A stretch of DNA of 64,000 bases from Natronosalvus vescus (GTDB taxonomy: Archaea > Halobacteriota > Halobacteria > Halobacteriales > Natrialbaceae): NCBI RefSeq assembly GCF_023973145.1, contig NZ_CP099546.1:1426001-1490000 (forward strand). The letters are read 5' to 3'. Below are positions 1 to 64,000 of the stretch, piece by piece. Every line of letters begins with the position of its first letter. Within the stretch, counting starts at the first letter, position 1. Below the pieces are notes generated by a model. That model did no database searches. It was not told where the DNA came from and saw nothing but the letters and a program-made list of their open reading frames with translations. The translations under genes were made by a program, and so were the position numbers.

Positions 1-166
1 GCCTCCAATTTGTCACGACCTCCCCGTGCCGACGCTGCTGGATGAGACGTTGCTCGAATACGAGACGGTCTGGGCTGCCGCCGGGACGCCGTCTGCGGTG
101 TTCCCGATCGATCCGGTGGAACTCGAACGGCTGACGAACGCTGACGTCGTTTCCGTCGTCGAGTGA
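1..166 (+). CDS. YbaK/prolyl-tRNA deacylase-associated domain protein, C-terminal end (partial)
   Basis: Reading from base 2, the frame stays open to a TGA at 164-166 and gives about 54 residues containing CHDLPVPTLLDETL, VWAAAGTPSAVFPIDP and ELERLTNADVVSV. The order 'bulky-P-T-L-hD..L...VWAAAGTP.AVF.h.P.EL.RLT.A.VV.V' matches the C-terminal third of the YbaK/EbsC fold, whose members hydrolyse mischarged aminoacyl-tRNA (Cys- or Ala-tRNAPro). The N-terminal two thirds lie outside the window, so the catalytic lysine cannot be checked. A trans-acting editing deacylase is the simplest reading. A prolyl-tRNA synthetase inserted domain is unlikely because the protein ends here. Nothing shows it belongs with the zinc genes 230 bp downstream. 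Confidence 0.7.
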   Translation, partial: PPICHDLPVPTLLDETLLEYETVWAAAGTPSAVFPIDPVELERLTNADVVSVVE

Positions 167-354
167 TTTGACCTCTGCTCGACCTTCTGAACTTGTAGCG
201 GGCATGCGTGCGTGTCCAGTCTTGCCCTTCAGCGTTTCTTGATCCACGTTGTCTGAGTCGCGCTATGCCGGTGCGTAAGTCTCGAGCGAGCTCTCCAGGC
301 GGCTTACCGTGCAGATGAAATAGGATACACAACACCGTTAACAAAACCAACACC

Positions 355-378
355 TTAATTAGTAACTACACATAACTC
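355..378 (+). promoter_or_regulatory. Promoter and possible metal-regulator site of the His-tailed lipoprotein gene
   Basis: A TATA-like TTAATTAG at about 355-362 is followed by two related blocks, AGTAACT (361-367) and ATAACT (372-377). The same ATAACT core is repeated in the znuA promoter. A shared operator is an inference from two promoters only. Confidence 0.35.
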
Positions 379-395
379 GCTGGTAGAGTCTAATA

Positions 396-1118
396 ATGAG
401 TGCTGACGAACCCACACTATCGCGTCGCAGATTGCTGATCACGTCCGGTTCACTCGGGGCATTCGCCCTCGCCGGTTGTCTGGGCGGGGACGATGACGAC
501 GGGTCAGATGCCGATGACAGCAACGACGACCAGAGCGGTGGTAACGGTGGGGATGACGATACTAACGATACTGACGATACGGACACCCACGACGGCCATG
601 ACGATGGCCACGACGTCGATGCGGAGCCGTTCGATCACATCGGCATTGGGTCGTTCAGTCTCCTCGATCGGTCACACGATCCGGCCGAAGAAGCGGCCTG
701 GGTACACGACGATCACTGGGACGGGAACCTTCCACAGATTCCCGTCGACGAGTCGATTTCCCTCGGCGCGGTTATCGAGGACGACGATGGCGAGCCGATC
801 GAACTCGGCGATGCGTACGAACTCCGTGCAGCCCTCGCCCACGACGCGCCTGACGGAGTCGTTTCGTTCGAATCTCACGGCGACCACGTGTCAATCGCCG
901 GCGAGACGGTAGGTGTCACCGACGTCGTCTTCCAGATTTGGCACGACGATCATGCGGATTACCAGTCCCCCGAGATTACGGCACAGGTGGTCGAGGAAGT
1001 CGATGAGGACGGTCACGACCACGACGACCACGACGACCACGACCACGACCACGACGACCACGACGACCACGACGACCACGACCACGACGACCACGACCAC
1101 GACGACCACGACCACTGA
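396..1118 (+). CDS. Tat-exported lipoprotein with poly-His/Asp metal-binding tail
   Basis: This 240-residue protein starts with a twin-arginine segment (SRRRLLITSGSLG) and a lipobox (FALAGC), so it should be a membrane-anchored lipoprotein on the outer face. An Asp/Gly/Asn-rich linker (residues 30-75) leads to a compact domain (about 78-205) with W-V-H-D-D-H-W-D-G, FESHGDHVSIAG and VVFQIWHDDH motifs. The last 35 residues carry 14 histidines separated only by aspartates. The middle domain is clearly related to a domain inserted in the ZnuA-like protein encoded next, so a role in extracytoplasmic zinc capture or delivery is inferred. The tail is encoded by a GACGACCAC/GACCAC microsatellite. A TATA-like TTAATTAG lies about 35 nt upstream. 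I do not recognise a named family. Confidence 0.8.
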   Translation: MSADEPTLSRRRLLITSGSLGAFALAGCLGGDDDDGSDADDSNDDQSGGNGGDDDTNDTDDTDTHDGHDDGHDVDAEPFDHIGIGSFSLLDRSHDPAEEAAWVHDDHWDGNLPQIPVDESISLGAVIEDDDGEPIELGDAYELRAALAHDAPDGVVSFESHGDHVSIAGETVGVTDVVFQIWHDDHADYQSPEITAQVVEEVDEDGHDHDDHDDHDHDHDDHDDHDDHDHDDHDHDDHDH

Positions 1119-1287
1119 ACGATTCCCGTTCCCCGCTGACGTGTTTGGTCTCGAGGTGCGTTTTCCAAAATTCGATTTTCACGTCTCAAACCGCTCGAGC
1201 ACGCCGTCTAGGACGCGTCCGCATATCGTACCCCGGTCTCGTCAGGTGACTGGCGGCTAGTATCGAAAAGGGTGCTGACCGGTGCTG

Positions 1288-1326
1288 TTTAATAACTTGG
1301 GGAAGGGGAATAATAACTCTTTTATC
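1288..1326 (+). promoter_or_regulatory. znuA promoter with duplicated TAATAACT
   Basis: TAATAACT occurs at 1290-1297 and again at 1311-1318, 21 bp apart (two helical turns). It is followed by a TATA-like CTTTTATC at 1319-1326. That box lies about 25-28 nt before the ATG at 1349, which suits a leaderless transcript and argues against the ATG at 1328. The direct repeats could bind a metal-responsive regulator. Confidence 0.4.
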
Positions 1327-1348
1327 AATGAGGCGATTGTCTGACTGT

Positions 1349-2767
1349 ATGAAGCTGACACGCCGAACTGCGTTACGCCGCGGTGGGGCGGCGGTCGCGC
1401 TCGGTGCACTCGCGGGCTGTCTCAGCGAGCCTGGCGACGATACCGAGAATGGCAGTGGCAATGAAAGTGGCGAGAACGCGATCTCCGGCTACGCCGCCTT
1501 CTTCGCACTCTGGGACTGGAGCAATCAAATCGTCGGCGACCACGGCGCATTCGAGAACCCCGTTGACGTAGGCGAGATGGGACACGGCTGGAACCCTGGT
1601 GGAGATCTCACTCGGGACGTAGCTGAAACGGATGCGTTCGTGTACCTGGATACGCCCGAATTCTCGTGGGCACAGGATCTCGCCGCTCAACTCGAGGCGG
1701 AAGAGGAGTCTGTCGACAGTACCGTCATCGACGGAATGGCCGGGTTGACGGCAGATCAATTACTCCCATTTTCAACGGGTGAGCGTCCGGATCCTGACGA
1801 AGAGTACACGGTCGACCCGTCGAACGTCCAGGTCGACGGGTTCGATATCATCGATCCGCGGACGGGTGAGACGGTCGCCTACTGGCACGTCGATCACTGG
1901 GACGGTGGCTTACCGGACGTCCCGCTCGAGGGATCGATGAGATTCGAAGCAGTCGTCGAGGTCGACGGCGGACACGTCATTCCACTCGGTGGGGACGAGG
2001 ACGTCCAGCTCGACGCCCGTCTTGGCGACGGCGCACCCGACGAAATGGTCGACATCGAATCTCACGGCGACGCCGTCGAACTCCACGGTATCGACGTGGG
2101 GCGAACCCTCGTCGTCTTCGAACTTCGCCAGGACGGGGACGTACTCTGGGACTCGAGCGCCGATACGCTGAGCGTCGACGTCTCGGACGACATCGACCCG
2201 GCCGATGCCACCGAGTTCCACGACCCGCACGTCTGGGCCGATCCGGTGCTCGCCGCGAACATCGTCGACGCCATCGCGGACGGCCTCGCCGAGGTCAGTC
2301 CCGACGACGCGGAGACGTTCGAAGCGAACGCCGATGCGTACAACGAACGCCTGTCTGCAGTCGACGAGCAGTTCCAGGCAACCGTAGACGACGCCCAACT
2401 CGACATCGCCGTCTTCGCCGGCCACGACTCATTCAGGTATCTCGAGCACCGCTACGGGTTCGACCTCCACTCGCCGATTGGCGTCTCCCCGGACGAGTCC
2501 CCGAGCCCGAGCGAAATCGCCGAGACGATCGAACTGGTGAACGAGAACGCCATCGACACCATCCTGTACGATCCGTTCGAGGCGGGCGACGGGGAGGTAC
2601 CGCCGCTGGCGGAAACCATCGTCGAGGACAGCAGTGCGACGGAGGTCGCCCCGCTCACCCCGGCCGAGGGGACGCTGCCCGACTGGGACGACCGAGGGTG
2701 GGGCTGGGTCGAGCAGATGGAAGAGATAACGCTCCCGTCCCTTCGAGCCGCGCTCAAAGCCGAATAA
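1349..2767 (+). CDS. znuA: ZnuA-like zinc ABC transporter substrate-binding lipoprotein with an inserted domain
   Basis: This 472-residue cluster-9 (ZnuA/TroA) metal-binding protein has a Tat signal MKLTRRTALRRGG and a lipobox ending at Cys24. Expected metal ligands are visible: His79 in GHGWNP, His294 in FHDPHVWADP and His359 in AGHDSFRYLEHRYG, with an acidic candidate in LYDPFEAGDGE. Residues about 160-285 are extra relative to the family. They form a domain resembling the upstream His-tailed lipoprotein (AYWHVDHWDGGLPDVP, IESHGDAVELHGIDVG) and sit just before the DPH motif, where zinc-specific relatives carry a flexible His-rich loop. The start at 1349 is preferred over an in-frame ATG at 1328 because of the Tat motif and TATA spacing. 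It abuts znuC with no gap. Manganese cannot be excluded as a substrate. Confidence 0.88.
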   Translation: MKLTRRTALRRGGAAVALGALAGCLSEPGDDTENGSGNESGENAISGYAAFFALWDWSNQIVGDHGAFENPVDVGEMGHGWNPGGDLTRDVAETDAFVYLDTPEFSWAQDLAAQLEAEEESVDSTVIDGMAGLTADQLLPFSTGERPDPDEEYTVDPSNVQVDGFDIIDPRTGETVAYWHVDHWDGGLPDVPLEGSMRFEAVVEVDGGHVIPLGGDEDVQLDARLGDGAPDEMVDIESHGDAVELHGIDVGRTLVVFELRQDGDVLWDSSADTLSVDVSDDIDPADATEFHDPHVWADPVLAANIVDAIADGLAEVSPDDAETFEANADAYNERLSAVDEQFQATVDDAQLDIAVFAGHDSFRYLEHRYGFDLHSPIGVSPDESPSPSEIAETIELVNENAIDTILYDPFEAGDGEVPPLAETIVEDSSATEVAPLTPAEGTLPDWDDRGWGWVEQMEEITLPSLRAALKAE

Positions 2768-3571
2768 ATGCCCGCAAACCACCGAACCAAAAGTGCAAGA
2801 ACTAACTCCGCCCACGATGGAGAACTACCAGTGACAGCCGCCGTCGACGTCCGGAACGTCTCGTTCGCCTACGGTGAGACGCCGGTCGTCAAGGACGTCT
2901 CGCTAACGATCGAGGAAGGCGAGTTCCTGGGACTTATCGGCCCGAACGGCTCCGGTAAGACGACCCTCTTACACCTCATGCTCGGGCTACTCGAGCCCGA
3001 GCGCGGATCGATCGATCTCTTCGGCGAACCCGTCGACGAGTTCACGGACGGCCACCGCATCGGCTACGTCTCCCAGCAGTCGACCAACCGGGGCGGCTCG
3101 ATGCCCGTCACCGTCTACGAGTGCGTGACGATGGGGCGGTTCGCTCAGGCGGGCCACTCGCGGTTGACTGGCGAGGATTACGCGATCGTCGACGACGCCA
3201 TCGAGACCGTCGGCATCACCGACCTGGCCGACCGCCGGATCAATCAGCTGTCGGGCGGCCAGCGCCAGCGGGCGTTCATCGCGCGGGCGCTCGCCTCCGA
3301 GGCGGATCTACTTGCCCTGGACGAGCCAACCGTCGGCGTCGACGCCGAATCCCGCGACGCGTTCTACCAGTTGCTCGATTCGCTCAACGAGTCTGGAATC
3401 ACGATTATTCTCATCGAACACGACATCGGCGTCGTGACCGACCGCGCCTCGCGCATCGCCTGTATCAACACCGAACTGTTCCACCACGGCGACACGGAGT
3501 CGTTCGTCGAGAGCGACGCCCTCGCCGAAGCCTACGGGGCGACCGGAACGGTCGTCCACCACGATCACTGA
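2768..3571 (+). CDS. znuC: ZnuC-like metal ABC transporter ATPase
   Basis: This 267-residue ATP-binding subunit would power uptake of the metal captured by the binding protein encoded immediately upstream; its ATG directly follows that gene's TAA. Visible motifs are Walker A GPNGSGKTT (about 58-66), a Q-loop in YVSQQ, the signature LSGGQRQR (161-168), Walker B LLALDEP (181-187) and the switch His in LIEHDIG. The first 25 residues are a polar extension not needed by the fold, so a later start is possible, but no better ATG was seen. The C-terminus has HHGDTESF and ends VVHHDH, a short His-containing tail. The order binding protein, ATPase, permease is typical for ZnuABC/MntABC systems. Confidence 0.92.
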   Translation: MPANHRTKSARTNSAHDGELPVTAAVDVRNVSFAYGETPVVKDVSLTIEEGEFLGLIGPNGSGKTTLLHLMLGLLEPERGSIDLFGEPVDEFTDGHRIGYVSQQSTNRGGSMPVTVYECVTMGRFAQAGHSRLTGEDYAIVDDAIETVGITDLADRRINQLSGGQRQRAFIARALASEADLLALDEPTVGVDAESRDAFYQLLDSLNESGITIILIEHDIGVVTDRASRIACINTELFHHGDTESFVESDALAEAYGATGTVVHHDH

Positions 3572-3573
3572 CG

Positions 3574-4626
3574 ATGCCGGAACACGCTGACACCACCGCT
3601 TCCCGTGACGCAGACTCGAGCCCCGACTATCGTTCCCTCCTCGAGCTAGCGGGACTCGCCGTCACTGCCGTCGTCGCGCTCGTGATGATCGCGTTCGTCG
3701 TCCTCTACTGGCTTCGTACCGCCCCGGCCGTTGCTTCCGCCTACGAACAGTTCATGATCGCTGGCAAGTGGCTCGATCACTACCTCGGGACGAACGTCTT
3801 CAAGTGGTCGTTCATGTGGCAACAGCTTGCCACCGGCGTCCTCATCGGCATCGTCGCCCCGCTGATCGGGACGTTCCTCGTCCACCGGGAGATGGCGCTC
3901 ATCGGCGAAACGCTCGCCCACACGGCTTTCGCCGGTGTGGCCATCGGGTTCGCCGCCGGCTCGCTGATCGGGATCGACGCGCCACTGTATTTCGCCTTGC
4001 TGGTCTCCATCCTGGGGGCCCTCGGTGTCCAGTGGCTCGCCGAGCGAACGAACACCTACGGCGATGTTCCCATCGCGATCATGCTGACCGGGAGCTTCGC
4101 CGTCGGGACGCTCATCATTAGTCGGGGGCGTGGCCAGCGCGGCATTAGTATCGAAGGCTTCCTCTGGGGCGATCTCTCTATCGTGAGCGCCTCGAGCGCC
4201 CGGCTGATGACGGTGTTGAGCGTCTTCGTGGTCGCTGTCGTGGCATACACGTACAAACAACTGCTGTTCATCACCTTCGACGAGCAGGCCGCTCGAGTCG
4301 CCCGGCTGAACGTAAACGCGTATAATACGCTGCTGGTAGTGATGACAGCCGTCGTCGTCGTCGGCTCGATGCAGGTGCTGGGAGTGATCCTCGTCGCCGG
4401 TATGCTCGTGATTCCGGTGGCCGCCGCCTCACAGATCGCCCGAGACTTCCGTGAAACGATGGCGCTCTCGATACTCTTCGGCCAGCTATCGATCGTCGGT
4501 GGGCTTGCTCTGGCGATTTCCCAGGGGCTTCCCTCCGGTGGCTCGATAATCGTCGTCGCCATCGCCATCTACCTGCTGGCGATCGCGCTCTCCGGTCGCT
4601 CGGTGACGGCCATTTCGATGCACTGA
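3574..4626 (+). CDS. znuB: ZnuB-like metal ABC transporter permease
   Basis: This 350-residue polytopic membrane protein of the ABC-3 permease family starts two bases after the ATPase stop codon. About eight to nine hydrophobic segments are visible, beginning with LAGLAVTAVVALVMIAFVVL and ending with IIVVAIAIYLLAIALSG. Family-typical stretches include FLVHREMALIGETLAHTAFAG (coupling region), AIMLTGSFAVGTLIISRG and MQVLGVILVAGMLVIPVAAA. It would form the transmembrane channel with the preceding ATPase. An N-terminal 30-residue polar tail precedes the first helix. Substrate specificity (zinc versus manganese) cannot be read from the permease and rests on the partner proteins. Confidence 0.92.
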   Translation: MPEHADTTASRDADSSPDYRSLLELAGLAVTAVVALVMIAFVVLYWLRTAPAVASAYEQFMIAGKWLDHYLGTNVFKWSFMWQQLATGVLIGIVAPLIGTFLVHREMALIGETLAHTAFAGVAIGFAAGSLIGIDAPLYFALLVSILGALGVQWLAERTNTYGDVPIAIMLTGSFAVGTLIISRGRGQRGISIEGFLWGDLSIVSASSARLMTVLSVFVVAVVAYTYKQLLFITFDEQAARVARLNVNAYNTLLVVMTAVVVVGSMQVLGVILVAGMLVIPVAAASQIARDFRETMALSILFGQLSIVGGLALAISQGLPSGGSIIVVAIAIYLLAIALSGRSVTAISMH

Positions 4627-4690
4627 ACCGACCTGCAGACGCACGCTGTAGCCTTCGCTCGGAACCATCCATTGGGAATCGGAGGATACG

Positions 4691-4696
4691 TTTAAC
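4691..4696 (+). promoter_or_regulatory. TATA-like box of the acd gene
   Basis: TTTAAC at 4691-4696 lies 26-31 nt before the ATG at 4722, the spacing expected for a leaderless haloarchaeal transcript. This favours that ATG over the GTG at 4707. Confidence 0.45.
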
Positions 4697-4721
4697 CCGA
4701 TCCCGAGTGAACGTTACGTCG

Positions 4722-6818
4722 ATGGGAAGGTTACGAACTCTCTTCGCACCCGAGACCGTCGCCGTCGTCGGAGCGACCGATCGAGAAGGTGCCGTCGGTC
4801 GGGCAATACTCGAGAATCTCGAGGCGGATTTCCACGGGGACGTCGTTCCCGTCAATCCGAATCGGGACGCCGTCCTCGGCCTCGAGTGTTTTCCCGACGT
4901 GGCGAGTGCACCGTCGGTCGACCTGTCGGTGATCGTCGTCCCACCCCCGATCGTGCTCGAAGCGATCCGCGAGAGTGCCCAAGCGGGTGTTGAAAACGTC
5001 GTCGTCATTACTGCCGGGTTCTCCGAAACCGGCAGCGACGGCGCGACCCGCGAACGCGAGTTGCGCGACATCGCCGCGGAGTACGACCTCAACCTCGTCG
5101 GGCCGAACAGCCTCGGAATTATGAGCACCCAGACCGGCATGAACGCCACCTTCGGCCCCGAGAACGCGCTCGAGGGGAGCGTCTCCTTTATGAGTCAGTC
5201 GGGGGCGTTCATCACCGCCGTGTTAGACTGGGCGAACGAACAGGGAATCGGCTTCCGGGACGTCGTCTCCCTGGGGAACAAGTCCGTCCTCGACGAGACG
5301 GACTTCGTCCGCGAGTGGGGGGCCGACCCCGAGACCGACGTCGTCATCGGCTACCTCGAGGGAATCGACCGGGGCGACGAGTTCGTCGACGCCGCTCGCG
5401 AGGTGAGCGACGACACCCCGGTCGTGCTCGTCAAGTCTGGGCGGACGGACGCAGGCGCGCAAGCGGCCTCCTCACACACCGGCGCGATCGCCGGCACCGA
5501 GTCGGCATACGAAGCCGGACTCGAACAGGCAGGCGTCCTCAGGGCGCGATCAGTCCAGGAACTGTTCGACTGGGCACGTGCCCTCTCCGGACTCCCGGCG
5601 CCGAGTTCCGACGGCGTCGCCGTCGTTACCAACGCCGGCGGCCCCGGGGTACTCACCACCGACGCTGTCGGCGACTCGACGCTCGAGATGGCGTCGTTCA
5701 CCGAAGACACGCTCGAGCGCTTCCGGGAGACGATGCCCGAGGAGGCGAACATCTACAACCCAATCGACGTCATCGGTGATGCCGACATCGAACGATTCGA
5801 GATGGCGCTCGACATTGCGCTCTCCGATCCAAACGTCGGTAGCGCCGTCGTTGTCAGCGCGCCGACGGCGGTTCTCGAGTACGACCGCCTGGCGGAGGTC
5901 GTGATCGAACGCCGGGAGGAACACGACAAACCCGTCGTGACGAGCCTGATGGGAGGAAGTCGGTCGAGAGCGGCCGAAGACGTGCTTCGGGAGTTCGGCA
6001 TTCCGAACTACTTCGACCCGGCACGAGCCGTCTCGGGGCTCGACGCCCTTGCCCGCTATCGAGCCATCCGGGAGACGCAAATCGACGAACCTGACACTTT
6101 CGATGTGGATCGTGATCGCGCCAGAGCGATCCTCGAGACCGCGCGCGACCGAGTGGACAACCGCCTCGGCGTCGAGGCGATGGACTTGCTCGAGGCCTAC
6201 GGCATTCCCACGCCGACCGGCGAAATCGTCGACGATCCTGCCGACGCCCGCCAGGTCGCCGAATCGATCGAGGGGAACGTCGTCCTCAAGATCGTCAGCC
6301 CCGATATCTCGCACAAGTCGGACATCGGCGGCGTCCGCGTCGGCGTGAGCGACGAGGAGGTGTACGACGCCTACGAAGACGTCGTCGCCAAGGCCCGGAA
6401 CTACCAGCCCGACACGACTATTCTCGGGGTGCAGGTTCAGGAGATGCTCGACCTCGAGGGGTCGACCGAGACGATCATCGGGATGAATCGCGACCCCCAG
6501 TTCGGGCCGCTCCTGTTGTTCGGACTCGGCGGTATCTTCGTCGAGATCCTCGAGGACACCTCCCTCCGAGTGGCCCCGATCGGCGAGAGCGAGGCTCGGG
6601 CGATGGTCGACGAGATTCAGGCCGCGCCGCTGTTGCGTGGGGCTCGTGGCCGCACACCAGCGGACGTCGATTCCGTGGTCGAGTCGATCCAGCGACTCTC
6701 ACAGCTCGTGACCGACTTCCCGGCGATCCTCGAACTCGACGTCAACCCGCTCGTCGTCGGCCCGGAAGGTGTACAGGCGATCGACCTCAGACTGACCGTT
6801 GATACGGAGAACCTATGA
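4722..6818 (+). CDS. acd: Acetate-CoA ligase (ADP-forming), fused alpha-beta subunits
   Basis: This 698-residue enzyme converts acetyl-CoA + ADP + Pi to acetate + ATP + CoA, the archaeal substrate-level phosphorylation route. The N-terminal CoA-binding Rossmann domain begins LFAPETVAVVGATDREGAVG. A succinyl-CoA-synthetase-like flavodoxin region carries SSHTGAIAGTESAYEAGL, whose His252 is the expected phospho-histidine. The C-terminal third is an ATP-grasp domain with VVLKIVSPDISHKSDIGGV, containing the second catalytic His of the family. Alpha and beta portions are fused, as is usual in haloarchaea. The start at 4722 fits the TATA box. The 3' end overlaps the Pta-like gene in an ATGA, implying a two-gene transcript for acetate/acyl metabolism. 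Confidence 0.92.
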   Translation: MGRLRTLFAPETVAVVGATDREGAVGRAILENLEADFHGDVVPVNPNRDAVLGLECFPDVASAPSVDLSVIVVPPPIVLEAIRESAQAGVENVVVITAGFSETGSDGATRERELRDIAAEYDLNLVGPNSLGIMSTQTGMNATFGPENALEGSVSFMSQSGAFITAVLDWANEQGIGFRDVVSLGNKSVLDETDFVREWGADPETDVVIGYLEGIDRGDEFVDAAREVSDDTPVVLVKSGRTDAGAQAASSHTGAIAGTESAYEAGLEQAGVLRARSVQELFDWARALSGLPAPSSDGVAVVTNAGGPGVLTTDAVGDSTLEMASFTEDTLERFRETMPEEANIYNPIDVIGDADIERFEMALDIALSDPNVGSAVVVSAPTAVLEYDRLAEVVIERREEHDKPVVTSLMGGSRSRAAEDVLREFGIPNYFDPARAVSGLDALARYRAIRETQIDEPDTFDVDRDRARAILETARDRVDNRLGVEAMDLLEAYGIPTPTGEIVDDPADARQVAESIEGNVVLKIVSPDISHKSDIGGVRVGVSDEEVYDAYEDVVAKARNYQPDTTILGVQVQEMLDLEGSTETIIGMNRDPQFGPLLLFGLGGIFVEILEDTSLRVAPIGESEARAMVDEIQAAPLLRGARGRTPADVDSVVESIQRLSQLVTDFPAILELDVNPLVVGPEGVQAIDLRLTVDTENL

Positions 6819-7963
6819 CCGACACCACTACCGACACGGAGACCGAATCCGAACCCAAATCCGAATCCGAGGGGGAACAGCAGCCGACCAGCGACCGTCC
6901 CCACGACCAGACACGACCGATTCTGGTGGCCTCTCTCGAGGAGAGCATCGGCAAAACGGCGATCACCCTCGCACTCGCGAAACACGCAGCCGAGACCGGC
7001 GACAGCGTCGGCTATATGAAGCCGAAGGGGACGCGCCTCCAGAGCAACGTCGGCAAGACGCTCGACGAGGATCCGATGCTCGCCCGCGAGTTACTCGACC
7101 TCGACGCCGAGATGCACGACCTCGAGCCCGTGGTGTACTCACCGACGTTCATCGAGCAGGCGATTCGCGGTCGCGAGACCACCGAGGAGCTACACGATCG
7201 CGTGAAAGAGGCGTTCGAGGCGCTCGCGACGAACCACGACCGGCTGTTTCTCGAGGGCGGCGGCCGGCTCGAGCAGGGTGGTATCGTCGACCTGACGGAT
7301 GCGGACGTCGCCGACCTGCTCGATGCTCGCGTTCTGTTGATCGCGCCATACCAGACGCCAGGAGACATCGACGACGTGCTGGCCGCCGCGGATACATTCG
7401 GCGATCGACTCGACGGCGTGCTGTTCAACGCCGTGTCAGACTCTACCCGGGATCAACTTGAGGCCGAAATCGCCCCGTTCCTCGAGGGCCGTGGGGTACC
7501 CGTCCACGGCGTGCTCCCGCGCGAGCAGACGCTGGCCGGGGTCACCGTCGGTGATCTCGCGGACGAAATCGGAGGTCGTGTCCTCGTGGAGGAGGGTCTC
7601 GACGCGTACGTCGAGCGCTTCTCCGTCGGGGCGATGGGAGCCGACAGCGCGCTCAGACACTTCCGACGGACGAAAAACGCCGCCGTCATCACTGGTGGCG
7701 ACCGTGCCGACATCCACGCGGCCGCACTAGAGGCTCCGGGCGTGAAGTGTCTGATCCTCACCGGCGGCCATCGACCGTCCGGTGCGATCCTCGGACAGGC
7801 GGCACAGAAGAGCGTGCCCGTCGTCCTCGTACAGACGGACACGCTGACGACCGTCGAGCGTGCCGAGGACGTCATTCGCAGTGGTCGCACCCGCGATGCC
7901 CAGACCGTCGATCAGATGGGGACATTGCTCGGCGATCACGCCGACCTCGAGGCGCTCCTGTAG
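6815..7963 (+). CDS. Phosphotransacetylase-family regulatory protein: BioD-like NTPase + DRTGG domain
   Basis: This 382-residue protein overlaps acd by ATGA. After a 35-residue Asp/Glu/Thr-rich start comes a dethiobiotin-synthetase-like P-loop domain (ILVASLEESIGKTAITLAL, VGYMKPKGT, LFLEGGGRLEQGG, LLIAPYQTPGDIDDVL). A DRTGG-type domain follows (VLPREQTLAGVTVGDLADE, AVITGGDRADIHAAAL, CLILTGGHRPSG). This matches the N-terminal part of long bacterial phosphotransacetylases but lacks the C-terminal catalytic acetyltransferase domain. It is therefore probably a regulator or ancillary factor rather than Pta itself. Its coupling to acd suggests control of acetyl-CoA/acetate flux. The exact biochemical role in archaea is unknown to me. 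Confidence 0.8.
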   Translation: MTDTTTDTETESEPKSESEGEQQPTSDRPHDQTRPILVASLEESIGKTAITLALAKHAAETGDSVGYMKPKGTRLQSNVGKTLDEDPMLARELLDLDAEMHDLEPVVYSPTFIEQAIRGRETTEELHDRVKEAFEALATNHDRLFLEGGGRLEQGGIVDLTDADVADLLDARVLLIAPYQTPGDIDDVLAAADTFGDRLDGVLFNAVSDSTRDQLEAEIAPFLEGRGVPVHGVLPREQTLAGVTVGDLADEIGGRVLVEEGLDAYVERFSVGAMGADSALRHFRRTKNAAVITGGDRADIHAAALEAPGVKCLILTGGHRPSGAILGQAAQKSVPVVLVQTDTLTTVERAEDVIRSGRTRDAQTVDQMGTLLGDHADLEALL

Positions 7964-7993
7964 CGGACGCCCGAAGTACGGACGTCCGAGGAG

Positions 7994-8025
7994 GAAGCCT
8001 TCACTGTAGGGCGGGAGAATTTCAC
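7994..8025 (+). mobile_element. Degenerate IS200/IS605-type right-end remnant
   Basis: The stretch GAAGCCTTCACTGTAGGG plus GCGGGAGAATTTCAC resembles the right-end hairpin that follows tnpB in haloarchaeal IS200/IS605 elements (pattern GAAGCC-CnCCCTT-AGGGnGGG-AGGATGTCA, from memory). No transposase reading frame survives beside it, and the acd/Pta operon ends only 30 bp upstream. This is therefore a relic rather than a working element. Confidence 0.4.
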
Positions 8026-8184
8026 GTCAGTTTCGAGACTTACACTTCACGAAACGATTGATCGTCGGTGAGCAGCGGCTCCTGGGTGGGATCGACTGGT
8101 AAAGTGAAATGTATCGCGGGGGCCACTCCGGGCAAAGTAACCCACGCGACGGCCGGTTGTCAGAGGCACCCCGGCACCTACAAC

Positions 8185-8190
8185 TTTTTT
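8185..8190 (+). terminator. Oligo-T terminator candidate
   Basis: A run of six T residues follows a GC-rich, hairpin-prone stretch (GGCACCCCGGCACC). Archaeal transcription stops at such T-tracts. It may end the acd/Pta transcript or a small RNA starting near 8065. Confidence 0.35.
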
Positions 8191-8244
8191 CGTACAATCG
8201 TAAATCCTCATCCCCCGGCAGAGAACCCAATGTTTGAGATCAAC

Positions 8245-8270
8245 TATTTAAACGTACTGGCCATTTATAT
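8245..8270 (+). promoter_or_regulatory. Two strong TATA-like boxes in a gene-free gap
   Basis: TATTTAAA (8245-8252) and ATTTATAT (8263-8270) are good haloarchaeal TATA boxes but have no start codon of a credible gene 25-30 nt downstream. A transcript from the second would start near 8295, at the left edge of the large palindrome. The LSm gene has its own closer box. Confidence 0.35.
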
Positions 8271-8290
8271 GTGTGTCTGGATTGGAAATA

Positions 8291-8445
8291 GACGGTGCTG
8301 GGTGGCTCCTGGCGCACGGAGTTCTAATACGGTCTGCTGTGGTCTCTTACCGGTGATTGCCGACCCGGCAGGAAATCACCGATAAAAATTCACAACAAAC
8401 CGTATGAAACGAAGTCGGACTCGAGTGAGCACAACCCCAGTCGAC
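8291..8445. repeat. Large imperfect palindrome (MITE/REP-like element)
   Basis: Core arms 8327-8358 and 8374-8405 match in reverse complement at 25 of 32 positions, with most mismatches being transitions that still pair as G-U in RNA. The arms surround a 15-base centre that itself folds (GCCG-ACC-CGGC). Looser complementarity extends outward: CTGGGTGGCTC on the left against the complement of GAGCACAACCCCAG on the right. The whole therefore spans about 155 bp. It sits directly upstream of the LSm promoter and contains no gene. A non-autonomous mobile element or a structured RNA are both possible. Confidence 0.6.
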
Positions 8446-8459
8446 CACCGGACCGGTAC

Positions 8460-8467
8460 GGTTAAGT
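8460..8467 (+). promoter_or_regulatory. TATA-like box of the LSm-L37e operon
   Basis: GGTTAAGT lies about 25-30 nt before the ATG at 8491, indicating a leaderless LSm transcript. Confidence 0.45.
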
Positions 8468-8490
8468 GTACAACACCTGCCTTCTCGAGT

Positions 8491-8718
8491 ATGAGTGGAC
8501 GACCGCTTGATGTCCTTGAGGCGTCGCTTGGCGAACGGGTTCGTGTACGACTTAAAAGCGGTGAGGAGTACGTCGGCGAGCTTGCCGGATACGATCAACA
8601 CATGAATCTCGTCCTCGAGGACGTCGCCGTCGGCCAGGAGACGGAACTGGACGCAGCGACGCCGGTCGAAGACACAACCATTATACGCGGCGATAACGTC
8701 GTTTCGATCACTCCATGA
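8491..8718 (+). CDS. lsm: Sm-like archaeal protein LSm
   Basis: This 75-residue Sm-fold protein should form a hexa/heptameric ring binding U-rich RNA. The Sm1 motif ([30 protein letters not shown]) and Sm2-like [12 protein letters not shown] are both present, and the length is that of a minimal archaeal LSm. The start at 8491 ([17 protein letters not shown]) is chosen because upstream in-frame codons run into the palindrome and a TATA-like box is correctly spaced. The stop overlaps the L37e start (ATGA), the widely conserved haloarchaeal LSm-L37e pair, so the two are co-transcribed. Confidence 0.93.
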
Positions 8719-8891
8719 CTGGCGCAGGAACCCCAAGCCAAGGAAAGAAGAACAAGACGACGCACGTCAAATGCCGACGCTGCGGTGAGAAATCCTACCA
8801 CGTGAAAAAGGGCGTCTGTGCGTCCTGTGGCTTCGGTAAATCCGCCAAACGCCGCTCCTACGCGTGGCAGGGCAAAGCTGGCGACAACTAG
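8715..8891 (+). CDS. rpl37e: 50S ribosomal protein L37e
   Basis: This 58-residue zinc-ribbon ribosomal protein reads [20 protein letters not shown] onward, with the four ligands [13 protein letters not shown] and [13 protein letters not shown]. Both CxxC knuckles and the basic tail ending WQGKAGDN are intact, and the length matches archaeal L37e. It starts inside the last codons of lsm (ATGA overlap), so translational coupling is likely. It contributes to the large subunit near 23S rRNA. Confidence 0.95.
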
Positions 8892-9053
8892 GCTCTCCTT
8901 GTTGATCAGTGGCTGCAGTCACTGTATTCGTGTCTGGCGGTGATGCGTTCATTCGATCGTGAACCCGGTCGCGAACTATCCAGCTTTTGGCTCCTCCCGC
9001 CAATTGGTTTACTTCCCTCGAGCGACGCTTCACTCCCTTTCAAGCAACCGCTT

Positions 9054-11813
9054 CTACTCGAGCAACCGCTTCAATCGATCCAGTTCTGTGAGCGCCTCGA
9101 CGGGAGTGAGACGGCCCAGATCCAACGCTCGTAACTCTGCGGCGACGTCGCGCGGGTCGTCACCGCCATCCGAACTCACCGGCAGAGGATGGGGCTGGCT
9201 CGAGTCGGTATCCGGTGACTGATCACCGCCTGAGCCGTCGGCGTTCCCGGAAGCCAGTTCTCTCGCCCGTTCGACGACCGGTTCAGGCACGCCAGCGGCC
9301 GTCGCCACCTCGACACCGTAGGAGCCCTGGGCCGCACCTGGGACGATTTCGTGATCGAAGACGACCTCACCATCTTCCTGGGTCGTCTCGAAGTGGCGCG
9401 CGAACGCCGCGTCGAGTTCGTTCGCAAGTTCAGTCAGCGGATGGTGATGAGTCGCAAACAGCGTGAGTGCGCCAACCTCGTCGTGGATGAACTCGGTGAT
9501 CGCCCGGGCGATGGCGAGGCCGTCGGCCGTCGACGTCCCCCGACCGACTTCGTCGAGCAGAACGAGCGAGCGGCCGTCGGCTTCCCGCAAAATCGTCGCG
9601 AGCTCGTCCATTTCCACCATGAACGTCGAGCGGCCGCCGGCGATATCGTCGCTGGCCCCGACGCGGGTGAAGAGCCGGTCGAACGGTGTCAGTGCGACTC
9701 GACAAGCGGGGACGAAACTCCCCACCTGCGCCAGCAGGACGATCTGGGCGACCTGGCGCATGTACGTCGACTTGCCGGACATGTTTGGCCCGGTGATGAT
9801 CGCCAGGCGATTGTCGGAATCGAACCGGCCGTCGTTCGGGACGAAGGAGTCCTGCGTTCGCTCCACGACGGGGTGGCGACCGCCCTCGATCTCGAGGCGG
9901 GCGTCGCCGTCGTCACGAGCCCGAACGTCGGGCCTGCAGTAGTCGCGTTCGGCCGCCACGGTTGCCAGCGAACACAGCGCGTCGAGGGTTCCGAGCGCGT
10001 CGGCGAGTGACTGTACCCGCGTCACCTCCTCGGCGACCTCGCGGCGAACCGTACAGAAGATCTCGTACTCGCGTCGATCCGCACGACCCTCGGCACCGAT
10101 GATCTCTTCCTCGCGGCGTTTGAGTTCCGGCGTCACGAACCGCTCCGACCGCTTGAGCGTCTGGCGACGCTGATAGTCGTCGGGAACGGCCTCGAGGTTC
10201 GGGTTCGTGACCTCGATGTAGTAGCCGTGTACCGAGTTGTAGCCGACTTTTAGCGACTCGATTCCGGTGCGTTCGCATTCCTCGGCCTCGAGGTCGTCGA
10301 TCCACTGTTTGCCGTTTCTGGCGGTCTCGCGCAACGAATCGAGGTCGTCGTCGTAGCCGTCTGCGATGATCTCACCTTCGGTGATCTCGTGGGGCGGGTC
10401 GGTGACGATCGCCCGGTCGATCAGGCGACGGACGTCCTCGAGCGGGTCGAGCGCCTCACGAATACGGGTCAGGCGATCGCAGTCGACACCATCGATTGCG
10501 TCCCGTATCGCGGGGACGGTGGCGAGGGTGTCGCGCAACGAGCGCAGGTCGCGGGCGTTGGCGCGTTCTCGAGAGATGCGCCCGATCAATCGCTCGAGGT
10601 CGTACACGCCCCGAAGCGCCTCTTGAATCGAATCCCTGGTTCGGGGATCCTGGGTCAATGACTCGACGGCGTCGAGGCGGTCGTCGATTCGATCGGGTTC
10701 GAGCAACGGTCGCCGTAGCCAGTCTCTGAGTGTCCGGCCGCCGAGGGCGCTCTCGGTTTCGTCGAGCACGTCCACGAGCGTCGCCTCCTCCCGGCCGTGG
10801 ACGGCGCGCGGTTCGAATAACTCGAGGCTGCGGACGGCGACGGCGTCGAGCAGCAGGTATTCCCGGGAATCGTACCGACGAAGGCGGGTCAGGTACTCGA
10901 GGCGGGTGCGTTCGGTTTCCGTCGCGTCGGCTGTCCCGTTCAGGTGCTCCCTCTCGACACCGTCCGAATTGTCCGTCTGGGTCATTTCGGTGGACGCCCC
11001 CTCGCCGTCTCCGCTGACTCCGCCGCGGACGTACTCCGCGTACGCCAGAATCGCCCCACAGGCCCGTATCTCCGCGTCGCTCGCGACCAGCGACTCCGGA
11101 TTGCCGAAGTACGACCGCAGGATTTCCGTGGCCGCCTCGAGGTCGAACGCCGCCGGTGAAAACGGCGTCACCATACATCGTTCGGGGGCGAGGTCTGCGG
11201 GTGCGTCCGGCCCGACAACGGCCTCCGATGGGGTAAATCGGCTGACTTCGTCGGCGATGCGGTCGGGGGTCGTCGCACTGGTGGTCAGAAAGTCACCGGT
11301 CGAGACGTCGAGCAAGGCGAGGGCGATGTCCGCATCTGGATCGCCGCCGGGTTCGTCGGTCGCTCCAGATCCGTCACCCGCAGCGATCGCTGCGACGAAG
11401 TTGTTGTCGTCGCTCGAGAGCAGTTCGTCTTCGGTGAGCGTCCCTGGGGTAACGACGCGCGTAACAGCCCGTTCGACGACGCCGGCCGATTCGCCTGGTT
11501 CTTCGACCTGATCGGCGATGGCGACCCGGTAGCCCGCCTCGAGCAGTTCCTCGATGTAAGAGGCGGCGTTGTCGACGGGGACGCCAGTCATCGGGTACTC
11601 GCCGGTCGAGTCCTCCCGGCTGGTGAGGGTCAACTCGAGTAGTCGGGCGGTCGTTTCGGCGGCACCACAGAAGGTCTCGTAGAAGTCACCGACCTGAAAG
11701 AGAACGATGGCGTCGTCGTAGCGAGCACAGAGGTCGTGATACTGGGCCATCATCGGCGTGAGTTCCTCGCGCCGCTCGGACATCACCGATGGGGGGCCAA
11801 GCGCGGGATCCAT
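9054..11813 (-). CDS. mutS: DNA mismatch repair protein MutS
   Basis: This 919-residue MutS recognises base mismatches and small loops and signals repair. The N-terminal mismatch domain has [10 protein letters not shown], the Phe-x-Glu wedge. The middle holds connector, lever and clamp regions, including [15 protein letters not shown] and an acidic Ser/Asp/Glu insertion around 260-300. The C-terminal ABC-type ATPase has Walker [16 protein letters not shown] (about 670-685) and Walker [18 protein letters not shown] (about 746-762). The tail [18 protein letters not shown] is the usual dimerisation helix. The ATG at 11813 is chosen over a GTG at 11834 because haloarchaeal MutS proteins begin MD.ALGPP and a TATTTTGG box lies about 30 nt upstream. 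No mutL is adjacent in this window. Confidence 0.95.
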
Positions 11814-11947
11814 ATTCAAACCCGACGCTTCCACGCCAAAATACCTGCTGGGTTCGGGTCACGGACGGATAGTTTCTCGAGTTTCACTATCCGGACAAAC
11901 GGACAAAACATATACTTGATGACTTCATATGGCCAACTAGCTTTCCC

Positions 11948-13666
11948 ATGCGTTCGTCCACACGCGCCGGTCATTTCGTCGGTTTCGTGGTCGCCATGGT
12001 GGTCTGTTCATTGGCTGTCGCCGGGACAGGGACAGCCGTCGCTCTCGTGGACACCTCGAGCGATCAGACGGGCGAGGTGGACGACGCGGGCTCGAGTAGC
12101 CTGCTCGAAGTCAGTGGCCTCGTGCTCGACGACGATCTGGGTGACACGGTGAACGACACGACGAACGACACTGATGACGCAGTGAACGATACCGAAGACA
12201 CCGTCAACGAGACCACGGACGATACTGAGGACGCCGTTAACGATACCGAAGACGCCATCAACGAGACCACGGACGATACCGAGGACGCCGTCAACGAGAC
12301 CACGGACGATACCGAAGACGCCGTCAACGAGACCACAGACGATACCGAAGACGCCATCAACGAGACCACGGACGATACCGAGGACGCCGTCAACGAGACC
12401 ACGGACGATACCGAAGACGCCGTCAACGAGACCACGGACGATACCGAAGACGCCGTCAACGAGACCACAGACGATACCGAAGACGCCGTCAACGAGACCA
12501 GTGAGACCCTCGAGGAAACGACAGACTCACTCGCGGGGACGACGGGATCACTCGAGGAAACGGCGGACGAGACGACCGACATGGTCGATGACACCGTTGG
12601 GACGGTCGGCGACGCGGTCGAAGAAGCGTCTGATGAAACCACTGAGACGATCGATGATACCGTCGAGACGGTCGACGATACGGTGGACGATACCGGCGAA
12701 ACCCTCGAGGAAACGACAACGACACTCTCGGACACGACGAACACCGTCCTCGGGTCGACGGATATGAACGCCACGGTACGAACGGAATCAGAACTGGCCG
12801 ACCTCGAGGCGACCCTCGAGGCGAACGTCACCACTGAGGAGGGAACGGAACCCGATCTCGAGGGTGCTTTCGCCGACGATGAAACGGCAAGCGGACCACT
12901 CGGTATCAGTACTCCGGAACCGTCCTCGAGCACACAGACCGCTGTCAACGGGATCCTCGCCGGGTTGCTCGGTGCCGTGGCCGTCTCGAGTATGGGTGTC
13001 GGAGTCGCCGGTGCCGGTGCTGGTGCTGGTGCGGGAGCCACCGGAGCCGGAGCAGGAGCGGCCGGAAGCACGGTCGCCAGCTGGACTGGTGCCTCGCAGC
13101 TTCGACGCTGGTGGAATCTCCTCCGTGACGCCATTTCGGTTCCATTGGCGGCCCTGTTCAGATACAGTCGCTACGACGACTCCGACCCGCTCGAGAACGA
13201 CAGACGGAAGGAGATATTCGACGCGGTGACGGCCGAACCTGGACTGTACCTTTCTGAAGTGAGCGATCACAGTGACGTCCCGCTCTCGACGGTACGCCAC
13301 CACGTTCGCATCCTCGAGGAGGAGAACATCGTCACCTCGATCAAAGTCGACGGGAAACGCCGATACTTCCCGATCGACGCCGACGACGTCGAACTCCACG
13401 CCGCCCTCGCCGAACCGACCCGCAGACGGTTGCTCGAGGAACTGGCGACGCTCGGACAGGCGCCCAACGGCCAACTCGCGGACGCGCTCGACCGCGATCC
13501 GAGTACGATCTCACACCATCTCTCGAAACTCGAGGAATCGGGGCTCGTCGTCCGCGAGCGAGAGGGGCGATCGGTCGTCAACGAACTGTCGCCAGCAGCC
13601 ACCACCGCGTTGCTCGATGCGGAAGCGAGCCAGCCACGGCCACAGCCGGTGCCGGCGGACGACTGA
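11948..13666 (+). CDS. Membrane-anchored tandem winged-helix regulator with repetitive ectodomain
   Basis: This 572-residue protein has an N-terminal hydrophobic signal/anchor (residues 10-33) and an acidic Thr/Asn/Asp region (about 60-310). Its core is an 11-residue repeat of the type EDAVNETTDDT, encoded by a 33-bp DNA repeat. A hydrophobic Gly/Ala-rich segment follows (about 331-375). The cytoplasmic end (about 415-555) has two winged-helix units: LSEVSDHSDVPLSTVRHHVR and GQLADALDRDPSTISHHLSK with REREGRSVVNEL. Thirteen N-D/E-T sequons fall in the repeat zone, so the outside part may be heavily N-glycosylated. It looks like a one-component regulator that senses at the envelope and binds DNA beneath the membrane. 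A shorter soluble paralogue is encoded at 36047-36577. The ligand and target genes are unknown. Confidence 0.8.
   Translation: MRSSTRAGHFVGFVVAMVVCSLAVAGTGTAVALVDTSSDQTGEVDDAGSSSLLEVSGLVLDDDLGDTVNDTTNDTDDAVNDTEDTVNETTDDTEDAVNDTEDAINETTDDTEDAVNETTDDTEDAVNETTDDTEDAINETTDDTEDAVNETTDDTEDAVNETTDDTEDAVNETTDDTEDAVNETSETLEETTDSLAGTTGSLEETADETTDMVDDTVGTVGDAVEEASDETTETIDDTVETVDDTVDDTGETLEETTTTLSDTTNTVLGSTDMNATVRTESELADLEATLEANVTTEEGTEPDLEGAFADDETASGPLGISTPEPSSSTQTAVNGILAGLLGAVAVSSMGVGVAGAGAGAGAGATGAGAGAAGSTVASWTGASQLRRWWNLLRDAISVPLAALFRYSRYDDSDPLENDRRKEIFDAVTAEPGLYLSEVSDHSDVPLSTVRHHVRILEEENIVTSIKVDGKRRYFPIDADDVELHAALAEPTRRRLLEELATLGQAPNGQLADALDRDPSTISHHLSKLEESGLVVREREGRSVVNELSPAATTALLDAEASQPRPQPVPADD
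12185..12490 (+). repeat. 33-bp in-frame tandem repeats
   Basis: About nine near-identical 33-bp units (GAAGACGCCGTCAACGAGAC plus CACGGACGATACC, with minor ATC/GTC and GAG/GAA variants) encode the 11-residue EDAVNETTDDT repeat of the membrane-tethered regulator. High nucleotide identity implies recent expansion or ongoing homogenisation, so the copy number is probably variable between strains. Confidence 0.85.
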
Positions 13667-13862
13667 CGAGACGCTGGAGGGTGGTCAGTTGAGTACCGCT
13701 TCCGCTCATTTCGATCCGGTGTAGCACCCTCGAGCCCACGATTTCCACGGCGAAGTGCACACCCAGTATGTAGGGAGACCGCCGGAGGCTATTGATTTCG
13801 CCCCGAAAGGGTTAACCGGGGGTCGGGCGTACCGAGGCCCAATGACCGTGTCTCGAGTCTCG

Positions 13863-13869
13863 GGAGGTG
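13863..13869 (+). promoter_or_regulatory. Shine-Dalgarno site deciding the GTG start of topA
   Basis: GGAGGTG ends seven bases before the GTG at 13877. Strong SD sites are uncommon in this mostly leaderless genome, and here it fixes an otherwise ambiguous start. Confidence 0.6.
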
Positions 13870-13876
13870 TACTGCC

Positions 13877-16363
13877 GTGGAACTGATTATCACGGAGAAA
13901 GACAACGCCGCGAGACGCATTGCCGACATTCTGAGTGGTGAGTCCGCGAACGCGACCCGTGAAAACGGCGTGAACGTCTACGAGTGGGGCGGCAAGCGCT
14001 GTGTCGGACTCTCCGGACACGTCGTCGGAGTCGACTTCCCGCCGGAGTACTCCGACTGGCGTGACGTCGAACCCGTCGAACTCGTCGACGCGTCGATCGA
14101 GAAGACGGCGACGAAAGAGAACATCGTCGCGACCTTGCGCATTCTGTCCCGGCAGGCCGAACTGGTGACCATCGCGACTGACTACGATCGCGAAGGGGAA
14201 CTCATTGGCAAGGAGGCCTACGAGATCGTCAGGGACGTCAACGAGGACGTGCCGATCAACCGCGTCCGGTTCTCCTCGATCACCCAAAACGAGGTGCAGA
14301 ACGCGTTCGCCGAACCCGACGAGATCGACTTCGATCTGGCCGCCGCCGGCGAGGCCCGCCAGATCATCGACCTGGTCTGGGGGGCAGCCCTCACCCGATT
14401 TCTCTCGCTGTCGTCGGGGCAACTCGGCAACGACTTCATCTCCGTCGGACGGGTGCAGAGCCCGACCCTGAAGCTGATCGTCGACCGCGAGCGCGAGATC
14501 GAGGCGTTCGATCCCGAAGACTACTGGGAGCTGTTCGCCGACCTCGTGAAGGACGACGCGCCGTTCGAGGCCCAGTACTTCTACCTGGACGAGGACGACA
14601 ACGAAGCCGAACGCGTCTGGGACGAGTCGGCCGCGGAGTCGGCCTACGAGACGCTCTCGAGTGCGGATTCGGCGACGGTGACGTCGGTCAACGGGCGAAC
14701 CCGAACGGATACGCCGCCGACGCCCTTCAACACGACCCAGTTCATCCGGGCGGCGAGCGCGATCGGTTTCTCGGCCCAGCGGGGAATGTCGATCGCGGAG
14801 GATCTCTACACCGCCGGCTACATCACCTACCCGCGGACGGACAACACCGTCTACCCGGACGACCTCGACCCCGAGGAACTGGTCGACTCCTTTGTCGGCC
14901 ACCCCGTCCTGGGTGAGTCTGCGGAGTCACTGCTCGAGGCCGACGAAGACCTCGTACCCACCGAGGGTGACGAGGAGACGACCGACCACCCCCCGATTCA
15001 TCCGACCGGCGAGATACCGGCCCGCGGAAACGACGTCAACGAGGACGAGTGGCGTGTGTACGAACTCGTCGTCAGGCGCTACTTCGCGACGGTCGCCGAA
15101 CCGGCCGTCTGGGAACATCTCAAGGTGGTCGCCGAAGCCGAGGGCTGTCTGCTCAAGGCCAACGGCAAGCGCCTCGTCGAGGCCGGCTACCACGACGTCT
15201 ACCCGTACTTCAACACCTCGGAGAACTACGTCCCCGCGGTCGACGAGGGCGAAGAACTCGCCGTCGACGACGTTGACCTTGAGGCCAAACAGACCCAGCC
15301 ACCGCGCCGGTACGGCCAGTCCAGGCTGATCGAGACGATGGAGGAACTGGGAATCGGAACGAAATCGACCCGCCACAACACCCTCGAGAAACTGTACGAT
15401 CGAGGGTACATCGAGAGCGATCCGCCGCGGCCGACACAGCTGGCGATGGCGGTCGTCGACGCGGCCGAAAACTACGCCGATCGGGTCGTCAGCGAGGAGA
15501 TGACCGCCCAGCTCGAGGCCGACATGGACGCCATCGCGACGGGTGAGGCGACCCTCGAGGACGTCACCGACGAGTCCCGGGAGATGCTCGAGGCCGTGTT
15601 CGAACAGCTCGAGGAGTCCCGTGAGGAGGTCGGCGACCACCTGCGCAAGTCGCTCAAAGACGACAAGCGCCTCGGCCCCTGTCCGGAGTGCGGCGAGGAC
15701 TTGCTCGTCCGCCGGAGCCGGTACGGCTCGTACTTCATCGGCTGTGACGGTTATCCGGACTGTGAGAACACGCTCCCCCTGCCATCGACGGGCAAGCCGC
15801 TCATCCTCGAGGAGACCTGTGACGATCACGATCTCCACGAGGTGAAGATGCTCGCGGGGCGACAGACGTTCGTCCACGGTTGTCCACTCTGTAAGGCCGA
15901 GGATGCCGGCGAGGGGCCGGTGCTGGGAGCCTGCCCGGATTGTGGGGAGGAACACGGTGGCGAACTGGCGATCAAAACCCTCCAGAGCGGGTCGCGCCTC
16001 GTCGGCTGTACTCGGTACCCCGACTGTGAGTACTCCCTGCCGTTGCCCCGCCGCGGGGATATCGAGGTCACCGAAGAGGTGTGTGACGAACACGACCTCC
16101 CCGAACTCGTCATCCACAGCGGGGACGAGCCGTGGGAACTGGGGTGTCCCATCTGTAACTACCGGGAGTTCCAGGCCCGGGAGGCCGACAGCGGTTCGGC
16201 CCTCGAGTCCATCGACGGCATCGGGGTGAAGACGGTCGAAAAGCTCGAGGCCGCCGGAATCGAATCCCTCGACGATCTCACCGATGCCGACCCCGAGACG
16301 ATCGCCGCTTCGGTCGACGGCGTGAGTGCTGACCGCGTCCGATCCTGGCAGGCGAAGGCGTGA
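13877..16363 (+). CDS. topA: DNA topoisomerase I (type IA)
   Basis: This 828-residue enzyme relaxes negative supercoils by single-strand passage. The TOPRIM domain starts at once (ELIITEKDNAARRIADIL) and has TDYDREGELIG. The cleavage domain has FNTTQFIRAASAIGFSAQRG and the catalytic Tyr318 in GYITYPRTDNT. The C-terminus has zinc-finger modules (CPECGEDLLVRR with CDGYPDC, then CPLCKAED, CPDCGEEHGG, CTRYPDC, CPICNY) and ends in a helix-hairpin-helix DNA-binding segment (IDGIGVKTVEKLEAAGIESL). It starts with GTG, supported by a strong GGAGGTG site and by the TOPRIM motif beginning at residue 2. It is apparently monocistronic. Confidence 0.95.
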   Translation: MELIITEKDNAARRIADILSGESANATRENGVNVYEWGGKRCVGLSGHVVGVDFPPEYSDWRDVEPVELVDASIEKTATKENIVATLRILSRQAELVTIATDYDREGELIGKEAYEIVRDVNEDVPINRVRFSSITQNEVQNAFAEPDEIDFDLAAAGEARQIIDLVWGAALTRFLSLSSGQLGNDFISVGRVQSPTLKLIVDREREIEAFDPEDYWELFADLVKDDAPFEAQYFYLDEDDNEAERVWDESAAESAYETLSSADSATVTSVNGRTRTDTPPTPFNTTQFIRAASAIGFSAQRGMSIAEDLYTAGYITYPRTDNTVYPDDLDPEELVDSFVGHPVLGESAESLLEADEDLVPTEGDEETTDHPPIHPTGEIPARGNDVNEDEWRVYELVVRRYFATVAEPAVWEHLKVVAEAEGCLLKANGKRLVEAGYHDVYPYFNTSENYVPAVDEGEELAVDDVDLEAKQTQPPRRYGQSRLIETMEELGIGTKSTRHNTLEKLYDRGYIESDPPRPTQLAMAVVDAAENYADRVVSEEMTAQLEADMDAIATGEATLEDVTDESREMLEAVFEQLEESREEVGDHLRKSLKDDKRLGPCPECGEDLLVRRSRYGSYFIGCDGYPDCENTLPLPSTGKPLILEETCDDHDLHEVKMLAGRQTFVHGCPLCKAEDAGEGPVLGACPDCGEEHGGELAIKTLQSGSRLVGCTRYPDCEYSLPLPRRGDIEVTEEVCDEHDLPELVIHSGDEPWELGCPICNYREFQAREADSGSALESIDGIGVKTVEKLEAAGIESLDDLTDADPETIAASVDGVSADRVRSWQAKA

Positions 16364-16773
16364 ACGAGAGCTGACCGGAACCCTCGAGCTGGTAGCATGG
16401 GCACCGGGTGTCGGTCACAGTGCACTGTTCACCGGAGAATCTGTACTGTGCACCGTACATTCCCTCCCATCCGTTCTACATCGCTCACCATCGCCCTCTC
16501 CCATTTGTTCTGCATCGCACACCGTCGACGATCCTGTGGATTTCGACTGATGGTGCTCGCTTTTCGTCGGCGAAACAGTCCTAATCGGGTCGCTCGAGCC
16601 GATATCACCTTCGACGCATGTATCTCTCCTGAACGGTATTGACGACTTCTCTCCCGCGCGATCTCGATGTTCTTAGAACTGACGTCATCAGGGATAGAAT
16701 TAACTTGTTTCACACGGATGCACAACCAGTTGTAAACCGTGCTGGAACGGACACGGTTTGCGTCTATCCATCT
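16364..16773. other. Intergenic region upstream of the HEAT/propeller gene
   Basis: About 410 bp without a credible gene. It holds a TGCAC-rich patch (CAGTGCACTG near 16417 and TGTGCACC near 16447) and a TATA-like TTGTAAAC about 45 nt before the next start. I saw no tRNA, terminator or repeat family member. Confidence 0.5.
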
Positions 16774-19700
16774 ATGCCACGTAACGACCCTTCGGACGCA
16801 GATAGGCCCGCTCTCGGTGAGGCCGGCGGCATCGAGGTCACCGTCGGAATCGATCAACTCGAGGTATTTCTCTCGGCTGACGACCCAGAGGTCAGGGAGT
16901 ACGCAGCCAGCACGCTCGCGACGGAGGCAGCCGAACGACCCGGGGACGTTCGGTCGGCCGTCCCGGCCCTGATCGACCGCCTCGAGGACGACGCTGCCAT
17001 ACGATCGCAGGCGACGGCTGCCCTGGCTGCCGTCGGTCGGTCGCACCCGTCCGCGATTCAGGACGGCGTCCCGGCGTTGACCGACCGACTCGCGGGATCG
17101 GCGACGGTGCGAGCCGATGCCGTCGAAGCAATCAGTGCCGTCGCCGCCGACGATCCGCTCGCAATCGCCGAATCGGTGGAGCCGCTGACGGCGTACGTGA
17201 CCGACGACGACCCTGCGGTTTGTCAGCGGGCGACGGCGGCGCTGGCGGCGGTCGCCCGGGAGAGCCCCGAGATCGTCGCTCCCGTCATCACGGATGTAGC
17301 CGCGGCAACCGACCACGACGACCTCGTCGTCCGCGCCAATACCGTCGAGACGCTCGCGACCATCGTCGAGGCCCACCCGGACGTCCTCGCTGGCGAAGAA
17401 ACCGTCGCGGGCCAGCTGCTCGATCGACTCGAGGACGATCCGGCAATTCGAGCCGACGCGATGGCCGCTATTCGAGCCAGCGCGATCGAGAACCCGGACG
17501 ATCCGGCGCTCGAGGTCGATCCAATCGCTGGACGCCTCAGTGATGAACAGGACGACGTTCGGATCGACGCTGCCGCAACGCTGGAGGCGCTTGCAGCGGT
17601 CGACACAGTTCGGGTACAGACAGGCGTCGAGCCACTTCGACGAGCGCTCTCGGACAGTCCGGCTGTTCGAGCATCGGCGATCAGCGCCATCAGGGCCGTC
17701 GCCGATGCGCTGCCGGAAACCGACGTCGACCCGCTCGTGTCGACCGTTCCAGCCGTGACCGATCGCCTCGAGGACGTTCAGCCACCAGTTCGATTGGATG
17801 CTGCTGCAACGCTCGATGCGATCGGTGGGGTACGTCCTGCGGCGCTTCGAGAGGCGATCGATTTACTCGCGGTTCGCCTCCAGGACGGCGACGGAGAAAC
17901 GCGAGAACACGCGGCGTCTGCGCTTGCAGCCGTTGCCCACGAGCATCCGACCGACGTTGCGCGTGTCGTCCCCGACCTCGCAGGGCGACTCGAGGACGAA
18001 AAACTGACCATTAGAGCCGATAGCGCACGCGCGATTGCGGCGGTCGCGCCGACAAAACCCGCGGCCGTTCGAACGGTCGTACCGGCGCTGACGTCGAGTC
18101 TCGATACGGCCGACGACACCGTCCGGCGTGCGTCTGCGAGCGCGCTGGGAGCCGTCGCGCTCGACGGTGCCGACGACCGAGACGCCGTGGTGGAACACCT
18201 GGCCCACCTCGAAGCCGGTGATTCGGGTTTGGACTCGGAGCTGGACGTGCCACGTCTCGAGGCAGCGAGCGATCACGTCAGCGACGGCTGGCAACAGGGT
18301 CACGCCGCCCGGTCACTGGCTGAAATCGCCGAGAGACAGATTGCCGGCGTCCACCCGGCCGTCAGATCCCTGCGCAATCGCCTCGAGAGCGATTCGGTGA
18401 CCGTCAGACGTGCTGCCTCGCGAGATCTGGTCGGCGTCGCCAGCCAGCGTCCGCGAGACGTCCGCTGGGCGGTCGAACCGATCGCCGACAGGCTCGACGA
18501 CGACGACGCGAGCGTTCGGAACAACGCCGCGATCGCGCTCGGCCGACTGGCGGAGACGTATCCCGACGCCGTCCGGGATGCGCTCGAGGCGCTGTTCGTC
18601 TCCGTGGACGATCCCGACAGGACGGTACGGACGAACGTCATCAGCGCGCTCGCATCGGTTGGCACGACGGATGCGTCCGTCCGTTGCCCAGCGTTCTCGT
18701 TAGCGGTGGCCGAAACGGGCGCTGACGACCCGGCGATTCGAACCGCCGCACTCGAGGCGCTAGCAGTGTTACGCCCGGAGACGGGTGACGAAACGAAGGC
18801 CGCCGTAGACGCCCTTCTCGATCGTTTCGGCTCGCCGACGTGTACGCCAGCCGAACGAAGTAGCGCTCTCACCACCCTCGAGACACAGCTGTCGGCTTCT
18901 CCGGAGACGGATCCGAGCCCGATGGACGTGGTTCTCGAGGAGCTATCGGCAGACGACGAAAACCGAGCACGGACGGTCACGCAGGCGCTGGCCAACGTCT
19001 TGCAGATGAACCCGACCATGATCGACTCGATCGCCGCCGGGGCAATCGATCGGCTCGAAACGGCTGATCCGGCCCTTCGTCGGGCTCTCATCGGAGCGAT
19101 CACCCGGGGCGGCGAAACGACGACCCGACCTATCAGTGCCGTGCTGGCCGAATACGTTCGGAACGGCGAGACGAACGCAGCGGCTGATATCGCATACCTT
19201 GCTGTGGTCGCCCCAGCAGACGTCGAACGGGGGGACGACGAGGTGTCGTCGCTGCTCGAGCACGATACGGAAATCGTTCGTGGCTATGCGACGCTCGCGC
19301 TCGCAGCCGTTGCCGTCGTCGGCGATGATGACGGAACCACGCTTCAGGGTCAACTCGAGACCGTCGACGATCGACTGCTCGACGTGGCATCGCTGGTCGT
19401 CGGCGGCGAAACACCCAGTCACACTGACGCAATCAACAATCAGCTGTCTGGACTCGGCCGTCGCGTCGAAAGCGATCCCTGGGCTGGTGGGCTAGCCATC
19501 CTTGGACTCTCGATACTCGCGGATGCCACTGAAGAGCTCCGACCGACGGCGTTTTCGAAGCTCGCAACCGGTCTCGAAGCCGATTCAACGGTGGTTCGGG
19601 CGACGACGGCGAGCGTCCTCGCCACGATGGCCGACGACGACACGAACGGGTTCGAGAGGGTCGTTTCTGCAATGGTTCGCGCCCTCGAGGATCCCGACGA

Positions 19701-21111
19701 TGGCGTTCGGGCGAACGCGAGTCAGGCGCTGGCGACGCTCGCGGCCAGTGGGGCGGATTGCCTCGCGGACGCTGAGTGTGACGTCCGCGAATCCTTGCTC
19801 GAACGCCGGTCGGATCCGGAGTATCACGTTCGGACGCAGGCATGTCGCGCTCTCGGCGCACTCGGATCCGGATCGCCAGCATCGGTTGCCCCGCTCGTCG
19901 ACGACCCGGTTCCCTCGGTCGGAGAGGCAGCAACGGCGGCACGTGCCCGTCTTTCAGGCGAGTCGGCGGCCGATACCGAACACACGGAGTGGCGCGATTG
20001 GCGGATGGAACGGGCCGATGCCGCTGGGACGGGTGCCGTCCCCAGTGGTGATCCGCTCTCCGAGACGGTCGACTTCCAGTGGGGATTCGACACCACCGAA
20101 CTCGCCTCGACGATTCCGACCATCGCTGGCGACTCCATCTACCTCGGCAGCGACGATGGCCGTGTCATTGCACTGGCACTCGAGGACGGTTCCGAGCGCT
20201 GGAGCTATCAGACGGGTGCAGCGGTTTCGACGTCACCGGCAGTGGTCGACGACCGGGTGTACACGGTCAACGCCGATGGAATGGTGTACGCACTCGAGCA
20301 GGAAAACGGCGAACGCCGGTGGCAGGTTCGCCTCGACAGTTCGGTTTCGGTTGCACCGGTTGTCGTCGACGGCGTCGTCTACGTTGGCACCGACGATGGA
20401 ACGGTGCAGGCGATCGACGCCGACACCGGAACCGCCGACTGGTCGGTCGAACCCGAAGAGCCGACGGCCGTCACGAGCCTTGCCGTCGCCAACGACGTCG
20501 TGGTGGGATCGGCAGCAGGCGACGTCCGAGCGCTCTCGAGAGCCGATGGTGAGGGGCGATGGCACCGCTCACTCGAGAGCGTGGCAGATCAGGCGGCGAG
20601 TATCGTCAGCGTGAGCATCGACACGGGGACGGGAGCCGTTATCGCTGCGTGCGAACGCGGCACGGTCGTCGCACTCGAGTGGGACGACGGCACGTCCCGG
20701 TGGCGCTTCGACACGGGAGCACGTCTCGAGACGGGGCCAGCCGTCGCACACGGAAGTGCGTACGTCGCCAGCACCGATCTAAGCGTGTATGCGATCGATC
20801 TGCGTTCGGGGGCCGAACGGTTCCGGTTCGATACCGGCGGCTCGACGCCGACGGCACCGGCGGTGATCGACGGCGTCTGCTGTGTCGGTACCGACGACGG
20901 AGTACTCTACGCGCTCGATGCCGCCGACGGAACGGCTCGCTGGCGGTACGATACGGACGCTTCCACGCCGATCGAGGCCGTGGCCGTTGCAAGCGGACTC
21001 GTTTGTACGGTCGAGGCGAACAGTGTCGCCGTCCTCGGTGACGAGAATGCCTCGTGGGCCGATCGGATCGGCTTTTCGGGACTGTTTACGCGGTTCGGGA
21101 CGGCAGAGTAA
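16774..21111 (+). CDS. Giant HEAT-repeat protein with C-terminal PQQ-type beta-propeller
   Basis: This 1445-residue acidic protein has no signal peptide or membrane helix, so it is probably cytoplasmic. Residues about 30-1070 are a long run of HEAT/PBS-lyase-like units, each with motifs such as DDPEVREYAASTLATEAAE, AAIRSQATAALAAVGR and DSVTVRRAASRDLVGVA. From about residue 1101 it switches to a propeller with eight W-rich blades, for example IYLGSDDGRVIALALEDGSE then RWSYQTGAAVSTSPAVV. The start at 16774 (MPRNDPSD) is chosen because upstream sequence is not HEAT-like. HEAT arrays are protein-binding scaffolds. Propellers of this type bind proteins or cofactors and in bacteria are usually periplasmic (BamB, quinoproteins), so a cytoplasmic fusion is unusual. 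No enzymatic residues are evident; a scaffold role is inferred. Confidence 0.8.
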   Translation: MPRNDPSDADRPALGEAGGIEVTVGIDQLEVFLSADDPEVREYAASTLATEAAERPGDVRSAVPALIDRLEDDAAIRSQATAALAAVGRSHPSAIQDGVPALTDRLAGSATVRADAVEAISAVAADDPLAIAESVEPLTAYVTDDDPAVCQRATAALAAVARESPEIVAPVITDVAAATDHDDLVVRANTVETLATIVEAHPDVLAGEETVAGQLLDRLEDDPAIRADAMAAIRASAIENPDDPALEVDPIAGRLSDEQDDVRIDAAATLEALAAVDTVRVQTGVEPLRRALSDSPAVRASAISAIRAVADALPETDVDPLVSTVPAVTDRLEDVQPPVRLDAAATLDAIGGVRPAALREAIDLLAVRLQDGDGETREHAASALAAVAHEHPTDVARVVPDLAGRLEDEKLTIRADSARAIAAVAPTKPAAVRTVVPALTSSLDTADDTVRRASASALGAVALDGADDRDAVVEHLAHLEAGDSGLDSELDVPRLEAASDHVSDGWQQGHAARSLAEIAERQIAGVHPAVRSLRNRLESDSVTVRRAASRDLVGVASQRPRDVRWAVEPIADRLDDDDASVRNNAAIALGRLAETYPDAVRDALEALFVSVDDPDRTVRTNVISALASVGTTDASVRCPAFSLAVAETGADDPAIRTAALEALAVLRPETGDETKAAVDALLDRFGSPTCTPAERSSALTTLETQLSASPETDPSPMDVVLEELSADDENRARTVTQALANVLQMNPTMIDSIAAGAIDRLETADPALRRALIGAITRGGETTTRPISAVLAEYVRNGETNAAADIAYLAVVAPADVERGDDEVSSLLEHDTEIVRGYATLALAAVAVVGDDDGTTLQGQLETVDDRLLDVASLVVGGETPSHTDAINNQLSGLGRRVESDPWAGGLAILGLSILADATEELRPTAFSKLATGLEADSTVVRATTASVLATMADDDTNGFERVVSAMVRALEDPDDGVRANASQALATLAASGADCLADAECDVRESLLERRSDPEYHVRTQACRALGALGSGSPASVAPLVDDPVPSVGEAATAARARLSGESAADTEHTEWRDWRMERADAAGTGAVPSGDPLSETVDFQWGFDTTELASTIPTIAGDSIYLGSDDGRVIALALEDGSERWSYQTGAAVSTSPAVVDDRVYTVNADGMVYALEQENGERRWQVRLDSSVSVAPVVVDGVVYVGTDDGTVQAIDADTGTADWSVEPEEPTAVTSLAVANDVVVGSAAGDVRALSRADGEGRWHRSLESVADQAASIVSVSIDTGTGAVIAACERGTVVALEWDDGTSRWRFDTGARLETGPAVAHGSAYVASTDLSVYAIDLRSGAERFRFDTGGSTPTAPAVIDGVCCVGTDDGVLYALDAADGTARWRYDTDASTPIEAVAVASGLVCTVEANSVAVLGDENASWADRIGFSGLFTRFGTAE

Positions 21112-21170
21112 CGGTCAGTGCGCTCGATTTCCGCTCACTTTCCCGTCGCAGTCTGTATCCTGGTTTCGAG

Positions 21171-21869
21171 TTATCGATCGAGAGTCGCCCTCCTGTCTGA
21201 GTCTCGGGAACGATCGAAGCCATACCGGGTGAGGAGCACGATCCAGACGGCGAACGCGAGCGCGGCGACGAACTCGGGTACGGCGAACCAGTGCCACGGA
21301 TCGTCTGCGACGGCTCGAGTGAGGAGCCACGCGACCCATCCGACGGCGTGGGTCATCCCCAGCCAGACCGAAGCGATCGCCAGCCACCGATCGCCTTCGA
21401 GGATCTGGTCCGTTCCAACGAGCAGCTGGGCAAACGGTGCAACGCCGAAGACGGTGAGCGCGGCGACTCCGTGGAAATCCGTCTCGAGGTAGTAGTGCGT
21501 GTGCTCGAGAAAGAAGATTCCGACACCGATCATGCCGAGCAGCGAGACGCCGGTCAGGACGGCGCCGACACGTTCGGCCGTGTTACGTGACGTCCGCCAG
21601 AGCGCACGAACGAACGGGATTCCAATCAGTCCACCGACGACGAGACCGACGTTGAACAGCCAGAACGTCCGGGCGGCCGGTCGTCCCAAATCCGAGAGGG
21701 CTCGGGATCGCCAGGTGAACGTCTCCGGGCTGGCGAGGATCGTGGCGAGGACGATCGTTCCGATAACGATCACTGGGGCGATGAATCCACAGCGGACGGC
21801 CAGTCTGGTGGTGGCGTTGGAACTGGAATTTGAACTGGAATTTGAACTGGAACTGGAACTGGAAGTCAT
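21171..21869 (-). CDS. DUF998-like integral membrane protein
   Basis: This 232-residue membrane protein starts with a Ser/Asn-only tail (MTSSSSSSSNSSSNSSSN, a simple-sequence region at DNA level) followed by about six helices. The first is FIAPVIVIGTIVLATILA. Family features of the DUF998 group are visible: TWRSRALSDLGRP between helices 1 and 2, and the conserved acidic/His loop FFLEHTHYYLETDFHG. Its function is unknown; the group resembles small polytopic stress or frh-like membrane proteins only in topology. It overlaps the upstream lipoprotein gene by ATGA and so belongs to a two-gene unit. Confidence 0.75.
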   Translation of the reverse strand: MTSSSSSSSNSSSNSSSNATTRLAVRCGFIAPVIVIGTIVLATILASPETFTWRSRALSDLGRPAARTFWLFNVGLVVGGLIGIPFVRALWRTSRNTAERVGAVLTGVSLLGMIGVGIFFLEHTHYYLETDFHGVAALTVFGVAPFAQLLVGTDQILEGDRWLAIASVWLGMTHAVGWVAWLLTRAVADDPWHWFAVPEFVAALAFAVWIVLLTRYGFDRSRDSDRRATLDR

Positions 21870-23314
21870 GGGACACCTCCAGTGAGACCGGGGGCGCCAG
21901 TTCCTCCGATGGCTCCGATGCCTTCGTTGACTCCGGTGGCACCAGCGACGAACGGTACCGCCCCTTCCGACGGTGCCGTCATCGACGCCGTCGAGTCGTC
22001 CTCGGCGAGCGACACTCGAACGTCACCGTCCCACGCCGTTCCCTCGACCGTCACTGACTCGAGGAACGTCCGATCACCCCCAACGAGGACGACCGTTCGC
22101 TCGTCGGCTCGCTCGAGCCCGAAGGCGTAGCTGTCGGTGAACCAGCGGTCTTCGGTCGAAGCGGTTCCGTCCGACGTCGCGTTCGACTCTGTCGTAATCG
22201 TTTCAATCGAGGTCGACCGGCTCTCGAGGTACCGTTCCGCGGTCGCTTCGAACCGGTCGGCGCTGGTGTCGTCCTCGAACCGCACCGCCCAGACGTAGCT
22301 GTCGACGCGGTCGTCGTCGGCACTCGCCCGTCGAACGCGATCGTACGCCCATCCCGCCGTGGCATCGGTCGCCGTCTCCGCCGATAACTCGGTGGCGAGC
22401 ACACGTTCGAGGGCGAACACGCCCATCACGTCGTCCTCGAACGGGTCGAACGCCCATTCGGGATGGTCGTCGTCGACGGTTATGTCGACCGTCTCGAGCG
22501 TCGTCTCGCCGGTTGTTATCGCCGGTTCTCCCTCTCGGAGCTCCTGCATCGTCACCGGCGGCGTCTCGTACACCTGCCAGTGGTCGGCCGGCGAATCGGC
22601 GACTGCGTCGACGTACTGGGAACCGAAGTGATACGGCCCCCACTGCAGTTGCGTGCCAGCGCTCGCCTTCGGATAGTATCGCTCGAGAATCTCCCGTTCA
22701 GTCCCGACCGGGAGGTCGTAGCGGGTGGTGTACGCACTCGAGACGGAGACGGCAGCGCCTTCGATCAGGCTCGTCGTCGTCAGTGTGGCATCGGTCGTCC
22801 CCCGGTGGCTGGCTGGAATGGACGACTCGATCCGTTGGGGGGCCTGCTGTTGAAACTGGGCGATGTGGACGAGTTCGTGGACGAACACCTGCTCGAGTTC
22901 AGCCGGGGTCGCGTCGTCTTCGGGGAGGAGATACACGGCCTGCATCGAACTGGCGACGCCGCCAACCCGGAGTTCCGGCCCGATGTCGGCCGGGTCGGGG
23001 GCTGGGACGCCCATTACAGCGTAGAAACTCGAAGGGTCGCGGTCACTCGATCCGGGTGGATCCAGCGGTTCCTCGATGTACACAGCCGGCGGCTGCATCG
23101 TAACCCCAAGCATTGCCTGGACGCGTTCGAACGATCGGTCGGCGTCGAACGGCAGGTCGTCACGGATCTCGAGTTCCGACTCGGTGGATTCCTCGAGTGA
23201 CGTCTCTGTCCCCGTTTCTGCCCCTGGATCAGCCATCGGAGCTGCACACCCCGCGAGTACCACCACGAGGAGGACGGCGAGTGTCGTGATACGGTACACA
23301 CCCGGGGGAAACAT
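21866..23314 (-). CDS. Lipoprotein with HExxH metalloprotease-like motif
   Basis: This 482-residue exported lipoprotein has the signal MFPPGVYRITTLAVLLVVVL and a lipobox ending in Cys23. Residues 146-150 read HELVH in the context EQVFVHELVHIAQFQQQAP, a zinc-peptidase-like active site. The downstream LIEGAAVSVSSAYT could supply the third ligand (Glu). The rest is an acidic region without recognisable domains, ending in a Gly-rich tail. The ATG at 23314 is used because the longer version needs a TTG and spoils the signal peptide. The stop overlaps the DUF998 gene. It may be a membrane-bound gluzincin-type peptidase, but activity is inferred from one motif. Confidence 0.65.
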   Translation of the reverse strand: MFPPGVYRITTLAVLLVVVLAGCAAPMADPGAETGTETSLEESTESELEIRDDLPFDADRSFERVQAMLGVTMQPPAVYIEEPLDPPGSSDRDPSSFYAVMGVPAPDPADIGPELRVGGVASSMQAVYLLPEDDATPAELEQVFVHELVHIAQFQQQAPQRIESSIPASHRGTTDATLTTTSLIEGAAVSVSSAYTTRYDLPVGTEREILERYYPKASAGTQLQWGPYHFGSQYVDAVADSPADHWQVYETPPVTMQELREGEPAITTGETTLETVDITVDDDHPEWAFDPFEDDVMGVFALERVLATELSAETATDATAGWAYDRVRRASADDDRVDSYVWAVRFEDDTSADRFEATAERYLESRSTSIETITTESNATSDGTASTEDRWFTDSYAFGLERADERTVVLVGGDRTFLESVTVEGTAWDGDVRVSLAEDDSTASMTAPSEGAVPFVAGATGVNEGIGAIGGTGAPGLTGGVP

Positions 23315-23392
23315 ACCTGTCACTGTTTGTAGCAATCGGATAAAGACTCCGACAACCGAACCGTTATCGGGTCAGTGTTCGTCGTGGATCGT

Positions 23393-23743
23393 ATGTCCGG
23401 GATCGTCTTCTTCGGCACGGAATCACTCGAGAGCGTCGTGGAGTTCTACGTCGACCGTATCGGCGCCACGCGGTGGCTCGAGCAGCCCGATTGTACGATT
23501 TTACAGTACGACAACCTGCTGTTTGGCTTTTGCTCGCGAGAGCGTGCCGACACGGAGGGGACGATCACCGTCGTCTACGACAGCGCCGACGAGGTCGACA
23601 CGGTGTACGATCGACTCGCCGACTGTGCGCTCGAGGAACCCGTCGAGAACGAGCAGTATCGGATCTACCAGTTTTTCGCGACGGATCCGGAGGGTCGAAC
23701 GGTGGAGTTCCAGACGTTTCGACACGAGACTCCGGCAGTGTAA
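23393..23743 (+). CDS. VOC (glyoxalase/bleomycin-resistance) family protein
   Basis: This 116-residue single vicinal-oxygen-chelate module has beta-alpha-beta-beta-beta pairs: SGIVFFGTESLESVVEFYVD with TRWLEQPDCTILQYDNLLFG, then ITVVYDSADEVDTVYDRLAD with YQFFATDPEGRTVEFQTF. The DPEGRTVEF motif supplies the usual metal-ligand Glu. Such small proteins act as homodimers in metal-dependent reactions or ligand binding, and the substrate cannot be predicted. The ATG at 23393 is chosen because it begins exactly before the first strand; a GTG six codons upstream is possible. Confidence 0.75.
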   Translation: MSGIVFFGTESLESVVEFYVDRIGATRWLEQPDCTILQYDNLLFGFCSRERADTEGTITVVYDSADEVDTVYDRLADCALEEPVENEQYRIYQFFATDPEGRTVEFQTFRHETPAV

Positions 23744-23822
23744 TACGTCCAGGCGGCACTCGGGAACCGTCTCTGAGAACGAGTTGCACGGCTCGAACCT
23801 GGCTAGTCGAACAACGTTCACT

Positions 23823-23887
23823 CCTTGGTAGACCACCGTTGCTCAATCCCTGGTAGACCACCGTTGCTCAATCCCTGGTAGACCACT
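23823..23887. repeat. 25-bp tandem repeat, 2.6 copies
   Basis: The unit CCCTGGTAGACCACCGTTGC + TCAAT is present at 23823-23847 (one change, CCTTGG), at 23848-23872 (exact), and partly at 23873-23887. It lies in the 287-bp gap between the VOC gene and the converging DUF5793 gene. There are no spacers, so it is not a CRISPR array. It could affect termination of the two converging transcripts. Confidence 0.85.
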
Positions 23888-24030
23888 GTCGTCCACTCAT
23901 CGGTGGAAGAGCCTCGATCAATCTGCTGGACTCGAGGCAGTGGTGATCGCGGTGATGGATTACTCGTGGGGTCGTAGCTCGAGGGATAACGGCTCAGATC
24001 GTGGACACCTCCAACGGATGGTGACCTCCG

Positions 24031-24504
24031 TTACAGTTCGACACCACTCGGAATCAAACTGTGGTGTCGCAGGAGGCTCCCTTCGTCGTCGTAAACGAGA
24101 AACGTGCGTTTGTCGTACTCGACGAACGGTTCCCCATCCAGCGTGATCGTCACCTGGTAGCGGCCCTCGCCGGTATCCGACGACTTGCTGTACCCTCTGG
24201 CAGCCCGGATGAACTGAAGGACGTCGCCGGCACGCTCGTTCAGTTCGAGGATGAACTCGCCGGTCACCCGATTGGTGACGCTGACGACGCCCATGGTCTC
24301 GTCCGACCCGACCAATCCCTGCAAGCGAACCGCGACGTCGGTTTCGTGGGCCTCGAGCGTGTTGCCTTCCGGCCCGGTGAGGCGCTCTCGAAGCATCGTC
24401 GCCGGGCCGGTGAAATCGATCGATACCGACGGTTGCTCGGGGTCGCCGTCGGTTTCGGCCCAGTCGATGTTGCTGACATCCAGCGTGAAGTGTTCGCGCC
24501 TCAT
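24031..24504 (-). CDS. DUF5793-like haloarchaeal protein
   Basis: This 157-residue soluble acidic protein begins MRREHFTLDVSNIDWAETD. Recognisable conserved stretches are VTNRVTGEFILELNERAGD, VLQFIRAARGY and the C-terminal TFLVYDDEGSLLRHHSLIPS plus GVEL. From memory this matches the haloarchaea-only DUF5793 family, whose function is unknown. No signal peptide, metal motif or nucleotide-binding loop is visible. It stands alone, convergent with the VOC gene and divergent from pilB with a 145-bp shared promoter region. Confidence 0.7.
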   Translation of the reverse strand: MRREHFTLDVSNIDWAETDGDPEQPSVSIDFTGPATMLRERLTGPEGNTLEAHETDVAVRLQGLVGSDETMGVVSVTNRVTGEFILELNERAGDVLQFIRAARGYSKSSDTGEGRYQVTITLDGEPFVEYDKRTFLVYDDEGSLLRHHSLIPSGVEL

Positions 24505-24649
24505 TACGCACTCGAGGATTCGTCCTCACGCGGTAAGAACGTAACGCCCAGATGTGACTGGCACCCACGACGACGCGCCCTAAGGGGGCCGCCTGATTTA
24601 AGACGGTTCGGCCACCAGTTGTCATGAATACGGACGGACACGGAACACG

Positions 24650-26455
24650 ATGGATCACACACGCGACACGGACGCCGAACACGAATCGACCGCGAGCGAG
24701 TCGTCGGCGTCACCGCCGGACACATCGGCCGTTTCCACTGACGCTTCCGAGGACGATCCGATCCTCGAGTCGACGTTCGATCGTCTCACACGAACGTTCC
24801 ACCGCGTCCTCGAGACGTTACAGGGGTCACAGATAGAGGTCACCGCCTACGATCCGAACACGCACGATCCGCTCGTGGAATTCGACGGCGGCGACGACCG
24901 CAGGGAGGTCGACCGATACTGGGTCAACGCGCCCTTTGCGTTCGTGGTGATCCAGTACGACGACGACGCCAGCGAACATCGCTACCAAACGGTCGAACCC
25001 GACCTTACCGAGGACGAACGCGTCATGCTCGAGACGCTCCTCGACGACGTTCGCGACCCGCTGCTCTACCGTGATGACGACAGGGTGGACATCGAGACGC
25101 TGCTCCGGGAGACGATCCACGAGTACCTCGAGCGCTACGGGGCGGAGATCGACATGGCGACGTTTTACCGGCTGTTTTACTACATCTTTAGGGACTTCCG
25201 GGGGTACGGTCGACTGGATCCGATCATGCACGACCCGCACGTCGAGGACATCTCCTGTGACGGATACGCCTTGCCTATTTTCGTCTACCACGACCAGTAC
25301 ACAGACATCAAGACGAACGTCTCGTTCGACGGGGAGGAACTCGACCGATTCGTCGTCCGCCTGGCCCAGCATTCCGGGCGACACATCTCGATCGGCGACC
25401 CGATGGTCGAGACCACCCTCCAAGACGGCTCTCGAGCGGAGTTGGCACTGGGTCAGGAGGTCACGCCGCGGGGGTCGGCCTTCACGATCCGTAAGTACGC
25501 CGACGAGCCACTCACGCCGATCGACCTGATCGAGTACGGAACCTTCAGCATCGAACAGATGGCGTACCTCTGGCTGGCGATCGAACACAACAGAAGTCTG
25601 ATCTTCGCGGGGGGCACCGCCTCGGGGAAGACGACCAGTATGAACGCGATCTCGATGTTTATCCCCCCTCGTTCGAAGGTACTCACGATCGAGGACACCC
25701 GCGAACTCCAGCTGTATCACGACAACTGGCTCTCCTCGGTCACTCGCGAGCGGATTCACGAGGGCAAAGACGTCACGATGTACGACCTCCTCCGATCAGC
25801 GCTGCGCCACCGCCCGGAGTACATCGTCGTCGGTGAGGTTCGGGGCAACGAGGCGATCACCCTCTTTCAGGCGATGAACACCGGCCACACGACCTACTCG
25901 ACGATGCACGCCGATTCGGTACAGACGGTGATCAACCGCCTCGAGAACGAGCCGATCAACGTTCCGCGGGCGATGGTACAGAGTCTCGACATCCTCTCGG
26001 TGCAGACGCTGACGCGACTTGGCGGTGAGCGCGTCCGTCGAAACAAGGGGCTCGCAGAGATCGAGGGCATCGATCAGCGGACGGGCGAACTCGACTACTC
26101 GATGGCCTACACCTGGGACAGCGACACGGATACGTTCACCCACGAAAACAGCCGCGTTCTGGAGGAGATCCGCGTCGACCGCGGCTGGAGCCAGCGAGAG
26201 CTGTTGACCGAGCAGCAAAACCGGGAAGCGTTTCTCAGGTACGCTCTCGAGAACGGCGTGTCCGACTACCGTCGGTTTACCGCCCTCGTCAACGAGTACT
26301 ACGCAGACCAGGAACGCGTGCTCGAGGTGATCAGTGAGACAGGGGTCGACACCGATGCTGGAGCCGATGAGGGCACCGACACCAACGAGGCACCACCGAA
26401 CGATTCGACCCAGTCGGTCGAACCGGAGAACGCCACTCGAGGGGATTCGCGGTGA
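24650..26455 (+). CDS. pilB: Type IV pilus assembly ATPase (PilB/GspE family)
   Basis: This 601-residue hexameric secretion ATPase would drive archaeal type IV pilus assembly. After a 60-residue acidic Ser/Thr/Asp-rich tail comes an N2-like domain, then the RecA-like core. The core has Walker A IFAGGTASGKTTSMNA (about 318-333), the Asp box KVLTIEDTRELQL, Walker B YIVVGEVRGNEA (about 388-399) and the His box NTGHTTYSTMHADS. It is followed after 166 bp by a PilC-type platform gene. A TATA-like GATTTAAG (24595) places the transcript start near an out-of-frame ATG at 24624, so either a short leader is used or the start assignment is imperfect. No pilin gene adjoins. Confidence 0.9.
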   Translation: MDHTRDTDAEHESTASESSASPPDTSAVSTDASEDDPILESTFDRLTRTFHRVLETLQGSQIEVTAYDPNTHDPLVEFDGGDDRREVDRYWVNAPFAFVVIQYDDDASEHRYQTVEPDLTEDERVMLETLLDDVRDPLLYRDDDRVDIETLLRETIHEYLERYGAEIDMATFYRLFYYIFRDFRGYGRLDPIMHDPHVEDISCDGYALPIFVYHDQYTDIKTNVSFDGEELDRFVVRLAQHSGRHISIGDPMVETTLQDGSRAELALGQEVTPRGSAFTIRKYADEPLTPIDLIEYGTFSIEQMAYLWLAIEHNRSLIFAGGTASGKTTSMNAISMFIPPRSKVLTIEDTRELQLYHDNWLSSVTRERIHEGKDVTMYDLLRSALRHRPEYIVVGEVRGNEAITLFQAMNTGHTTYSTMHADSVQTVINRLENEPINVPRAMVQSLDILSVQTLTRLGGERVRRNKGLAEIEGIDQRTGELDYSMAYTWDSDTDTFTHENSRVLEEIRVDRGWSQRELLTEQQNREAFLRYALENGVSDYRRFTALVNEYYADQERVLEVISETGVDTDAGADEGTDTNEAPPNDSTQSVEPENATRGDSR

Positions 26456-26488
26456 CGCACTCGAGCTGTGACGGCAATAGGCTCACTC

Positions 26489-26504
26489 GTGGTTGTAGAA
26501 CCAC
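26489..26504 (+). other. Hairpin between pilB and pilC
   Basis: GTGGTT-GTAG-AACCAC is a perfect 6-bp stem with a 4-base loop, 33 bp after the pilB stop. No T-tract follows, so attenuation or RNA processing is more likely than termination. Confidence 0.4.
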
Positions 26505-26621
26505 CCACGACGACATCCCCCGTGAGCCCGGAACGGGCGATGGATACTCCCCATCGGCAATCCAATCCGCCCGTTTCGGTGGCGGTCGCTCCCGACTATC
26601 GAGGCTCGAGGAACGACCGGA

Positions 26622-28709
26622 ATGACCCTCACGAACTTCCTTCCCCTGGCGATTGCCGCCCTGATCTGTACGCCGGTACTGCTGGCGGTCGTCAACAGAC
26701 GCGTCGATACGGTCGTCACTCGCGGTGCCGTCGGACTCTTTGGAACCTACGTCGAGGAGTTCCGATCCGAACACCCCGGCCGACAGGACGCCCTCAGGGC
26801 GGCTCACTTCGGGACGACCTACCGCGAGTACGGCTCGAAGTCGTTCCTCTACGCCGGATTGCTCGCCATCGTCGGCAGCATCCTCGGCATCTACCTCATC
26901 TGGGGGCTGTTGCTCGTTCTCTCGATCGATCCCGAAGTGATGCGCGAGCAGCTCCCCGAACTACTGTCGTTCCTGGCAAACGTCGGCGGCGTCCCCTCGC
27001 TCTCGATGCTCGAGCTGTTCGGCCTGTTGCTCGCCTCCTGTCTCACCCTGGGCGTCCTCGCTGGCGGGGGAACCTACTGGCTCCGCTGGTGGTACCCGAG
27101 CTACGTCGCCGACAACCGGGCCCGTCGGATCGAGGCATCGCTCCCGGCGACGGTGTCGTTCATCTACGCGCTTTCGAAAAGCGGGATGGAGTTCCCGAAA
27201 GTCGTGCGAATCGTCGCCGCACACGACGCCACCTACGGGGAAGCGGCAACCGAGTTCGAGGTGGCCGTCCGGAACATGGACACCTTCGGGATGGACGTGA
27301 TCACGGCACTTCAGACGATGAGCCGGCGCTCGCCTAGCCCGCAGTTTCGGGAGTTCAGCGAGAACCTCGTGAGCGTCCTCCAGAGCGGCCACAGCCTCTC
27401 GTCGTTTCTCGAGCGGCAGTATCACGATTACCAGGAGGAATCGGAGTCCCAGCAGGAGCGAATGCTCGACCTGCTGGGGACGCTCGCCGAATCGTACGTC
27501 ACCGTGCTGGTTGCTGGCCCGCTGTTTCTCATCACTATTCTGTTCGTCATCGGCATCTCCGTCGGTGACACGCTCGACCCGATGCAGGCGCTGATCTACC
27601 TCATCTTGCCGTTCGGAAACCTCGCCTTCATCGTTTATCTGAGTATGGTAACTGACTCGGTGAACCCCGGTCGAGCCGTCGACATGGGCGATGATGTCGA
27701 CCAGCCTCGGCCACTCGACGCCGCGTCCGTCCGACCCGATGGCGGCCAGACGGTCAGGACGCGCGCCGCCGCGAACGTCGAGCGAATCCGCATCTACCGA
27801 CGAATCCGGTGGCTCAGAAACCGGCTCGACGATCCGTTCGAGACGCTCGTCGACCGACCCGAACTGACACTCATCCTCACCGGCCCGATCGCACTCGGGG
27901 CCGTTGCGTGGCACCTTCCGCGTGCTCGAACCGAGGCGGGTCTCGGACTGACCGCCATCGACGACGTGCTGGTACTCGCCGGACTGTTCGTCGGCGCGGT
28001 GTTCGCGCTGGTGTACGAGATTCATCGGCGACGGATCAACGCGGTCGAGGCCGCAGTTCCCGACCTCCTCGACCGACTCGCCAGCATCAACGAGGCCGGA
28101 ATGCCGCTCATCTCGGCGATGGATCGGATTCGCGACTCCGATCTCGGGGCGCTCGACGTCGAACTCGACCGAATCTGGGCGGACGTCCAGTGGGGTGCCG
28201 ACCTCGAGACGGCGCTCGTTCGCTTCGGCGGTCGCGTGCGGACGCGAGCGACCTCCCGCGTCGTCACCCTGTTGACCGAGGCGATGAACGCGAGCGGGAA
28301 TCTCGCGACGGTGTTGCGGATCGCCTCCCGGCAGGCGGCGGCCGAACGGCGGCTCAGGCGCGAGCGTCGGCAGGCGATGCTCGAGTACATGGTCGTCGTC
28401 TACATCTCGTTTCTCGTCTTCCTGTTCATCATCGCTATTCTGGCGGGATACATGCTCCCGAATCTGCAGGTCGGCGGCTTCGAATCCGGTGTCGAGGGGG
28501 TCGATCCGACCCAGGTCGACGGGTTGTCGGGCCTCGAGGACGTCGATCCCGATGTCTACACGACGCTGTTCTATCACGCGACGCTCATTCAGGGTGCACT
28601 CTCCGGGTTGATCGCCGGGCAGTTGAGCACGGGTGACGTCAAGGCGGGTGTGAAACACGCTGTGTTCATGGTCGGAATCTCGTTCGTGCTGTTTGCGGTG
28701 TTGCTTTGA
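26622..28709 (+). CDS. pilC: Type IV pilus platform protein (PilC/TadC family)
   Basis: This 695-residue polytopic membrane protein is the assembly platform partner of the PilB ATPase. Two GspF-like cytoplasmic domains are present: RRIEASLPATVSFIYALSKS with SPSPQFREFSENLVSVLQSG, and AAVPDLLDRLASINEAGMPL with TSRVVTLLTEAMNASGNLAT. These separate clusters of helices such as VLVAGPLFLITILFVIGISV and YMVVVYISFLVFLFIIAILA. The double-domain length is typical of haloarchaeal PilC. The ATG at 26622 (MTLTNFLPLAIAALI) directly starts the first helix. Together with pilB it forms the core of an adhesive-pilus or secretion machine whose pilins must lie elsewhere. Confidence 0.88.
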   Translation: MTLTNFLPLAIAALICTPVLLAVVNRRVDTVVTRGAVGLFGTYVEEFRSEHPGRQDALRAAHFGTTYREYGSKSFLYAGLLAIVGSILGIYLIWGLLLVLSIDPEVMREQLPELLSFLANVGGVPSLSMLELFGLLLASCLTLGVLAGGGTYWLRWWYPSYVADNRARRIEASLPATVSFIYALSKSGMEFPKVVRIVAAHDATYGEAATEFEVAVRNMDTFGMDVITALQTMSRRSPSPQFREFSENLVSVLQSGHSLSSFLERQYHDYQEESESQQERMLDLLGTLAESYVTVLVAGPLFLITILFVIGISVGDTLDPMQALIYLILPFGNLAFIVYLSMVTDSVNPGRAVDMGDDVDQPRPLDAASVRPDGGQTVRTRAAANVERIRIYRRIRWLRNRLDDPFETLVDRPELTLILTGPIALGAVAWHLPRARTEAGLGLTAIDDVLVLAGLFVGAVFALVYEIHRRRINAVEAAVPDLLDRLASINEAGMPLISAMDRIRDSDLGALDVELDRIWADVQWGADLETALVRFGGRVRTRATSRVVTLLTEAMNASGNLATVLRIASRQAAAERRLRRERRQAMLEYMVVVYISFLVFLFIIAILAGYMLPNLQVGGFESGVEGVDPTQVDGLSGLEDVDPDVYTTLFYHATLIQGALSGLIAGQLSTGDVKAGVKHAVFMVGISFVLFAVLL

Positions 28710-28864
28710 TCTGTGCAGTGTTGCTCAGATCTCTGTTCGTCTGGCGCCTCGGACAATTCGCTCGTCGATGCCAGTGACCACCTCGAGTGAGGGAACACTA
28801 CCCTCGAGTCTTCTTCCATCACCGCTCTCGAACGCCTCGCTACCACCGATGGGCCTGACGAACG

Positions 28865-28871
28865 CTTTTTA
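28865..28871 (+). promoter_or_regulatory. TATA-like box of the methyltransferase gene
   Basis: CTTTTTA lies about 27-33 nt before the ATG at 28898, consistent with a leaderless transcript. Confidence 0.4.
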
Positions 28872-28897
28872 TCCCGAGGTGTCCGACTCTCGAACGA

Positions 28898-29536
28898 ATG
28901 GACAGACGGATCGAGGTTCGTGACACCTACGACCGGATCGCGACACACTTCGCCGCCACCCGCGAGTACGCCTGGCCGGAGGTCGAGGAGTACCTCGAGA
29001 CCCATGCAACCGGTGAAATCGGTCTCGACCTCGGCTGTGGAAACTGTCGACATGCCGAAGCCATGTCCGCTTCCATCGATGTCGTCCTCGGCCTCGACGT
29101 CAGCCGCGGCCTGCTCGAGACTGGACGCGAACGCACACAGAATCGAGGATTCGACGTCGATCTCGTGCAGGCAGATGCGGCGTCGATCCCGCTTCGGGAC
29201 GACCTCGTGTACACCGCCGTGTACGTCGCAACCCTCCACCACCTGCCGACGCGGGAGGCTCGCGTGGACAGCCTCGACGAATTGGCTCGCGTGCTCGCTC
29301 CAGACGGCACGGCACTGGTGAGCGCCTGGAGCACCGCACACGACGCTTTCGAAGAGACCGAGGGGTTCGATACGACCGTCGCGTGGACGCTGCCAGGCGG
29401 GGAGGCCGTCGACCGCTTCTATCACATCTACGATCCCGACGAGTTCCGGGCTGATCTCGAGTCGAGCGCCCTCGAGACCGTTTCGTTCGAACTCTCGAGT
29501 GGGAACTGTTATGCGGTCGTTCGGCCGTCTTCATAG
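28898..29536 (+). CDS. Class I SAM methyltransferase, Trm9-like
   Basis: This 212-residue methyltransferase has motif I GLDLGCGNCRHAEAM and motif II VVLGLDVSRGLLE. It also has ADAASIPLRDDLVYTAVYVA with the run TLHHLPTREARVDSLDELAR, and a C-terminal FYHIYDPDEFRADLESSALE. The N-terminal VRDTYDRIATHFAATREYAW and the HHL-T-R-E-R stretch resemble eukaryotic Trm9/ALKBH8, which methylate the cm5U wobble uridine of tRNA with the help of Trm112. A tRNA-modification role is therefore plausible, but a generic small-molecule methyltransferase cannot be excluded. A small conserved gene starts two bases after its stop. Confidence 0.75.
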   Translation: MDRRIEVRDTYDRIATHFAATREYAWPEVEEYLETHATGEIGLDLGCGNCRHAEAMSASIDVVLGLDVSRGLLETGRERTQNRGFDVDLVQADAASIPLRDDLVYTAVYVATLHHLPTREARVDSLDELARVLAPDGTALVSAWSTAHDAFEETEGFDTTVAWTLPGGEAVDRFYHIYDPDEFRADLESSALETVSFELSSGNCYAVVRPSS

Positions 29537-29537
29537 T

Positions 29538-29828
29538 ATGGCCGACCTCAATCAGATCGCGAAGCGAATACACAACATTTCGCCCAGGCCGGTTCGACTG
29601 ACCCTCGACGACGGCACCGAAGCAACGTTCCGCATGGACTGGGTGGAGTTCTTCCAGCAGGAATTCAAGGGAGAGGGAAGTCGCGAGAACGAACCCGACG
29701 TCGAGTACCGGTTTATCTCGAGTGAAGACAACGAGTCGGTTCTCGTCGGCCGAAAGAAGCCGGACGACGACGGCTGGTCGATGATCGGCTCGGTGCTCGA
29801 GGCCGAAGCGGTCGAGGACGCGGAGTGA
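29538..29828 (+). CDS. Small conserved haloarchaeal protein of unknown function
   Basis: This 96-residue acidic soluble protein begins MADLNQIAKRIHNISPRPVR and continues LTLDDGTEATFRMDWVEFFQ. The fold could be a small beta-barrel: alternating strands VRLTLDDG, ATFRMDW, VEYRFISSED and SVLVGRKKPD. It has no cysteines, signal or helices long enough for a membrane. It starts immediately after the Trm9-like gene, so the two are probably co-transcribed. It is not a Trm112 homologue, since there is no zinc ribbon. I do not recognise a named family. Confidence 0.65.
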   Translation: MADLNQIAKRIHNISPRPVRLTLDDGTEATFRMDWVEFFQQEFKGEGSRENEPDVEYRFISSEDNESVLVGRKKPDDDGWSMIGSVLEAEAVEDAE

Positions 29829-29924
29829 CGAGGTGACCGACGCTCGCCGTCGACCGGTAGCCAGTAGTTGAATACACGTTCATTGTATCCTCTTCGCAAG
29901 AGAACCAGCAACGTCTGAATCGTT

Positions 29925-30809
29925 TCAATCGGGACGTCCGGCTTCCGGCGGGCCGTCCCACGCCGTCGCATCATCGTGTGGCTCGTACCCGATGACCTCG
30001 CGGGCGCGCTCGAGGTCGAACCAGCTTCGGTCGCTCGCGCTCCGACCGTAGAACACCTCGAACCCACCACTCTCGCCGTCGTCGGCTCGAGCGCCACCGT
30101 GCTCGAGACAGCGGGCCACCTCCTGTGCGAAATCGCGCCGCGACTGCCACATACACTGCTGGCGGGCGACCTGTTCTGCGTAGTCGTCGCTCTCGCGCTC
30201 GAACGAGCCGCGGTCGACACCACGCTCGGCATCCCCGTACGGGTGGTCGTACTCGGGGTCGCGAATCGAGCAGATGCGGATCGCATACCCCTGGAGACCG
30301 TGGGTATCGGCAGCGAGTTGTCCCATCGCTTCGCCGAAAACTTTGACGACGCCGTACCGGGAGTCCGGCCGTGGCGGCACGGTGTGATCGATCTCGAGTT
30401 CGAATGCCGGCTCGTAGATGTCGGGTGCGTGTTCGACCTCGTACATGCCGACCGCGTGATTCGAGGAGGCGTAGACGACGGTGTCGACGTCTTCGTTGGC
30501 GGCGGCCTCGAGCACGTTACAGATCGCCTGACAGCTGGCACCGAAGCCGGCGCTCCACTCGAGCGATCGATCGCTCGGCCCGCCGAGGAAATCAGGCATC
30601 CCCAGGTGAACGACCGCGTCCTGGCCTTCCATTGCGGCTCGGACGGTCGCATAGTCGGTGACGTCACCGACCAGCGTCTCGTACTCCGGATCCGAATGGG
30701 GTTCGATGTCGAGCCAGGTCGTCTCGAGGGGAGCCTCGAGTTCGTCCTCGAGGTGGTCGCGAAGGGCTGTTCCAACGGTACCGTTTGCGCCGGTGACGAG
30801 TACGTTCAC
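29925..30809 (-). CDS. NAD-dependent epimerase/dehydratase, Azf/uronate-dehydrogenase-like
   Basis: This 294-residue extended SDR has the Rossmann motif VLVTGANGTVGTALRDHL and the sequence DTVVYASSNHAVGMYE. Its active-site region SRYGVVKVFGEAMG contains the YxxxK pair, and IRICSIRDPEYD and YRSASDRSWFDLERAREVIG-like motifs (beginning YGRSASDRSW here) follow. The SSNHAVG motif, the serine-lined YGVVK and the C-terminal 'DRAREVIGY.P.D' pattern resemble haloarchaeal Azf glucose-6-phosphate dehydrogenase and uronate dehydrogenases, which oxidise sugar C1. Extra residues between about 205 and 235 (acidic/Arg-rich, ERGVDRGSFERESDDYAEQV) distinguish it from those enzymes. A GTG start at 30809 fits a TATATG box 25-30 nt upstream; an ATG at 30836 is the alternative. 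The substrate is uncertain. Confidence 0.75.
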   Translation of the reverse strand: MNVLVTGANGTVGTALRDHLEDELEAPLETTWLDIEPHSDPEYETLVGDVTDYATVRAAMEGQDAVVHLGMPDFLGGPSDRSLEWSAGFGASCQAICNVLEAAANEDVDTVVYASSNHAVGMYEVEHAPDIYEPAFELEIDHTVPPRPDSRYGVVKVFGEAMGQLAADTHGLQGYAIRICSIRDPEYDHPYGDAERGVDRGSFERESDDYAEQVARQQCMWQSRRDFAQEVARCLEHGGARADDGESGGFEVFYGRSASDRSWFDLERAREVIGYEPHDDATAWDGPPEAGRPD

Positions 30810-30899
30810 GACCTGTCGTACGGGAGCATACCACATATACGCTGGCGGCGTTCACGCTCCCGGTCGTCGAATCCGTTGCTCGAGCGAGGGGTGTCAACC

Positions 30900-30983
30900 T
30901 ATAGTAACAACTGCAACGATTTACACACTGATCGCCGACATGTCTGGCGATCAGATGTGCATTGACTTGCAGTGGCTACTATA
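30900..30983. repeat. 84-bp palindromic element beside tRNA-Gly
   Basis: The outer arms TATAGTAACAACTGCAA (30900-30916) and TTGCAGTGGCTACTATA (30967-30983) are inverted repeats matching at 15 of 17 positions. The centre GATCGCC-N9-GGCGATC (30930-30952) is a perfect 7-bp stem around ACATGT, and the intervening bases pair partly (CACACTGATC versus the complement of GATCAGATGTG). The whole forms one long hairpin with TATA-like tips. It codes for nothing and lies 38 bp from the tRNA gene. A non-autonomous insertion (MITE/REP-type) is the best reading. Confidence 0.7.
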
Positions 30984-31021
30984 TCTGCCGCGTCGCTCAC
31001 CAAACCAACTCGCGGTAGAAG

Positions 31022-31093
31022 TGCGCGGTCCGGGATTTGAACCCGGGTCATCAGCTTGGAAGGCTGAGGTCATAGCCGCTAGACCAACCACGC
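31022..31093 (-). tRNA. tRNA-Gly (anticodon TCC)
   Basis: On the minus strand the sequence folds as a full cloverleaf. The acceptor GCGTGGT pairs with ACCGCGC (one G-U), followed by discriminator A. The D arm contains GGTCTAGCGG. The anticodon stem TCAGC/GCTGA surrounds loop CTTCCAA, with anticodon TCC reading GGA. The T arm has CCGGG-TTCAAAT-CCCGG. The 3' CCA is not encoded. No intron is present. Confidence 0.93.
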
Positions 31094-31194
31094 TCGCAAT
31101 CGCTGGTTTGCTTTCCAGGTTTAAGGGCGTTCCCTTTTCGTCTGCTACTTATTGGATTCGCACTCGAGCAGCGAAAGCGACGAGTTGGGGGATA

Positions 31195-31300
31195 GGTATC
31201 CTCGACGCGGCGATCGGGTCGACGGTGTACTCACCTGTCTCGACAGTCTCGAGATGGACATCGGTGACGTTATCGCGGACACGCCGTGGCGAACGTCGGG
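31195..31300 (-). pseudogene. Remnant of the exoprotease C-terminal domain
   Basis: Translated on the minus strand, this stretch reads VRDNV, then HLETVETGEYTVDPIAASR. The intact M14 and S8 proteases nearby have VRDTVP about 60 residues before LETGEYTFGPIAVSR (M14) or RYTFGPLAVS (S8). The 45 bases around GTGTACTC are about 80% identical to the M14 gene by eye. No complete frame survives and the middle is deleted. It appears to be the tail of a lost or shuffled third copy of that domain. Confidence 0.5.
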
Positions 31301-31440
31301 ATACGACGCCTCTGGGGAGCCGATCGAGAACGCGGCACAGTACCTCGACGACGACGTTCCGAACCCGTTCTAGAACGCGTCACTCATCCCCTGTTCGAAC
31401 TAAACTGAACGACACCTATTTGGGAAAGAAACTACAACTG

Positions 31441-32505
31441 ATGCCAATGAACCGGAGACAGTTCCTGACGGCGATCACCGGGGGCTTGATCGCCGTTGCC
31501 GGCTGTACGCAGACGGAGACGGAGATCCCGGGACTCGAGCCGGATCGGGAACTGTGGTCGTTTCAATCGATCGACCAGCAACGTGTCTCGACGACGCCTG
31601 CTGTCCGTGACGGTCGGGTCTACGTCGGGAGCGACGATCACAACGTCTATGCGCTGGCGGCGGATACCGGTCGTGAGATCTGGCAGTTCGAAACGGACGG
31701 TGGTGTCCAATCGTCGCCAGCGATGGCCGATGAAACACTGTACATTGGGAGTCTCGACCACCATCTCTACGCACTCGGATTCGACGGCACCGAACGGTGG
31801 TCGGTCGTAACGGGAGACAAAGTGTACGCATCACCGACGGTCACGGCGGATCGGGTACTGATCGGGAGTCGGGATTCGTACCTCTACGCGCTCGAATCGG
31901 ATTGTGGTGAGTCGATCTGGCGGACGTATATTGGCGGCGTCGTTTTCTCGAAAGCGACAGTCGACTCCGAGTACGTCTACATCGGCGGAGGAGACGGTGA
32001 TCTCGTCAAACTACGCCTGGACGATGGCACCATCGAGTGGCGAGCCCTGACCGACGAGCGGGTGTCAGTCACGCCTACTATCGTCGACGATCGAGTTCTC
32101 TTTGCGGATCACGATGGGGGCGTGTACGCGCTCTCTCGATCGGACGGGGAGACGCTGTGGACGAAAGAACTGAGCGATGGTGTCGCCTCCTCACCTACGG
32201 TTCAGGATGGGACTGTCTACTTCGGCAGTTGGGATACGACAATCTATGCGGTGGATCTCGAGACGGGGGAGTTAACGTGGGAAGTCGACGCCTACGGACA
32301 CGAGAGTTCGACGCCAACGATCGTGGACGGCGTCCTCTACATCGGTGACTCGTGGGGGATCGTGTACGCGCTCGATCCGCAGACGGGTGATGCGTACTGG
32401 CGGTTCGAAACGGGGAACGCGGTAAACGCCTCGCCGACGATCGTCGATGGCGTCGCGTATATCGCGAGCAACGACGGTCACGTGTATGCACTCGACGTGA
32501 CCTGA
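31441..32505 (+). CDS. Tat-exported PQQ-repeat beta-propeller lipoprotein
   Basis: This 354-residue lipoprotein has a twin-arginine signal (MNRRQFLTAITGG) and a lipobox (IAVAGC), with either ATG 31441 or 31447 as start. The mature part is a propeller of about seven to eight blades, each with a Y-V/I-G-S-D/x-D pattern followed by YAL...G and a W strand. Examples are VYVGSDDHNVYALAADTGRE, IWQFETDGGVQSSPAMA and LYIGDSWGIVYALDPQTGDA. BamB-like/PQQ-binding-like propellers of this kind decorate haloarchaeal cell surfaces, and neither cofactor nor partner is known. A TATA-like CTATTTG lies about 23 nt upstream. It stands next to the exoprotease island but on the opposite strand. Confidence 0.85.
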   Translation: MPMNRRQFLTAITGGLIAVAGCTQTETEIPGLEPDRELWSFQSIDQQRVSTTPAVRDGRVYVGSDDHNVYALAADTGREIWQFETDGGVQSSPAMADETLYIGSLDHHLYALGFDGTERWSVVTGDKVYASPTVTADRVLIGSRDSYLYALESDCGESIWRTYIGGVVFSKATVDSEYVYIGGGDGDLVKLRLDDGTIEWRALTDERVSVTPTIVDDRVLFADHDGGVYALSRSDGETLWTKELSDGVASSPTVQDGTVYFGSWDTTIYAVDLETGELTWEVDAYGHESSTPTIVDGVLYIGDSWGIVYALDPQTGDAYWRFETGNAVNASPTIVDGVAYIASNDGHVYALDVT

Positions 32506-32696
32506 CGCGACGGGGACTCCCGATCGTGGCATTCGGTCGGGTGGCGTCGTTCCTCCGACCGCCTCCTCAGTCACGGCGCTCTCCTTCTCAGCCACGGATA
32601 GGTCGCGCCTGCGAGACCGATTCACGAATTCCCTCGAGCGGAGAAACAGTCAACTCGTGAACGCCCCCAGAACGGCGAAAACAACGACCTGACTGG

Positions 32697-35600
32697 TCAG
32701 ATATCCTCTGCGACGACAGTCACGGTTCGGTCGGTGCCCGCAAACGTCGTCCACTCGCGGTCGGTGAGCGTTCCATCGTCGTCTGTGCCCCTCGAGACGG
32801 CGATTGGGCCGAAGGTGTACTCGCCCGTCTCGAGGAGGTCGTCGGGGGCTTCGGCGAAGTGGGTGAGATCCTCGTAGACCGATTGGGTCTCCTCCAGCCC
32901 GAAGTAGACGTGCGTGCCGCCGCCGTCGGCGGCTGCCGTCGCCTCGGCGTCGCCGAACGCTTCGTCGACCGTCCAGTTCTCCGGCACCGTGTCGCGTACG
33001 ATGACGGGTTCGGTCGCCTGGACGTCGAGTTCCGTCCGGTTGGTCTGTCCCCCGGTAAAGATCGAACCGGAATCATTGCGCTCCCCCTCGACGGCGAACG
33101 TCGATCCTTGGTCGTGATCTCCGATCGTCCGGACGACTTCGCCGTCGACGAACCGTCGTTGTTCCATGCCGAACGCGTTGACGAGAACGGTGAACCCGAA
33201 GTACGAGAGGACGTAGTTCTTCAGTCCAAACGGGTGGAGTTCTTGCTGGCTGGCCGGCGGCAACAGGCCGCCGATGGCGTGGATTCCTCGCCACCCCTCG
33301 GTATCGGTGAAGATCGAACCACAACTCACCAGGCCGTCAGTCGTTCCGGCGACGGTTCCGCCGGACGTCTCGAACGCCTCCGCGTCGACCAGCGTCATCG
33401 GGGCGTCGTCCGCGTACGGATAGCCGAGCGGCGCGACTTTCCACGTCATTCGCTGGATCGGGCGCGTGTCGGTGAGCAACGGATGGTCGTCGGCTTTCTC
33501 CTCCAGGTGACTGACCCCGAACGTGTCGTCGACGACGTCGTCCGTCTCGACGTCGGGTGCCGTTTCCATCGCCGCAAGGAGGTGAAGGCCGGTGTCGGTC
33601 AGGACGAGGTTGCCGCCCGACTCGACGTAGTCGTCGATCGCCGCGACGTAGTTCGCAGGATCGTCGCCGCGGTCGTCGTGGGCGACCACGAGGTGATCGG
33701 CGTCGACGCCGGCCTCGGCGACCTCCGCTGGCGTCAGCGCGACCGTGGTGAGTAGTTCGTTTTCTGACTCGAGATCGTCGAAGAACGCGAGCGGCGTGAC
33801 CTCGTACTCCTCCTGCTCGAATCCGAGCGCCTCTCTAGGGTCTGGGTGTTCGGCCGTCGATTGGAGCGTCCCGACGTGGGCGTGGAGTTCCGTCGATTGA
33901 TCGGTCATCAGGCTCTCGACCTCGAGTGACCACTCGCCGCCGATCGGCTCTTTGACGACCATCGGCGGGATGTGGTGGTGGCCGTCGCCGTTGAACGTCG
34001 AGGGCCGGTACGATCGGATCTCGTTTCCGTGTGGATCCTGAAGGACGACGTCGACCAGGCCGTGCGGTGCGTGTGCGTGCACCGTCAGCGTGTGCAAGTC
34101 GTCGGCCACGTCGAACGAAAGCGTCTCGGTGGACTCGGCGTCGACGATCAGTTCGTGTTCGGTGCTGGCGAGTTCGGTTCCGCCGCTATCGGTATCCCCG
34201 TCCTGCAGGAAGGAGAGGTCGTCCGACGACCGAGTGAGTTCGTCGGTCGTCACGTAGGCGATCTCCGTACCCTCGCCGTCGCGGGTGACGACCTCGGAGT
34301 CGACGTCGCGGAGGGCGTAGTCCGTCATCGTCTTCATCGCCGCAATGTAGCCCGTCACCCACTTGTCGGCCAACTCGGGATTGTACACGTTCCCACCGAT
34401 CATGTGGCTGTACGCCATCTCGAACGCCATCGTCGTCACGTCGAGGCCGCCCCGATCTTCGCTCGCGCCCATGAAGCCGATGAGTCCGCCGGTGATGGTG
34501 TAGCCGATCGTGTCCCAGATGGTCGAGTAATCGTAGGCCGTCTCGGGCAACACCGGCATGAGGACGTCGGGGTTGAAATTACCGGTGGCTTCCTCCTGAA
34601 CCTCGGCGAGTGTCTCCCAGTCGTCCATCGCCTCCTCGAGGTTCGCCTCCAGAGTCCGGTTCATCTCGTAGAGGTCGTGAAACTCGTCCTGGGTGTACTC
34701 GATCTGGTTGATGAGACCCAGGATGAAATCCGAGTTCCAGAACATCGCGTGGAGGTCGGCACCGTGGGTGAGATTCTCGTATCCCCGGAAGTGCTCGACG
34801 ACGCCCATCGCGTCCGGCACCTTGTCGATGATGTCGTGTGGATTCTCCGTCGCCCAGCGTTCTTCGTCCGGCTCACCAGGGTGGTGGGACGGATCGATCC
34901 AGCCGACGGTGGGGTATTGCCGGTTCGTGTCGTACACTTCGGCGTTCCCACGCTCGTGCAGCGGTGCCGCCGGAACCCGGGGATGGGTTGCGTCGGGCCC
35001 GCCGGTTTGCCAGCCGCTATCGTATTGCGGATCGCGAGCCACCCAGCCGTCGGGATTACACGAGAGGATGATGAGCACGCAGTCGTCCAGCAGTCGTTCG
35101 AACTCCTGTTCACGACCCGTGAGAATTCGCTCGATGAAGCGATAACACGCCTCGGGGCCGGCCCGCTCGAGGCCGTGGATCGAAGCTTCGAACATCACCT
35201 TCTGACGGTTCTCGAACGCTTCGATGCCGCGAATCTCGTCGATGTCGTTCGTGATTTCGGCGACGTGGAGATCCTTCGGATCGTGTCGATCGGTGAGCTG
35301 GTTGTGGTGGCCGGGACTTGTTCCGAACTCGACGTCGTGGGGGTTCTCCGCGTCGGCGAGAGCGTAAAAATTGACCCTGTCAGCGTGCTCGGACTCGAGG
35401 TACTCCATCCCGCTGATCATCTGTTCGTAATCGATGAAATCGACGGCTCGGTGGGGAGCCGGGAAGACCCCGAGTGGATAGTGTCCCAGTCGCCAGAACG
35501 GGTTCGATCCTGGCGTGTAGCTCAACTCCTCGGCGGTTGGAATCTCGAGAACCTCCTCGACCGCCGTCGTCGTGAGTTGTGCGTACGCGGCGGGTGGATC

Positions 35601-35891
35601 CTCCAGGATCCAGTCGTCGTCGAGTTCCAGGTCGAGATCGAGGTCGAACAAATCGTCGAGACCCGATTCGTCTTCGAACCGAACCACCGTTGGGATGGGA
35701 TAGTCGCCCGGGGTGTGATTGACGACGTACTCGTACTCGGCGGTCAGCGTTCCGTCTTCGAGGTCGGCCGTCGCGTTGCCGGGCAGCGCGAGGACGCCAC
35801 CAGCCGCCGCCGAGAGCCGAACGAAGTCGCGCCGTGTGATCGGTACGTCGTCGAAATTCGCCTGAGAGAGGTCGTGATCGTGGTGTGTCAT
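32697..35891 (-). CDS. Secreted M14 zinc carboxypeptidase with accessory C-terminal domain
   Basis: This 1064-residue exoenzyme has a Tat signal (ITRRDFVRLSAAAGGVLALPG). The M14 peptidase domain (about 130-560) shows the zinc ligands His239 and Glu242 in EASIHGLERAG and a His in GADLHAMFW (about 381). Substrate-binding features include SCNPDGWVARD and EVYDTNRQYP. After a jelly-roll/PPC-like region (about 600-700) and a glutamine-amidotransferase-like stretch follows the last 125 residues. These are about 70% identical by eye to the end of the large S8 protease at 38565-41291 (GGQTNRTELDV, VRDTVPENWTVDEAFGD, HVYFGLEE, LTHFAEAP, DREWTTFAGTDRTVTVVAED). It cleaves C-terminal residues of extracellular peptides. 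A TTTATAAT box and a 22-bp shared motif lie upstream. Confidence 0.88.
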   Translation of the reverse strand: MTHHDHDLSQANFDDVPITRRDFVRLSAAAGGVLALPGNATADLEDGTLTAEYEYVVNHTPGDYPIPTVVRFEDESGLDDLFDLDLDLELDDDWILEDPPAAYAQLTTTAVEEVLEIPTAEELSYTPGSNPFWRLGHYPLGVFPAPHRAVDFIDYEQMISGMEYLESEHADRVNFYALADAENPHDVEFGTSPGHHNQLTDRHDPKDLHVAEITNDIDEIRGIEAFENRQKVMFEASIHGLERAGPEACYRFIERILTGREQEFERLLDDCVLIILSCNPDGWVARDPQYDSGWQTGGPDATHPRVPAAPLHERGNAEVYDTNRQYPTVGWIDPSHHPGEPDEERWATENPHDIIDKVPDAMGVVEHFRGYENLTHGADLHAMFWNSDFILGLINQIEYTQDEFHDLYEMNRTLEANLEEAMDDWETLAEVQEEATGNFNPDVLMPVLPETAYDYSTIWDTIGYTITGGLIGFMGASEDRGGLDVTTMAFEMAYSHMIGGNVYNPELADKWVTGYIAAMKTMTDYALRDVDSEVVTRDGEGTEIAYVTTDELTRSSDDLSFLQDGDTDSGGTELASTEHELIVDAESTETLSFDVADDLHTLTVHAHAPHGLVDVVLQDPHGNEIRSYRPSTFNGDGHHHIPPMVVKEPIGGEWSLEVESLMTDQSTELHAHVGTLQSTAEHPDPREALGFEQEEYEVTPLAFFDDLESENELLTTVALTPAEVAEAGVDADHLVVAHDDRGDDPANYVAAIDDYVESGGNLVLTDTGLHLLAAMETAPDVETDDVVDDTFGVSHLEEKADDHPLLTDTRPIQRMTWKVAPLGYPYADDAPMTLVDAEAFETSGGTVAGTTDGLVSCGSIFTDTEGWRGIHAIGGLLPPASQQELHPFGLKNYVLSYFGFTVLVNAFGMEQRRFVDGEVVRTIGDHDQGSTFAVEGERNDSGSIFTGGQTNRTELDVQATEPVIVRDTVPENWTVDEAFGDAEATAAADGGGTHVYFGLEETQSVYEDLTHFAEAPDDLLETGEYTFGPIAVSRGTDDDGTLTDREWTTFAGTDRTVTVVAEDI

Positions 35892-35943
35892 GGGTGGTAC
35901 GTACAGGTTCGGCGTGGGAACCCATCACAACCAATAACAATCA

Positions 35944-35974
35944 TTATAAAATGGGTATTGACAAACCGATCCAA
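35944..35974 (-). promoter_or_regulatory. Promoter of the M14 protease with shared 22-bp motif
   Basis: The motif at 35953-35974 (plus-strand GGGTATTGACAAACCGATCC + AA) lies just upstream of a TTTATAAT box (35944-35951) on the minus strand. It matches the element upstream of the large S8 protease at 20 of 22 bases. It is likely an activator site, because it adjoins the TATA box on the 5' side. Confidence 0.55.
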
Positions 35975-36046
35975 GAGTCGGTACCTCGAATTCCGCGGTT
36001 CACGTTTGTATCCGACATCAGACCGGTGACCGGCGTCGAATTACGG

Positions 36047-36577
36047 TCAGGCGACTTCGGCCTCGATGAGTGACGCGGTCGCCTCTGTCTCCAGATGTAG
36101 ATCGAAACCGGAACCGATCGACTCCATCGCGGGATCGAGTTCGTTGATGATCGAGCGTCCGTCGCGCTCTCGACGGACGAACCCGGCGTCCTCGAGCGTT
36201 ACGAGGTGGTGTGAAATCGTGCTGGAATCGCAGTCGAGTGCGGTAGCGAGTTCGACGTTCGGGGAGGGGCCGAGCGCCGCCTGTGCCTCGAGTACTCGCC
36301 GTTTTGCCGGTTCGAAGAGCATGCCTCGCCGTTCAACGTCGTCGTCGTCGAACGGGAAGTACCGTCGTTTTCCACAGACCGTTACCGACTGAATCACGTT
36401 TTTGTCTTCCAGAACGCGCACGTGATGGCGCACGGTCGAGAGTGGAACGCCACTCTCGGTGCTTACCGCGGAGAGACAGCGGCCAGGGTCGGTGTGGATC
36501 GTCTCGCAAATCGTTCGTCTCCGATCGTTCTCGAACAGACAGGAATCGCCGTGTGTGCGGTGTCCGTATGCCGACAT
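36047..36577 (-). CDS. Soluble tandem winged-helix (ArsR-like) regulator
   Basis: This 176-residue DNA-binding protein has two winged-helix modules: RRTICETIHTDPGRCLSAVS with GVPLSTVRHHVRVLEDKNVI, and LATALDCDSSTISHHLVTLE with GFVRRERDGRSIINELDP. It is closely related to the cytoplasmic half of the membrane-tethered regulator at 11948-13666 (shared STVRHHVR-LE, KRRYFPxD, STISHHL-LE, RExxGRS) but has no transmembrane part. The ATG at 36577 is chosen over a GTG two codons earlier. Lying between the M14 and S8 protease genes, it is a candidate regulator of them. That link is by position only. Confidence 0.8.
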   Translation of the reverse strand: MSAYGHRTHGDSCLFENDRRRTICETIHTDPGRCLSAVSTESGVPLSTVRHHVRVLEDKNVIQSVTVCGKRRYFPFDDDDVERRGMLFEPAKRRVLEAQAALGPSPNVELATALDCDSSTISHHLVTLEDAGFVRRERDGRSIINELDPAMESIGSGFDLHLETEATASLIEAEVA

Positions 36578-36953
36578 TGTCACGGTATCTGGGCGGGGGA
36601 TCGGTGACCGTGTGCGGTGTCGGCTACTGTCGACGATGCTACCGTCCGAGTGCGACCGAACCCGTGGCGATGCAGCCTCGAGTTTTCACCACGAACCGGG
36701 ACGGGTCGTCCCGCCCTGATCTCAGCACCTAGCTGTCGGTCTTCGTGAACGAATAGGATCTCGCGTGCCATTCGGCCGTGACTATCAGCGTTGACTGTAT
36801 ATCTATACCCTCTATAATTTTTGGAATACAATATAAAACGTCAAAATGTTCAGAATATAGCTACCATAAACCCATTAGATATTTGATTCATTGGCCGACG
36901 TTAGGATATGGTTTGTTTTTGAAATGTTGGTGGGCCGGAAGGTGGAGTCCCCG
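36578..36953. other. Gene-free gap with AT-rich patch
   Basis: About 376 bp. The part from about 36785 to 36915 is markedly AT-rich (TATATCTATACCC, TCTATAATTTTTGG, CAATATAAAACG) in a GC-rich genome. It holds several TATA-like words on both strands but no credible gene. It separates the wHTH regulator (promoter side) from the 3' end of the S8 protease, so part of it is the regulator's promoter. Confidence 0.5.
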
Positions 36954-38408
36954 TCAGTCGAAGCCGAGCAGCTCTCCGGACTCGGCGGCCTTCACCGCCT
37001 CGAGCGCGTCGACGTACCCTGCACCGACGTTCGTGGCCGTATACTCGGCCGTTCCCACGGGATCCTCGAGGCCGGCCGTTGCGTCGGCGTCCGCCGTCGC
37101 CTCGAGCGTGGTGATCACGTCGATCGGGTCGGGTGCAACGCCGTGGTTCTCGATGTAGGCGTCGATGACGAGGGCAGCACAGCCGGCGGCGACCGGGTTG
37201 GACATGCTCGTCCCCGAGAGGAGGCCGTACCAGAGTTCGTCGTCCGAACCCAGCACCCACAGGGGCTGGACGGGATTGAGTGTACTCATCACGTCAGCAC
37301 CTTTCGCGGCGACCGCAGGCCGATTCAGCTCGAGCGGGCCGAGTTCGTCCTCGGGCACGCCACTGTACAGGTCGACCACGTTTTCGAGTGCCTGTTGCCG
37401 ATCGTGGTTGCCGTCTGCAGCCCCGCGAGAGGAGAAGTCCGTAACCGACTGATCGGCGTGGGTCGCCGCGACGCTCAGCGTATACGGTGCCTGCTTTCGC
37501 TGGCCGAGCGTGTCGTCTTCGGGGCCGTCGTTGCCTGCAGAGTACGTGACGAGGACGCCGGCCTCGGTTGCGTACCAGGTGGCGACGTTGAGGGGGTCGT
37601 ACGGATCGAAGTCGCCCGGTCCAGCGCCGTAGGAGTTCGAAGCGACGTGAATGTGGTGTTCACCCGAGTGCTGGAGTCGGAGCAGGTGGTCGTAGGCCGA
37701 GACGGCTTTCAGCACCGTCAGCGAGGCGTTGGCGGAGTACGACGTCAACGTGACGTCCGGAGCCATCCCCTTGTACTCGCCATCGCTGGCGGAGCCGTCG
37801 GCACCGACGCTGCCGGCACAGTGGGTGCCGTGTCCGACGTCGTCTGTGTTCACGAGGCCAGCGTCGATCCAGAGGTCGCCCTCCTCAGCGAGTGGATCGC
37901 CGGCCCAGTGCCAGTTGGCCTCGATGTTGTCCTGAAGGTCGGGGTGTGCGCCGTCGATGCCGGTGTCGATGACGGCGACGTGCGCGTTCTCGCCGGTGTA
38001 GGGGATTTCGAGCCCCGTTCCTTCTTGTACGTCTTTCGCTCGCGTATCGGGGCGGGCATCGTCGTGTTCCCACTCGAGTTCGTCGTTAGGGGAGATGCGT
38101 CGCACCTCGTCCCAGCCGGCGACTGTCTCGAGCTGTGTGCCGGTGAACAGGGCGTAACCGATGGGAAGGTGGTCGAAGCCGAGGAACCCTTCCACGAGGT
38201 CGAGGCCGGCGAGTAACTCGATGTCGTCGGTCGAGTCGAAGACGACCAGCGCTTCCTGGAGAACATCGGTCTCGAGATCCAGGGTGGCCGCGACCGTTCC
38301 CGATCCCGCGAGTGCGCCGACGCCGGTAGCGCCAACGAGCTGGAGGAATCGTCGTCTGTTCGATACGTCGGTGTTGGTGTCGGTGTTGGTGTCGGTGTTT
38401 CGTGTCAT
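36954..38408 (-). CDS. Halolysin-like S8 serine protease (subtilase)
   Basis: This 484-residue secreted subtilisin has a Tat signal (NRRRFLQLVGATGVGALAGS) after a TDTNTDTNTD repeat, and a propeptide with the inhibitor-I9-like run ALVVFDSTDDIELLAGLDLV. The catalytic triad is complete: Asp in HVAVIDTGIDGAHPD, His in VGHGTHCAGSVGADG, Asn in YSAGNDGPEDD and Ser in LLSGTSMSNPVAAGCA. It ends soon after the catalytic domain and lacks the accessory C-terminal domain found on its two protease neighbours. It would digest extracellular protein after Tat export in folded form. I did not find the 22-bp promoter motif upstream of this gene. Confidence 0.9.
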   Translation of the reverse strand: MTRNTDTNTDTNTDVSNRRRFLQLVGATGVGALAGSGTVAATLDLETDVLQEALVVFDSTDDIELLAGLDLVEGFLGFDHLPIGYALFTGTQLETVAGWDEVRRISPNDELEWEHDDARPDTRAKDVQEGTGLEIPYTGENAHVAVIDTGIDGAHPDLQDNIEANWHWAGDPLAEEGDLWIDAGLVNTDDVGHGTHCAGSVGADGSASDGEYKGMAPDVTLTSYSANASLTVLKAVSAYDHLLRLQHSGEHHIHVASNSYGAGPGDFDPYDPLNVATWYATEAGVLVTYSAGNDGPEDDTLGQRKQAPYTLSVAATHADQSVTDFSSRGAADGNHDRQQALENVVDLYSGVPEDELGPLELNRPAVAAKGADVMSTLNPVQPLWVLGSDDELWYGLLSGTSMSNPVAAGCAALVIDAYIENHGVAPDPIDVITTLEATADADATAGLEDPVGTAEYTATNVGAGYVDALEAVKAAESGELLGFD

Positions 38409-38564
38409 CTGTTGTCAGTTTGGTGTGGTGACTCGGTCGATGAATCACCGCAGTTCGCACAGCCGGTGGTGTACCGTGGATTCACACAGTCACACGTGAG
38501 CCGTGGAAGTGATACTCGAGTAGTATCCGAAACGGGTCGAAACCGATCGCAGCCCGTCGCGCGA

Positions 38565-41291
38565 TCAGGTCTCCTCGGCGACGACGGTCACCGTCCGCTC
38601 GGTGCCCGTAATCGTCGTCCACTCGCGACTGGTAAGCGTCCCGTCATCGTCTGTGTCGGTCGAGACGGCGAGGGGGCCGAAGGTGTAGCGGTCGGACTCG
38701 TCGACGCTGTCGGGTGCCTCCGCAAAGTGCGTCAGATTCTCGTAGACGGAATCGGCCTCCTCGAGGCCGAAGTAGACGTGCGTGCCGCCGCCGAAGGCCG
38801 GCGTCGTCGCCTCGACATCGCCGAACGCCTCGTCGACGTCCCATCCCTGTGGGACGGTGTCGCGGACGAGGACGTTCTCGCCTTCGGGGTGTCGAACCTC
38901 GACGTCGAGGTCGGTGCGGTTGGTCTGCCCGCCGGTGAAGACGCTGGCGTCCATCTCGGCGTCGCCTTCGACCACCAGTCCGGTCTCGTCGAAGGCCGTC
39001 TCGAGGTCGAGGTGGGCGCGGCAGTCGAAGCCGTTGACCAGACCGGGGACGTTGACCAACTTCGCGACGACGTAGAAGACGCGCTCGCCGCCGTTGTCCT
39101 CTAGGTCGTCGACGCTGACGCTGGTCGAGACGGATGCCTCGCCCTGGATGCCGGCATCGCTGTCGACGATGGTCGGATCACCGGTGAGCGAGTCGGGGTT
39201 CTGGGCGTCGTAGAGGAACAGGTCAATGTGTGGGTCACCCTTGGTCGCTCCGGCGTTGCCACCACTGTAGTGGCTGAACGCGACGTCGGCGGAAACTTCA
39301 CCCGGTGCATCGACGCGAACGTGGCCGGCGACGGCTCGTTCGTCGTCGGGGACGGCCAGTCCGACGATTCCGGAGACCGAATCGTCGGTGAGGTCGCGAG
39401 TGACGGCATCGATCGCTGGCCCGAGGTTGGCTCGACCGAAGCCCTCGTAGGGATCGCGGCCGCCGTGTGTGTAAACGGGCGCTTTCGCCGCGTGATACGG
39501 GGCGGCCGTGAGTGCCGTCTCGCTCGCGGTCGCGAGAATCACGTTCTTCAGCCGGAGCACGTCGTCGTAGCCCGTGTCGACGGGTTCCGGAAGGGCGATC
39601 GATTCGGGCGCGTCTTCCTCCATCGCGTCGGCGACGAGCCCGGCGATGCCACAGACGCTCGGGGCAGCCATCGAGGTACCGCCTTTGCCCGTGTAGCCGC
39701 GGATGCCATCGCCGCCCATTCCCTCGCGTCTGGCACCACGGTTGAGCACCTCGAGGTCGACGTCGTCGAAGGTGAGCGCGTCGAGAACCTCGTCCGCGAG
39801 ATCGATCTCGTAGTCCGCGTCGCCCGTGATCGCCGGATCGAACTCGGTTTTGGGTGCGAGGGCGTCGTCCTCCAGCTCATCGAGCGCTTTGACCGGCTCG
39901 AGCTCGGCGTCTGCTTCGACTGACTCGGGCTGTTCGGTCGTCACCTCGTCCTCAGGTTCGCCGGTATCGGCGGCGATGTCGAGGACGGTTAGCTCACCGC
40001 CTGGTGCGGAGACGTCGGGTTTCGTGTACGGTTCGCCTGATTCGTCGATGCCCGCGATTCCACCCGAAGAGTAGGAAGCGATGCCGTCGAGCGGATCGGT
40101 CGAGACGGTCGAGATGGCCTCATTGGCGACGGCCGGAGCGCCGTTTCCGCTGGCTGGCGTGGCGTCGTTGCCGGCGGCCGCTACCGAGAGGATACCCGCT
40201 TCGGCCATCTCCCGAATGACGCCGGGGATGTCGTCGAGCGTCTCGGCAGCGGCACCGAGTGGAAGGCCACCGACGTACCCCCAGGACATGTTCACCGCAC
40301 GGAGGTTGAACGTCTCGACGAACGACTCGGCGTCGTCGCCGACCGCGCGCGTTCCAGTGCCGAGATCGGTAACGCTCACGATGCTCGAGTTCGGTGCGAT
40401 ACCGGCGTGCAACGAGAGGTCACCGTCGTCGGTTCGGTCACCGATGGTCTCTCCCGGGTGTTTAAACGCCCCCACGGCAACGCGGTCGACCTGTCCCGTC
40501 GTGATCAGTTCGCCTTCGAGGGTTCGTACGTGAATCGTGTACGTCGCCTCGCCCTCGTCGTGGACGGTCGGCGTCTCCGCGAGGTTGTTCTCGAACGTGA
40601 TCTCCGAGGTGCCGGAGGCCCCGCCCGAACTCGCGATTTCTTCCCCATCGGGCCCTTCGATGACCAGCTCGATACCCTCGCCGTACGCACTGGCGAAGAC
40701 TCCGGATCCAGCGACGGCGTCGACTTCGTAGGTGAGTGTATTGCCGAGCAGGAGTATCGTTTGCGGGTCGTCTTCCTGGTATCGGTCGGGGTCGATGGCG
40801 CTCGCGCGGCCGCTGCCGGCCATGATCGACGCGACGTGCGTTCCGTGCCCGTTCGAGTCGCGCGGCTTCTCATAACCGCCGTAGCGGGTGTTGTCGTTGT
40901 GCCACCCGACGAGTTTCGTCGTGTGCGGTTGAATCTTCCCGCCGGTGTTCGAGAACGGGTTACCGTCGACCTCGAACCCGTCCTCAGACGTGACGGTCAC
41001 GCCACTCCACGGTCCGATGTCTGGGTGTCGCGAATCCGTTCCGCTATCGGTGAGACCGAGGGTGCGATCCGTTCGACCCCGGTAACCTCGCTCCCAACCG
41101 TGTAATGCCTCACGAACACGTACGTTCATAAAGTCGAGCGAGACGTCATCAGTTGCGACGACTGGCTCGGACGTGACTGCCGGCGCGGCGAGAAACGCCG
41201 CCCCTGTCGCCGCCCCCACTTTCATGAACGAGCGACGTGAGACCGATGCATCCTTCCCCTGTCCAGATTCCTGATTGTCTTTCTGACTCAT
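38565..41291 (-). CDS. Large S8 subtilase with inserted region and accessory C-terminal domain
   Basis: This 908-residue exported subtilase has a Tat signal (VSRRSFMKVGAATGAAFLAA). Catalytic residues are Asp in LGLTDSGTDSRHPDIG, His in SNGHGTHVASIMAGSG, Asn in SVAAAGNDATP and Ser in GKGGTSMAAPSVCGIAG. A long beta-rich insert (about 170-270) lies between the His and Asn motifs, and an acidic insert (about 430-490) precedes the Ser motif. The C-terminus has a PPC-like region, then the 125-residue domain shared with the M14 enzyme (GGQTNRTDLDV, VRDTVPQGWDVDEAFGD, HVYFGLEEADSVYENL, SREWTTITGTERTVTVVAEE). The shared domain may anchor or target both enzymes. Its promoter carries the 22-bp motif. 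Confidence 0.88.
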   Translation of the reverse strand: MSQKDNQESGQGKDASVSRRSFMKVGAATGAAFLAAPAVTSEPVVATDDVSLDFMNVRVREALHGWERGYRGRTDRTLGLTDSGTDSRHPDIGPWSGVTVTSEDGFEVDGNPFSNTGGKIQPHTTKLVGWHNDNTRYGGYEKPRDSNGHGTHVASIMAGSGRASAIDPDRYQEDDPQTILLLGNTLTYEVDAVAGSGVFASAYGEGIELVIEGPDGEEIASSGGASGTSEITFENNLAETPTVHDEGEATYTIHVRTLEGELITTGQVDRVAVGAFKHPGETIGDRTDDGDLSLHAGIAPNSSIVSVTDLGTGTRAVGDDAESFVETFNLRAVNMSWGYVGGLPLGAAAETLDDIPGVIREMAEAGILSVAAAGNDATPASGNGAPAVANEAISTVSTDPLDGIASYSSGGIAGIDESGEPYTKPDVSAPGGELTVLDIAADTGEPEDEVTTEQPESVEADAELEPVKALDELEDDALAPKTEFDPAITGDADYEIDLADEVLDALTFDDVDLEVLNRGARREGMGGDGIRGYTGKGGTSMAAPSVCGIAGLVADAMEEDAPESIALPEPVDTGYDDVLRLKNVILATASETALTAAPYHAAKAPVYTHGGRDPYEGFGRANLGPAIDAVTRDLTDDSVSGIVGLAVPDDERAVAGHVRVDAPGEVSADVAFSHYSGGNAGATKGDPHIDLFLYDAQNPDSLTGDPTIVDSDAGIQGEASVSTSVSVDDLEDNGGERVFYVVAKLVNVPGLVNGFDCRAHLDLETAFDETGLVVEGDAEMDASVFTGGQTNRTDLDVEVRHPEGENVLVRDTVPQGWDVDEAFGDVEATTPAFGGGTHVYFGLEEADSVYENLTHFAEAPDSVDESDRYTFGPLAVSTDTDDDGTLTSREWTTITGTERTVTVVAEET

Positions 41292-41314
41292 ACCACAGTC
41301 AATCTCTCACAAGC

Positions 41315-41346
41315 TTCCTAAGAAGGGTTTTGACAAACCCATCCAA
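41315..41346 (-). promoter_or_regulatory. Promoter of the large S8 protease with shared 22-bp motif
   Basis: Plus-strand GGGTTTTGACAAACCC (41325-41340) is a perfect GGGTTT-N4-AAACCC dyad followed by ATCCAA, as in the M14 promoter. A TATA-like TTCTTAGG (minus strand, 41315-41322) adjoins it, about 25 nt from the start codon at 41291. Confidence 0.55.
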
Positions 41347-41506
41347 ACGTTCGATCCCGGGCTTCGGTGCCCAGATGTGTCCAATTGACTGAGTGACTAC
41401 ATGCTGGTGATCACACCCCTGCAATAGTTGGGAATAATACCCGACCGGGGCAAATATTACTGGTAGATGGAAAGGTATTACTCACAATCTATCGTCGTAT
41501 ACGAAC

Positions 41507-42745
41507 ATGGAACAGGAGGATCACGCTGCCTTCGAGACGCGAACGGTAACCGAGGGGGAAGACCCGTTTCGGGTCGGCAGTGAGGCCGGTGACGTCGCCA
41601 CACCGATTCACCTCGCTTCGACGTTCGCACTGCCGGGGCTCGACACCGACCTCAGCCTCGAGAACGTCGACCCCGACCGGGGTGAATTTCTGTACTCACG
41701 CCTTTCGAACCCGACGCGTCACGCCCTCGAGAAACGCCTCGCCAGCCTCGAGGGTGGGGAACACGCGATGGCGTTCTCCTCGGGCACCGCCGCGATCTTC
41801 ACGACGATGCTATCGTGCGTCGAGCCGGGTGACCACATCGTCGCCGGCGACGACCTCTACGCGGGCACCCGGCGGATGCTGGAATCCGTCTTTCGCGACC
41901 GGCTCGACGTCGCGGTGACGTTCGTCGACGCGACCGAAACGGCGTCGGTCGAGGACGCCGTCACCGACGAGACGGCGTTCATCTGGATGGAGACGCCGAC
42001 GAACCCCCGGATGACGCTCTGTGACGTGCGAGCAATCGCAAATATCGCCGATAGCTACGACACCTCCTTCGGCGTCGACAACACCTTCGCGAGTTCGTAC
42101 TTCCAGCGCCCGCTCGAGCTTGGTGCCGACGTCGTCGCCCACAGCACCACGAAGTACCTCAACGGTCACTCCGACTCCGTCGGCGGTGCCGTGATCACGA
42201 GCGACGACGACCTCGCCGAGGAGATCGCTTTTCTCCAGCAAGTCGGGATCGGTGACATGCTCGCCCCATTCGACAGCTATCTCGTCCTCCGTGGTCTCAA
42301 GACGCTCTCGCTCCGGATGCGCCAGCACGAAACCAACGCGATGGCCATTGCCGAGTATCTCGAGGATCACGAAGCCGTCTCGGCGGTTCACTATCCTGGT
42401 CTCGAGTCTCACCCACAACACTCCCTCGCCCGTCGGCAGATGGACGGCTTCGGCGGGATTCTGTCGTTCGAACTCGCGGGCGATCTCGAGGACGCTAAAC
42501 GGTTCCTCGAGGCGCTCGAGGAGTTTACCCTGGCCGTCAGCGTCGGCGGCGTCGAGAGCCTGATCGAACACCCCGCAGCGATGACGCACGAACCGGTTCC
42601 GCGCCAGGAACGCGAAGCAATCGGTATCACCGACACGCTGATTCGCGTCTCCGTCGGCGTCGAGGCTCCGGAGGATCTGCTCGCCGACCTCGAGCGCGGC
42701 TTCGAGGCGATTCAAAAGCCGACGACGACCGCGGACGACGATTAA
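41507..42745 (+). CDS. Cystathionine gamma-synthase/lyase-type PLP enzyme
   Basis: This 412-residue Cys/Met-metabolism PLP enzyme has the cofactor lysine Lys216 in VAHSTTKYLNGHSDSVGG. Family motifs include LYSRLSNPTRHALEKRLASL, AMAFSSGTAAIFTTML, WMETPTNPRMTLCDV and SVGGVESLIEHPAAMTH. Members perform gamma-elimination or gamma-replacement (cystathionine synthesis or cleavage, O-acylhomoserine sulfhydrylation). The sequence alone does not separate these. It converges on the HtpX-like gene, the two stop codons sharing TTAA. A dyad-like TAATACCCGACCGGGG-CAAATATTA lies about 50 bp upstream and might be regulatory. Confidence 0.88.
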   Translation: MEQEDHAAFETRTVTEGEDPFRVGSEAGDVATPIHLASTFALPGLDTDLSLENVDPDRGEFLYSRLSNPTRHALEKRLASLEGGEHAMAFSSGTAAIFTTMLSCVEPGDHIVAGDDLYAGTRRMLESVFRDRLDVAVTFVDATETASVEDAVTDETAFIWMETPTNPRMTLCDVRAIANIADSYDTSFGVDNTFASSYFQRPLELGADVVAHSTTKYLNGHSDSVGGAVITSDDDLAEEIAFLQQVGIGDMLAPFDSYLVLRGLKTLSLRMRQHETNAMAIAEYLEDHEAVSAVHYPGLESHPQHSLARRQMDGFGGILSFELAGDLEDAKRFLEALEEFTLAVSVGGVESLIEHPAAMTHEPVPRQEREAIGITDTLIRVSVGVEAPEDLLADLERGFEAIQKPTTTADDD

Positions 42746-43830
42746 CCGACCATCGTCTCTAATTCTGCGGCCAGGTTTCCTAGCTGAGCGATCCGTTCGT
42801 CAGTGGGGGGATGGGCGTGCGTTTCGACGTGAAAGTCGCCGTCATCGTTCGATTCCTGGCCCGGCCGATCGAACCCGTGCGGGAGCAAACACATCCCGTC
42901 GAGGCCGCGATAGCTGGGGAGACTCGAGGTGGCCGAAGTACCGGCGACCTGTCGGGCGTCCTCTCGCGGCGCGGTCACCACGTCGTCGAGGCGCTCGAGC
43001 GCGCTCGCGAGCGCAGCGGGATTCCCGGTGAGCGTCGCGCCGTCGCGGTCGGCGACGAACTCCCGCTGTCGGGAGAGCCCTCTGCTCAGGAAGACGACGA
43101 CGGACGCGAGGATCCCGAGGACGATCCCGCCGAGCACGACGGTGACCCCGAGAGCGACGAGAAATTGAAAGAGTCCGGCGAAGCTGACCAGCGGCGCGTC
43201 GATGAACGCCGACGCGAGGACGTAGCTCACCCCTAGCAAGGCGGCGTAGACGTACGGCTGCGTCCAGGAGGGAAGAAGGTCGCCGAACACGACGTGCTCG
43301 TCGGCGACGAGTGCCGGGAGAAACGAGGCGAGCGTCATCACTGCCGCGTCCCGGTTTTTCAGGTGCACGAGTTCGTGGGCGATGACGCCATCGAGTTCGT
43401 CGGACTCGAGGCGCTCGAGCAGGCCCTCGCTGACGACGATCGTTCCGGATCGAACGCCGCCGACGGCGAAGCTGTTCGGCACGTCGGTGTCGGCGATCGC
43501 GATCGACGGGACGGTCATATCGAGCTGGGCGGCCAGGCGGGTCACCCGGTCGAGCAACGGGCCGTGTCCGTCGGGATCAGCCGGGTCGGCGTCGGCTTCG
43601 GACAGTAATTCGCGGCGAGCGTACCGAAGCTGGACGAGCAAGAGAACGAGCAAACAGATGGCCGTCCCCACGGCGTACTGTGCGGGAGTAGACGTAATCC
43701 CGGCCGCGCCGAACACCGGGTCGAGCCACGGCTCGAGGAACGTGACGATTGTGAGCGCAACCGCCACGGTGACGACGAGAATTGCGCCGAGCGTTGCCGC
43801 GATCCGACCGGTCAGCTCCGAACCTGCCAT
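42742..43830 (-). CDS. htpX: HtpX-like M48 membrane zinc metalloprotease
   Basis: This 362-residue membrane endopeptidase has the active site HELVHLKNRDAAVM (zinc ligands His152 and His156, catalytic Glu153) and the downstream third-ligand region REFVADRDGATLTGNP. Four hydrophobic segments are visible, two before the active site (LGAILVVTVAVALTIVTFL, YAVGTAICLLVLLLVQL) and two after it (LFQFLVALGVTVVLGGIVLG and neighbours). The ATG at 43830 (MAGSELTGRIAATLG) starts right before helix 1; a longer frame upstream is poor in family features. It would degrade misfolded membrane proteins. It shares four bases with the convergent PLP-enzyme gene. Confidence 0.88.
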   Translation of the reverse strand: MAGSELTGRIAATLGAILVVTVAVALTIVTFLEPWLDPVFGAAGITSTPAQYAVGTAICLLVLLLVQLRYARRELLSEADADPADPDGHGPLLDRVTRLAAQLDMTVPSIAIADTDVPNSFAVGGVRSGTIVVSEGLLERLESDELDGVIAHELVHLKNRDAAVMTLASFLPALVADEHVVFGDLLPSWTQPYVYAALLGVSYVLASAFIDAPLVSFAGLFQFLVALGVTVVLGGIVLGILASVVVFLSRGLSRQREFVADRDGATLTGNPAALASALERLDDVVTAPREDARQVAGTSATSSLPSYRGLDGMCLLPHGFDRPGQESNDDGDFHVETHAHPPTDERIAQLGNLAAELETMVG

Positions 43831-43995
43831 CGATGGTGTCAATAGAATCTGTCGGCCGAAAATGGTTTCGCCACTGGCGTGTGGGTGGTTCCATCCGTGA
43901 TTGCAGTTGCAGTCCATCCTTCGAGACGACCGCGAAGTATGGGGTGCAATTATCTGCTGTATCGGATCCGTTCGTCCATCGTCCCACAGTGATAA

Positions 43996-44004
43996 CATAT
44001 TTAT
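43996..44004 (+). promoter_or_regulatory. TATA box of the DUF4129-DUF58 operon
   Basis: CATATTTAT ends 28 nt before the GTG at 44032. This spacing supports a leaderless transcript starting on a GTG codon. Confidence 0.55.
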
Positions 44005-44031
44005 GAAACGACTGCACAGAGAGAATCAGCA

Positions 44032-45198
44032 GTGGGACACGACCTCCAGCGCGCCGCCCTCATCGCTTGCTGTGTCCTCGCGATCGTCGTCGCCGCCGCG
44101 TTCTTCCCCGCCGCAGGCTACGGCGATTTCCCGGGACGGGACGCCGTGAGTGACGACCACTATCTCGAGTCTAGCACGGGAACCGGCGACGCCGATTCCA
44201 CCGAAGGGGACGACGGAGACGACCTCGAGACGGATGACCAGCAGGACGATGGTGACGACTCGGACGGCACAGCTGACGGCCAGCACGACGATAGCGACGG
44301 TGCAGACGACACTGACGGCGACGACCAGCAGGACGACAGTGATGACACGGGTGACGGATCGGACGACGCTGGCGACGACGACCAGCAAGACGACGAGGGC
44401 TCGAGCACCAGCGAAAGCGGCGACGGACTGGGTGTTTCCCTCGATCACGTCCTCGCAATTCTCCTGATGCTTGTGTTTCTCGTACCGTTCGCGCTTCTGT
44501 GGCGGGCGACCGCTCCAACACGACACCCACACCTCTCGGAGGCGGACATCCCGAACGGTTTCCTTCCGCGACTGCAGTTCCGCCTCAAACGGATTCCACA
44601 GGTTACCATGGCTGCGACGATCGGCGCCTCGAGCGTCGTGCCGACGATTGCCGACGCCCTCTTGCGAACTGGCCGTGGCGTCGGCGGCGGTTTCGGTCAG
44701 CTCGGCCGGTCGATCGGTCGGGGCTTCGGCCGCGCGCTCTTCGCAGCACCTGCCGGGTTCGCCAGCGCGCTGCAGGGGCTTGGCGGGCTTTCGCTCACTG
44801 GCGGGTTCAGCGCCCTGTTCGATGGGTTCGGGAGCGTACGACGGAGACACCGTCGCTCGAGCAGCGATAGCCCCACCGCCGCCAGCAATTCGGCTGTCCA
44901 ATCCACCGAATCGGCCGACGATCCCGGCCCACCGACTATCGAAGCGGCCTGGGAAGAGATGACCGCGCTGGTCACGCGTTCGTCCCGGGGCACCGTCTCG
45001 AAAACGCCCGGCGAGTACGCGCGAGCGGCCATTGCCGCTGGCTATCCCGAATCGGCCGTCACGACGCTCACAGAAGTTTTCCGCCAGGTTCGATACGGCG
45101 ACTACCCACCCACGGACGACCGGACACGCCGAGCTCGAGCCGCCTACGAGGAGCTGGTGGCCGCGGTCACTGACGATGATGGGGGTGATGACCGATGA
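44032..45198 (+). CDS. DUF4129-domain membrane protein with acidic linker
   Basis: This 388-residue protein has an N-terminal anchor (LIACCVLAIVVAAAFFPAAG), an Asp/Gln/Ser-rich external linker of about 90 residues (repeats of DDQQDDG type) and a second helix (VLAILLMLVFLVPFALLW). A Gly/Arg/Leu-rich segment follows, then a C-terminal DUF4129-like domain (AWEEMTALVTRSSRGTVSKT, PGEYARAAIAAGYPESAV, FRQVRYGDYPPTDDRTRRAR). DUF4129 typically accompanies DUF58 and transglutaminase-like proteins in envelope-linked operons of unknown purpose. It starts at GTG 44032, set by the TATA box. It is the first gene of four that overlap one another by ATGA. Confidence 0.8.
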   Translation: MGHDLQRAALIACCVLAIVVAAAFFPAAGYGDFPGRDAVSDDHYLESSTGTGDADSTEGDDGDDLETDDQQDDGDDSDGTADGQHDDSDGADDTDGDDQQDDSDDTGDGSDDAGDDDQQDDEGSSTSESGDGLGVSLDHVLAILLMLVFLVPFALLWRATAPTRHPHLSEADIPNGFLPRLQFRLKRIPQVTMAATIGASSVVPTIADALLRTGRGVGGGFGQLGRSIGRGFGRALFAAPAGFASALQGLGGLSLTGGFSALFDGFGSVRRRHRRSSSDSPTAASNSAVQSTESADDPGPPTIEAAWEEMTALVTRSSRGTVSKTPGEYARAAIAAGYPESAVTTLTEVFRQVRYGDYPPTDDRTRRARAAYEELVAAVTDDDGGDDR

Positions 45199-45860
45199 AA
45201 CAGACCACGCTCGTTGGCTTCGGTTTCGTCGCCCTCGTCGGCGCGCTGTTGGCTACTGTCGGTGCTATCCCCTCCGCTGGAGCCGCTCTCGCACGGGATA
45301 CTGCCGTGATCGCCATCGGCGGCCTCCTCGCCGCGTTCGGAATCGGTCTCCTGGGTGCCTTCGTCGCGAGCGAACCTACTCTCGAGACCGAGAGCGAAAA
45401 CGGTGATGAACCGGTAGCCTTCCCGTCGGTAGCAACCCAGGATCGCGAACGTGACGTGGAACGAATCGGTCAGGACGTCGAGATCGCTCTGTCACGGTCG
45501 CGGCTTGGCGACTCACCGCGGGAGCGACATAATCGGTCGGTTGCCAGGAACAGACTCCGACGGACGATGACTGACGCCGTCGTCTCCTCGTTGACTGCCG
45601 ATGGCACTCTCGAGGTCGAGGCGGCTCGAGACCACGTCCAGCGGGGGACGTGGACGGACGATCCCCGTGCAGCGGCCTGTCTCTCGTCAGCGGTCACGAT
45701 TCCGCTCGCGACTCGAATCGAGGACTGGGTAGTCGGGGAACGAGACCAACGACAGCTACAGGCGGCGCTCGAGGCGCTGACGGCGCTCAGAGCGGACGAC
45801 CTGCAATCGTCGAGCCAACAGTCACCGGACGGACGTGAACGGAGGAGGAACGACATATGA
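45195..45860 (+). CDS. DUF7269-like membrane protein
   Basis: This 221-residue protein starts inside the previous stop (ATGA). It has two adjacent helices (TTLVGFGFVALVGALLATVG and AVIAIGGLLAAFGIGLLGAF) that form a hairpin. A cytoplasmic soluble part follows with RDVERIGQDVEIALSRSRLG, VARNRLRRTMTDAVVSSLTA and ERDQRQLQAALEALTALRAD. From memory it corresponds to the haloarchaeal DUF7269 family, always found between DUF4129 and DUF58 genes. Its function is unknown. The tight coupling suggests a complex with the flanking products. Confidence 0.75.
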   Translation: MKQTTLVGFGFVALVGALLATVGAIPSAGAALARDTAVIAIGGLLAAFGIGLLGAFVASEPTLETESENGDEPVAFPSVATQDRERDVERIGQDVEIALSRSRLGDSPRERHNRSVARNRLRRTMTDAVVSSLTADGTLEVEAARDHVQRGTWTDDPRAAACLSSAVTIPLATRIEDWVVGERDQRQLQAALEALTALRADDLQSSSQQSPDGRERRRNDI

Positions 45861-47407
45861 CGGGGCGGTCAGGTCACGCTCGGACGGGGACGGAAGCCGA
45901 CGATACAGACGCTGAAGACGCTACAGCGTCTAGGCCGCTCGCGAACGAGCGCGACCTCGAGTCAGCAGGGACGCCGCCTGCTGGGACAGCCGATGCTACC
46001 GGAGACGAGGCTGGTGCCACCGGGAAAGCTGATCTCGCCGAACGTGAGTCGGTCGAAGCCGCACCTGGGGCGCGAATGGGCGTTGGATCAGCCATCGACG
46101 CAGGTGATGGATCCACGAAACCCGTCGACCGGGCCAACGACCCACTGGACGAGCGGGCCGTCTCGAGTGATCGCTGGCTCGTGGCGTTGACCGTCGCGTT
46201 GCTCGCGGTCGGCGTCGGTGTGCTGGCTCGCGACGCCGCCATCTTCCTCAGTTCGGTGGTCGGCCTGAGTTACGTCGGCTACAGCTACGCGACCCGCCCG
46301 CCCAAACCGACGCTCACAGTCGAACGAACCCTCGAATCCGCCAGACCGGCACCCGGCGACACCGTTGGCGTCTGCGTGACCGTCACCAACGATGGTTCTG
46401 AGTCGATCCCGGACGTCCGTATCGCCGACGCACCGCCGTCGGAACTCCACCTCGAGGGAGATCCCAGGGTGGCGGGCTCACTCGAACCCGGCGAATCCCT
46501 CACACTGGAGTACGCGGCCCGAGCCAAACGAGGGGAGTACGGCTTCGGCGACGTCACCGTCAGCGCTCGAAACGTGAGCGCGAGCGAGCGCGTGACCACC
46601 CGATACGACCTCTCGAGCGAGTTCACCTGTGACGACGCCCTCGAGCGGGTGCCATTGGCTAGCCAGACCATTCAACACACCGGACGTGTCGAAACCGACA
46701 TCGGGGGCGAAGGCATCGAGTTTTTCTCGATTCGGCCGTTCCATCCGACGGATCCGATGCGTCGGGTCGACTGGAATCGCCTCGCCCGTACTGGCGACCT
46801 CACGACGATCGAGTTCCGCGAAGAACGGGCCGCGTCCGTCACCGTCCTGGTCGACGCTCGAGCGTCGAACGCGGTCTTTCGATATCCGGGCGAACTCGAC
46901 GCCAGGTCGCTCTCGTCTCACGCAACCGAGTGGCTGGTGACGGCGCTACTCGGGGAGAACAATCGCGTCGGCGTCGCTCTCTACGGCGACCGAGGGGACT
47001 ACTTGCTCCCCCGGAGTGGCCGAGATCAACTCGCTCGAGCGACACGGCTGCTCGATGGGGAGTGGTGTGGCTCGTTCGGACGTCAAGCGTGGCTGGCCCA
47101 CGGTGATCGGTCGGTCGATCGCTTCTGCCGACACCTGAACGACGAGAAACAGCTGCTGTTCGTCACCCCGTTGCTCGACGACGATCCGGTCGCGTCGGCA
47201 CGACGATTCCGTGCGTACGGACACGAGGTAACGCTCGTCTGCCCGATGGTCGCCGATCGGCCGGGCCACGCCGGCGTGATCGATCGAGCGGAGGTCGAAG
47301 CGCGCTGTTCGACCCTTCGAAGCCACGGCGTTCGGATCATCGAGTGGCACCCCGACGAATCGCTCCACGTGGCGGTCGACCGAAGCAAACGGCGGTGGTC
47401 GCGATGA
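45857..47407 (+). CDS. DUF58 (vWA-like) domain membrane protein
   Basis: This 516-residue protein starts in an ATGA overlap. A disordered acidic start (residues 1-95) precedes a helix pair (LVALTVALLAVGVGVLARDA, IFLSSVVGLSYVGYSYA) and a beta-sandwich region (PGDTVGVCVTVTNDGSESIP). The DUF58 signature is IRPFHPTDPMRRVDWNRLAR with TGDLTTIEFREERAASVTVL (about 292-330). The remainder is a vWA-like alpha/beta domain (VLVDARASNA, NRVGVALYGDRGDYLLP, LLFVTPLLDDDP). DUF58 proteins usually work with a MoxR AAA+ ATPase in assembly or activation of envelope complexes. No MoxR gene is present in this operon or elsewhere in the window. Confidence 0.85.
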   Translation: MTGRSGHARTGTEADDTDAEDATASRPLANERDLESAGTPPAGTADATGDEAGATGKADLAERESVEAAPGARMGVGSAIDAGDGSTKPVDRANDPLDERAVSSDRWLVALTVALLAVGVGVLARDAAIFLSSVVGLSYVGYSYATRPPKPTLTVERTLESARPAPGDTVGVCVTVTNDGSESIPDVRIADAPPSELHLEGDPRVAGSLEPGESLTLEYAARAKRGEYGFGDVTVSARNVSASERVTTRYDLSSEFTCDDALERVPLASQTIQHTGRVETDIGGEGIEFFSIRPFHPTDPMRRVDWNRLARTGDLTTIEFREERAASVTVLVDARASNAVFRYPGELDARSLSSHATEWLVTALLGENNRVGVALYGDRGDYLLPRSGRDQLARATRLLDGEWCGSFGRQAWLAHGDRSVDRFCRHLNDEKQLLFVTPLLDDDPVASARRFRAYGHEVTLVCPMVADRPGHAGVIDRAEVEARCSTLRSHGVRIIEWHPDESLHVAVDRSKRRWSR

Positions 47408-49074
47408 GTGTACGGGAAGAGTCTCGAGCGGTACGAAACCGAAACGACCTCCGGACGCTCCCCCTCGCCCTCGTTTCCCTCACAGTTGCCGGATTATGCT
47501 GGACAGTCGGCCTCGACCTCGAGGGACTTCTGGCGGTCGGTGGGGCGCTGGCCATCGTCTACGCAGGTTCGGCCGTCTCGACAGGCTCGCTCGCTCGTCG
47601 AGCCCTCGGGAGCGTCCTCTTCGTGGGTGGAATTCTCGCCGTAACGGCCGGGATCGGAACGGCGGTGATCACGGGACTGCAAGCTGGTACGATCGTCGGC
47701 TCGAGCGCGCTGGCGGTGGTCGGGGTCGGCGGTGCACTCGCCCATCCACGGACGCGGTGGCCGGATCTGGTTTGGACGGTGCGCGATTCCACCGTGACGT
47801 CGATCACGACCGTTCCCGTGATTACGCTGTTTGCAACTGGAACGGCTGGCGTGGTCGCGTCTGCCGTCGCTCTCGTGTTCGTTGGTGTGACGGACGGAGC
47901 CTATAGCGCCTTCACGAGCGGACTTCTGCTTGCAGCCGCGGCGTTCGTGGCGTACGCGTGTGTCGTCTCGGTGGTCGGATCTGCCTTGCCGGAGCACGTT
48001 CCAGCGGTTTCGTTCGGCGACCTCGTCGATCGCCTGTTCGACCTTCCGACCGGTGTCTACTACGTGGCCGTGCTCGTCCTCGGCATGCTAGCAGCCGCCG
48101 AAACTGCGACCGCGTTTGAATCGGTATTGTCGGCGATGGGGCCAGTCGGGACGGTCGTGACCGCGCTGTTGACGATCGGCGTAATCCACGTCGTTCTCGC
48201 ACTCGCCCTCGGCTGTTCGATCCTGATCTGCTTCGGGTGGCTCGTGTCCCCGATGGTCGACGCCTGGTTCGGTTCGTACCCGCTTCGGACGGTCGCCCTC
48301 GCAAGCGGCGGCGTCGTCGTGCCCACGGTCGTATTTGTGGGTTCGCTGGTTGTTCCCGGCACTGATGGACTGCAGGCAATATGGGCAGTCGTCCTCGTTC
48401 TCGTTCTGGTCACGGTCGTGGAGGGTCTGGTCGGTGGACTGCTCGCACAGGGGTCGATTCGCTGGCGCCACTGGCTCTTGCTCGGGGGCTGTGGCTCGCT
48501 ACTCGTCACTACATTCCTGGCCGCACAGCGGGGTATCTCGCCGCTTTTCGTGTTCATCAGCGTCGCGGCTGCGATTGCGGTGTGGGACGTCGGCGAACAC
48601 ACCAACCGCATGCGAGTCGACATCGGCGAGTCTGTCGATAGTCGACAACCCGAACTGGTTCACGCGACGGCGACGCTCGTTGTCGGCGCCGTTGGCGTCG
48701 CAATCGCTGCCGTCGCCATGTACGGCCTCGGTGCGGTTTCACCGCCGACCGAACGGTGGCAAGCGCTCGCCCCGCTCGTCCTGGCGCTGGTCGCTGTGAC
48801 TGTGCTCCTCGTCTCGATCACCACGGACACGATCACCAACTCACTCTCGGGAACATTTATTTCAAGTCGATCGCTGCTCCGGAACCGGATCGTCGTGGTG
48901 GCACTGGCCATCCTGGCTGCGCTCGTGCTTGCAGCCGTTGTCGGAGCGCTCGATACCGTCCTCGCATTCGTCTTGCTGGTGATCGTCCCACTTCTCGCGC
49001 TGGTGTTCGTGACTCGCCTCGTTTCGACCGACTCGATCAGTGATTTTCAGCCGCCACCACCGGGTGCCAACTAA
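47404..49074 (+). CDS. DUF7519-like polytopic membrane protein
   Basis: This 556-residue integral membrane protein is joined to the DUF58 gene by an ATGA overlap. About fourteen hydrophobic segments are visible, for example LPLALVSLTVAGLCWTVGLD, YYVAVLVLGMLAAAETATAF, VVALAILAALVLAAVVGALD and VLAFVLLVIVPLLALVFVTR. Loops are short and lack obvious catalytic motifs, and the tail is polar (ISDFQPPPPGAN). From memory it matches the haloarchaeal DUF7519 family linked to DUF58/DUF4129 operons. A channel, exporter or scaffold role for the operon's complex is possible but unproven. Confidence 0.75.
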   Translation: MSVREESRAVRNRNDLRTLPLALVSLTVAGLCWTVGLDLEGLLAVGGALAIVYAGSAVSTGSLARRALGSVLFVGGILAVTAGIGTAVITGLQAGTIVGSSALAVVGVGGALAHPRTRWPDLVWTVRDSTVTSITTVPVITLFATGTAGVVASAVALVFVGVTDGAYSAFTSGLLLAAAAFVAYACVVSVVGSALPEHVPAVSFGDLVDRLFDLPTGVYYVAVLVLGMLAAAETATAFESVLSAMGPVGTVVTALLTIGVIHVVLALALGCSILICFGWLVSPMVDAWFGSYPLRTVALASGGVVVPTVVFVGSLVVPGTDGLQAIWAVVLVLVLVTVVEGLVGGLLAQGSIRWRHWLLLGGCGSLLVTTFLAAQRGISPLFVFISVAAAIAVWDVGEHTNRMRVDIGESVDSRQPELVHATATLVVGAVGVAIAAVAMYGLGAVSPPTERWQALAPLVLALVAVTVLLVSITTDTITNSLSGTFISSRSLLRNRIVVVALAILAALVLAAVVGALDTVLAFVLLVIVPLLALVFVTRLVSTDSISDFQPPPPGAN

Positions 49075-49246
49075 TGATCGAACGAACGGTTCGAAGCGTT
49101 TATACCCGCCACGCTGATAGCTCGAGATAACTCGTCGGAACGCGGGCGACGGCGAGCACCTGTTCGGCAGACGCCACAGGTTGGAATGTGGAATCGACCT
49201 CGACTCGAGGTCGCTTCTGAACCAGGAAACGCTCGCGGTGATACAC

Positions 49247-49837
49247 ATGGCACGAAGCTTCTACTCCCACATCAAGGAGGCATGGAAGACCCCGGGCGAC
49301 GGTAAGCTCGGCGAACTGCAGTGGCAACGCAAACAGGAGTGGCGTAAACAGGGCGCCATCGAGCGCATCGAGCGCCCGACCCGACTCGACAAGGCGCGCG
49401 AACTCGGCTACAAGGCCAAACAGGGCATCGTCCTCACTCGCGTCTCCGTCCGCAAGGGGAACGCGCGCAAACAGCGCCACAAGGCCGGCCGCCGAACGAA
49501 GCGCCAGGGCGTCAACCGGATCGGACGCCGCAAGAACATCCAGCGCATCGGCGAAGAACGCGTCTCCCGGAAGTACCCCAACCTTCGGGTTCTCGCCAGC
49601 TACTGGGTCGGGGAAGACGGCGGCCAGAAGTGGTTCGAAGTGATCCTCGTCGATCCGAACCACCCGGCTATCCAGAACGACGACGACCTCAACTGGATCT
49701 GTAACGACACCCACAAGAACCGCGCCTTCCGCGGGCTGACCAACGCCGGTAAATCGAACCGCGGCCTCCAGAACCGCGGCAAAGGCACCGAAAAGGTTCG
49801 CCCGTCACTGAACAGCGGGAAGCGTAGCTCGGAGTAA
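49247..49837 (+). CDS. rpl15e: 50S ribosomal protein L15e
   Basis: This 196-residue archaeal/eukaryotic ribosomal protein begins MARSFYSHIKEAWKTPGDGK. It has the characteristic basic stretches LTRVSVRKGNARKQRHKAGR and RKNIQRIGEERVSRKYPNLR, then VLASYWVGEDGGQKWFEVIL and HKNRAFRGLTNAGKSNRGLQ. The length and both ends match archaeal L15e. The ATG at 49247 directly begins the conserved N-terminus; upstream in-frame codons are not conserved-looking. It is a single gene, downstream of but not overlapping the DUF7519 operon. Confidence 0.96.
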   Translation: MARSFYSHIKEAWKTPGDGKLGELQWQRKQEWRKQGAIERIERPTRLDKARELGYKAKQGIVLTRVSVRKGNARKQRHKAGRRTKRQGVNRIGRRKNIQRIGEERVSRKYPNLRVLASYWVGEDGGQKWFEVILVDPNHPAIQNDDDLNWICNDTHKNRAFRGLTNAGKSNRGLQNRGKGTEKVRPSLNSGKRSSE

Positions 49838-49987
49838 GCCGGTCTGGCGGTTCTCGATTCTCTCACTTTCAACGACCCTCGAGCCGTGCGTACTGCGTTC
49901 GTCGGTTCGAACCGCCACACACAACCAGTTCCCATCGCCCGAGAACACAGACCGAGTTTTAATCTCCTGGCACCCGTAGGATCAACC

Positions 49988-50422
49988 ATGAGTAGACGCA
50001 TTCTCGTACCAGTCGACGAGTCCGAACGCGCAACTGACGCCCTCGAGTTCGCACTCGAGGAGCATCCGGGGGCGACGATCGTCGCGATTCACGTCCTCGA
50101 CCCTGCCGACTTCTACGGCGCGACCGGGTTCGAAGGTGGGGCGATGATCAACTACGACGAGATCCATCGCCAGAACGAAGAGCGAGGGGAGGCGTTGCTC
50201 GAGAACGCCGCGGATCGAGCCGACGAACATGGTCTCGAGTGTGAAACCGAACTCGTCATCGGCAGCGTCGCGCGATCGATCGTCGACTACGCCGAAACCA
50301 ACCCGATTGATCAGATCGTCATCGGCAGTCACGGCCGAACCGGGGCGAGCCGAATCCTCCTCGGGAGCGTCGCCGAAACGGTGGCTCGGCGATCCCCCGT
50401 GCCGGTGACGATCGTTCGGTAG
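49988..50422 (+). CDS. Universal stress protein (UspA family)
   Basis: This 144-residue single Usp domain starts RRILVPVDESERATDALEFA. Its ATP-binding type motif, IVIGSHGRTGASRILLGSVA with ETVARRSPVPVTIVR, is complete (G-x2-G-x9-G-S/T), so nucleotide binding is expected. The mid-region LDPADFYGATGFEGGAMINY is the usual variable loop. The ATG at 49988 is preferred because the strand-1 motif begins four residues later and a TTTTAATC box lies about 28-34 nt upstream. It is monocistronic. Usp proteins of haloarchaea form dimers, and the stimulus is not predictable. Confidence 0.9.
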   Translation: MSRRILVPVDESERATDALEFALEEHPGATIVAIHVLDPADFYGATGFEGGAMINYDEIHRQNEERGEALLENAADRADEHGLECETELVIGSVARSIVDYAETNPIDQIVIGSHGRTGASRILLGSVAETVARRSPVPVTIVR

Positions 50423-50498
50423 CACGTATTCAACGGCCACGGCTATGGTGACGGCCACTGCCACGGCGACGGCGACGACCACGTACAATTCTCACCGC

Positions 50499-51092
50499 TC
50501 AATACCGCGAGCGCTCGAGTCGCTCCGAGGCCTCGAAGGGTGTCGTCAGCTCGAGCAACTGGACGAGAATCCGGCCGGTTGCGCCCCAGACGGTGTGCTC
50601 ACCAACGTGGAAGTAGTGAATAACGATCTCACCGTAGTAGGGGTGCTCACGATGTTCGTACTCGTAGTTGTCCGGATCGAGCAGCGCCGAGACCGGAAGG
50701 AGGACGATTTCGGCGACCTCGCGCTCGTCCGGGTCGTACGTCCGGTCGGGGATGCGGCCGACGAACGGCGTGACGGCGTACTCGGTCACCGTTCGGATAT
50801 CGTCGAGTTGCCCGACGACGTCGGCGCTTTCGGGGGTGAGGCCGATCTCTTCGTTCGCCTCTCGAAGGGCCGTCTCGAGGATCGACCCGTCGTGTGGTTC
50901 AGCCCCGCCACCGGGAAAACTCATCTGGCCGGGGTGTTCTCCGAGGTGGTCGGCACGCCTGGTGAAGAGCAGGTGATCCTCCCCGCTACGGTCGATCACC
51001 GGTGCGAGAACGGCGGCGTCGTACGGCTGGTCGTCGATACTAACCGGCTCGTGGGCGGCAACCGGGTCGAGATCGAGGCGTCGGATCGTCAT
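50499..51092 (-). CDS. Nudix hydrolase, CoA-pyrophosphatase-like
   Basis: This 197-residue Nudix enzyme has a complete Nudix box, GGAEPHDGSILETALREANE + EIGL (about 62-85), with the Mg2+-binding REANEE. The preceding LLFTRRADHLGEHPGQMSFP is the UPF0035 signature of NudL-type coenzyme-A pyrophosphatases, which split CoA into 4'-phosphopantetheine and 3',5'-ADP. Other substrates are possible. The start ATG at 51092 (MTIRRLDLDPVAA) is the only reasonable one. It lies 23 bp downstream of the DUF7109-like gene on the same strand, so the two are likely co-transcribed. Confidence 0.85.
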   Translation of the reverse strand: MTIRRLDLDPVAAHEPVSIDDQPYDAAVLAPVIDRSGEDHLLFTRRADHLGEHPGQMSFPGGGAEPHDGSILETALREANEEIGLTPESADVVGQLDDIRTVTEYAVTPFVGRIPDRTYDPDEREVAEIVLLPVSALLDPDNYEYEHREHPYYGEIVIHYFHVGEHTVWGATGRILVQLLELTTPFEASERLERSRY

Positions 51093-51115
51093 AGTGAAAG
51101 TTTACTGCTGGCCGT

Positions 51116-51649
51116 TCAGGCGTCCTCGAGCGCCTGCGTGAGCCGGGTGCGTTCATCAGACAGGTCGAGCGGTGCCCACGCCTCGAGGTCGTAACTCACG
51201 TCGAGGAGGTGCTCGAGGGTGTCGGTTGCCTCGTCGATGTCACCGTCGCCGTCTGTTACGTCCTCGAGACTCGCGTCGACTGCCTTCCGAAAGCGCGCCT
51301 GGGCTGCCTCGCCAACGGCTTCCCGATCGGGACGTCGTGGCGAGACGTCCAGAATGTGGGGCAGATCTTCCGCGTGTTCCGGCGTCTGGGGAAATGCGGT
51401 CGGTCCGACGACCAGCAACGGCTCATCCGATCCCGCTTCGAGGTCGTCTGCAGCGCCGTTCTCGGGCGTGTATCGTACCAGCGCGAACGTCTCGAGGGCG
51501 CTCTCGATGGCGGTCTCCGACGCGTCCGTATCGACCGTCTGCCCGTCGGCCCTGAACGCCACCTCCGAAAGTGCGTGCTCGAGTTCGGCGTGGGTGAGGC
51601 CGCCAAAGAGGTCGACGACGCCAGCCAGTTCGTCGGCGGTCTCGTTCAT
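51116..51649 (-). CDS. DUF7109-like haloarchaeal protein
   Basis: This 177-residue acidic soluble protein begins MNETADELAGVVDLFGGLTH and continues AELEHALSEVAFRADGQTVD. Further conserved-looking parts are LLVVGPTAFPQTPEHAEDLP + HILDVSPRRPDR and a C-terminal helical zone. From memory it matches the haloarchaeal DUF7109 family. A helix-turn-helix-like segment (LTHAELEHALSEVAF) might suggest regulation, but no DNA-binding residues stand out. It lies directly upstream of the Nudix gene. Function unknown. Confidence 0.7.
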   Translation of the reverse strand: MNETADELAGVVDLFGGLTHAELEHALSEVAFRADGQTVDTDASETAIESALETFALVRYTPENGAADDLEAGSDEPLLVVGPTAFPQTPEHAEDLPHILDVSPRRPDREAVGEAAQARFRKAVDASLEDVTDGDGDIDEATDTLEHLLDVSYDLEAWAPLDLSDERTRLTQALEDA

Positions 51650-51715
51650 GATCTCGACAAGGGGGGACGTGGTGATTAGTCTTGTGTGGTCAGTCGGAAA
51701 CCTCGAGGCCGGGCC

Positions 51716-52855
51716 TCACTCGTAGCTTGCCGTTTCGGGCGTGCTGACAGCAGTCGCCCAGGGAGTCGCGGCCTCGACGACGGCCGCTGGCTCGAGTGGT
51801 CGTTCAGACCACGGTGGGAGTCGCTCACGGTGTTCGGGCGGCTCGAGCGACTTCGCGTAGCGGTTGATCTGTGCTCGTTCGTCCGCCACGTCGTAGGTGA
51901 GACCGTTGAACGCGGCATCGGCTCGATACTGTCCGATGAGTCGGTCGGCCGCCGCACAGTACCGTTCCTGAAGCGTCTCGTAGTCGACGTCGACGCCCCC
52001 ATTCTCGAGGACGCCCAACAGCGAACCCGCCACGTCGCGGCTCATCCCTTCGAGCCCGGTTTCCCCGTCGACGTCGCGGTGATCGTGCTGGTGGATGCCG
52101 AGGTCGACCTGTGCCGAGCCGTCGAATCCAGCATAGTCGTACGCGTCACCGAGTGTCGCTACCTCGAGCCCCCACGTCCGCGGTGGTCGAAGCGAGCGAG
52201 CGAGCGAGGCCGTCATCGCGACCTCCCCGGCGAGGGCGTATCGAAACGCTGCAAAGTACTCGAGAATCGGCTCGTCGTGAGCGCTCGAGAGCGTCTCGAT
52301 GAGTGGTTCGTACAGCAGGCGACACAGGCGACCGTAGAGTCGGTCGTCCTCCACCCGTGCGTAGTATCCTTTCGAGAACGCGTACCCCATCGACAGCGGG
52401 CTGAGCAGCCGAGCGACGTGATCGGCACGATAGCTCGTCGCGTCGGCATCGTGAACGACGACGTACTTGGCGTCCCTCGTCGCCGGCCCGAGAGCCAGCC
52501 AGATGTCACGCCCTTTCCCACGGTCGCCATCCAACCCGGCGGTCGATAGCAATCGATTGACGCCGGGAGCGGTACACCACAGCACCTGCGTCGGCAAATG
52601 GAACGATTCCAGCCAGGTGCGAAACGGTTCGATTCGGTCGGCTGACGCCCGAACCGGCACGACAACGGCCGCGGGCGAGGGCTGCAGCGTCTCGAGCGCG
52701 GACAGGACTGCCTCCGCGGCCGGCCGCTCGTGTTCGCGGTCGGTCATCGGCACGACGATGGCCGTCTCCTCGAGTATTCCCTCGAGGCCGTCGAAGCCAA
52801 CCGCCTGGTCGGTTAGCTGGTGGAGCGTGGTGAGTCGCTCCTGCGTGTACTCCAT
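51716..52855 (-). CDS. Glycosyltransferase, GpgS/GT81-like
   Basis: This 379-residue GT-A-fold transferase has the nucleotide-sugar/metal motif VVVHDADATSY (DxD-like) after ETAIVVPMTDREHERPAAEA. The stretches GYAFSKGYYARVEDDRLYGR, FRYALAGEVAMTASLARSLR, WGLEVATLGDAYDYAGFDGS and AQVDLGIHQHDHRDV follow the order seen in glucosyl-3-phosphoglycerate synthase and mannosylglycerate synthases. These make the compatible solutes glucosyl- or mannosylglycerate. A compatible-solute or surface-sugar role is therefore inferred. The ATG at 52855 is used; the longer frame is unsupported. No phosphatase partner gene (GpgP/MpgP type) is adjacent. Confidence 0.75.
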   Translation of the reverse strand: MEYTQERLTTLHQLTDQAVGFDGLEGILEETAIVVPMTDREHERPAAEAVLSALETLQPSPAAVVVPVRASADRIEPFRTWLESFHLPTQVLWCTAPGVNRLLSTAGLDGDRGKGRDIWLALGPATRDAKYVVVHDADATSYRADHVARLLSPLSMGYAFSKGYYARVEDDRLYGRLCRLLYEPLIETLSSAHDEPILEYFAAFRYALAGEVAMTASLARSLRPPRTWGLEVATLGDAYDYAGFDGSAQVDLGIHQHDHRDVDGETGLEGMSRDVAGSLLGVLENGGVDVDYETLQERYCAAADRLIGQYRADAAFNGLTYDVADERAQINRYAKSLEPPEHRERLPPWSERPLEPAAVVEAATPWATAVSTPETASYE

Positions 52856-52995
52856 CGGTGAATCCTTTGGCTGGAAGGCTAAAACCACCACGAATCCGGT
52901 GATCTACTGGTACGAGAGGACAAATCCCGCTACAACGGGCGTAAGAACGGACGATGGCGATGATTCCGACGCTCTGATGACGACCGCAGTCTCGG

Positions 52996-54210
52996 TCAGC
53001 CAGGGTGGCCGGACGGCAATCGCCCGAGTGCGTACAATCCAAGCAGCACGACCAACACGAGGACGGAGCCGACGGCGAATATCACGAACGCCTGATGAAA
53101 GCCGATGCCGCGCCCGATCATCGTGCCGAGTAACGCACTTCCGGTCGCCTGAATCGCCATCGTCGTCCCGCTGTAGAGTGCGTAGGCGCTGCCACGGCTG
53201 TCGTCCGGCAAGGTCGCGAGCAGATACGTATCGATGGCCGGGAAGAGGCTGTGGACGACGTAGCCGAGAACCGCCGTCACGAGCAACACCCCGAGGACGC
53301 TCTCGACGACCGTGAGCACGAACAGTAAGCCGGCGAAAGCGCCGATGATCGTGAACAACAGGGGAAGATACGGGACTCGATCGGCGATCCAGCCAGTGAA
53401 GAAGAACGCCGGAACGCCCGTCGCGAACAACACCGTCAGAAAGAGCTGTGCCCGTCCCTGCGTGAACCCGCGCGTCTCCACCAGGAACGTGACGTAAAAG
53501 TTGAACACGCCGTTCCAGACGAGGCCGACGAAACTGATGCACGCCACCGCCGTAAGGATGATCCGCCACTGGGACACCAGTGCCGATCGAAGCCGGCGGT
53601 CGGCGGTGCCAGCGTCGGGTAAGGCCGTCCGACGAGCGGTCACGAACAGTACGATCGTCGAGAGCAAAGCAGCCACCGAGATCGTCAGGAAGACGGCTCG
53701 CCAGGAGGCGATAGGCCACGTAATCGCGAGATAGACGGTCACGATGAGCGGGGCGCCGACCGCTGCAAGCTGGCTCGAGGTGCCGTGAATTCCGATCACC
53801 CGGCCAACGCGTGAAGGGAACAACTCGCTGACGAGCGGATTCGCCGCGACGAAGTACATCCCGCTCGCCACGCCCATCGCCAGCGCACCGACGTACAGCA
53901 TCTCGAGGGTCTGAGCCGTTGCGGCAAACGCCGACGACGCCGTCAGGACGAGCCCGGCGAACAACACGACCCAGTGTCGAGGAATCTTCGTCAGCAAGTA
54001 GCCTGCCGGGAGGCGAAGGGAGGCACTCCCGATCCAGGCGAGCGTCGCGAGCAACCCAATAGCAGCTTCGCTTGCCCCGAAGGTCACGCGAAACGGCTCG
54101 AGCAGGGGGGCGTAGATTACACGACCGAGATTGACGAGAAAGACCATCGCCAACAACGACCCGAAGATGCGTGTTCGACCGTCAGCGAGACGGGTCGTGG
54201 CGGTAGGCAT
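52996..54210 (-). CDS. Major facilitator superfamily transporter
   Basis: This 404-residue protein has twelve predicted helices, starting with IFGSLLAMVFLVNLGRVIYA. The MFS loop-2/3-type motif is recognisable as ASLRLPAGYLLTKIPRHWVV, and the second half begins after the basic loop FVTARRTALPDAGTADRRLR. Typical helices include LMFVGALAMG-like ALAMGVASGMYFVAANPLVS and PYLPLLFTIIGAFAGLLFVL. The substrate cannot be inferred. It is divergently placed to the small zinc-finger gene (95-bp gap) and downstream of no operon partner. Confidence 0.85.
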   Translation of the reverse strand: MPTATTRLADGRTRIFGSLLAMVFLVNLGRVIYAPLLEPFRVTFGASEAAIGLLATLAWIGSASLRLPAGYLLTKIPRHWVVLFAGLVLTASSAFAATAQTLEMLYVGALAMGVASGMYFVAANPLVSELFPSRVGRVIGIHGTSSQLAAVGAPLIVTVYLAITWPIASWRAVFLTISVAALLSTIVLFVTARRTALPDAGTADRRLRSALVSQWRIILTAVACISFVGLVWNGVFNFYVTFLVETRGFTQGRAQLFLTVLFATGVPAFFFTGWIADRVPYLPLLFTIIGAFAGLLFVLTVVESVLGVLLVTAVLGYVVHSLFPAIDTYLLATLPDDSRGSAYALYSGTTMAIQATGSALLGTMIGRGIGFHQAFVIFAVGSVLVLVVLLGLYALGRLPSGHPG

Positions 54211-54305
54211 ACCTCAGCCGAAGGTGTGACCCGTCTCAAGGCTTTCGAAGCGAAACTGACACGAGACACCGGTCTTTTTCTCCCCCACCTTCGTACAGGC
54301 TCAAC

Positions 54306-54476
54306 ATGAAATCAGTCCGGAAGGCACTCCGCGAAGGGGAACTCGACAAAGACACCTACGAGCGGGTAACCTGTGCCGAGTGTGAAAAGCCGCTCAAGAC
54401 CGAGAACGACCCGGACACTATCAGTACGATCCGGCGCTGCCCCGATTGCGAGAAGGAGTGGAAAGAGATTCGATAG
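54306..54476 (+). CDS. Small zinc-finger protein (HVO_0758-type)
   Basis: This 56-residue protein begins MKSVRKALREGELDKDTYER. It has two knuckles, CAECEKPLKTEN and CPDCEKEWKEIR, whose four cysteines can bind one zinc as a rubredoxin-like ribbon. It matches the haloarchaeal HVO_0758 family of tiny zinc fingers, from memory. Such one-domain proteins are common in haloarchaea, and several affect growth or biofilm behaviour, but the role of this one is unknown. It has its own start 95 bp from the divergent MFS gene. Confidence 0.85.
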   Translation: MKSVRKALREGELDKDTYERVTCAECEKPLKTENDPDTISTIRRCPDCEKEWKEIR

Positions 54477-54581
54477 GTCGAAAACGGGCACGGATACACC
54501 TGCGGCTTTGCTCGAGCCCACCTCGAGCACGTGGGTTTGACGATACGAGGAGCCGACGGGATCGTTTCCGACCGACTGACA

Positions 54582-55697
54582 TCAGGATCCGCTCTCGTCA
54601 TCCACTCCGGCGGAGACGAATATCTCGTCGAACGCCTCCGCACCCAGTGGGTCGAACCTACCGGCGGATACGTTCTCTTCGACGTGTTCGGGTCGACTCA
54701 TTCCGATCAGCGACGTCGTCACCCCAGGTGCAGATCGGGCGAAATTGATCGCCCGCTGCACCCTCGACTCGCCCTCGAGGACGGACTCGACGTCCTGTGG
54801 AAGGTACTTCACCAGGTCGCCCTGGCCGATGCTCGCGCTCGTAAACACGTTCAGCCCGGCTTCTGCCGCAACCCAGAGGGCGCTCTGTTGCCCGTCCGCA
54901 CCAGGTTGTGCCTCGACGGTAAAGGCGTCCGCCATCGCCACGTTGAACGGCAGTTGAATCGCTCGGAAGTGAGTGGCGTCGGTACCTGCCTCGTTGGCTG
55001 CCGCTCGAGCGCGCTCGACAATCTCCGGGAGTGAGAGATACGACGGATGATCCGATGGCACGCGGAACGCCTCCCAGGTGGCGACTCCGTAGTGGCCGAT
55101 ATCGCCCGCCGCAGCGCGTTGTTCGAGGCGAACGAACGTCTCCTCGAGCTGATCGTACACCGCCTCGTGGTCGTTCTCTCGGAGTTGAGTCTCCGGGTTG
55201 TGGACGTAGTAGCAGTCGACGTGCGACTGGAGGTTCTCGAGGGAGGTGTCGAGCTGATGATCGATGTATCCAGGAGCGATGCAGTGACTTCCGGCGACGA
55301 GATCGTCCGTATCGACGACGCCGGTGTCGACGTACGTCTCTTTCACGAACCGGCCAGGGTCGTCTGGACGCGTGCCATCGAACGGGACGAAGCCGCCTTT
55401 CGTCGAGACGAAAATGGCGTCACGGTGGACATCCGTTTGGGCCAGTGCGTTCCCGACGACCCGTTCGCTACGCTGACAGCGGTAGTTTATCGCCGTATCG
55501 ACGACGTTACACCCCATCGAGAGCGCCCGGTTGATGGCCGCCTCGTAGCGTTCGTCGACCGAATCCGTTGGCTCTCCAAGGTAGGTGCCAAGACCGATAC
55601 TCGAGAGCAGACCGTCGCCGTAGCGCCTGAAGTACGTTCGACCAAAATCGTCGTGGTGCTCGTCGCGGTACTCCCAGGTACCCGAACCGGTAGCCAT
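54582..55697 (-). CDS. Aldo/keto reductase family protein
   Basis: This 371-residue TIM-barrel NAD(P)H oxidoreductase has the N-terminal strand SSIGLGTYLGEPTDSVDERY and the catalytic-Asp/Tyr region NVVDTAINYRCQRSERVVGN. The strand-3 Lys lies in IFVSTKGGFVP and the His region in VDCYYVHNPETQL. The cofactor end is APGVTTSLIGMSRPEHVEEN. It is longer than the usual 320 residues because of an acidic insert (FVKETYVDTGVVDTDDLVAG). The substrate is unknown. It stands alone between the zinc-finger and DHH genes. Confidence 0.85.
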   Translation of the reverse strand: MATGSGTWEYRDEHHDDFGRTYFRRYGDGLLSSIGLGTYLGEPTDSVDERYEAAINRALSMGCNVVDTAINYRCQRSERVVGNALAQTDVHRDAIFVSTKGGFVPFDGTRPDDPGRFVKETYVDTGVVDTDDLVAGSHCIAPGYIDHQLDTSLENLQSHVDCYYVHNPETQLRENDHEAVYDQLEETFVRLEQRAAAGDIGHYGVATWEAFRVPSDHPSYLSLPEIVERARAAANEAGTDATHFRAIQLPFNVAMADAFTVEAQPGADGQQSALWVAAEAGLNVFTSASIGQGDLVKYLPQDVESVLEGESRVQRAINFARSAPGVTTSLIGMSRPEHVEENVSAGRFDPLGAEAFDEIFVSAGVDDESGS

Positions 55698-55773
55698 ACT
55701 TGCGATTGTACCTTCGCGGGTAAAAACCGCTCTTTTGCTGGACGACCGTATATGCTGCTAGCGACGCGCAGAA

Positions 55774-56973
55774 TCAGGAACGTTCGCCCGCCATCGCCGA
55801 AAAGATTCGTTCTTCGAACTCCTTCCTGCTCACTCCCTCCGAGGGTCCAATCCCGTTCATGTGGTCGACAGAGAGCTGGCCGCCACCCATCCGTGCGTGC
55901 CCGCCGGCGTTCGCCATCGGAATATCGCTCACCGCGTGGCGGAGTGCTTCGCCCATGTGGACGCGATCGTCCCTCGATCTCCCCGAAAGGTGTAAGGTAC
56001 CGTCGTTTTCACCGTAGACGACGACGGCAGTGACCCCCTCGAGATGCATGAGTTCGTCGGCGGCCTGTGGGATGGCGTCGACGTTACCGATTTCGCCGAC
56101 GTCACAGATCGCAAATGAACCTTCGACTCGCTTTTTCTGAATCGCATCGGCTTTGATCTGGAGTACGTCGTCGCTCACTTGCGGGTTGGCGATACGGTCG
56201 AGTTTTTCTTCGTCGATCGCAGGAAACAGGAACGAAGCCGCCTCGAAATCCGCCGCCGAACACCCTTTCGTCAGGTGATTCGTGTCCGACAGAATGCCGT
56301 ACAGCAATCCCGTGGCGAGCTCCGATGTGAGCGTGATCCCACCGGCGTTTTCTTCCTCCGCTTCGATCGAAACGCCGATGCCGTCGAGATACTCCACGAG
56401 AATCGCCGATGCGGCACCGTACTCGGTTCGCACGTCCGTAAACGCGGTTCCCGCTCCGTTTCCGGGATGGTGATCGACGACGATCAGCGGTTCGATTTTC
56501 TGGGCTCCGGTGAACCCGCGGGCGGTATTGTGATCGACGAGAACGACGGTCTCAGAACCGATGTCCGACGCCGACTCGATCGTCTCGAGGTCGAGATCGA
56601 GAACGGTTCTAAACGCACGATTCTCTTGATGTCGAATCTCGCCTGGATAGTACAGCGTAGCCTCCGTATCGACACTTTCGGCGATGGCAGCAACCCCCAT
56701 CGCCGAGGCCATCGCATCCGGATCGGGGTTCGGATGCATCACGATCGCAACGTCGTCGTGTTTGTCGAGCAACCGTCGTAACCGATTGCCGGGCGAGCGG
56801 TAGAACCATCGAAGAACCCACCACCCACCGAGTGCGAGTGCCACGAGACCGATAACCCCTAACGAGAGGACGAGTGGATCGATCACTCGAAGCGTCTCGA
56901 CGGAGTCGCTGACCATCCCGGTGGTACTCCCGTCGGTCAACCCCCCGACTTGCGTACGTCCCCGGGTGCTCAT
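55774..56973 (-). CDS. Membrane-anchored DHH/DHHA1 phosphoesterase
   Basis: This 399-residue protein has one N-terminal helix (LVLSLGVIGLVALALGGWWV) followed by a cytoplasmic DHH domain. Metal-binding motifs are HPNPDPDAMASAMG, VLVDHNTARG, VVDHHPGNG and GILSDTNHL. The DHHA1 end has HLSGRSRDDRVHMGEALRHA with GGHARMGGGQLS. Such proteins hydrolyse short oligonucleotides or cyclic dinucleotides; in archaea, membrane DHH-DHHA1 proteins are candidates for c-di-AMP phosphodiesterases. This is family-level inference, and no PAS or GGDEF-like domain as in GdpP is present. The ATG at 56973 is used; a GTG three codons upstream is the alternative. Confidence 0.85.
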   Translation of the reverse strand: MSTRGRTQVGGLTDGSTTGMVSDSVETLRVIDPLVLSLGVIGLVALALGGWWVLRWFYRSPGNRLRRLLDKHDDVAIVMHPNPDPDAMASAMGVAAIAESVDTEATLYYPGEIRHQENRAFRTVLDLDLETIESASDIGSETVVLVDHNTARGFTGAQKIEPLIVVDHHPGNGAGTAFTDVRTEYGAASAILVEYLDGIGVSIEAEEENAGGITLTSELATGLLYGILSDTNHLTKGCSAADFEAASFLFPAIDEEKLDRIANPQVSDDVLQIKADAIQKKRVEGSFAICDVGEIGNVDAIPQAADELMHLEGVTAVVVYGENDGTLHLSGRSRDDRVHMGEALRHAVSDIPMANAGGHARMGGGQLSVDHMNGIGPSEGVSRKEFEERIFSAMAGERS

Positions 56974-57055
56974 ACACGACACTCAAAGTGAATCCCCATG
57001 AAGGTTCCCCTCACAGTCATCTACTTTTAAATATCTCGAACACACCATCGTCACG

Positions 57056-57946
57056 TCAGGCGGATCGAAACGCATCGATAGCCGCTTTGTACCCCTCCTG
57101 ATAGGTTGGGAAGGCAAATTCGTAGCCCAGCTCTCGGAGTAACGCATTGGAACACCGCTTGCTCGTCAAAATTCGCCGTCGCGCTGCTTCAGAGAGGTCG
57201 CTCGCCTCGAGTCGCTCCGCTTTCGTCCGTTTCGGCGGTGCCTCGAGTCCACACTGGTCGGCCAGCCAGTCGGCGAATGCCCACTTCGAGACTGGTTCGT
57301 CGTCCACCACCTGAACGACCTCGTCTCGTGCGAAATCCGCCTCGAGCAGATATCGAACCGCCCCGGCAGCATCGTCACGGTGAACCATGTTCAGGTACCC
57401 TCCCGTGACCGGCCCCTCGAGGTATCGCTCGAGGCGGTACCGTTCGGGCCCGTAGAGTCCGGCGAATCGGGCGACTGTGCCGTCGATGCCGTGTTCGGGT
57501 GCTTCCTCGAGAGCAATCCGTTCGGCCTCGGCTAGAACGGCGGTTTTCTCCGTCGTTGGCTCGATTTGCGTCTCCTCGTCGACCCAGTCGCCACCGTGGT
57601 CGCCGTGGACGCCAGTCGAGGAGGTGTAGACGAGTCGATCCGGTTGCTGTTCGCGGCCGCCGAACGACTCGATGGCGGTTCGCAGTCCGTCGACGTAGAT
57701 TTCGCGGGCGGCCTCAGCGCCACGGCCACCACTGCTCGCGGCGAATAGGATCGCGTCGACGTTCGGAACCGCCCCGAGTTGCTCTGCGTCGGTGACGTCC
57801 GCCTGCACGGCATCGAACCCGGCGTTCCCGATCGCCTCGACGCCGTCGACCGATCGACGGACGCCGACGACCTCGTGGCCGCGGTCGGTCAACTGTCGGC
57901 CACACTCGAGGCCGACGTATCCACAGCCCAGAATTGCAACGCGCAT
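57056..57946 (-). CDS. NAD(P)-dependent epimerase-like SDR protein (YeeZ-like)
   Basis: This 296-residue extended/atypical SDR begins with the Rossmann motif MRVAILGCGYVGLECGRQLT. It then shows VRRSVDGVEAIGNAGFDAVQ, DAILFAASSGGRG, the substrate-side LVYTSSTGVHGDHGGDWVDE and VARFAGLYGPERYRLERYLE. The usual YxxxK is replaced by an AEAERIALEE helix, as in YeeZ-type proteins, so classical epimerase activity is doubtful. The end LRELGYEFAFPTYQEGYKAA is typical of this group. The start ATG at 57946 fits the glycine motif. Monocistronic. Confidence 0.8.
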   Translation of the reverse strand: MRVAILGCGYVGLECGRQLTDRGHEVVGVRRSVDGVEAIGNAGFDAVQADVTDAEQLGAVPNVDAILFAASSGGRGAEAAREIYVDGLRTAIESFGGREQQPDRLVYTSSTGVHGDHGGDWVDEETQIEPTTEKTAVLAEAERIALEEAPEHGIDGTVARFAGLYGPERYRLERYLEGPVTGGYLNMVHRDDAAGAVRYLLEADFARDEVVQVVDDEPVSKWAFADWLADQCGLEAPPKRTKAERLEASDLSEAARRRILTSKRCSNALLRELGYEFAFPTYQEGYKAAIDAFRSA

Positions 57947-58004
57947 ACGGGTGCTCGGTGAGCGGCGGCCATAATGGCTGCGCTCGGTAGCGATGGCGGG
58001 CTCG

Positions 58005-58430
58005 TTACCGCGCTCGATCCGCGATCACAAACTGAATGTGTACGAACTCCTCGAACGTCATCGGAGCCCGTCGCTCGATCTTCTGTTGTACCTCCTTGGC
58101 ACCGAGATCGAGGTCGAGATCACCAGCAAGCGTATCCACGTCGACGACCGCGGTCGTCATCCCCAGGAGCAGGTGTTCACATGCCATTTCGACGATGGTC
58201 TCGGGATCTGGTTCCCCGTCCCCGAGAGATTGAATCTCGGCGGCCGCCTCGAGAGTCAACGCGGGGGTCTCGCTCTCGAGGAGTGACTCGACTGTCTGTC
58301 GCTCGACCGAGAGCGTGTCAGCGGCGGTTTCGAGACTGACTGCCTCGAGAATCGTCCTGAAATCGGCCTCGTATTCGGCTCGAAGTGCGCCCGGCGTGTC
58401 CGGGACGTCCAGTCGCTGCTCGTAGAACAT
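58005..58430 (-). CDS. DUF5791-like haloarchaeal protein
   Basis: This 141-residue acidic helical protein begins MFYEQRLDVPDTPGALRAEY. Distinctive parts are LSVERQTVESLLESETPALT, HLLLGMTTAVVDVDTLAGDL and LGAKEVQQKIERRAPMTFEE. These agree with the haloarchaeal DUF5791 family, from memory. The central segment resembles a small helix-turn-helix (AADTLSVERQTVESLLES), but no function is established. It lies 58 bp upstream of the epimerase-like gene on the same strand. Confidence 0.78.
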   Translation of the reverse strand: MFYEQRLDVPDTPGALRAEYEADFRTILEAVSLETAADTLSVERQTVESLLESETPALTLEAAAEIQSLGDGEPDPETIVEMACEHLLLGMTTAVVDVDTLAGDLDLDLGAKEVQQKIERRAPMTFEEFVHIQFVIADRAR

Positions 58431-58524
58431 ATCGGTAGGTTCGTCCTCATCGCCAAATCGGTTGTCATCGTCGATTCCACCAACAGGATTGCAAAGCCAT
58501 ACATTTTAATTCAACTCCAAAAAT

Positions 58525-58532
58525 ACTTATGC
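58525..58532 (+). promoter_or_regulatory. TATA-like box of the second PQQ lipoprotein gene
   Basis: TACTTATG lies 23-30 nt before the ATG at 58555, inside a locally AT-rich leader (CATTTTAATTC at about 58503). Confidence 0.4.
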
Positions 58533-58554
58533 TTATACTGAGTTGTCACGCCCA

Positions 58555-59766
58555 ATGGTCGAACGAACGAGGCGACAGTGGCTGGCAACCTGTGTCGGAA
58601 CCGGGACTGCGGTGCTCGCTGGCTGCTCGAGCGCGAGTGATGATACGTCAAATGTGACTGACGACGGAGATAACACAACTCCCACGGATTCGAGCGACGA
58701 TGGCGGTTCTATCGGTGATGAGGGTGGTGATGACCTCTCGAGTGATGAGTGGCCAATGGCGGGCGTGGATCTCGAGAATACGGGGTATCATCCGACGGCG
58801 ACGGGGCCAACGGGGCCGGTGTCGGAGCGGTGGGTGTTCGAGACTGATGGGAGGATTAGTGGTGGTGCTGCAATTGCTGACCAGACGGTATATGTCGGAT
58901 CTGGTAATTCCTATTTTTATGCTATGGACATCAATAGCGGTGACAAAATATGGTCAACACGGATACCTGCGGCCAATTATAATAGCACCCCAACGATTTC
59001 TGGTGACAAGATTTTTGTAAATGATGGGGCTGGAGATATTGTAGCATTTGATCGCGAGTTTGGTGAGATTGTTTGGGATACAAATTCTCATAATGTCAGA
59101 CCGGTAGGGAGTCCAAGCCTCATTAATGACATTATTTATACCAATAGTGACGATGGTGAAGTTGTCGGTATTGCTCGTGGGAGTGGAGATATCAAATGGA
59201 GACACGAAATAGATGGTCGAGGATCGATGACGACTGCGATCTCTAATGGTATTCTCTATGCTGTTGGTGTGCCGCACCACGTTTACGCGCTTGATCTTGA
59301 ATCACAGGAACGACTTTGGGAAACTGAAACTGGTAGCTCGACTATGGGTTTGGCAGTTGGTAAAGATCACGTCTATGCAGGAGCACAAAAGAATGAAACA
59401 ATCTATGCATTTGACCCCCAAAATGGGGAAATTATTTGGGAAAGTGATGTAGGTTCTATGATTCTTACGTCCATATCGTATCACTCTGGAGACCTATTTG
59501 CGGGGACACGTGATGGTGTTATTTCTGTGGGCACAGAAGGCGCCATTCGATGGGAAAACCCTGCTGGGGGTCACCGGGGCAATATTACCCTTACTAATGA
59601 GTTACTATTCACAGGTTCCGACGATGGTGTACACGCCTTAGATAGAACTGGCGGTGAGGAAATCTGGTATTTCCAGACAGACGAGTATATCCATGCTGCA
59701 CCATCCGTTGTGAACGATGTTTTGATAGTCGGTACTGATGCCGGGGACATTTATGCACTAGAATAG
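58555..59766 (+). CDS. Tat-exported PQQ-repeat lipoprotein with AT-rich 3' part
   Basis: This 403-residue lipoprotein has a Tat-like start (VERTRRQWLATCVGTG), a lipobox (AVLAGC) and a Thr/Asp/Ser linker. It then forms a propeller with repeats such as VYVGSGNSYFYAMDINSGDK, VYAGAQKNETIYAFDPQNGE and LIVGTDAGDIYALE. From about 58860 onward its codons are AT-rich in third positions, unlike the first 300 bp and the rest of the window. The gene therefore looks chimeric or newly acquired from a less GC-rich relative. It converges on the DUF7286-like gene (20-bp gap). Role unknown; surface-exposed by lipidation. Confidence 0.82.
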   Translation: MVERTRRQWLATCVGTGTAVLAGCSSASDDTSNVTDDGDNTTPTDSSDDGGSIGDEGGDDLSSDEWPMAGVDLENTGYHPTATGPTGPVSERWVFETDGRISGGAAIADQTVYVGSGNSYFYAMDINSGDKIWSTRIPAANYNSTPTISGDKIFVNDGAGDIVAFDREFGEIVWDTNSHNVRPVGSPSLINDIIYTNSDDGEVVGIARGSGDIKWRHEIDGRGSMTTAISNGILYAVGVPHHVYALDLESQERLWETETGSSTMGLAVGKDHVYAGAQKNETIYAFDPQNGEIIWESDVGSMILTSISYHSGDLFAGTRDGVISVGTEGAIRWENPAGGHRGNITLTNELLFTGSDDGVHALDRTGGEEIWYFQTDEYIHAAPSVVNDVLIVGTDAGDIYALE

Positions 59767-59786
59767 GACAATTAAATCACATTCTA

Positions 59787-62700
59787 CTAATCAGCACAAC
59801 TGCTATTCTCAGCTCCACTAACATAGCCTGATTCTGGCCAGGATTCCGTACACTCTGTTCTGACACCAGTTCGATCACCAACTCCCTGTCCTCCTGGTGG
59901 TACGACGACAACGACGATAGTTCGTCCTTCGAAGGCTATTGGTTCGTTCGTCCCGAGCACTGCTGTCCTATCGCCGATCTCGACGGTAACGTTCGCATCC
60001 TCCCGAACGTACGTCGTTCCAGCAGTCGACATCGGCGTACCGGTATTCGCTGACACCTCGAATCTGGCATATTCTGCGTCAACGTTTACGTCCCAGACGT
60101 TTGCCGTGGCAACCCAATAGCCGGGAACGGGAGTGATTGGCAAGCCCGCAGGAACGCGCTTCGGTGCATCACCTGTCAACCAGTCTTCCTCATCGCTGAT
60201 GACGATATCACCCTCTTCGTCGATAATCTCTGCTTGCTCAAGTCGCTTCGTGATCACTTCATCGGTGACGTTATCGACCTTCGCTCGGATTTCAGCGTCG
60301 ATATCCTCTAACCCACCATCGAGAGCAACCGTTTCCTCAGCGATCGTGTCCACAATAATTGGGCGTGTGACGGATGCAACTTTTGCATTCCATGCTTTTG
60401 GGCGGTCGTCAAACTCATCTGTTTGTTCATCAGATAACCGCTCAACAACGGCTTCTGTAATCACAGCTACCGCTTGTCCCTCGCCTAAGTGTATCGCCTT
60501 AGTGTCGGTCGATTCCCATTGTTCTAATGAGTCCAAAATTTCATCCGTCAAATCCACCTCAGAGTCACTTTCCAATTCATTCATAATCTCACTTGAGATC
60601 TCTCTAGCTAATTGGTCAATCGAGTCGTCGATAACACTCTCTAAACTTTCGACACTCCCCTCTAAATCCGCCCCAACCTCCTCAGCCAACACCGCTGCCC
60701 GCAGCGTCTCCCCTGCCGTCCGCATTGGCACCTCCTGTTCTTCCTCACCCAACCCTAACTTCGGAATCCTCGAGAGCACACCCGTCATCACCGAATCGTA
60801 CGGAATCGAGAAATAATTCGAATTCTGTGCCGCCATCGGCGCAAACTTCGACTCGTTCGCGACCGCAGGCACCTCCCCCGATGTAACGTTCTCCGTCACT
60901 AGATACGACGGCGACCCTGACACGCGATACTGCACTCCCTCGAGCAACGGCACCTCATCGATCGGCTCCGGCTCCGGATCCGACGTACTCATCGCTGCTT
61001 GCATATACGACGTGGCATCCGACAAGGCCGAATTCGCGTCCGATAACTCGTCGTCGACGCCCGACATGACGTCGTCGTGCGCATCGGCGACCGTCTCGAG
61101 ATCCTGGATCAGTAACTCGAGGTACGCGAGTCTTGCCTCGTACATCGCCTTCTCCGCCGGATCAGTGTACGCACCGGATCGGTCGAGAATGTCGTCGCGT
61201 TCGGACTCGACCCGTTCGATCAACTCCTCGATCGGCCCCTCCTCACCGGGTTCGGTGATCATATCCCGACGCTCGAACTCGATTTCGAGATCTTGAATCT
61301 CGGCCTGGATCTCGACGATGTCCTCGATCACGTCCGCCTCGAGCACCCCGTATTCGTAGTCCGCCGAGATCGTCCGACGGTGGGGGATTTCGAGACCGTC
61401 CTCGAGTTCGCTTCCTGAATACGCCTCCTCGGCAGCCGATACGAGTAGTTCTTCGAACGCCCCGGTCGTTCGCCCACCGACGAACGAGTTGGCCGCCTTG
61501 TCTGGAACGTCACTGAAGTCACTCGAGTAGACGCCGGCACCGTTGTACTTTCGGGTGATGCCGTGGGGCTCGCGAGCCTTGATGTGAGAGTTCGGACTGT
61601 GAGCGGATTCGTAGAGACGCACGTGAACGTCGTAGGTACTGGTTGCAGTGGCGTTCGTCTCGGTTCGGTCAGTCGTGTTCGTTCGCCTATCGTTCCAGGT
61701 CGCCGTGCGCTCGAATTCACTGACAACCGTGCCCTCGAACGTGTAGTACGAACTGGCCACCCCAGGGTTTCGAACTTCGACATCGCCGACCGTGATGTCG
61801 ACGTAGCTTCGGTCGGAGCGCTCGAGCAGCTCCCAGTGTGGGTCATCGGATGGCGGTGCCAGATCGGCCGTCGTGTGCGATTCGTCGATTTCGACGTCCG
61901 AAGCCGCGCTGACGCTATAGACACGATCGAATGCGGCCTGAAACGAGTGCTCCTTCGAGTCGTCGAACATATTCCGCACTGGCATGTAAGCGCTCTCGCC
62001 GACGGCGACGGTGAGCTCCTCGTCCATGCCCGGTGCGTGGTGAGAGAGTTCCTGCAAGGACGGGGCGTCGGGTGGGTCGCCACCAACCTGATCACCGTAG
62101 ACGTACTGCAAGGCGTCACAGACGTCGTCGCTTTCGATGCTCGGGGCATCTCCATCGTTGTAGCCACCGTAGAGGTCGTCGGCGTCGGTCGCCGCTAAAC
62201 AGAGCCACGCTTGCCGCATTGCATCGCCACCGTCGAGATCCTGCGTCCCGAAGACAGCTTCCTGGGTCGCGAAGGCCGCGCTGTTCGCCGTCACTTCGAC
62301 GTGGCGGTTCGAGATCACCTCGGAGACGGGCATCCCGCCATACTGGGCGTAGCCGCGAGCCCAGGCCACCGGGTAGAGGCGGCCGCTGAATTGGCGGCCG
62401 AATCCGTCGCCCTCGAGCGCGCCGGTGTTGAGTGCGTCTTCGTACGCCTCGGTGCGCTGCTGGAGCTGGAAAATCGGCGACGGAACGTCGACGGTCACCG
62501 GTTCGATTCGGGTTGCAACCTCGCGCCCGTCTCGTTCGACGGTCGTGCGAACGCCCTCGATAGTCACCTCGAGATGCCCCGACTCGGACGTCGAAATCTC
62601 CATCCGACTCATCCGCTGCTCGAGTGATTCGACGTCGTCTGCGTGTGGCACGGATACGGTGGTCGTCGTCTCACGGATGTCTTGCCCGGCGGTATCGAGG

Positions 62701-63047
62701 GCATCTTGGACGTTGAGATAGATGCGGAGTTTCAGGTAGTTCTCGAGGATCTCCCGTTCGGTACTCCCGTTGATCAGCTCTCCGTAGCTCGTGTTGGCCG
62801 GTTCGACGATCGGTTCGCTGGCGACCTGTTCTGTCGCCTCGAGCGTCGCGTCTCGAATGGCGGTCTGGGTGGCGGCGGTCGTTCGATCCATAGCGACGGA
62901 CGGATCGACGTCCGTTTCGGGAGCCGGCCGCGCCTCGAGCGCGCCGACGATGGTGAGGCTGCTGACGAGCAAGAGGACGCCGATCAGCGCGAACGGAATT
63001 CGCCCGCGGTCGTCGGCGGCGAAGGAAACGGTTCGCGGTCGGCTCAT
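59787..63047 (-). CDS. Large DUF7286-like pilus-cluster membrane protein
   Basis: This 1086-residue protein has one N-terminal hydrophobic segment (IPFALIGVLLLVSSLTIVGA) after the short basic start MSRPRTVSFAADDRGR, a pilin-like topology. The rest is a very large extracellular acidic region with a predicted coiled coil (about 600-690, rich in EIQAEIQDLEIEFERR-type heptads) and a C-terminal beta-rich end (YWVATANVWDVNVDAEYARF). From memory it fits haloarchaeal DUF7286 proteins encoded with type IV pilus-like operons. The ATG at 63047 overlaps the upstream stop (ATGA). The 3' third (59787 to about 60840) is AT-richer than the 5' part. Function unknown. Confidence 0.7.
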   Translation of the reverse strand: MSRPRTVSFAADDRGRIPFALIGVLLLVSSLTIVGALEARPAPETDVDPSVAMDRTTAATQTAIRDATLEATEQVASEPIVEPANTSYGELINGSTEREILENYLKLRIYLNVQDALDTAGQDIRETTTTVSVPHADDVESLEQRMSRMEISTSESGHLEVTIEGVRTTVERDGREVATRIEPVTVDVPSPIFQLQQRTEAYEDALNTGALEGDGFGRQFSGRLYPVAWARGYAQYGGMPVSEVISNRHVEVTANSAAFATQEAVFGTQDLDGGDAMRQAWLCLAATDADDLYGGYNDGDAPSIESDDVCDALQYVYGDQVGGDPPDAPSLQELSHHAPGMDEELTVAVGESAYMPVRNMFDDSKEHSFQAAFDRVYSVSAASDVEIDESHTTADLAPPSDDPHWELLERSDRSYVDITVGDVEVRNPGVASSYYTFEGTVVSEFERTATWNDRRTNTTDRTETNATATSTYDVHVRLYESAHSPNSHIKAREPHGITRKYNGAGVYSSDFSDVPDKAANSFVGGRTTGAFEELLVSAAEEAYSGSELEDGLEIPHRRTISADYEYGVLEADVIEDIVEIQAEIQDLEIEFERRDMITEPGEEGPIEELIERVESERDDILDRSGAYTDPAEKAMYEARLAYLELLIQDLETVADAHDDVMSGVDDELSDANSALSDATSYMQAAMSTSDPEPEPIDEVPLLEGVQYRVSGSPSYLVTENVTSGEVPAVANESKFAPMAAQNSNYFSIPYDSVMTGVLSRIPKLGLGEEEQEVPMRTAGETLRAAVLAEEVGADLEGSVESLESVIDDSIDQLAREISSEIMNELESDSEVDLTDEILDSLEQWESTDTKAIHLGEGQAVAVITEAVVERLSDEQTDEFDDRPKAWNAKVASVTRPIIVDTIAEETVALDGGLEDIDAEIRAKVDNVTDEVITKRLEQAEIIDEEGDIVISDEEDWLTGDAPKRVPAGLPITPVPGYWVATANVWDVNVDAEYARFEVSANTGTPMSTAGTTYVREDANVTVEIGDRTAVLGTNEPIAFEGRTIVVVVVPPGGQGVGDRTGVRTECTESWPESGYVSGAENSSCAD

Positions 63048-64000
63048 GTGTCCCACACCTGGACGACGATCGTGGTTTCGGCCACCGTGATCGCGTCGGC
63101 GGCGTCAGCGGGACGCTCGAAGCGGCTGTCCATGTCGCTCGCAAGTTTCTGGGTTAGCGCCTCCACGAGGATTGTGTTCGCTGTTTCGGCGTCGCTCGTC
63201 GACTGGGCGATCGCCTCCTCGAGGTCGCTCGGCTCGACGCCCTCGAGCGCGTTGGAAAACCGGGTGTATCGGTAGACGGTACGATCCCGGTCGAGGCCGC
63301 CACGCTCGAGTGCCAGCGTGGTCTGCTCCGGGGGGAAGTACCCATCCACGATGGTCGTTGCAACGGGTTCGGCGACGGCGTCGAAGTTGTGGTCGGATTC
63401 AGTATCCGCCGGCAACGCCGGATCGTCGAACCCGCTCGGCACCGTCATGGTAACGGTGCTAACGTCCGCGGTCGGTGGCGGCGTTCGTCCGACGCTCGTT
63501 CGCCCCTCGAGCGGTGCGTCCTCGTATGGCGACCAACTCGCGCTCACGGCTGTCGAGGCGTCGACGACGAACAGTTCGCTTGCGATGGGCCCCTCGAGCC
63601 TCGATTCGAATCCGGCTCCCTCGTGACCGAGCCACGCGTCGTCGACGGTAAGGTTCGCGCGGGTGGCATCGGCCAACAGCCCCGCTGTGGGGCCGTGAGT
63701 CACTCGAGTTCGTTCGTCAGGCGGATAGTCGTCGGGTTCATCGAAAACGTCGGCATCGGTTGCTGTAGCGTGCTCGAGCAGGGGATCGAACGAGAACTCC
63801 ACGCTGATCGTCGTCGAGCCGAGGAGTTCGACGACGTGATCGGCCGTCTCAGTCTGGTGGGTTTCGCTATCGTCTTCGGCCGCGAGATAGACCCCGAGTA
63901 CGCCGACGGCGGCGCTCACCAGCACGAGACAGAGGGCGACGTCGAGGACGGTGCTGACGCCGCGGGCGTCGAAGTCCCAATGAGATGGGTTCCAGCCCGG
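63044..64000 (-). CDS. DUF7284-like exported protein (5' end outside window)
   Basis: The frame stays open to the window edge (at least 318 residues), so the start is not visible. A GTG at 63925 is internal to a hydrophobic segment (VSTVLDVALCLVLVSAAVGV), which makes it a poor start. After this anchor come an acidic ectodomain (TADHVVELLGSTTISVEFSF) and a C-terminal SDAETANTILVEALTQKLAS. The pattern of a short cytoplasmic piece, one helix and an extracellular domain fits the pilus-cluster DUF7284 family, from memory. It is translationally coupled to the DUF7286-like gene by ATGA. Confidence 0.65.
   Translation of the reverse strand, partial: PGWNPSHWDFDARGVSTVLDVALCLVLVSAAVGVLGVYLAAEDDSETHQTETADHVVELLGSTTISVEFSFDPLLEHATATDADVFDEPDDYPPDERTRVTHGPTAGLLADATRANLTVDDAWLGHEGAGFESRLEGPIASELFVVDASTAVSASWSPYEDAPLEGRTSVGRTPPPTADVSTVTMTVPSGFDDPALPADTESDHNFDAVAEPVATTIVDGYFPPEQTTLALERGGLDRDRTVYRYTRFSNALEGVEPSDLEEAIAQSTSDAETANTILVEALTQKLASDMDSRFERPADAADAITVAETTIVVQVWDT

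Follow-up and report, generated by a model that had tools for sequence, protein, structure and literature searches.

Does a single haloarchaeal polypeptide connect the cell envelope with the DNA, and what would each of its parts contribute? The question is raised by a gene in the window, i.e., the whole 64,000-nt stretch of the Natronosalvus vescus contig NZ_CP099546.1 analyzed here. The original prediction described its product as an envelope-spanning transcription regulator with a repeat ectodomain full of N-glycosylation sequons, which would couple the outside environment directly to DNA binding. Our analyses favor, with a probability of roughly 0.7, a membrane-tethered one-component transcription regulator, with the following features.

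11948..13666, + strand: regulator ORF, 572 aa, reading signal, putative glyco-stalk, transmembrane (TM) segment and tandem winged helices (wHTH); exact coordinates; 74-77% identical orthologues in the genus
11972..12049, + strand: Sec-type signal / hydrophobic segment, aa 9-34; hydropathy 2.76, AlphaFold helix 6-25; same feature in 69 long-form members
12152..12502, + strand: array of 11- and 7-residue repeats carrying 13 N-[DE]-T sequons, aa 69-185; TRF and repeat analysis
12551..12739, + strand: predicted stalk helix, acidic and Thr-rich, aa 202-264; full-length AlphaFold model, pLDDT about 45-72; hydrophobic period 3.65
12929..12991, + strand: second hydrophobic (TM) segment with conserved GLLG core, aa 328-348; hydropathy 2.03, AlphaFold helix 328-348
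12992..13063, + strand: Gly/Ala-rich linker, aa 349-372; from sequence and low pLDDT; Gly/Ala-rich in many relatives
13091..13198, + strand: positively charged juxtamembrane helices and signature YSRYDDSDPLEN, aa 382-417; invariant residues, AlphaFold helices
13187..13372, + strand: winged helix 1, HTH_HVO_0163_N, aa 414-475; PF24266, E 1.6e-12, pLDDT >90
13388..13588, + strand: winged helix 2, ArsR/HTH_20-like, aa 481-547; PF12840, E 2.1e-21, closest folds SmtB and CzrA
36047..36583, - strand: soluble paralogue, tandem wHTH 58% identical, without signal, stalk and TM; sequence comparison and tree

Results

Gene neighborhood

The regulator gene is flanked by divergent mutS (9054-11834, - strand) and by topA (13877-16363, + strand). 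The upstream opposite-strand mutS is kept at 12 named Natrialbaceae loci (L039-L046, L048, L049, L051, and L052), and in the same comparison of relatives' loci the Natronosalvus locus is the sole one where topA adjoins the regulator gene. Among named relatives, that of Natronosalvus hydrolyticus comes closest, with 91% across the wHTH part. After topA lies a gene (16639-21111, + strand) for a 1490-aa protein, apparently composed of HEAT repeats and a PQQ-type propeller; this gene adjoins topA in N. hydrolyticus too (L038). A conserved Natrialbaceae element, CTGTCACG-AAACGGAAAAGCGTATTACG, was noticed in the upstream region (11848-11947 in the window, and upstream of L012, L016, L019, L039, L040, L045, L048, and L051), and is much weaker in the genus to which the window belongs; it is probably a core promoter, with BRE/TATA lying about 25-36 nt ahead of the ATG and an operator as a possible candidate.

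Signal segment and repeat stalk

The N-terminal segment possesses two Arg residues in its n-region and AxA sites inside and after the hydrophobic stretch, and the signal/anchor originally assigned to it is backed by hydropathy and AlphaFold. The array that follows contains exactly the 13 N-D/E-T sequons that had been counted (at residues 69, 73, 80, 87, 98, 105, 116, 127, 138, 149, 160, 171, and 182), and with two further stalk sequons, NAT274 and NVT293, 15 of the 16 stalk Asn residues lie in sequons. Shuffling residues 35-333 yielded 4.6 ± 1.7 sequons, with a maximum of 11 in 5000 shuffles versus 15 in the real protein. The description of the array as 11-residue repeats holds for eight full units of the form [VI]NETTDDTEDA, but the array is not purely made of 11-mers, as 7-residue VNDTEDT/A units are mixed in. 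Recent homogenization of the repeat DNA, also proposed earlier, is borne out: the eight 33-bp units differ at only 0-3 positions, and identical units recur in block order (TRF, 33 bp × 7.9 copies, 95%). L009 and L010, the nearest congeneric orthologues, fall short of the regulator by 82-92 aa and have no long array, and the array units have been re-homogenized in the N. vescus lineage. A hydrophobic period of 3.65 runs across residues 61-330, and AlphaFold models the array with very low confidence (pLDDT about 40).

The stalks of dereplicated relatives are hypervariable in length (143 to 1275 aa) and in sequence, and they are mostly acidic, Thr- or Ser-rich and poor in Lys/Arg. An 11-residue autocorrelation with z >3 was detected in 12 of the 30 dereplicated stalks, together with a hydrophobic period near 3.65 in several; since the 11-residue period recurs in these relatives, it is older than the present array. 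Some members (L026/L065, L074, and L068) have unrelated stalk repeats, Natrinema showing units of 15 residues (SDPSDTSDSPDD), or a stalk of about 1275 aa, as in Natronorubrum texcoconense. Pfam matches of the stalk to Apolipoprotein and ApoLp-III fell below the cut-off (39.1 vs. 90 and 30.7 vs. 36.3 bits) and were rejected as 11-residue periodicity only; matches to ZorA, Rad50 and similar proteins, likewise below the cut-off, reflect periodicity or composition.

Sequon enrichment across the family

In the 30 dereplicated relatives, 196 of 291 stalk Asn residues (67%) lie in sequons, and 27 of the 30 ectodomains have them. When each stalk was shuffled, 77.1 ± 7.4 N-x-[ST] motifs were expected, i.e., the observed 196 represent a 2.5-fold enrichment, whereas the reversed and spaced control patterns stayed at 1.0-1.1 ([ST]-x-N, 82 vs. 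77; N-x-x-[ST], 79 vs. 80 expected). Among further patterns, N-[ST] occurred 63 times vs. 80 expected and N-P-[ST] not once vs. 3.4 expected. The cytoplasmic halves of the same relatives contain 10 sequons vs. 15.4 expected, accounting for 9% of their Asn; counted over all long forms, the share is 68% (474/697) before the wHTH part and 7% (16/219) within it. Against a baseline of eight window proteins, of which the cytosolic ones have 0-14% and the three secreted ones only 5-22% of Asn in sequons, export alone does not account for the sequon richness of the stalk. Moreover, the genome encodes an AglB-like oligosaccharyltransferase (STT3/AglB homologue; STT3, PF02516, E 1.3e-20). Though indirect, this evidence strongly favors a stalk that lies outside and is N-glycosylated, and we infer that such modification would take place in vivo. 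The pattern also points to sequons being under selection in a transcription regulator, which is unusual.

Transmembrane segment and juxtamembrane region

A single later hydrophobic segment, as predicted, is backed by hydropathy and AlphaFold, although TM calls here combine hydropathy with AlphaFold helices instead of a dedicated TM predictor and are weak in part of the family. Residues G339, L340, and G342 of the segment are invariant in alignment A3. Its hydropathy in the long forms is only about 1.2-2.1, the segment being often Gly/Ala-rich, and DUF7343 regulators of the same genome reach 2.1-2.6. The charge distribution is asymmetric, with one Lys/Arg and 104 Asp/Glu in aa 35-333 and four Lys/Arg in aa 371-406; a Lys/Arg-poor stalk followed by Lys/Arg after the TM segment is consistent with the positive-inside rule and with a predicted single-pass topology. 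AlphaFold places juxtamembrane helices at 382-395 and 398-406, and within the YSRYDDSDPLEN signature the Y, S, R, D, D, P, and L residues are invariant in 48 sequences (alignment A2).

Tandem winged helices

The two winged helices recognized originally are confirmed by Pfam matches (PF24266 and PF12840) and by the AlphaFold fold, which for the wHTH pair exceeds a pLDDT of 90 (48 sequences in the alignment). The nearest solved folds are the single wHTH domains of SmtB, CzrA, and AntR, and the ArsR-type wHTH model NF033788 scores 88.8 bits on the regulator vs. a cut-off of 55. A Cys/His metal-ligand site is absent from the regulator, whose only Cys (C20) lies in the signal and which has no His after position 524. 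Identity as an ArsR/SmtB metalloregulator was thus rejected: the ArsR-type wHTH is present, but the metal ligands are missing, and we do not class the regulator as a metal sensor. Both recognition helices are strongly conserved, and the predicted wHTH pair would bind DNA.

Distribution, soluble paralogues and signal-only relatives

Similarity searches found relatives across the haloarchaea, and a family member (E <3e-38) occurs in about 64 of 293 sampled genomes of the order. Sequence searches collected 69 long-form members, all combining a signal, hypervariable stalk, TM segment, YSRYDDSDPLEN motif and paired wHTH, with class counts resting on an automatic choice of start sites. In a tree that set aside five members with unresolved N-termini, the family formed one clade versus the HVO_0163-type soluble proteins (support 100/100). 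The envelope-spanning topology with a DNA-binding cytoplasmic end and the sequon-rich ectodomain, i.e., the core of the original prediction, are well supported by this comparison across the family.

Four congeneric soluble paralogues, including the one at 36047-36583, form a clade (100/99) beside TM-bearing forms of the same genus (89/82), which points to a duplication after which the membrane part was lost. That a soluble paralogue retains this wHTH pair indicates that the domain pair stands alone, and loss or degeneration of the YSRYDDSDP motif in these paralogues ties the motif to the membrane-bound form. The paralogue in the window has genes for secreted subtilases (36954-38408 and 38565-41291) on one side and one for an M14-like Tat protein (32697-35891) on the other; with neighbor functions read from sequence, extracellular proteases are possible targets of its regulation.

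A subclade of about 16 members (L154-L158, L160-L163, L165-L167, L079, L088, L090, L097, and L159, of which L079 and L159, having a weak segment just before the motif, were moved here by hand) possesses a clean signal peptide and the conserved tandem wHTH but no second TM segment; hence, a naive topology puts their wHTH outside the cell. None of the 19 Asn residues in their linkers lies in a sequon. An NPLENVTRA sequon at helix 1 of the first wHTH in this subclade was considered as an extracytoplasmic sign and dropped, as TM-bearing Halostagnicola proteins have LENETR there.

Discussion

Demey et al. (2023; PMC10269533) have catalogued transmembrane transcription regulators (TTRs) as a class, and the regulator resembles them in joining a DNA-binding domain and a TM segment in one chain, single-pass forms being the commonest. 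It contains a recognizable DNA-binding domain and at least one predicted TM segment, and we regard it as a TTR with putative transcription control from the membrane. It differs in its C-terminal, cytoplasmic DNA-binding part and in its signal-led glyco-stalk, which is not described for TTRs in the part of that catalogue available to us. Two Haloferax volcanii proteins, HVO_1944 and HVO_0306, are annotated as 'probable transmembrane glycoprotein/HTH domain protein', with one AglB-dependent N-site found by mass spectrometry for the former and an O-glycopeptide candidate for the latter (PMC8241124). Compared by description, they share with the regulator Sec (SPI) processing and an HTH domain, with mass-spectrometric glycosylation on the Haloferax side, whereas HVO_1944 has one detected N-site and the regulator 15 sequons (PMC8241124). 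A scan with the motifs of the regulator family revealed no Haloferax locus, so the two proteins probably belong to another TTR family; their published glycopeptides nonetheless mean that a glycosylated transmembrane HTH protein as such was already known. Given this and the TTR class, the original idea is less new than implied.

Closer at hand, the same genome encodes DUF7345-TM-DUF7343 type regulators (L109, L110, and L112) that likewise have a signal, ectodomain, single TM segment and C-terminal wHTH, L112 even carrying its own NGNETT sequon repeat. Their TM segments are all stronger than that of the regulator, and L109, the one run on Pfam, has a folded DUF7345 ectodomain and one DUF7343 wHTH, unlike the regulator, which scored 15.8 vs. 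27.6 bits for DUF7343 and had no DUF7345 among the 25 families listed. ArnR/ArnR1 of Sulfolobus acidocaldarius are also membrane-bound archaeal one-component regulators with an HTH, but ArnR is built in the opposite order (N-terminal HTH, HAMP, sensor, two C-terminal TM segments, no glycosylated stalk; PMC6396743), which rules out membership. The soluble tandem-HTH proteins of the HVO_0163 type (PF24266) share the N-terminal wHTH family and the tandem order with the regulator, but they measure about 174 aa in many relatives, lack a membrane part and fall outside its clade; the one paper found to mention HVO_0163 describes an ArsR-type protein whose level rises under oxidative stress. The literature on haloarchaeal membrane-anchored wHTH regulators yielded no paper on the regulator family. 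What our comparisons add is an apparently separate family that combines a stalk both hypervariable and saturated with sequons, a weak Gly/Ala TM segment, a fixed juxtamembrane signature and tandem wHTH.

As a membrane-tethered regulator, the protein would have its N-terminal half exported by the signal sequence as an acidic stalk, N-glycosylated and possibly, being Thr-rich, O-glycosylated, between membrane and S-layer. Transfer would be stopped by a single, weak, Gly/Ala-rich TM helix, leaving the tandem winged helices in the cytoplasm, where they would bind DNA while held on the flexible Gly/Ala linker. The stalk would most likely act as a spacer and protected tether, and stalk clustering or envelope contact might change the state of the wHTH pair via the TM and YSRYDDSDPLEN segment; that a signal passes through the stalk at all is our guess. 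Against this main reading stand the weak TM segment and the signal-only subclade, and a search for an operator, a target gene and a ligand domain for the regulator found none.

It is possible, though unlikely, that the protein is a latent precursor from which rhomboid, S2P or SPP-type cleavage in the weak TM segment frees the tandem wHTH. The Gly-rich nature of that segment suits regulated intramembrane proteolysis, as do the soluble paralogue, in which a free wHTH unit is viable, and the protease repertoire of haloarchaea, which includes rhomboids, S2P and SPP, most of their substrates being still unknown (PMC9263693; PMC11985538). The genome has two strong and two weaker rhomboid homologues, but all 14 control genomes have rhomboids too, so their presence says little, and TTRs are known to act at the membrane without being released (PMC10269533).

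Somewhat harder to sustain is a constitutive surface glycoprotein stalk whose wHTH merely anchors DNA, e.g., tethering a chromosomal locus to the membrane, with no sensing. A low-complexity stalk that is hypervariable, rich in repeats and devoid of a ligand domain, and to whose array AlphaFold gives no structure, is what such an anchor might look like; the conserved recognition helices and juxtamembrane signature, however, fit a regulator at least as well. The converse, that the stalk is itself a sensor, in which glycosylation state or S-layer contact sets TM association or cleavage and thereby DNA binding, with expansion and contraction of the 33-bp repeats tuning its reach, we consider quite doubtful. 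Since stalk sequence is not conserved, a specific ligand is less likely, and the hypervariability and the very low AlphaFold confidence suit a spacer or shield no less than a ligand sensor. The coupling of salt, S-layer or glycosylation state to DNA binding, with repeat length tuning sensing, is speculation; if the stalk did sense, envelope glycosylation would have a one-component regulator as its reader.

Export of the whole protein, with the Gly/Ala-rich segment failing as stop-transfer and the wHTH pair extracytoplasmic (e.g., holding extracellular DNA), is improbable. The signal-only subclade and the marginal TM hydrophobicity speak for it, but the fall in sequon share from before to within the wHTH part of the long forms, the positive-inside charges, the soluble closest paralogues without signal, and the sequon-free linkers of the signal-only members themselves all point the other way. 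Next to negligible, and refuted for the family as a whole, is the notion that sequon richness is a by-product of the repeat unit and an Asn/Thr-rich composition: after the recent expansion of the regulator's own array, the 13 sequons in it do not count as independent, but distinct sequence contexts alone give 189 of 279 stalk Asn (68%) in sequons, and the non-repetitive relatives L018 (5 vs. 0.9 expected), L020 (3 vs. 0.4), and L022 (4 vs. 0.8) are enriched too.

The membrane-tethered reading has a specific bearing on haloarchaeal biology: conserved membrane-spanning regulators with two thirds of their stalk Asn in sequons are a concrete, testable candidate for reporting from the envelope, with its S-layer and variable N-glycosylation, to the genome.
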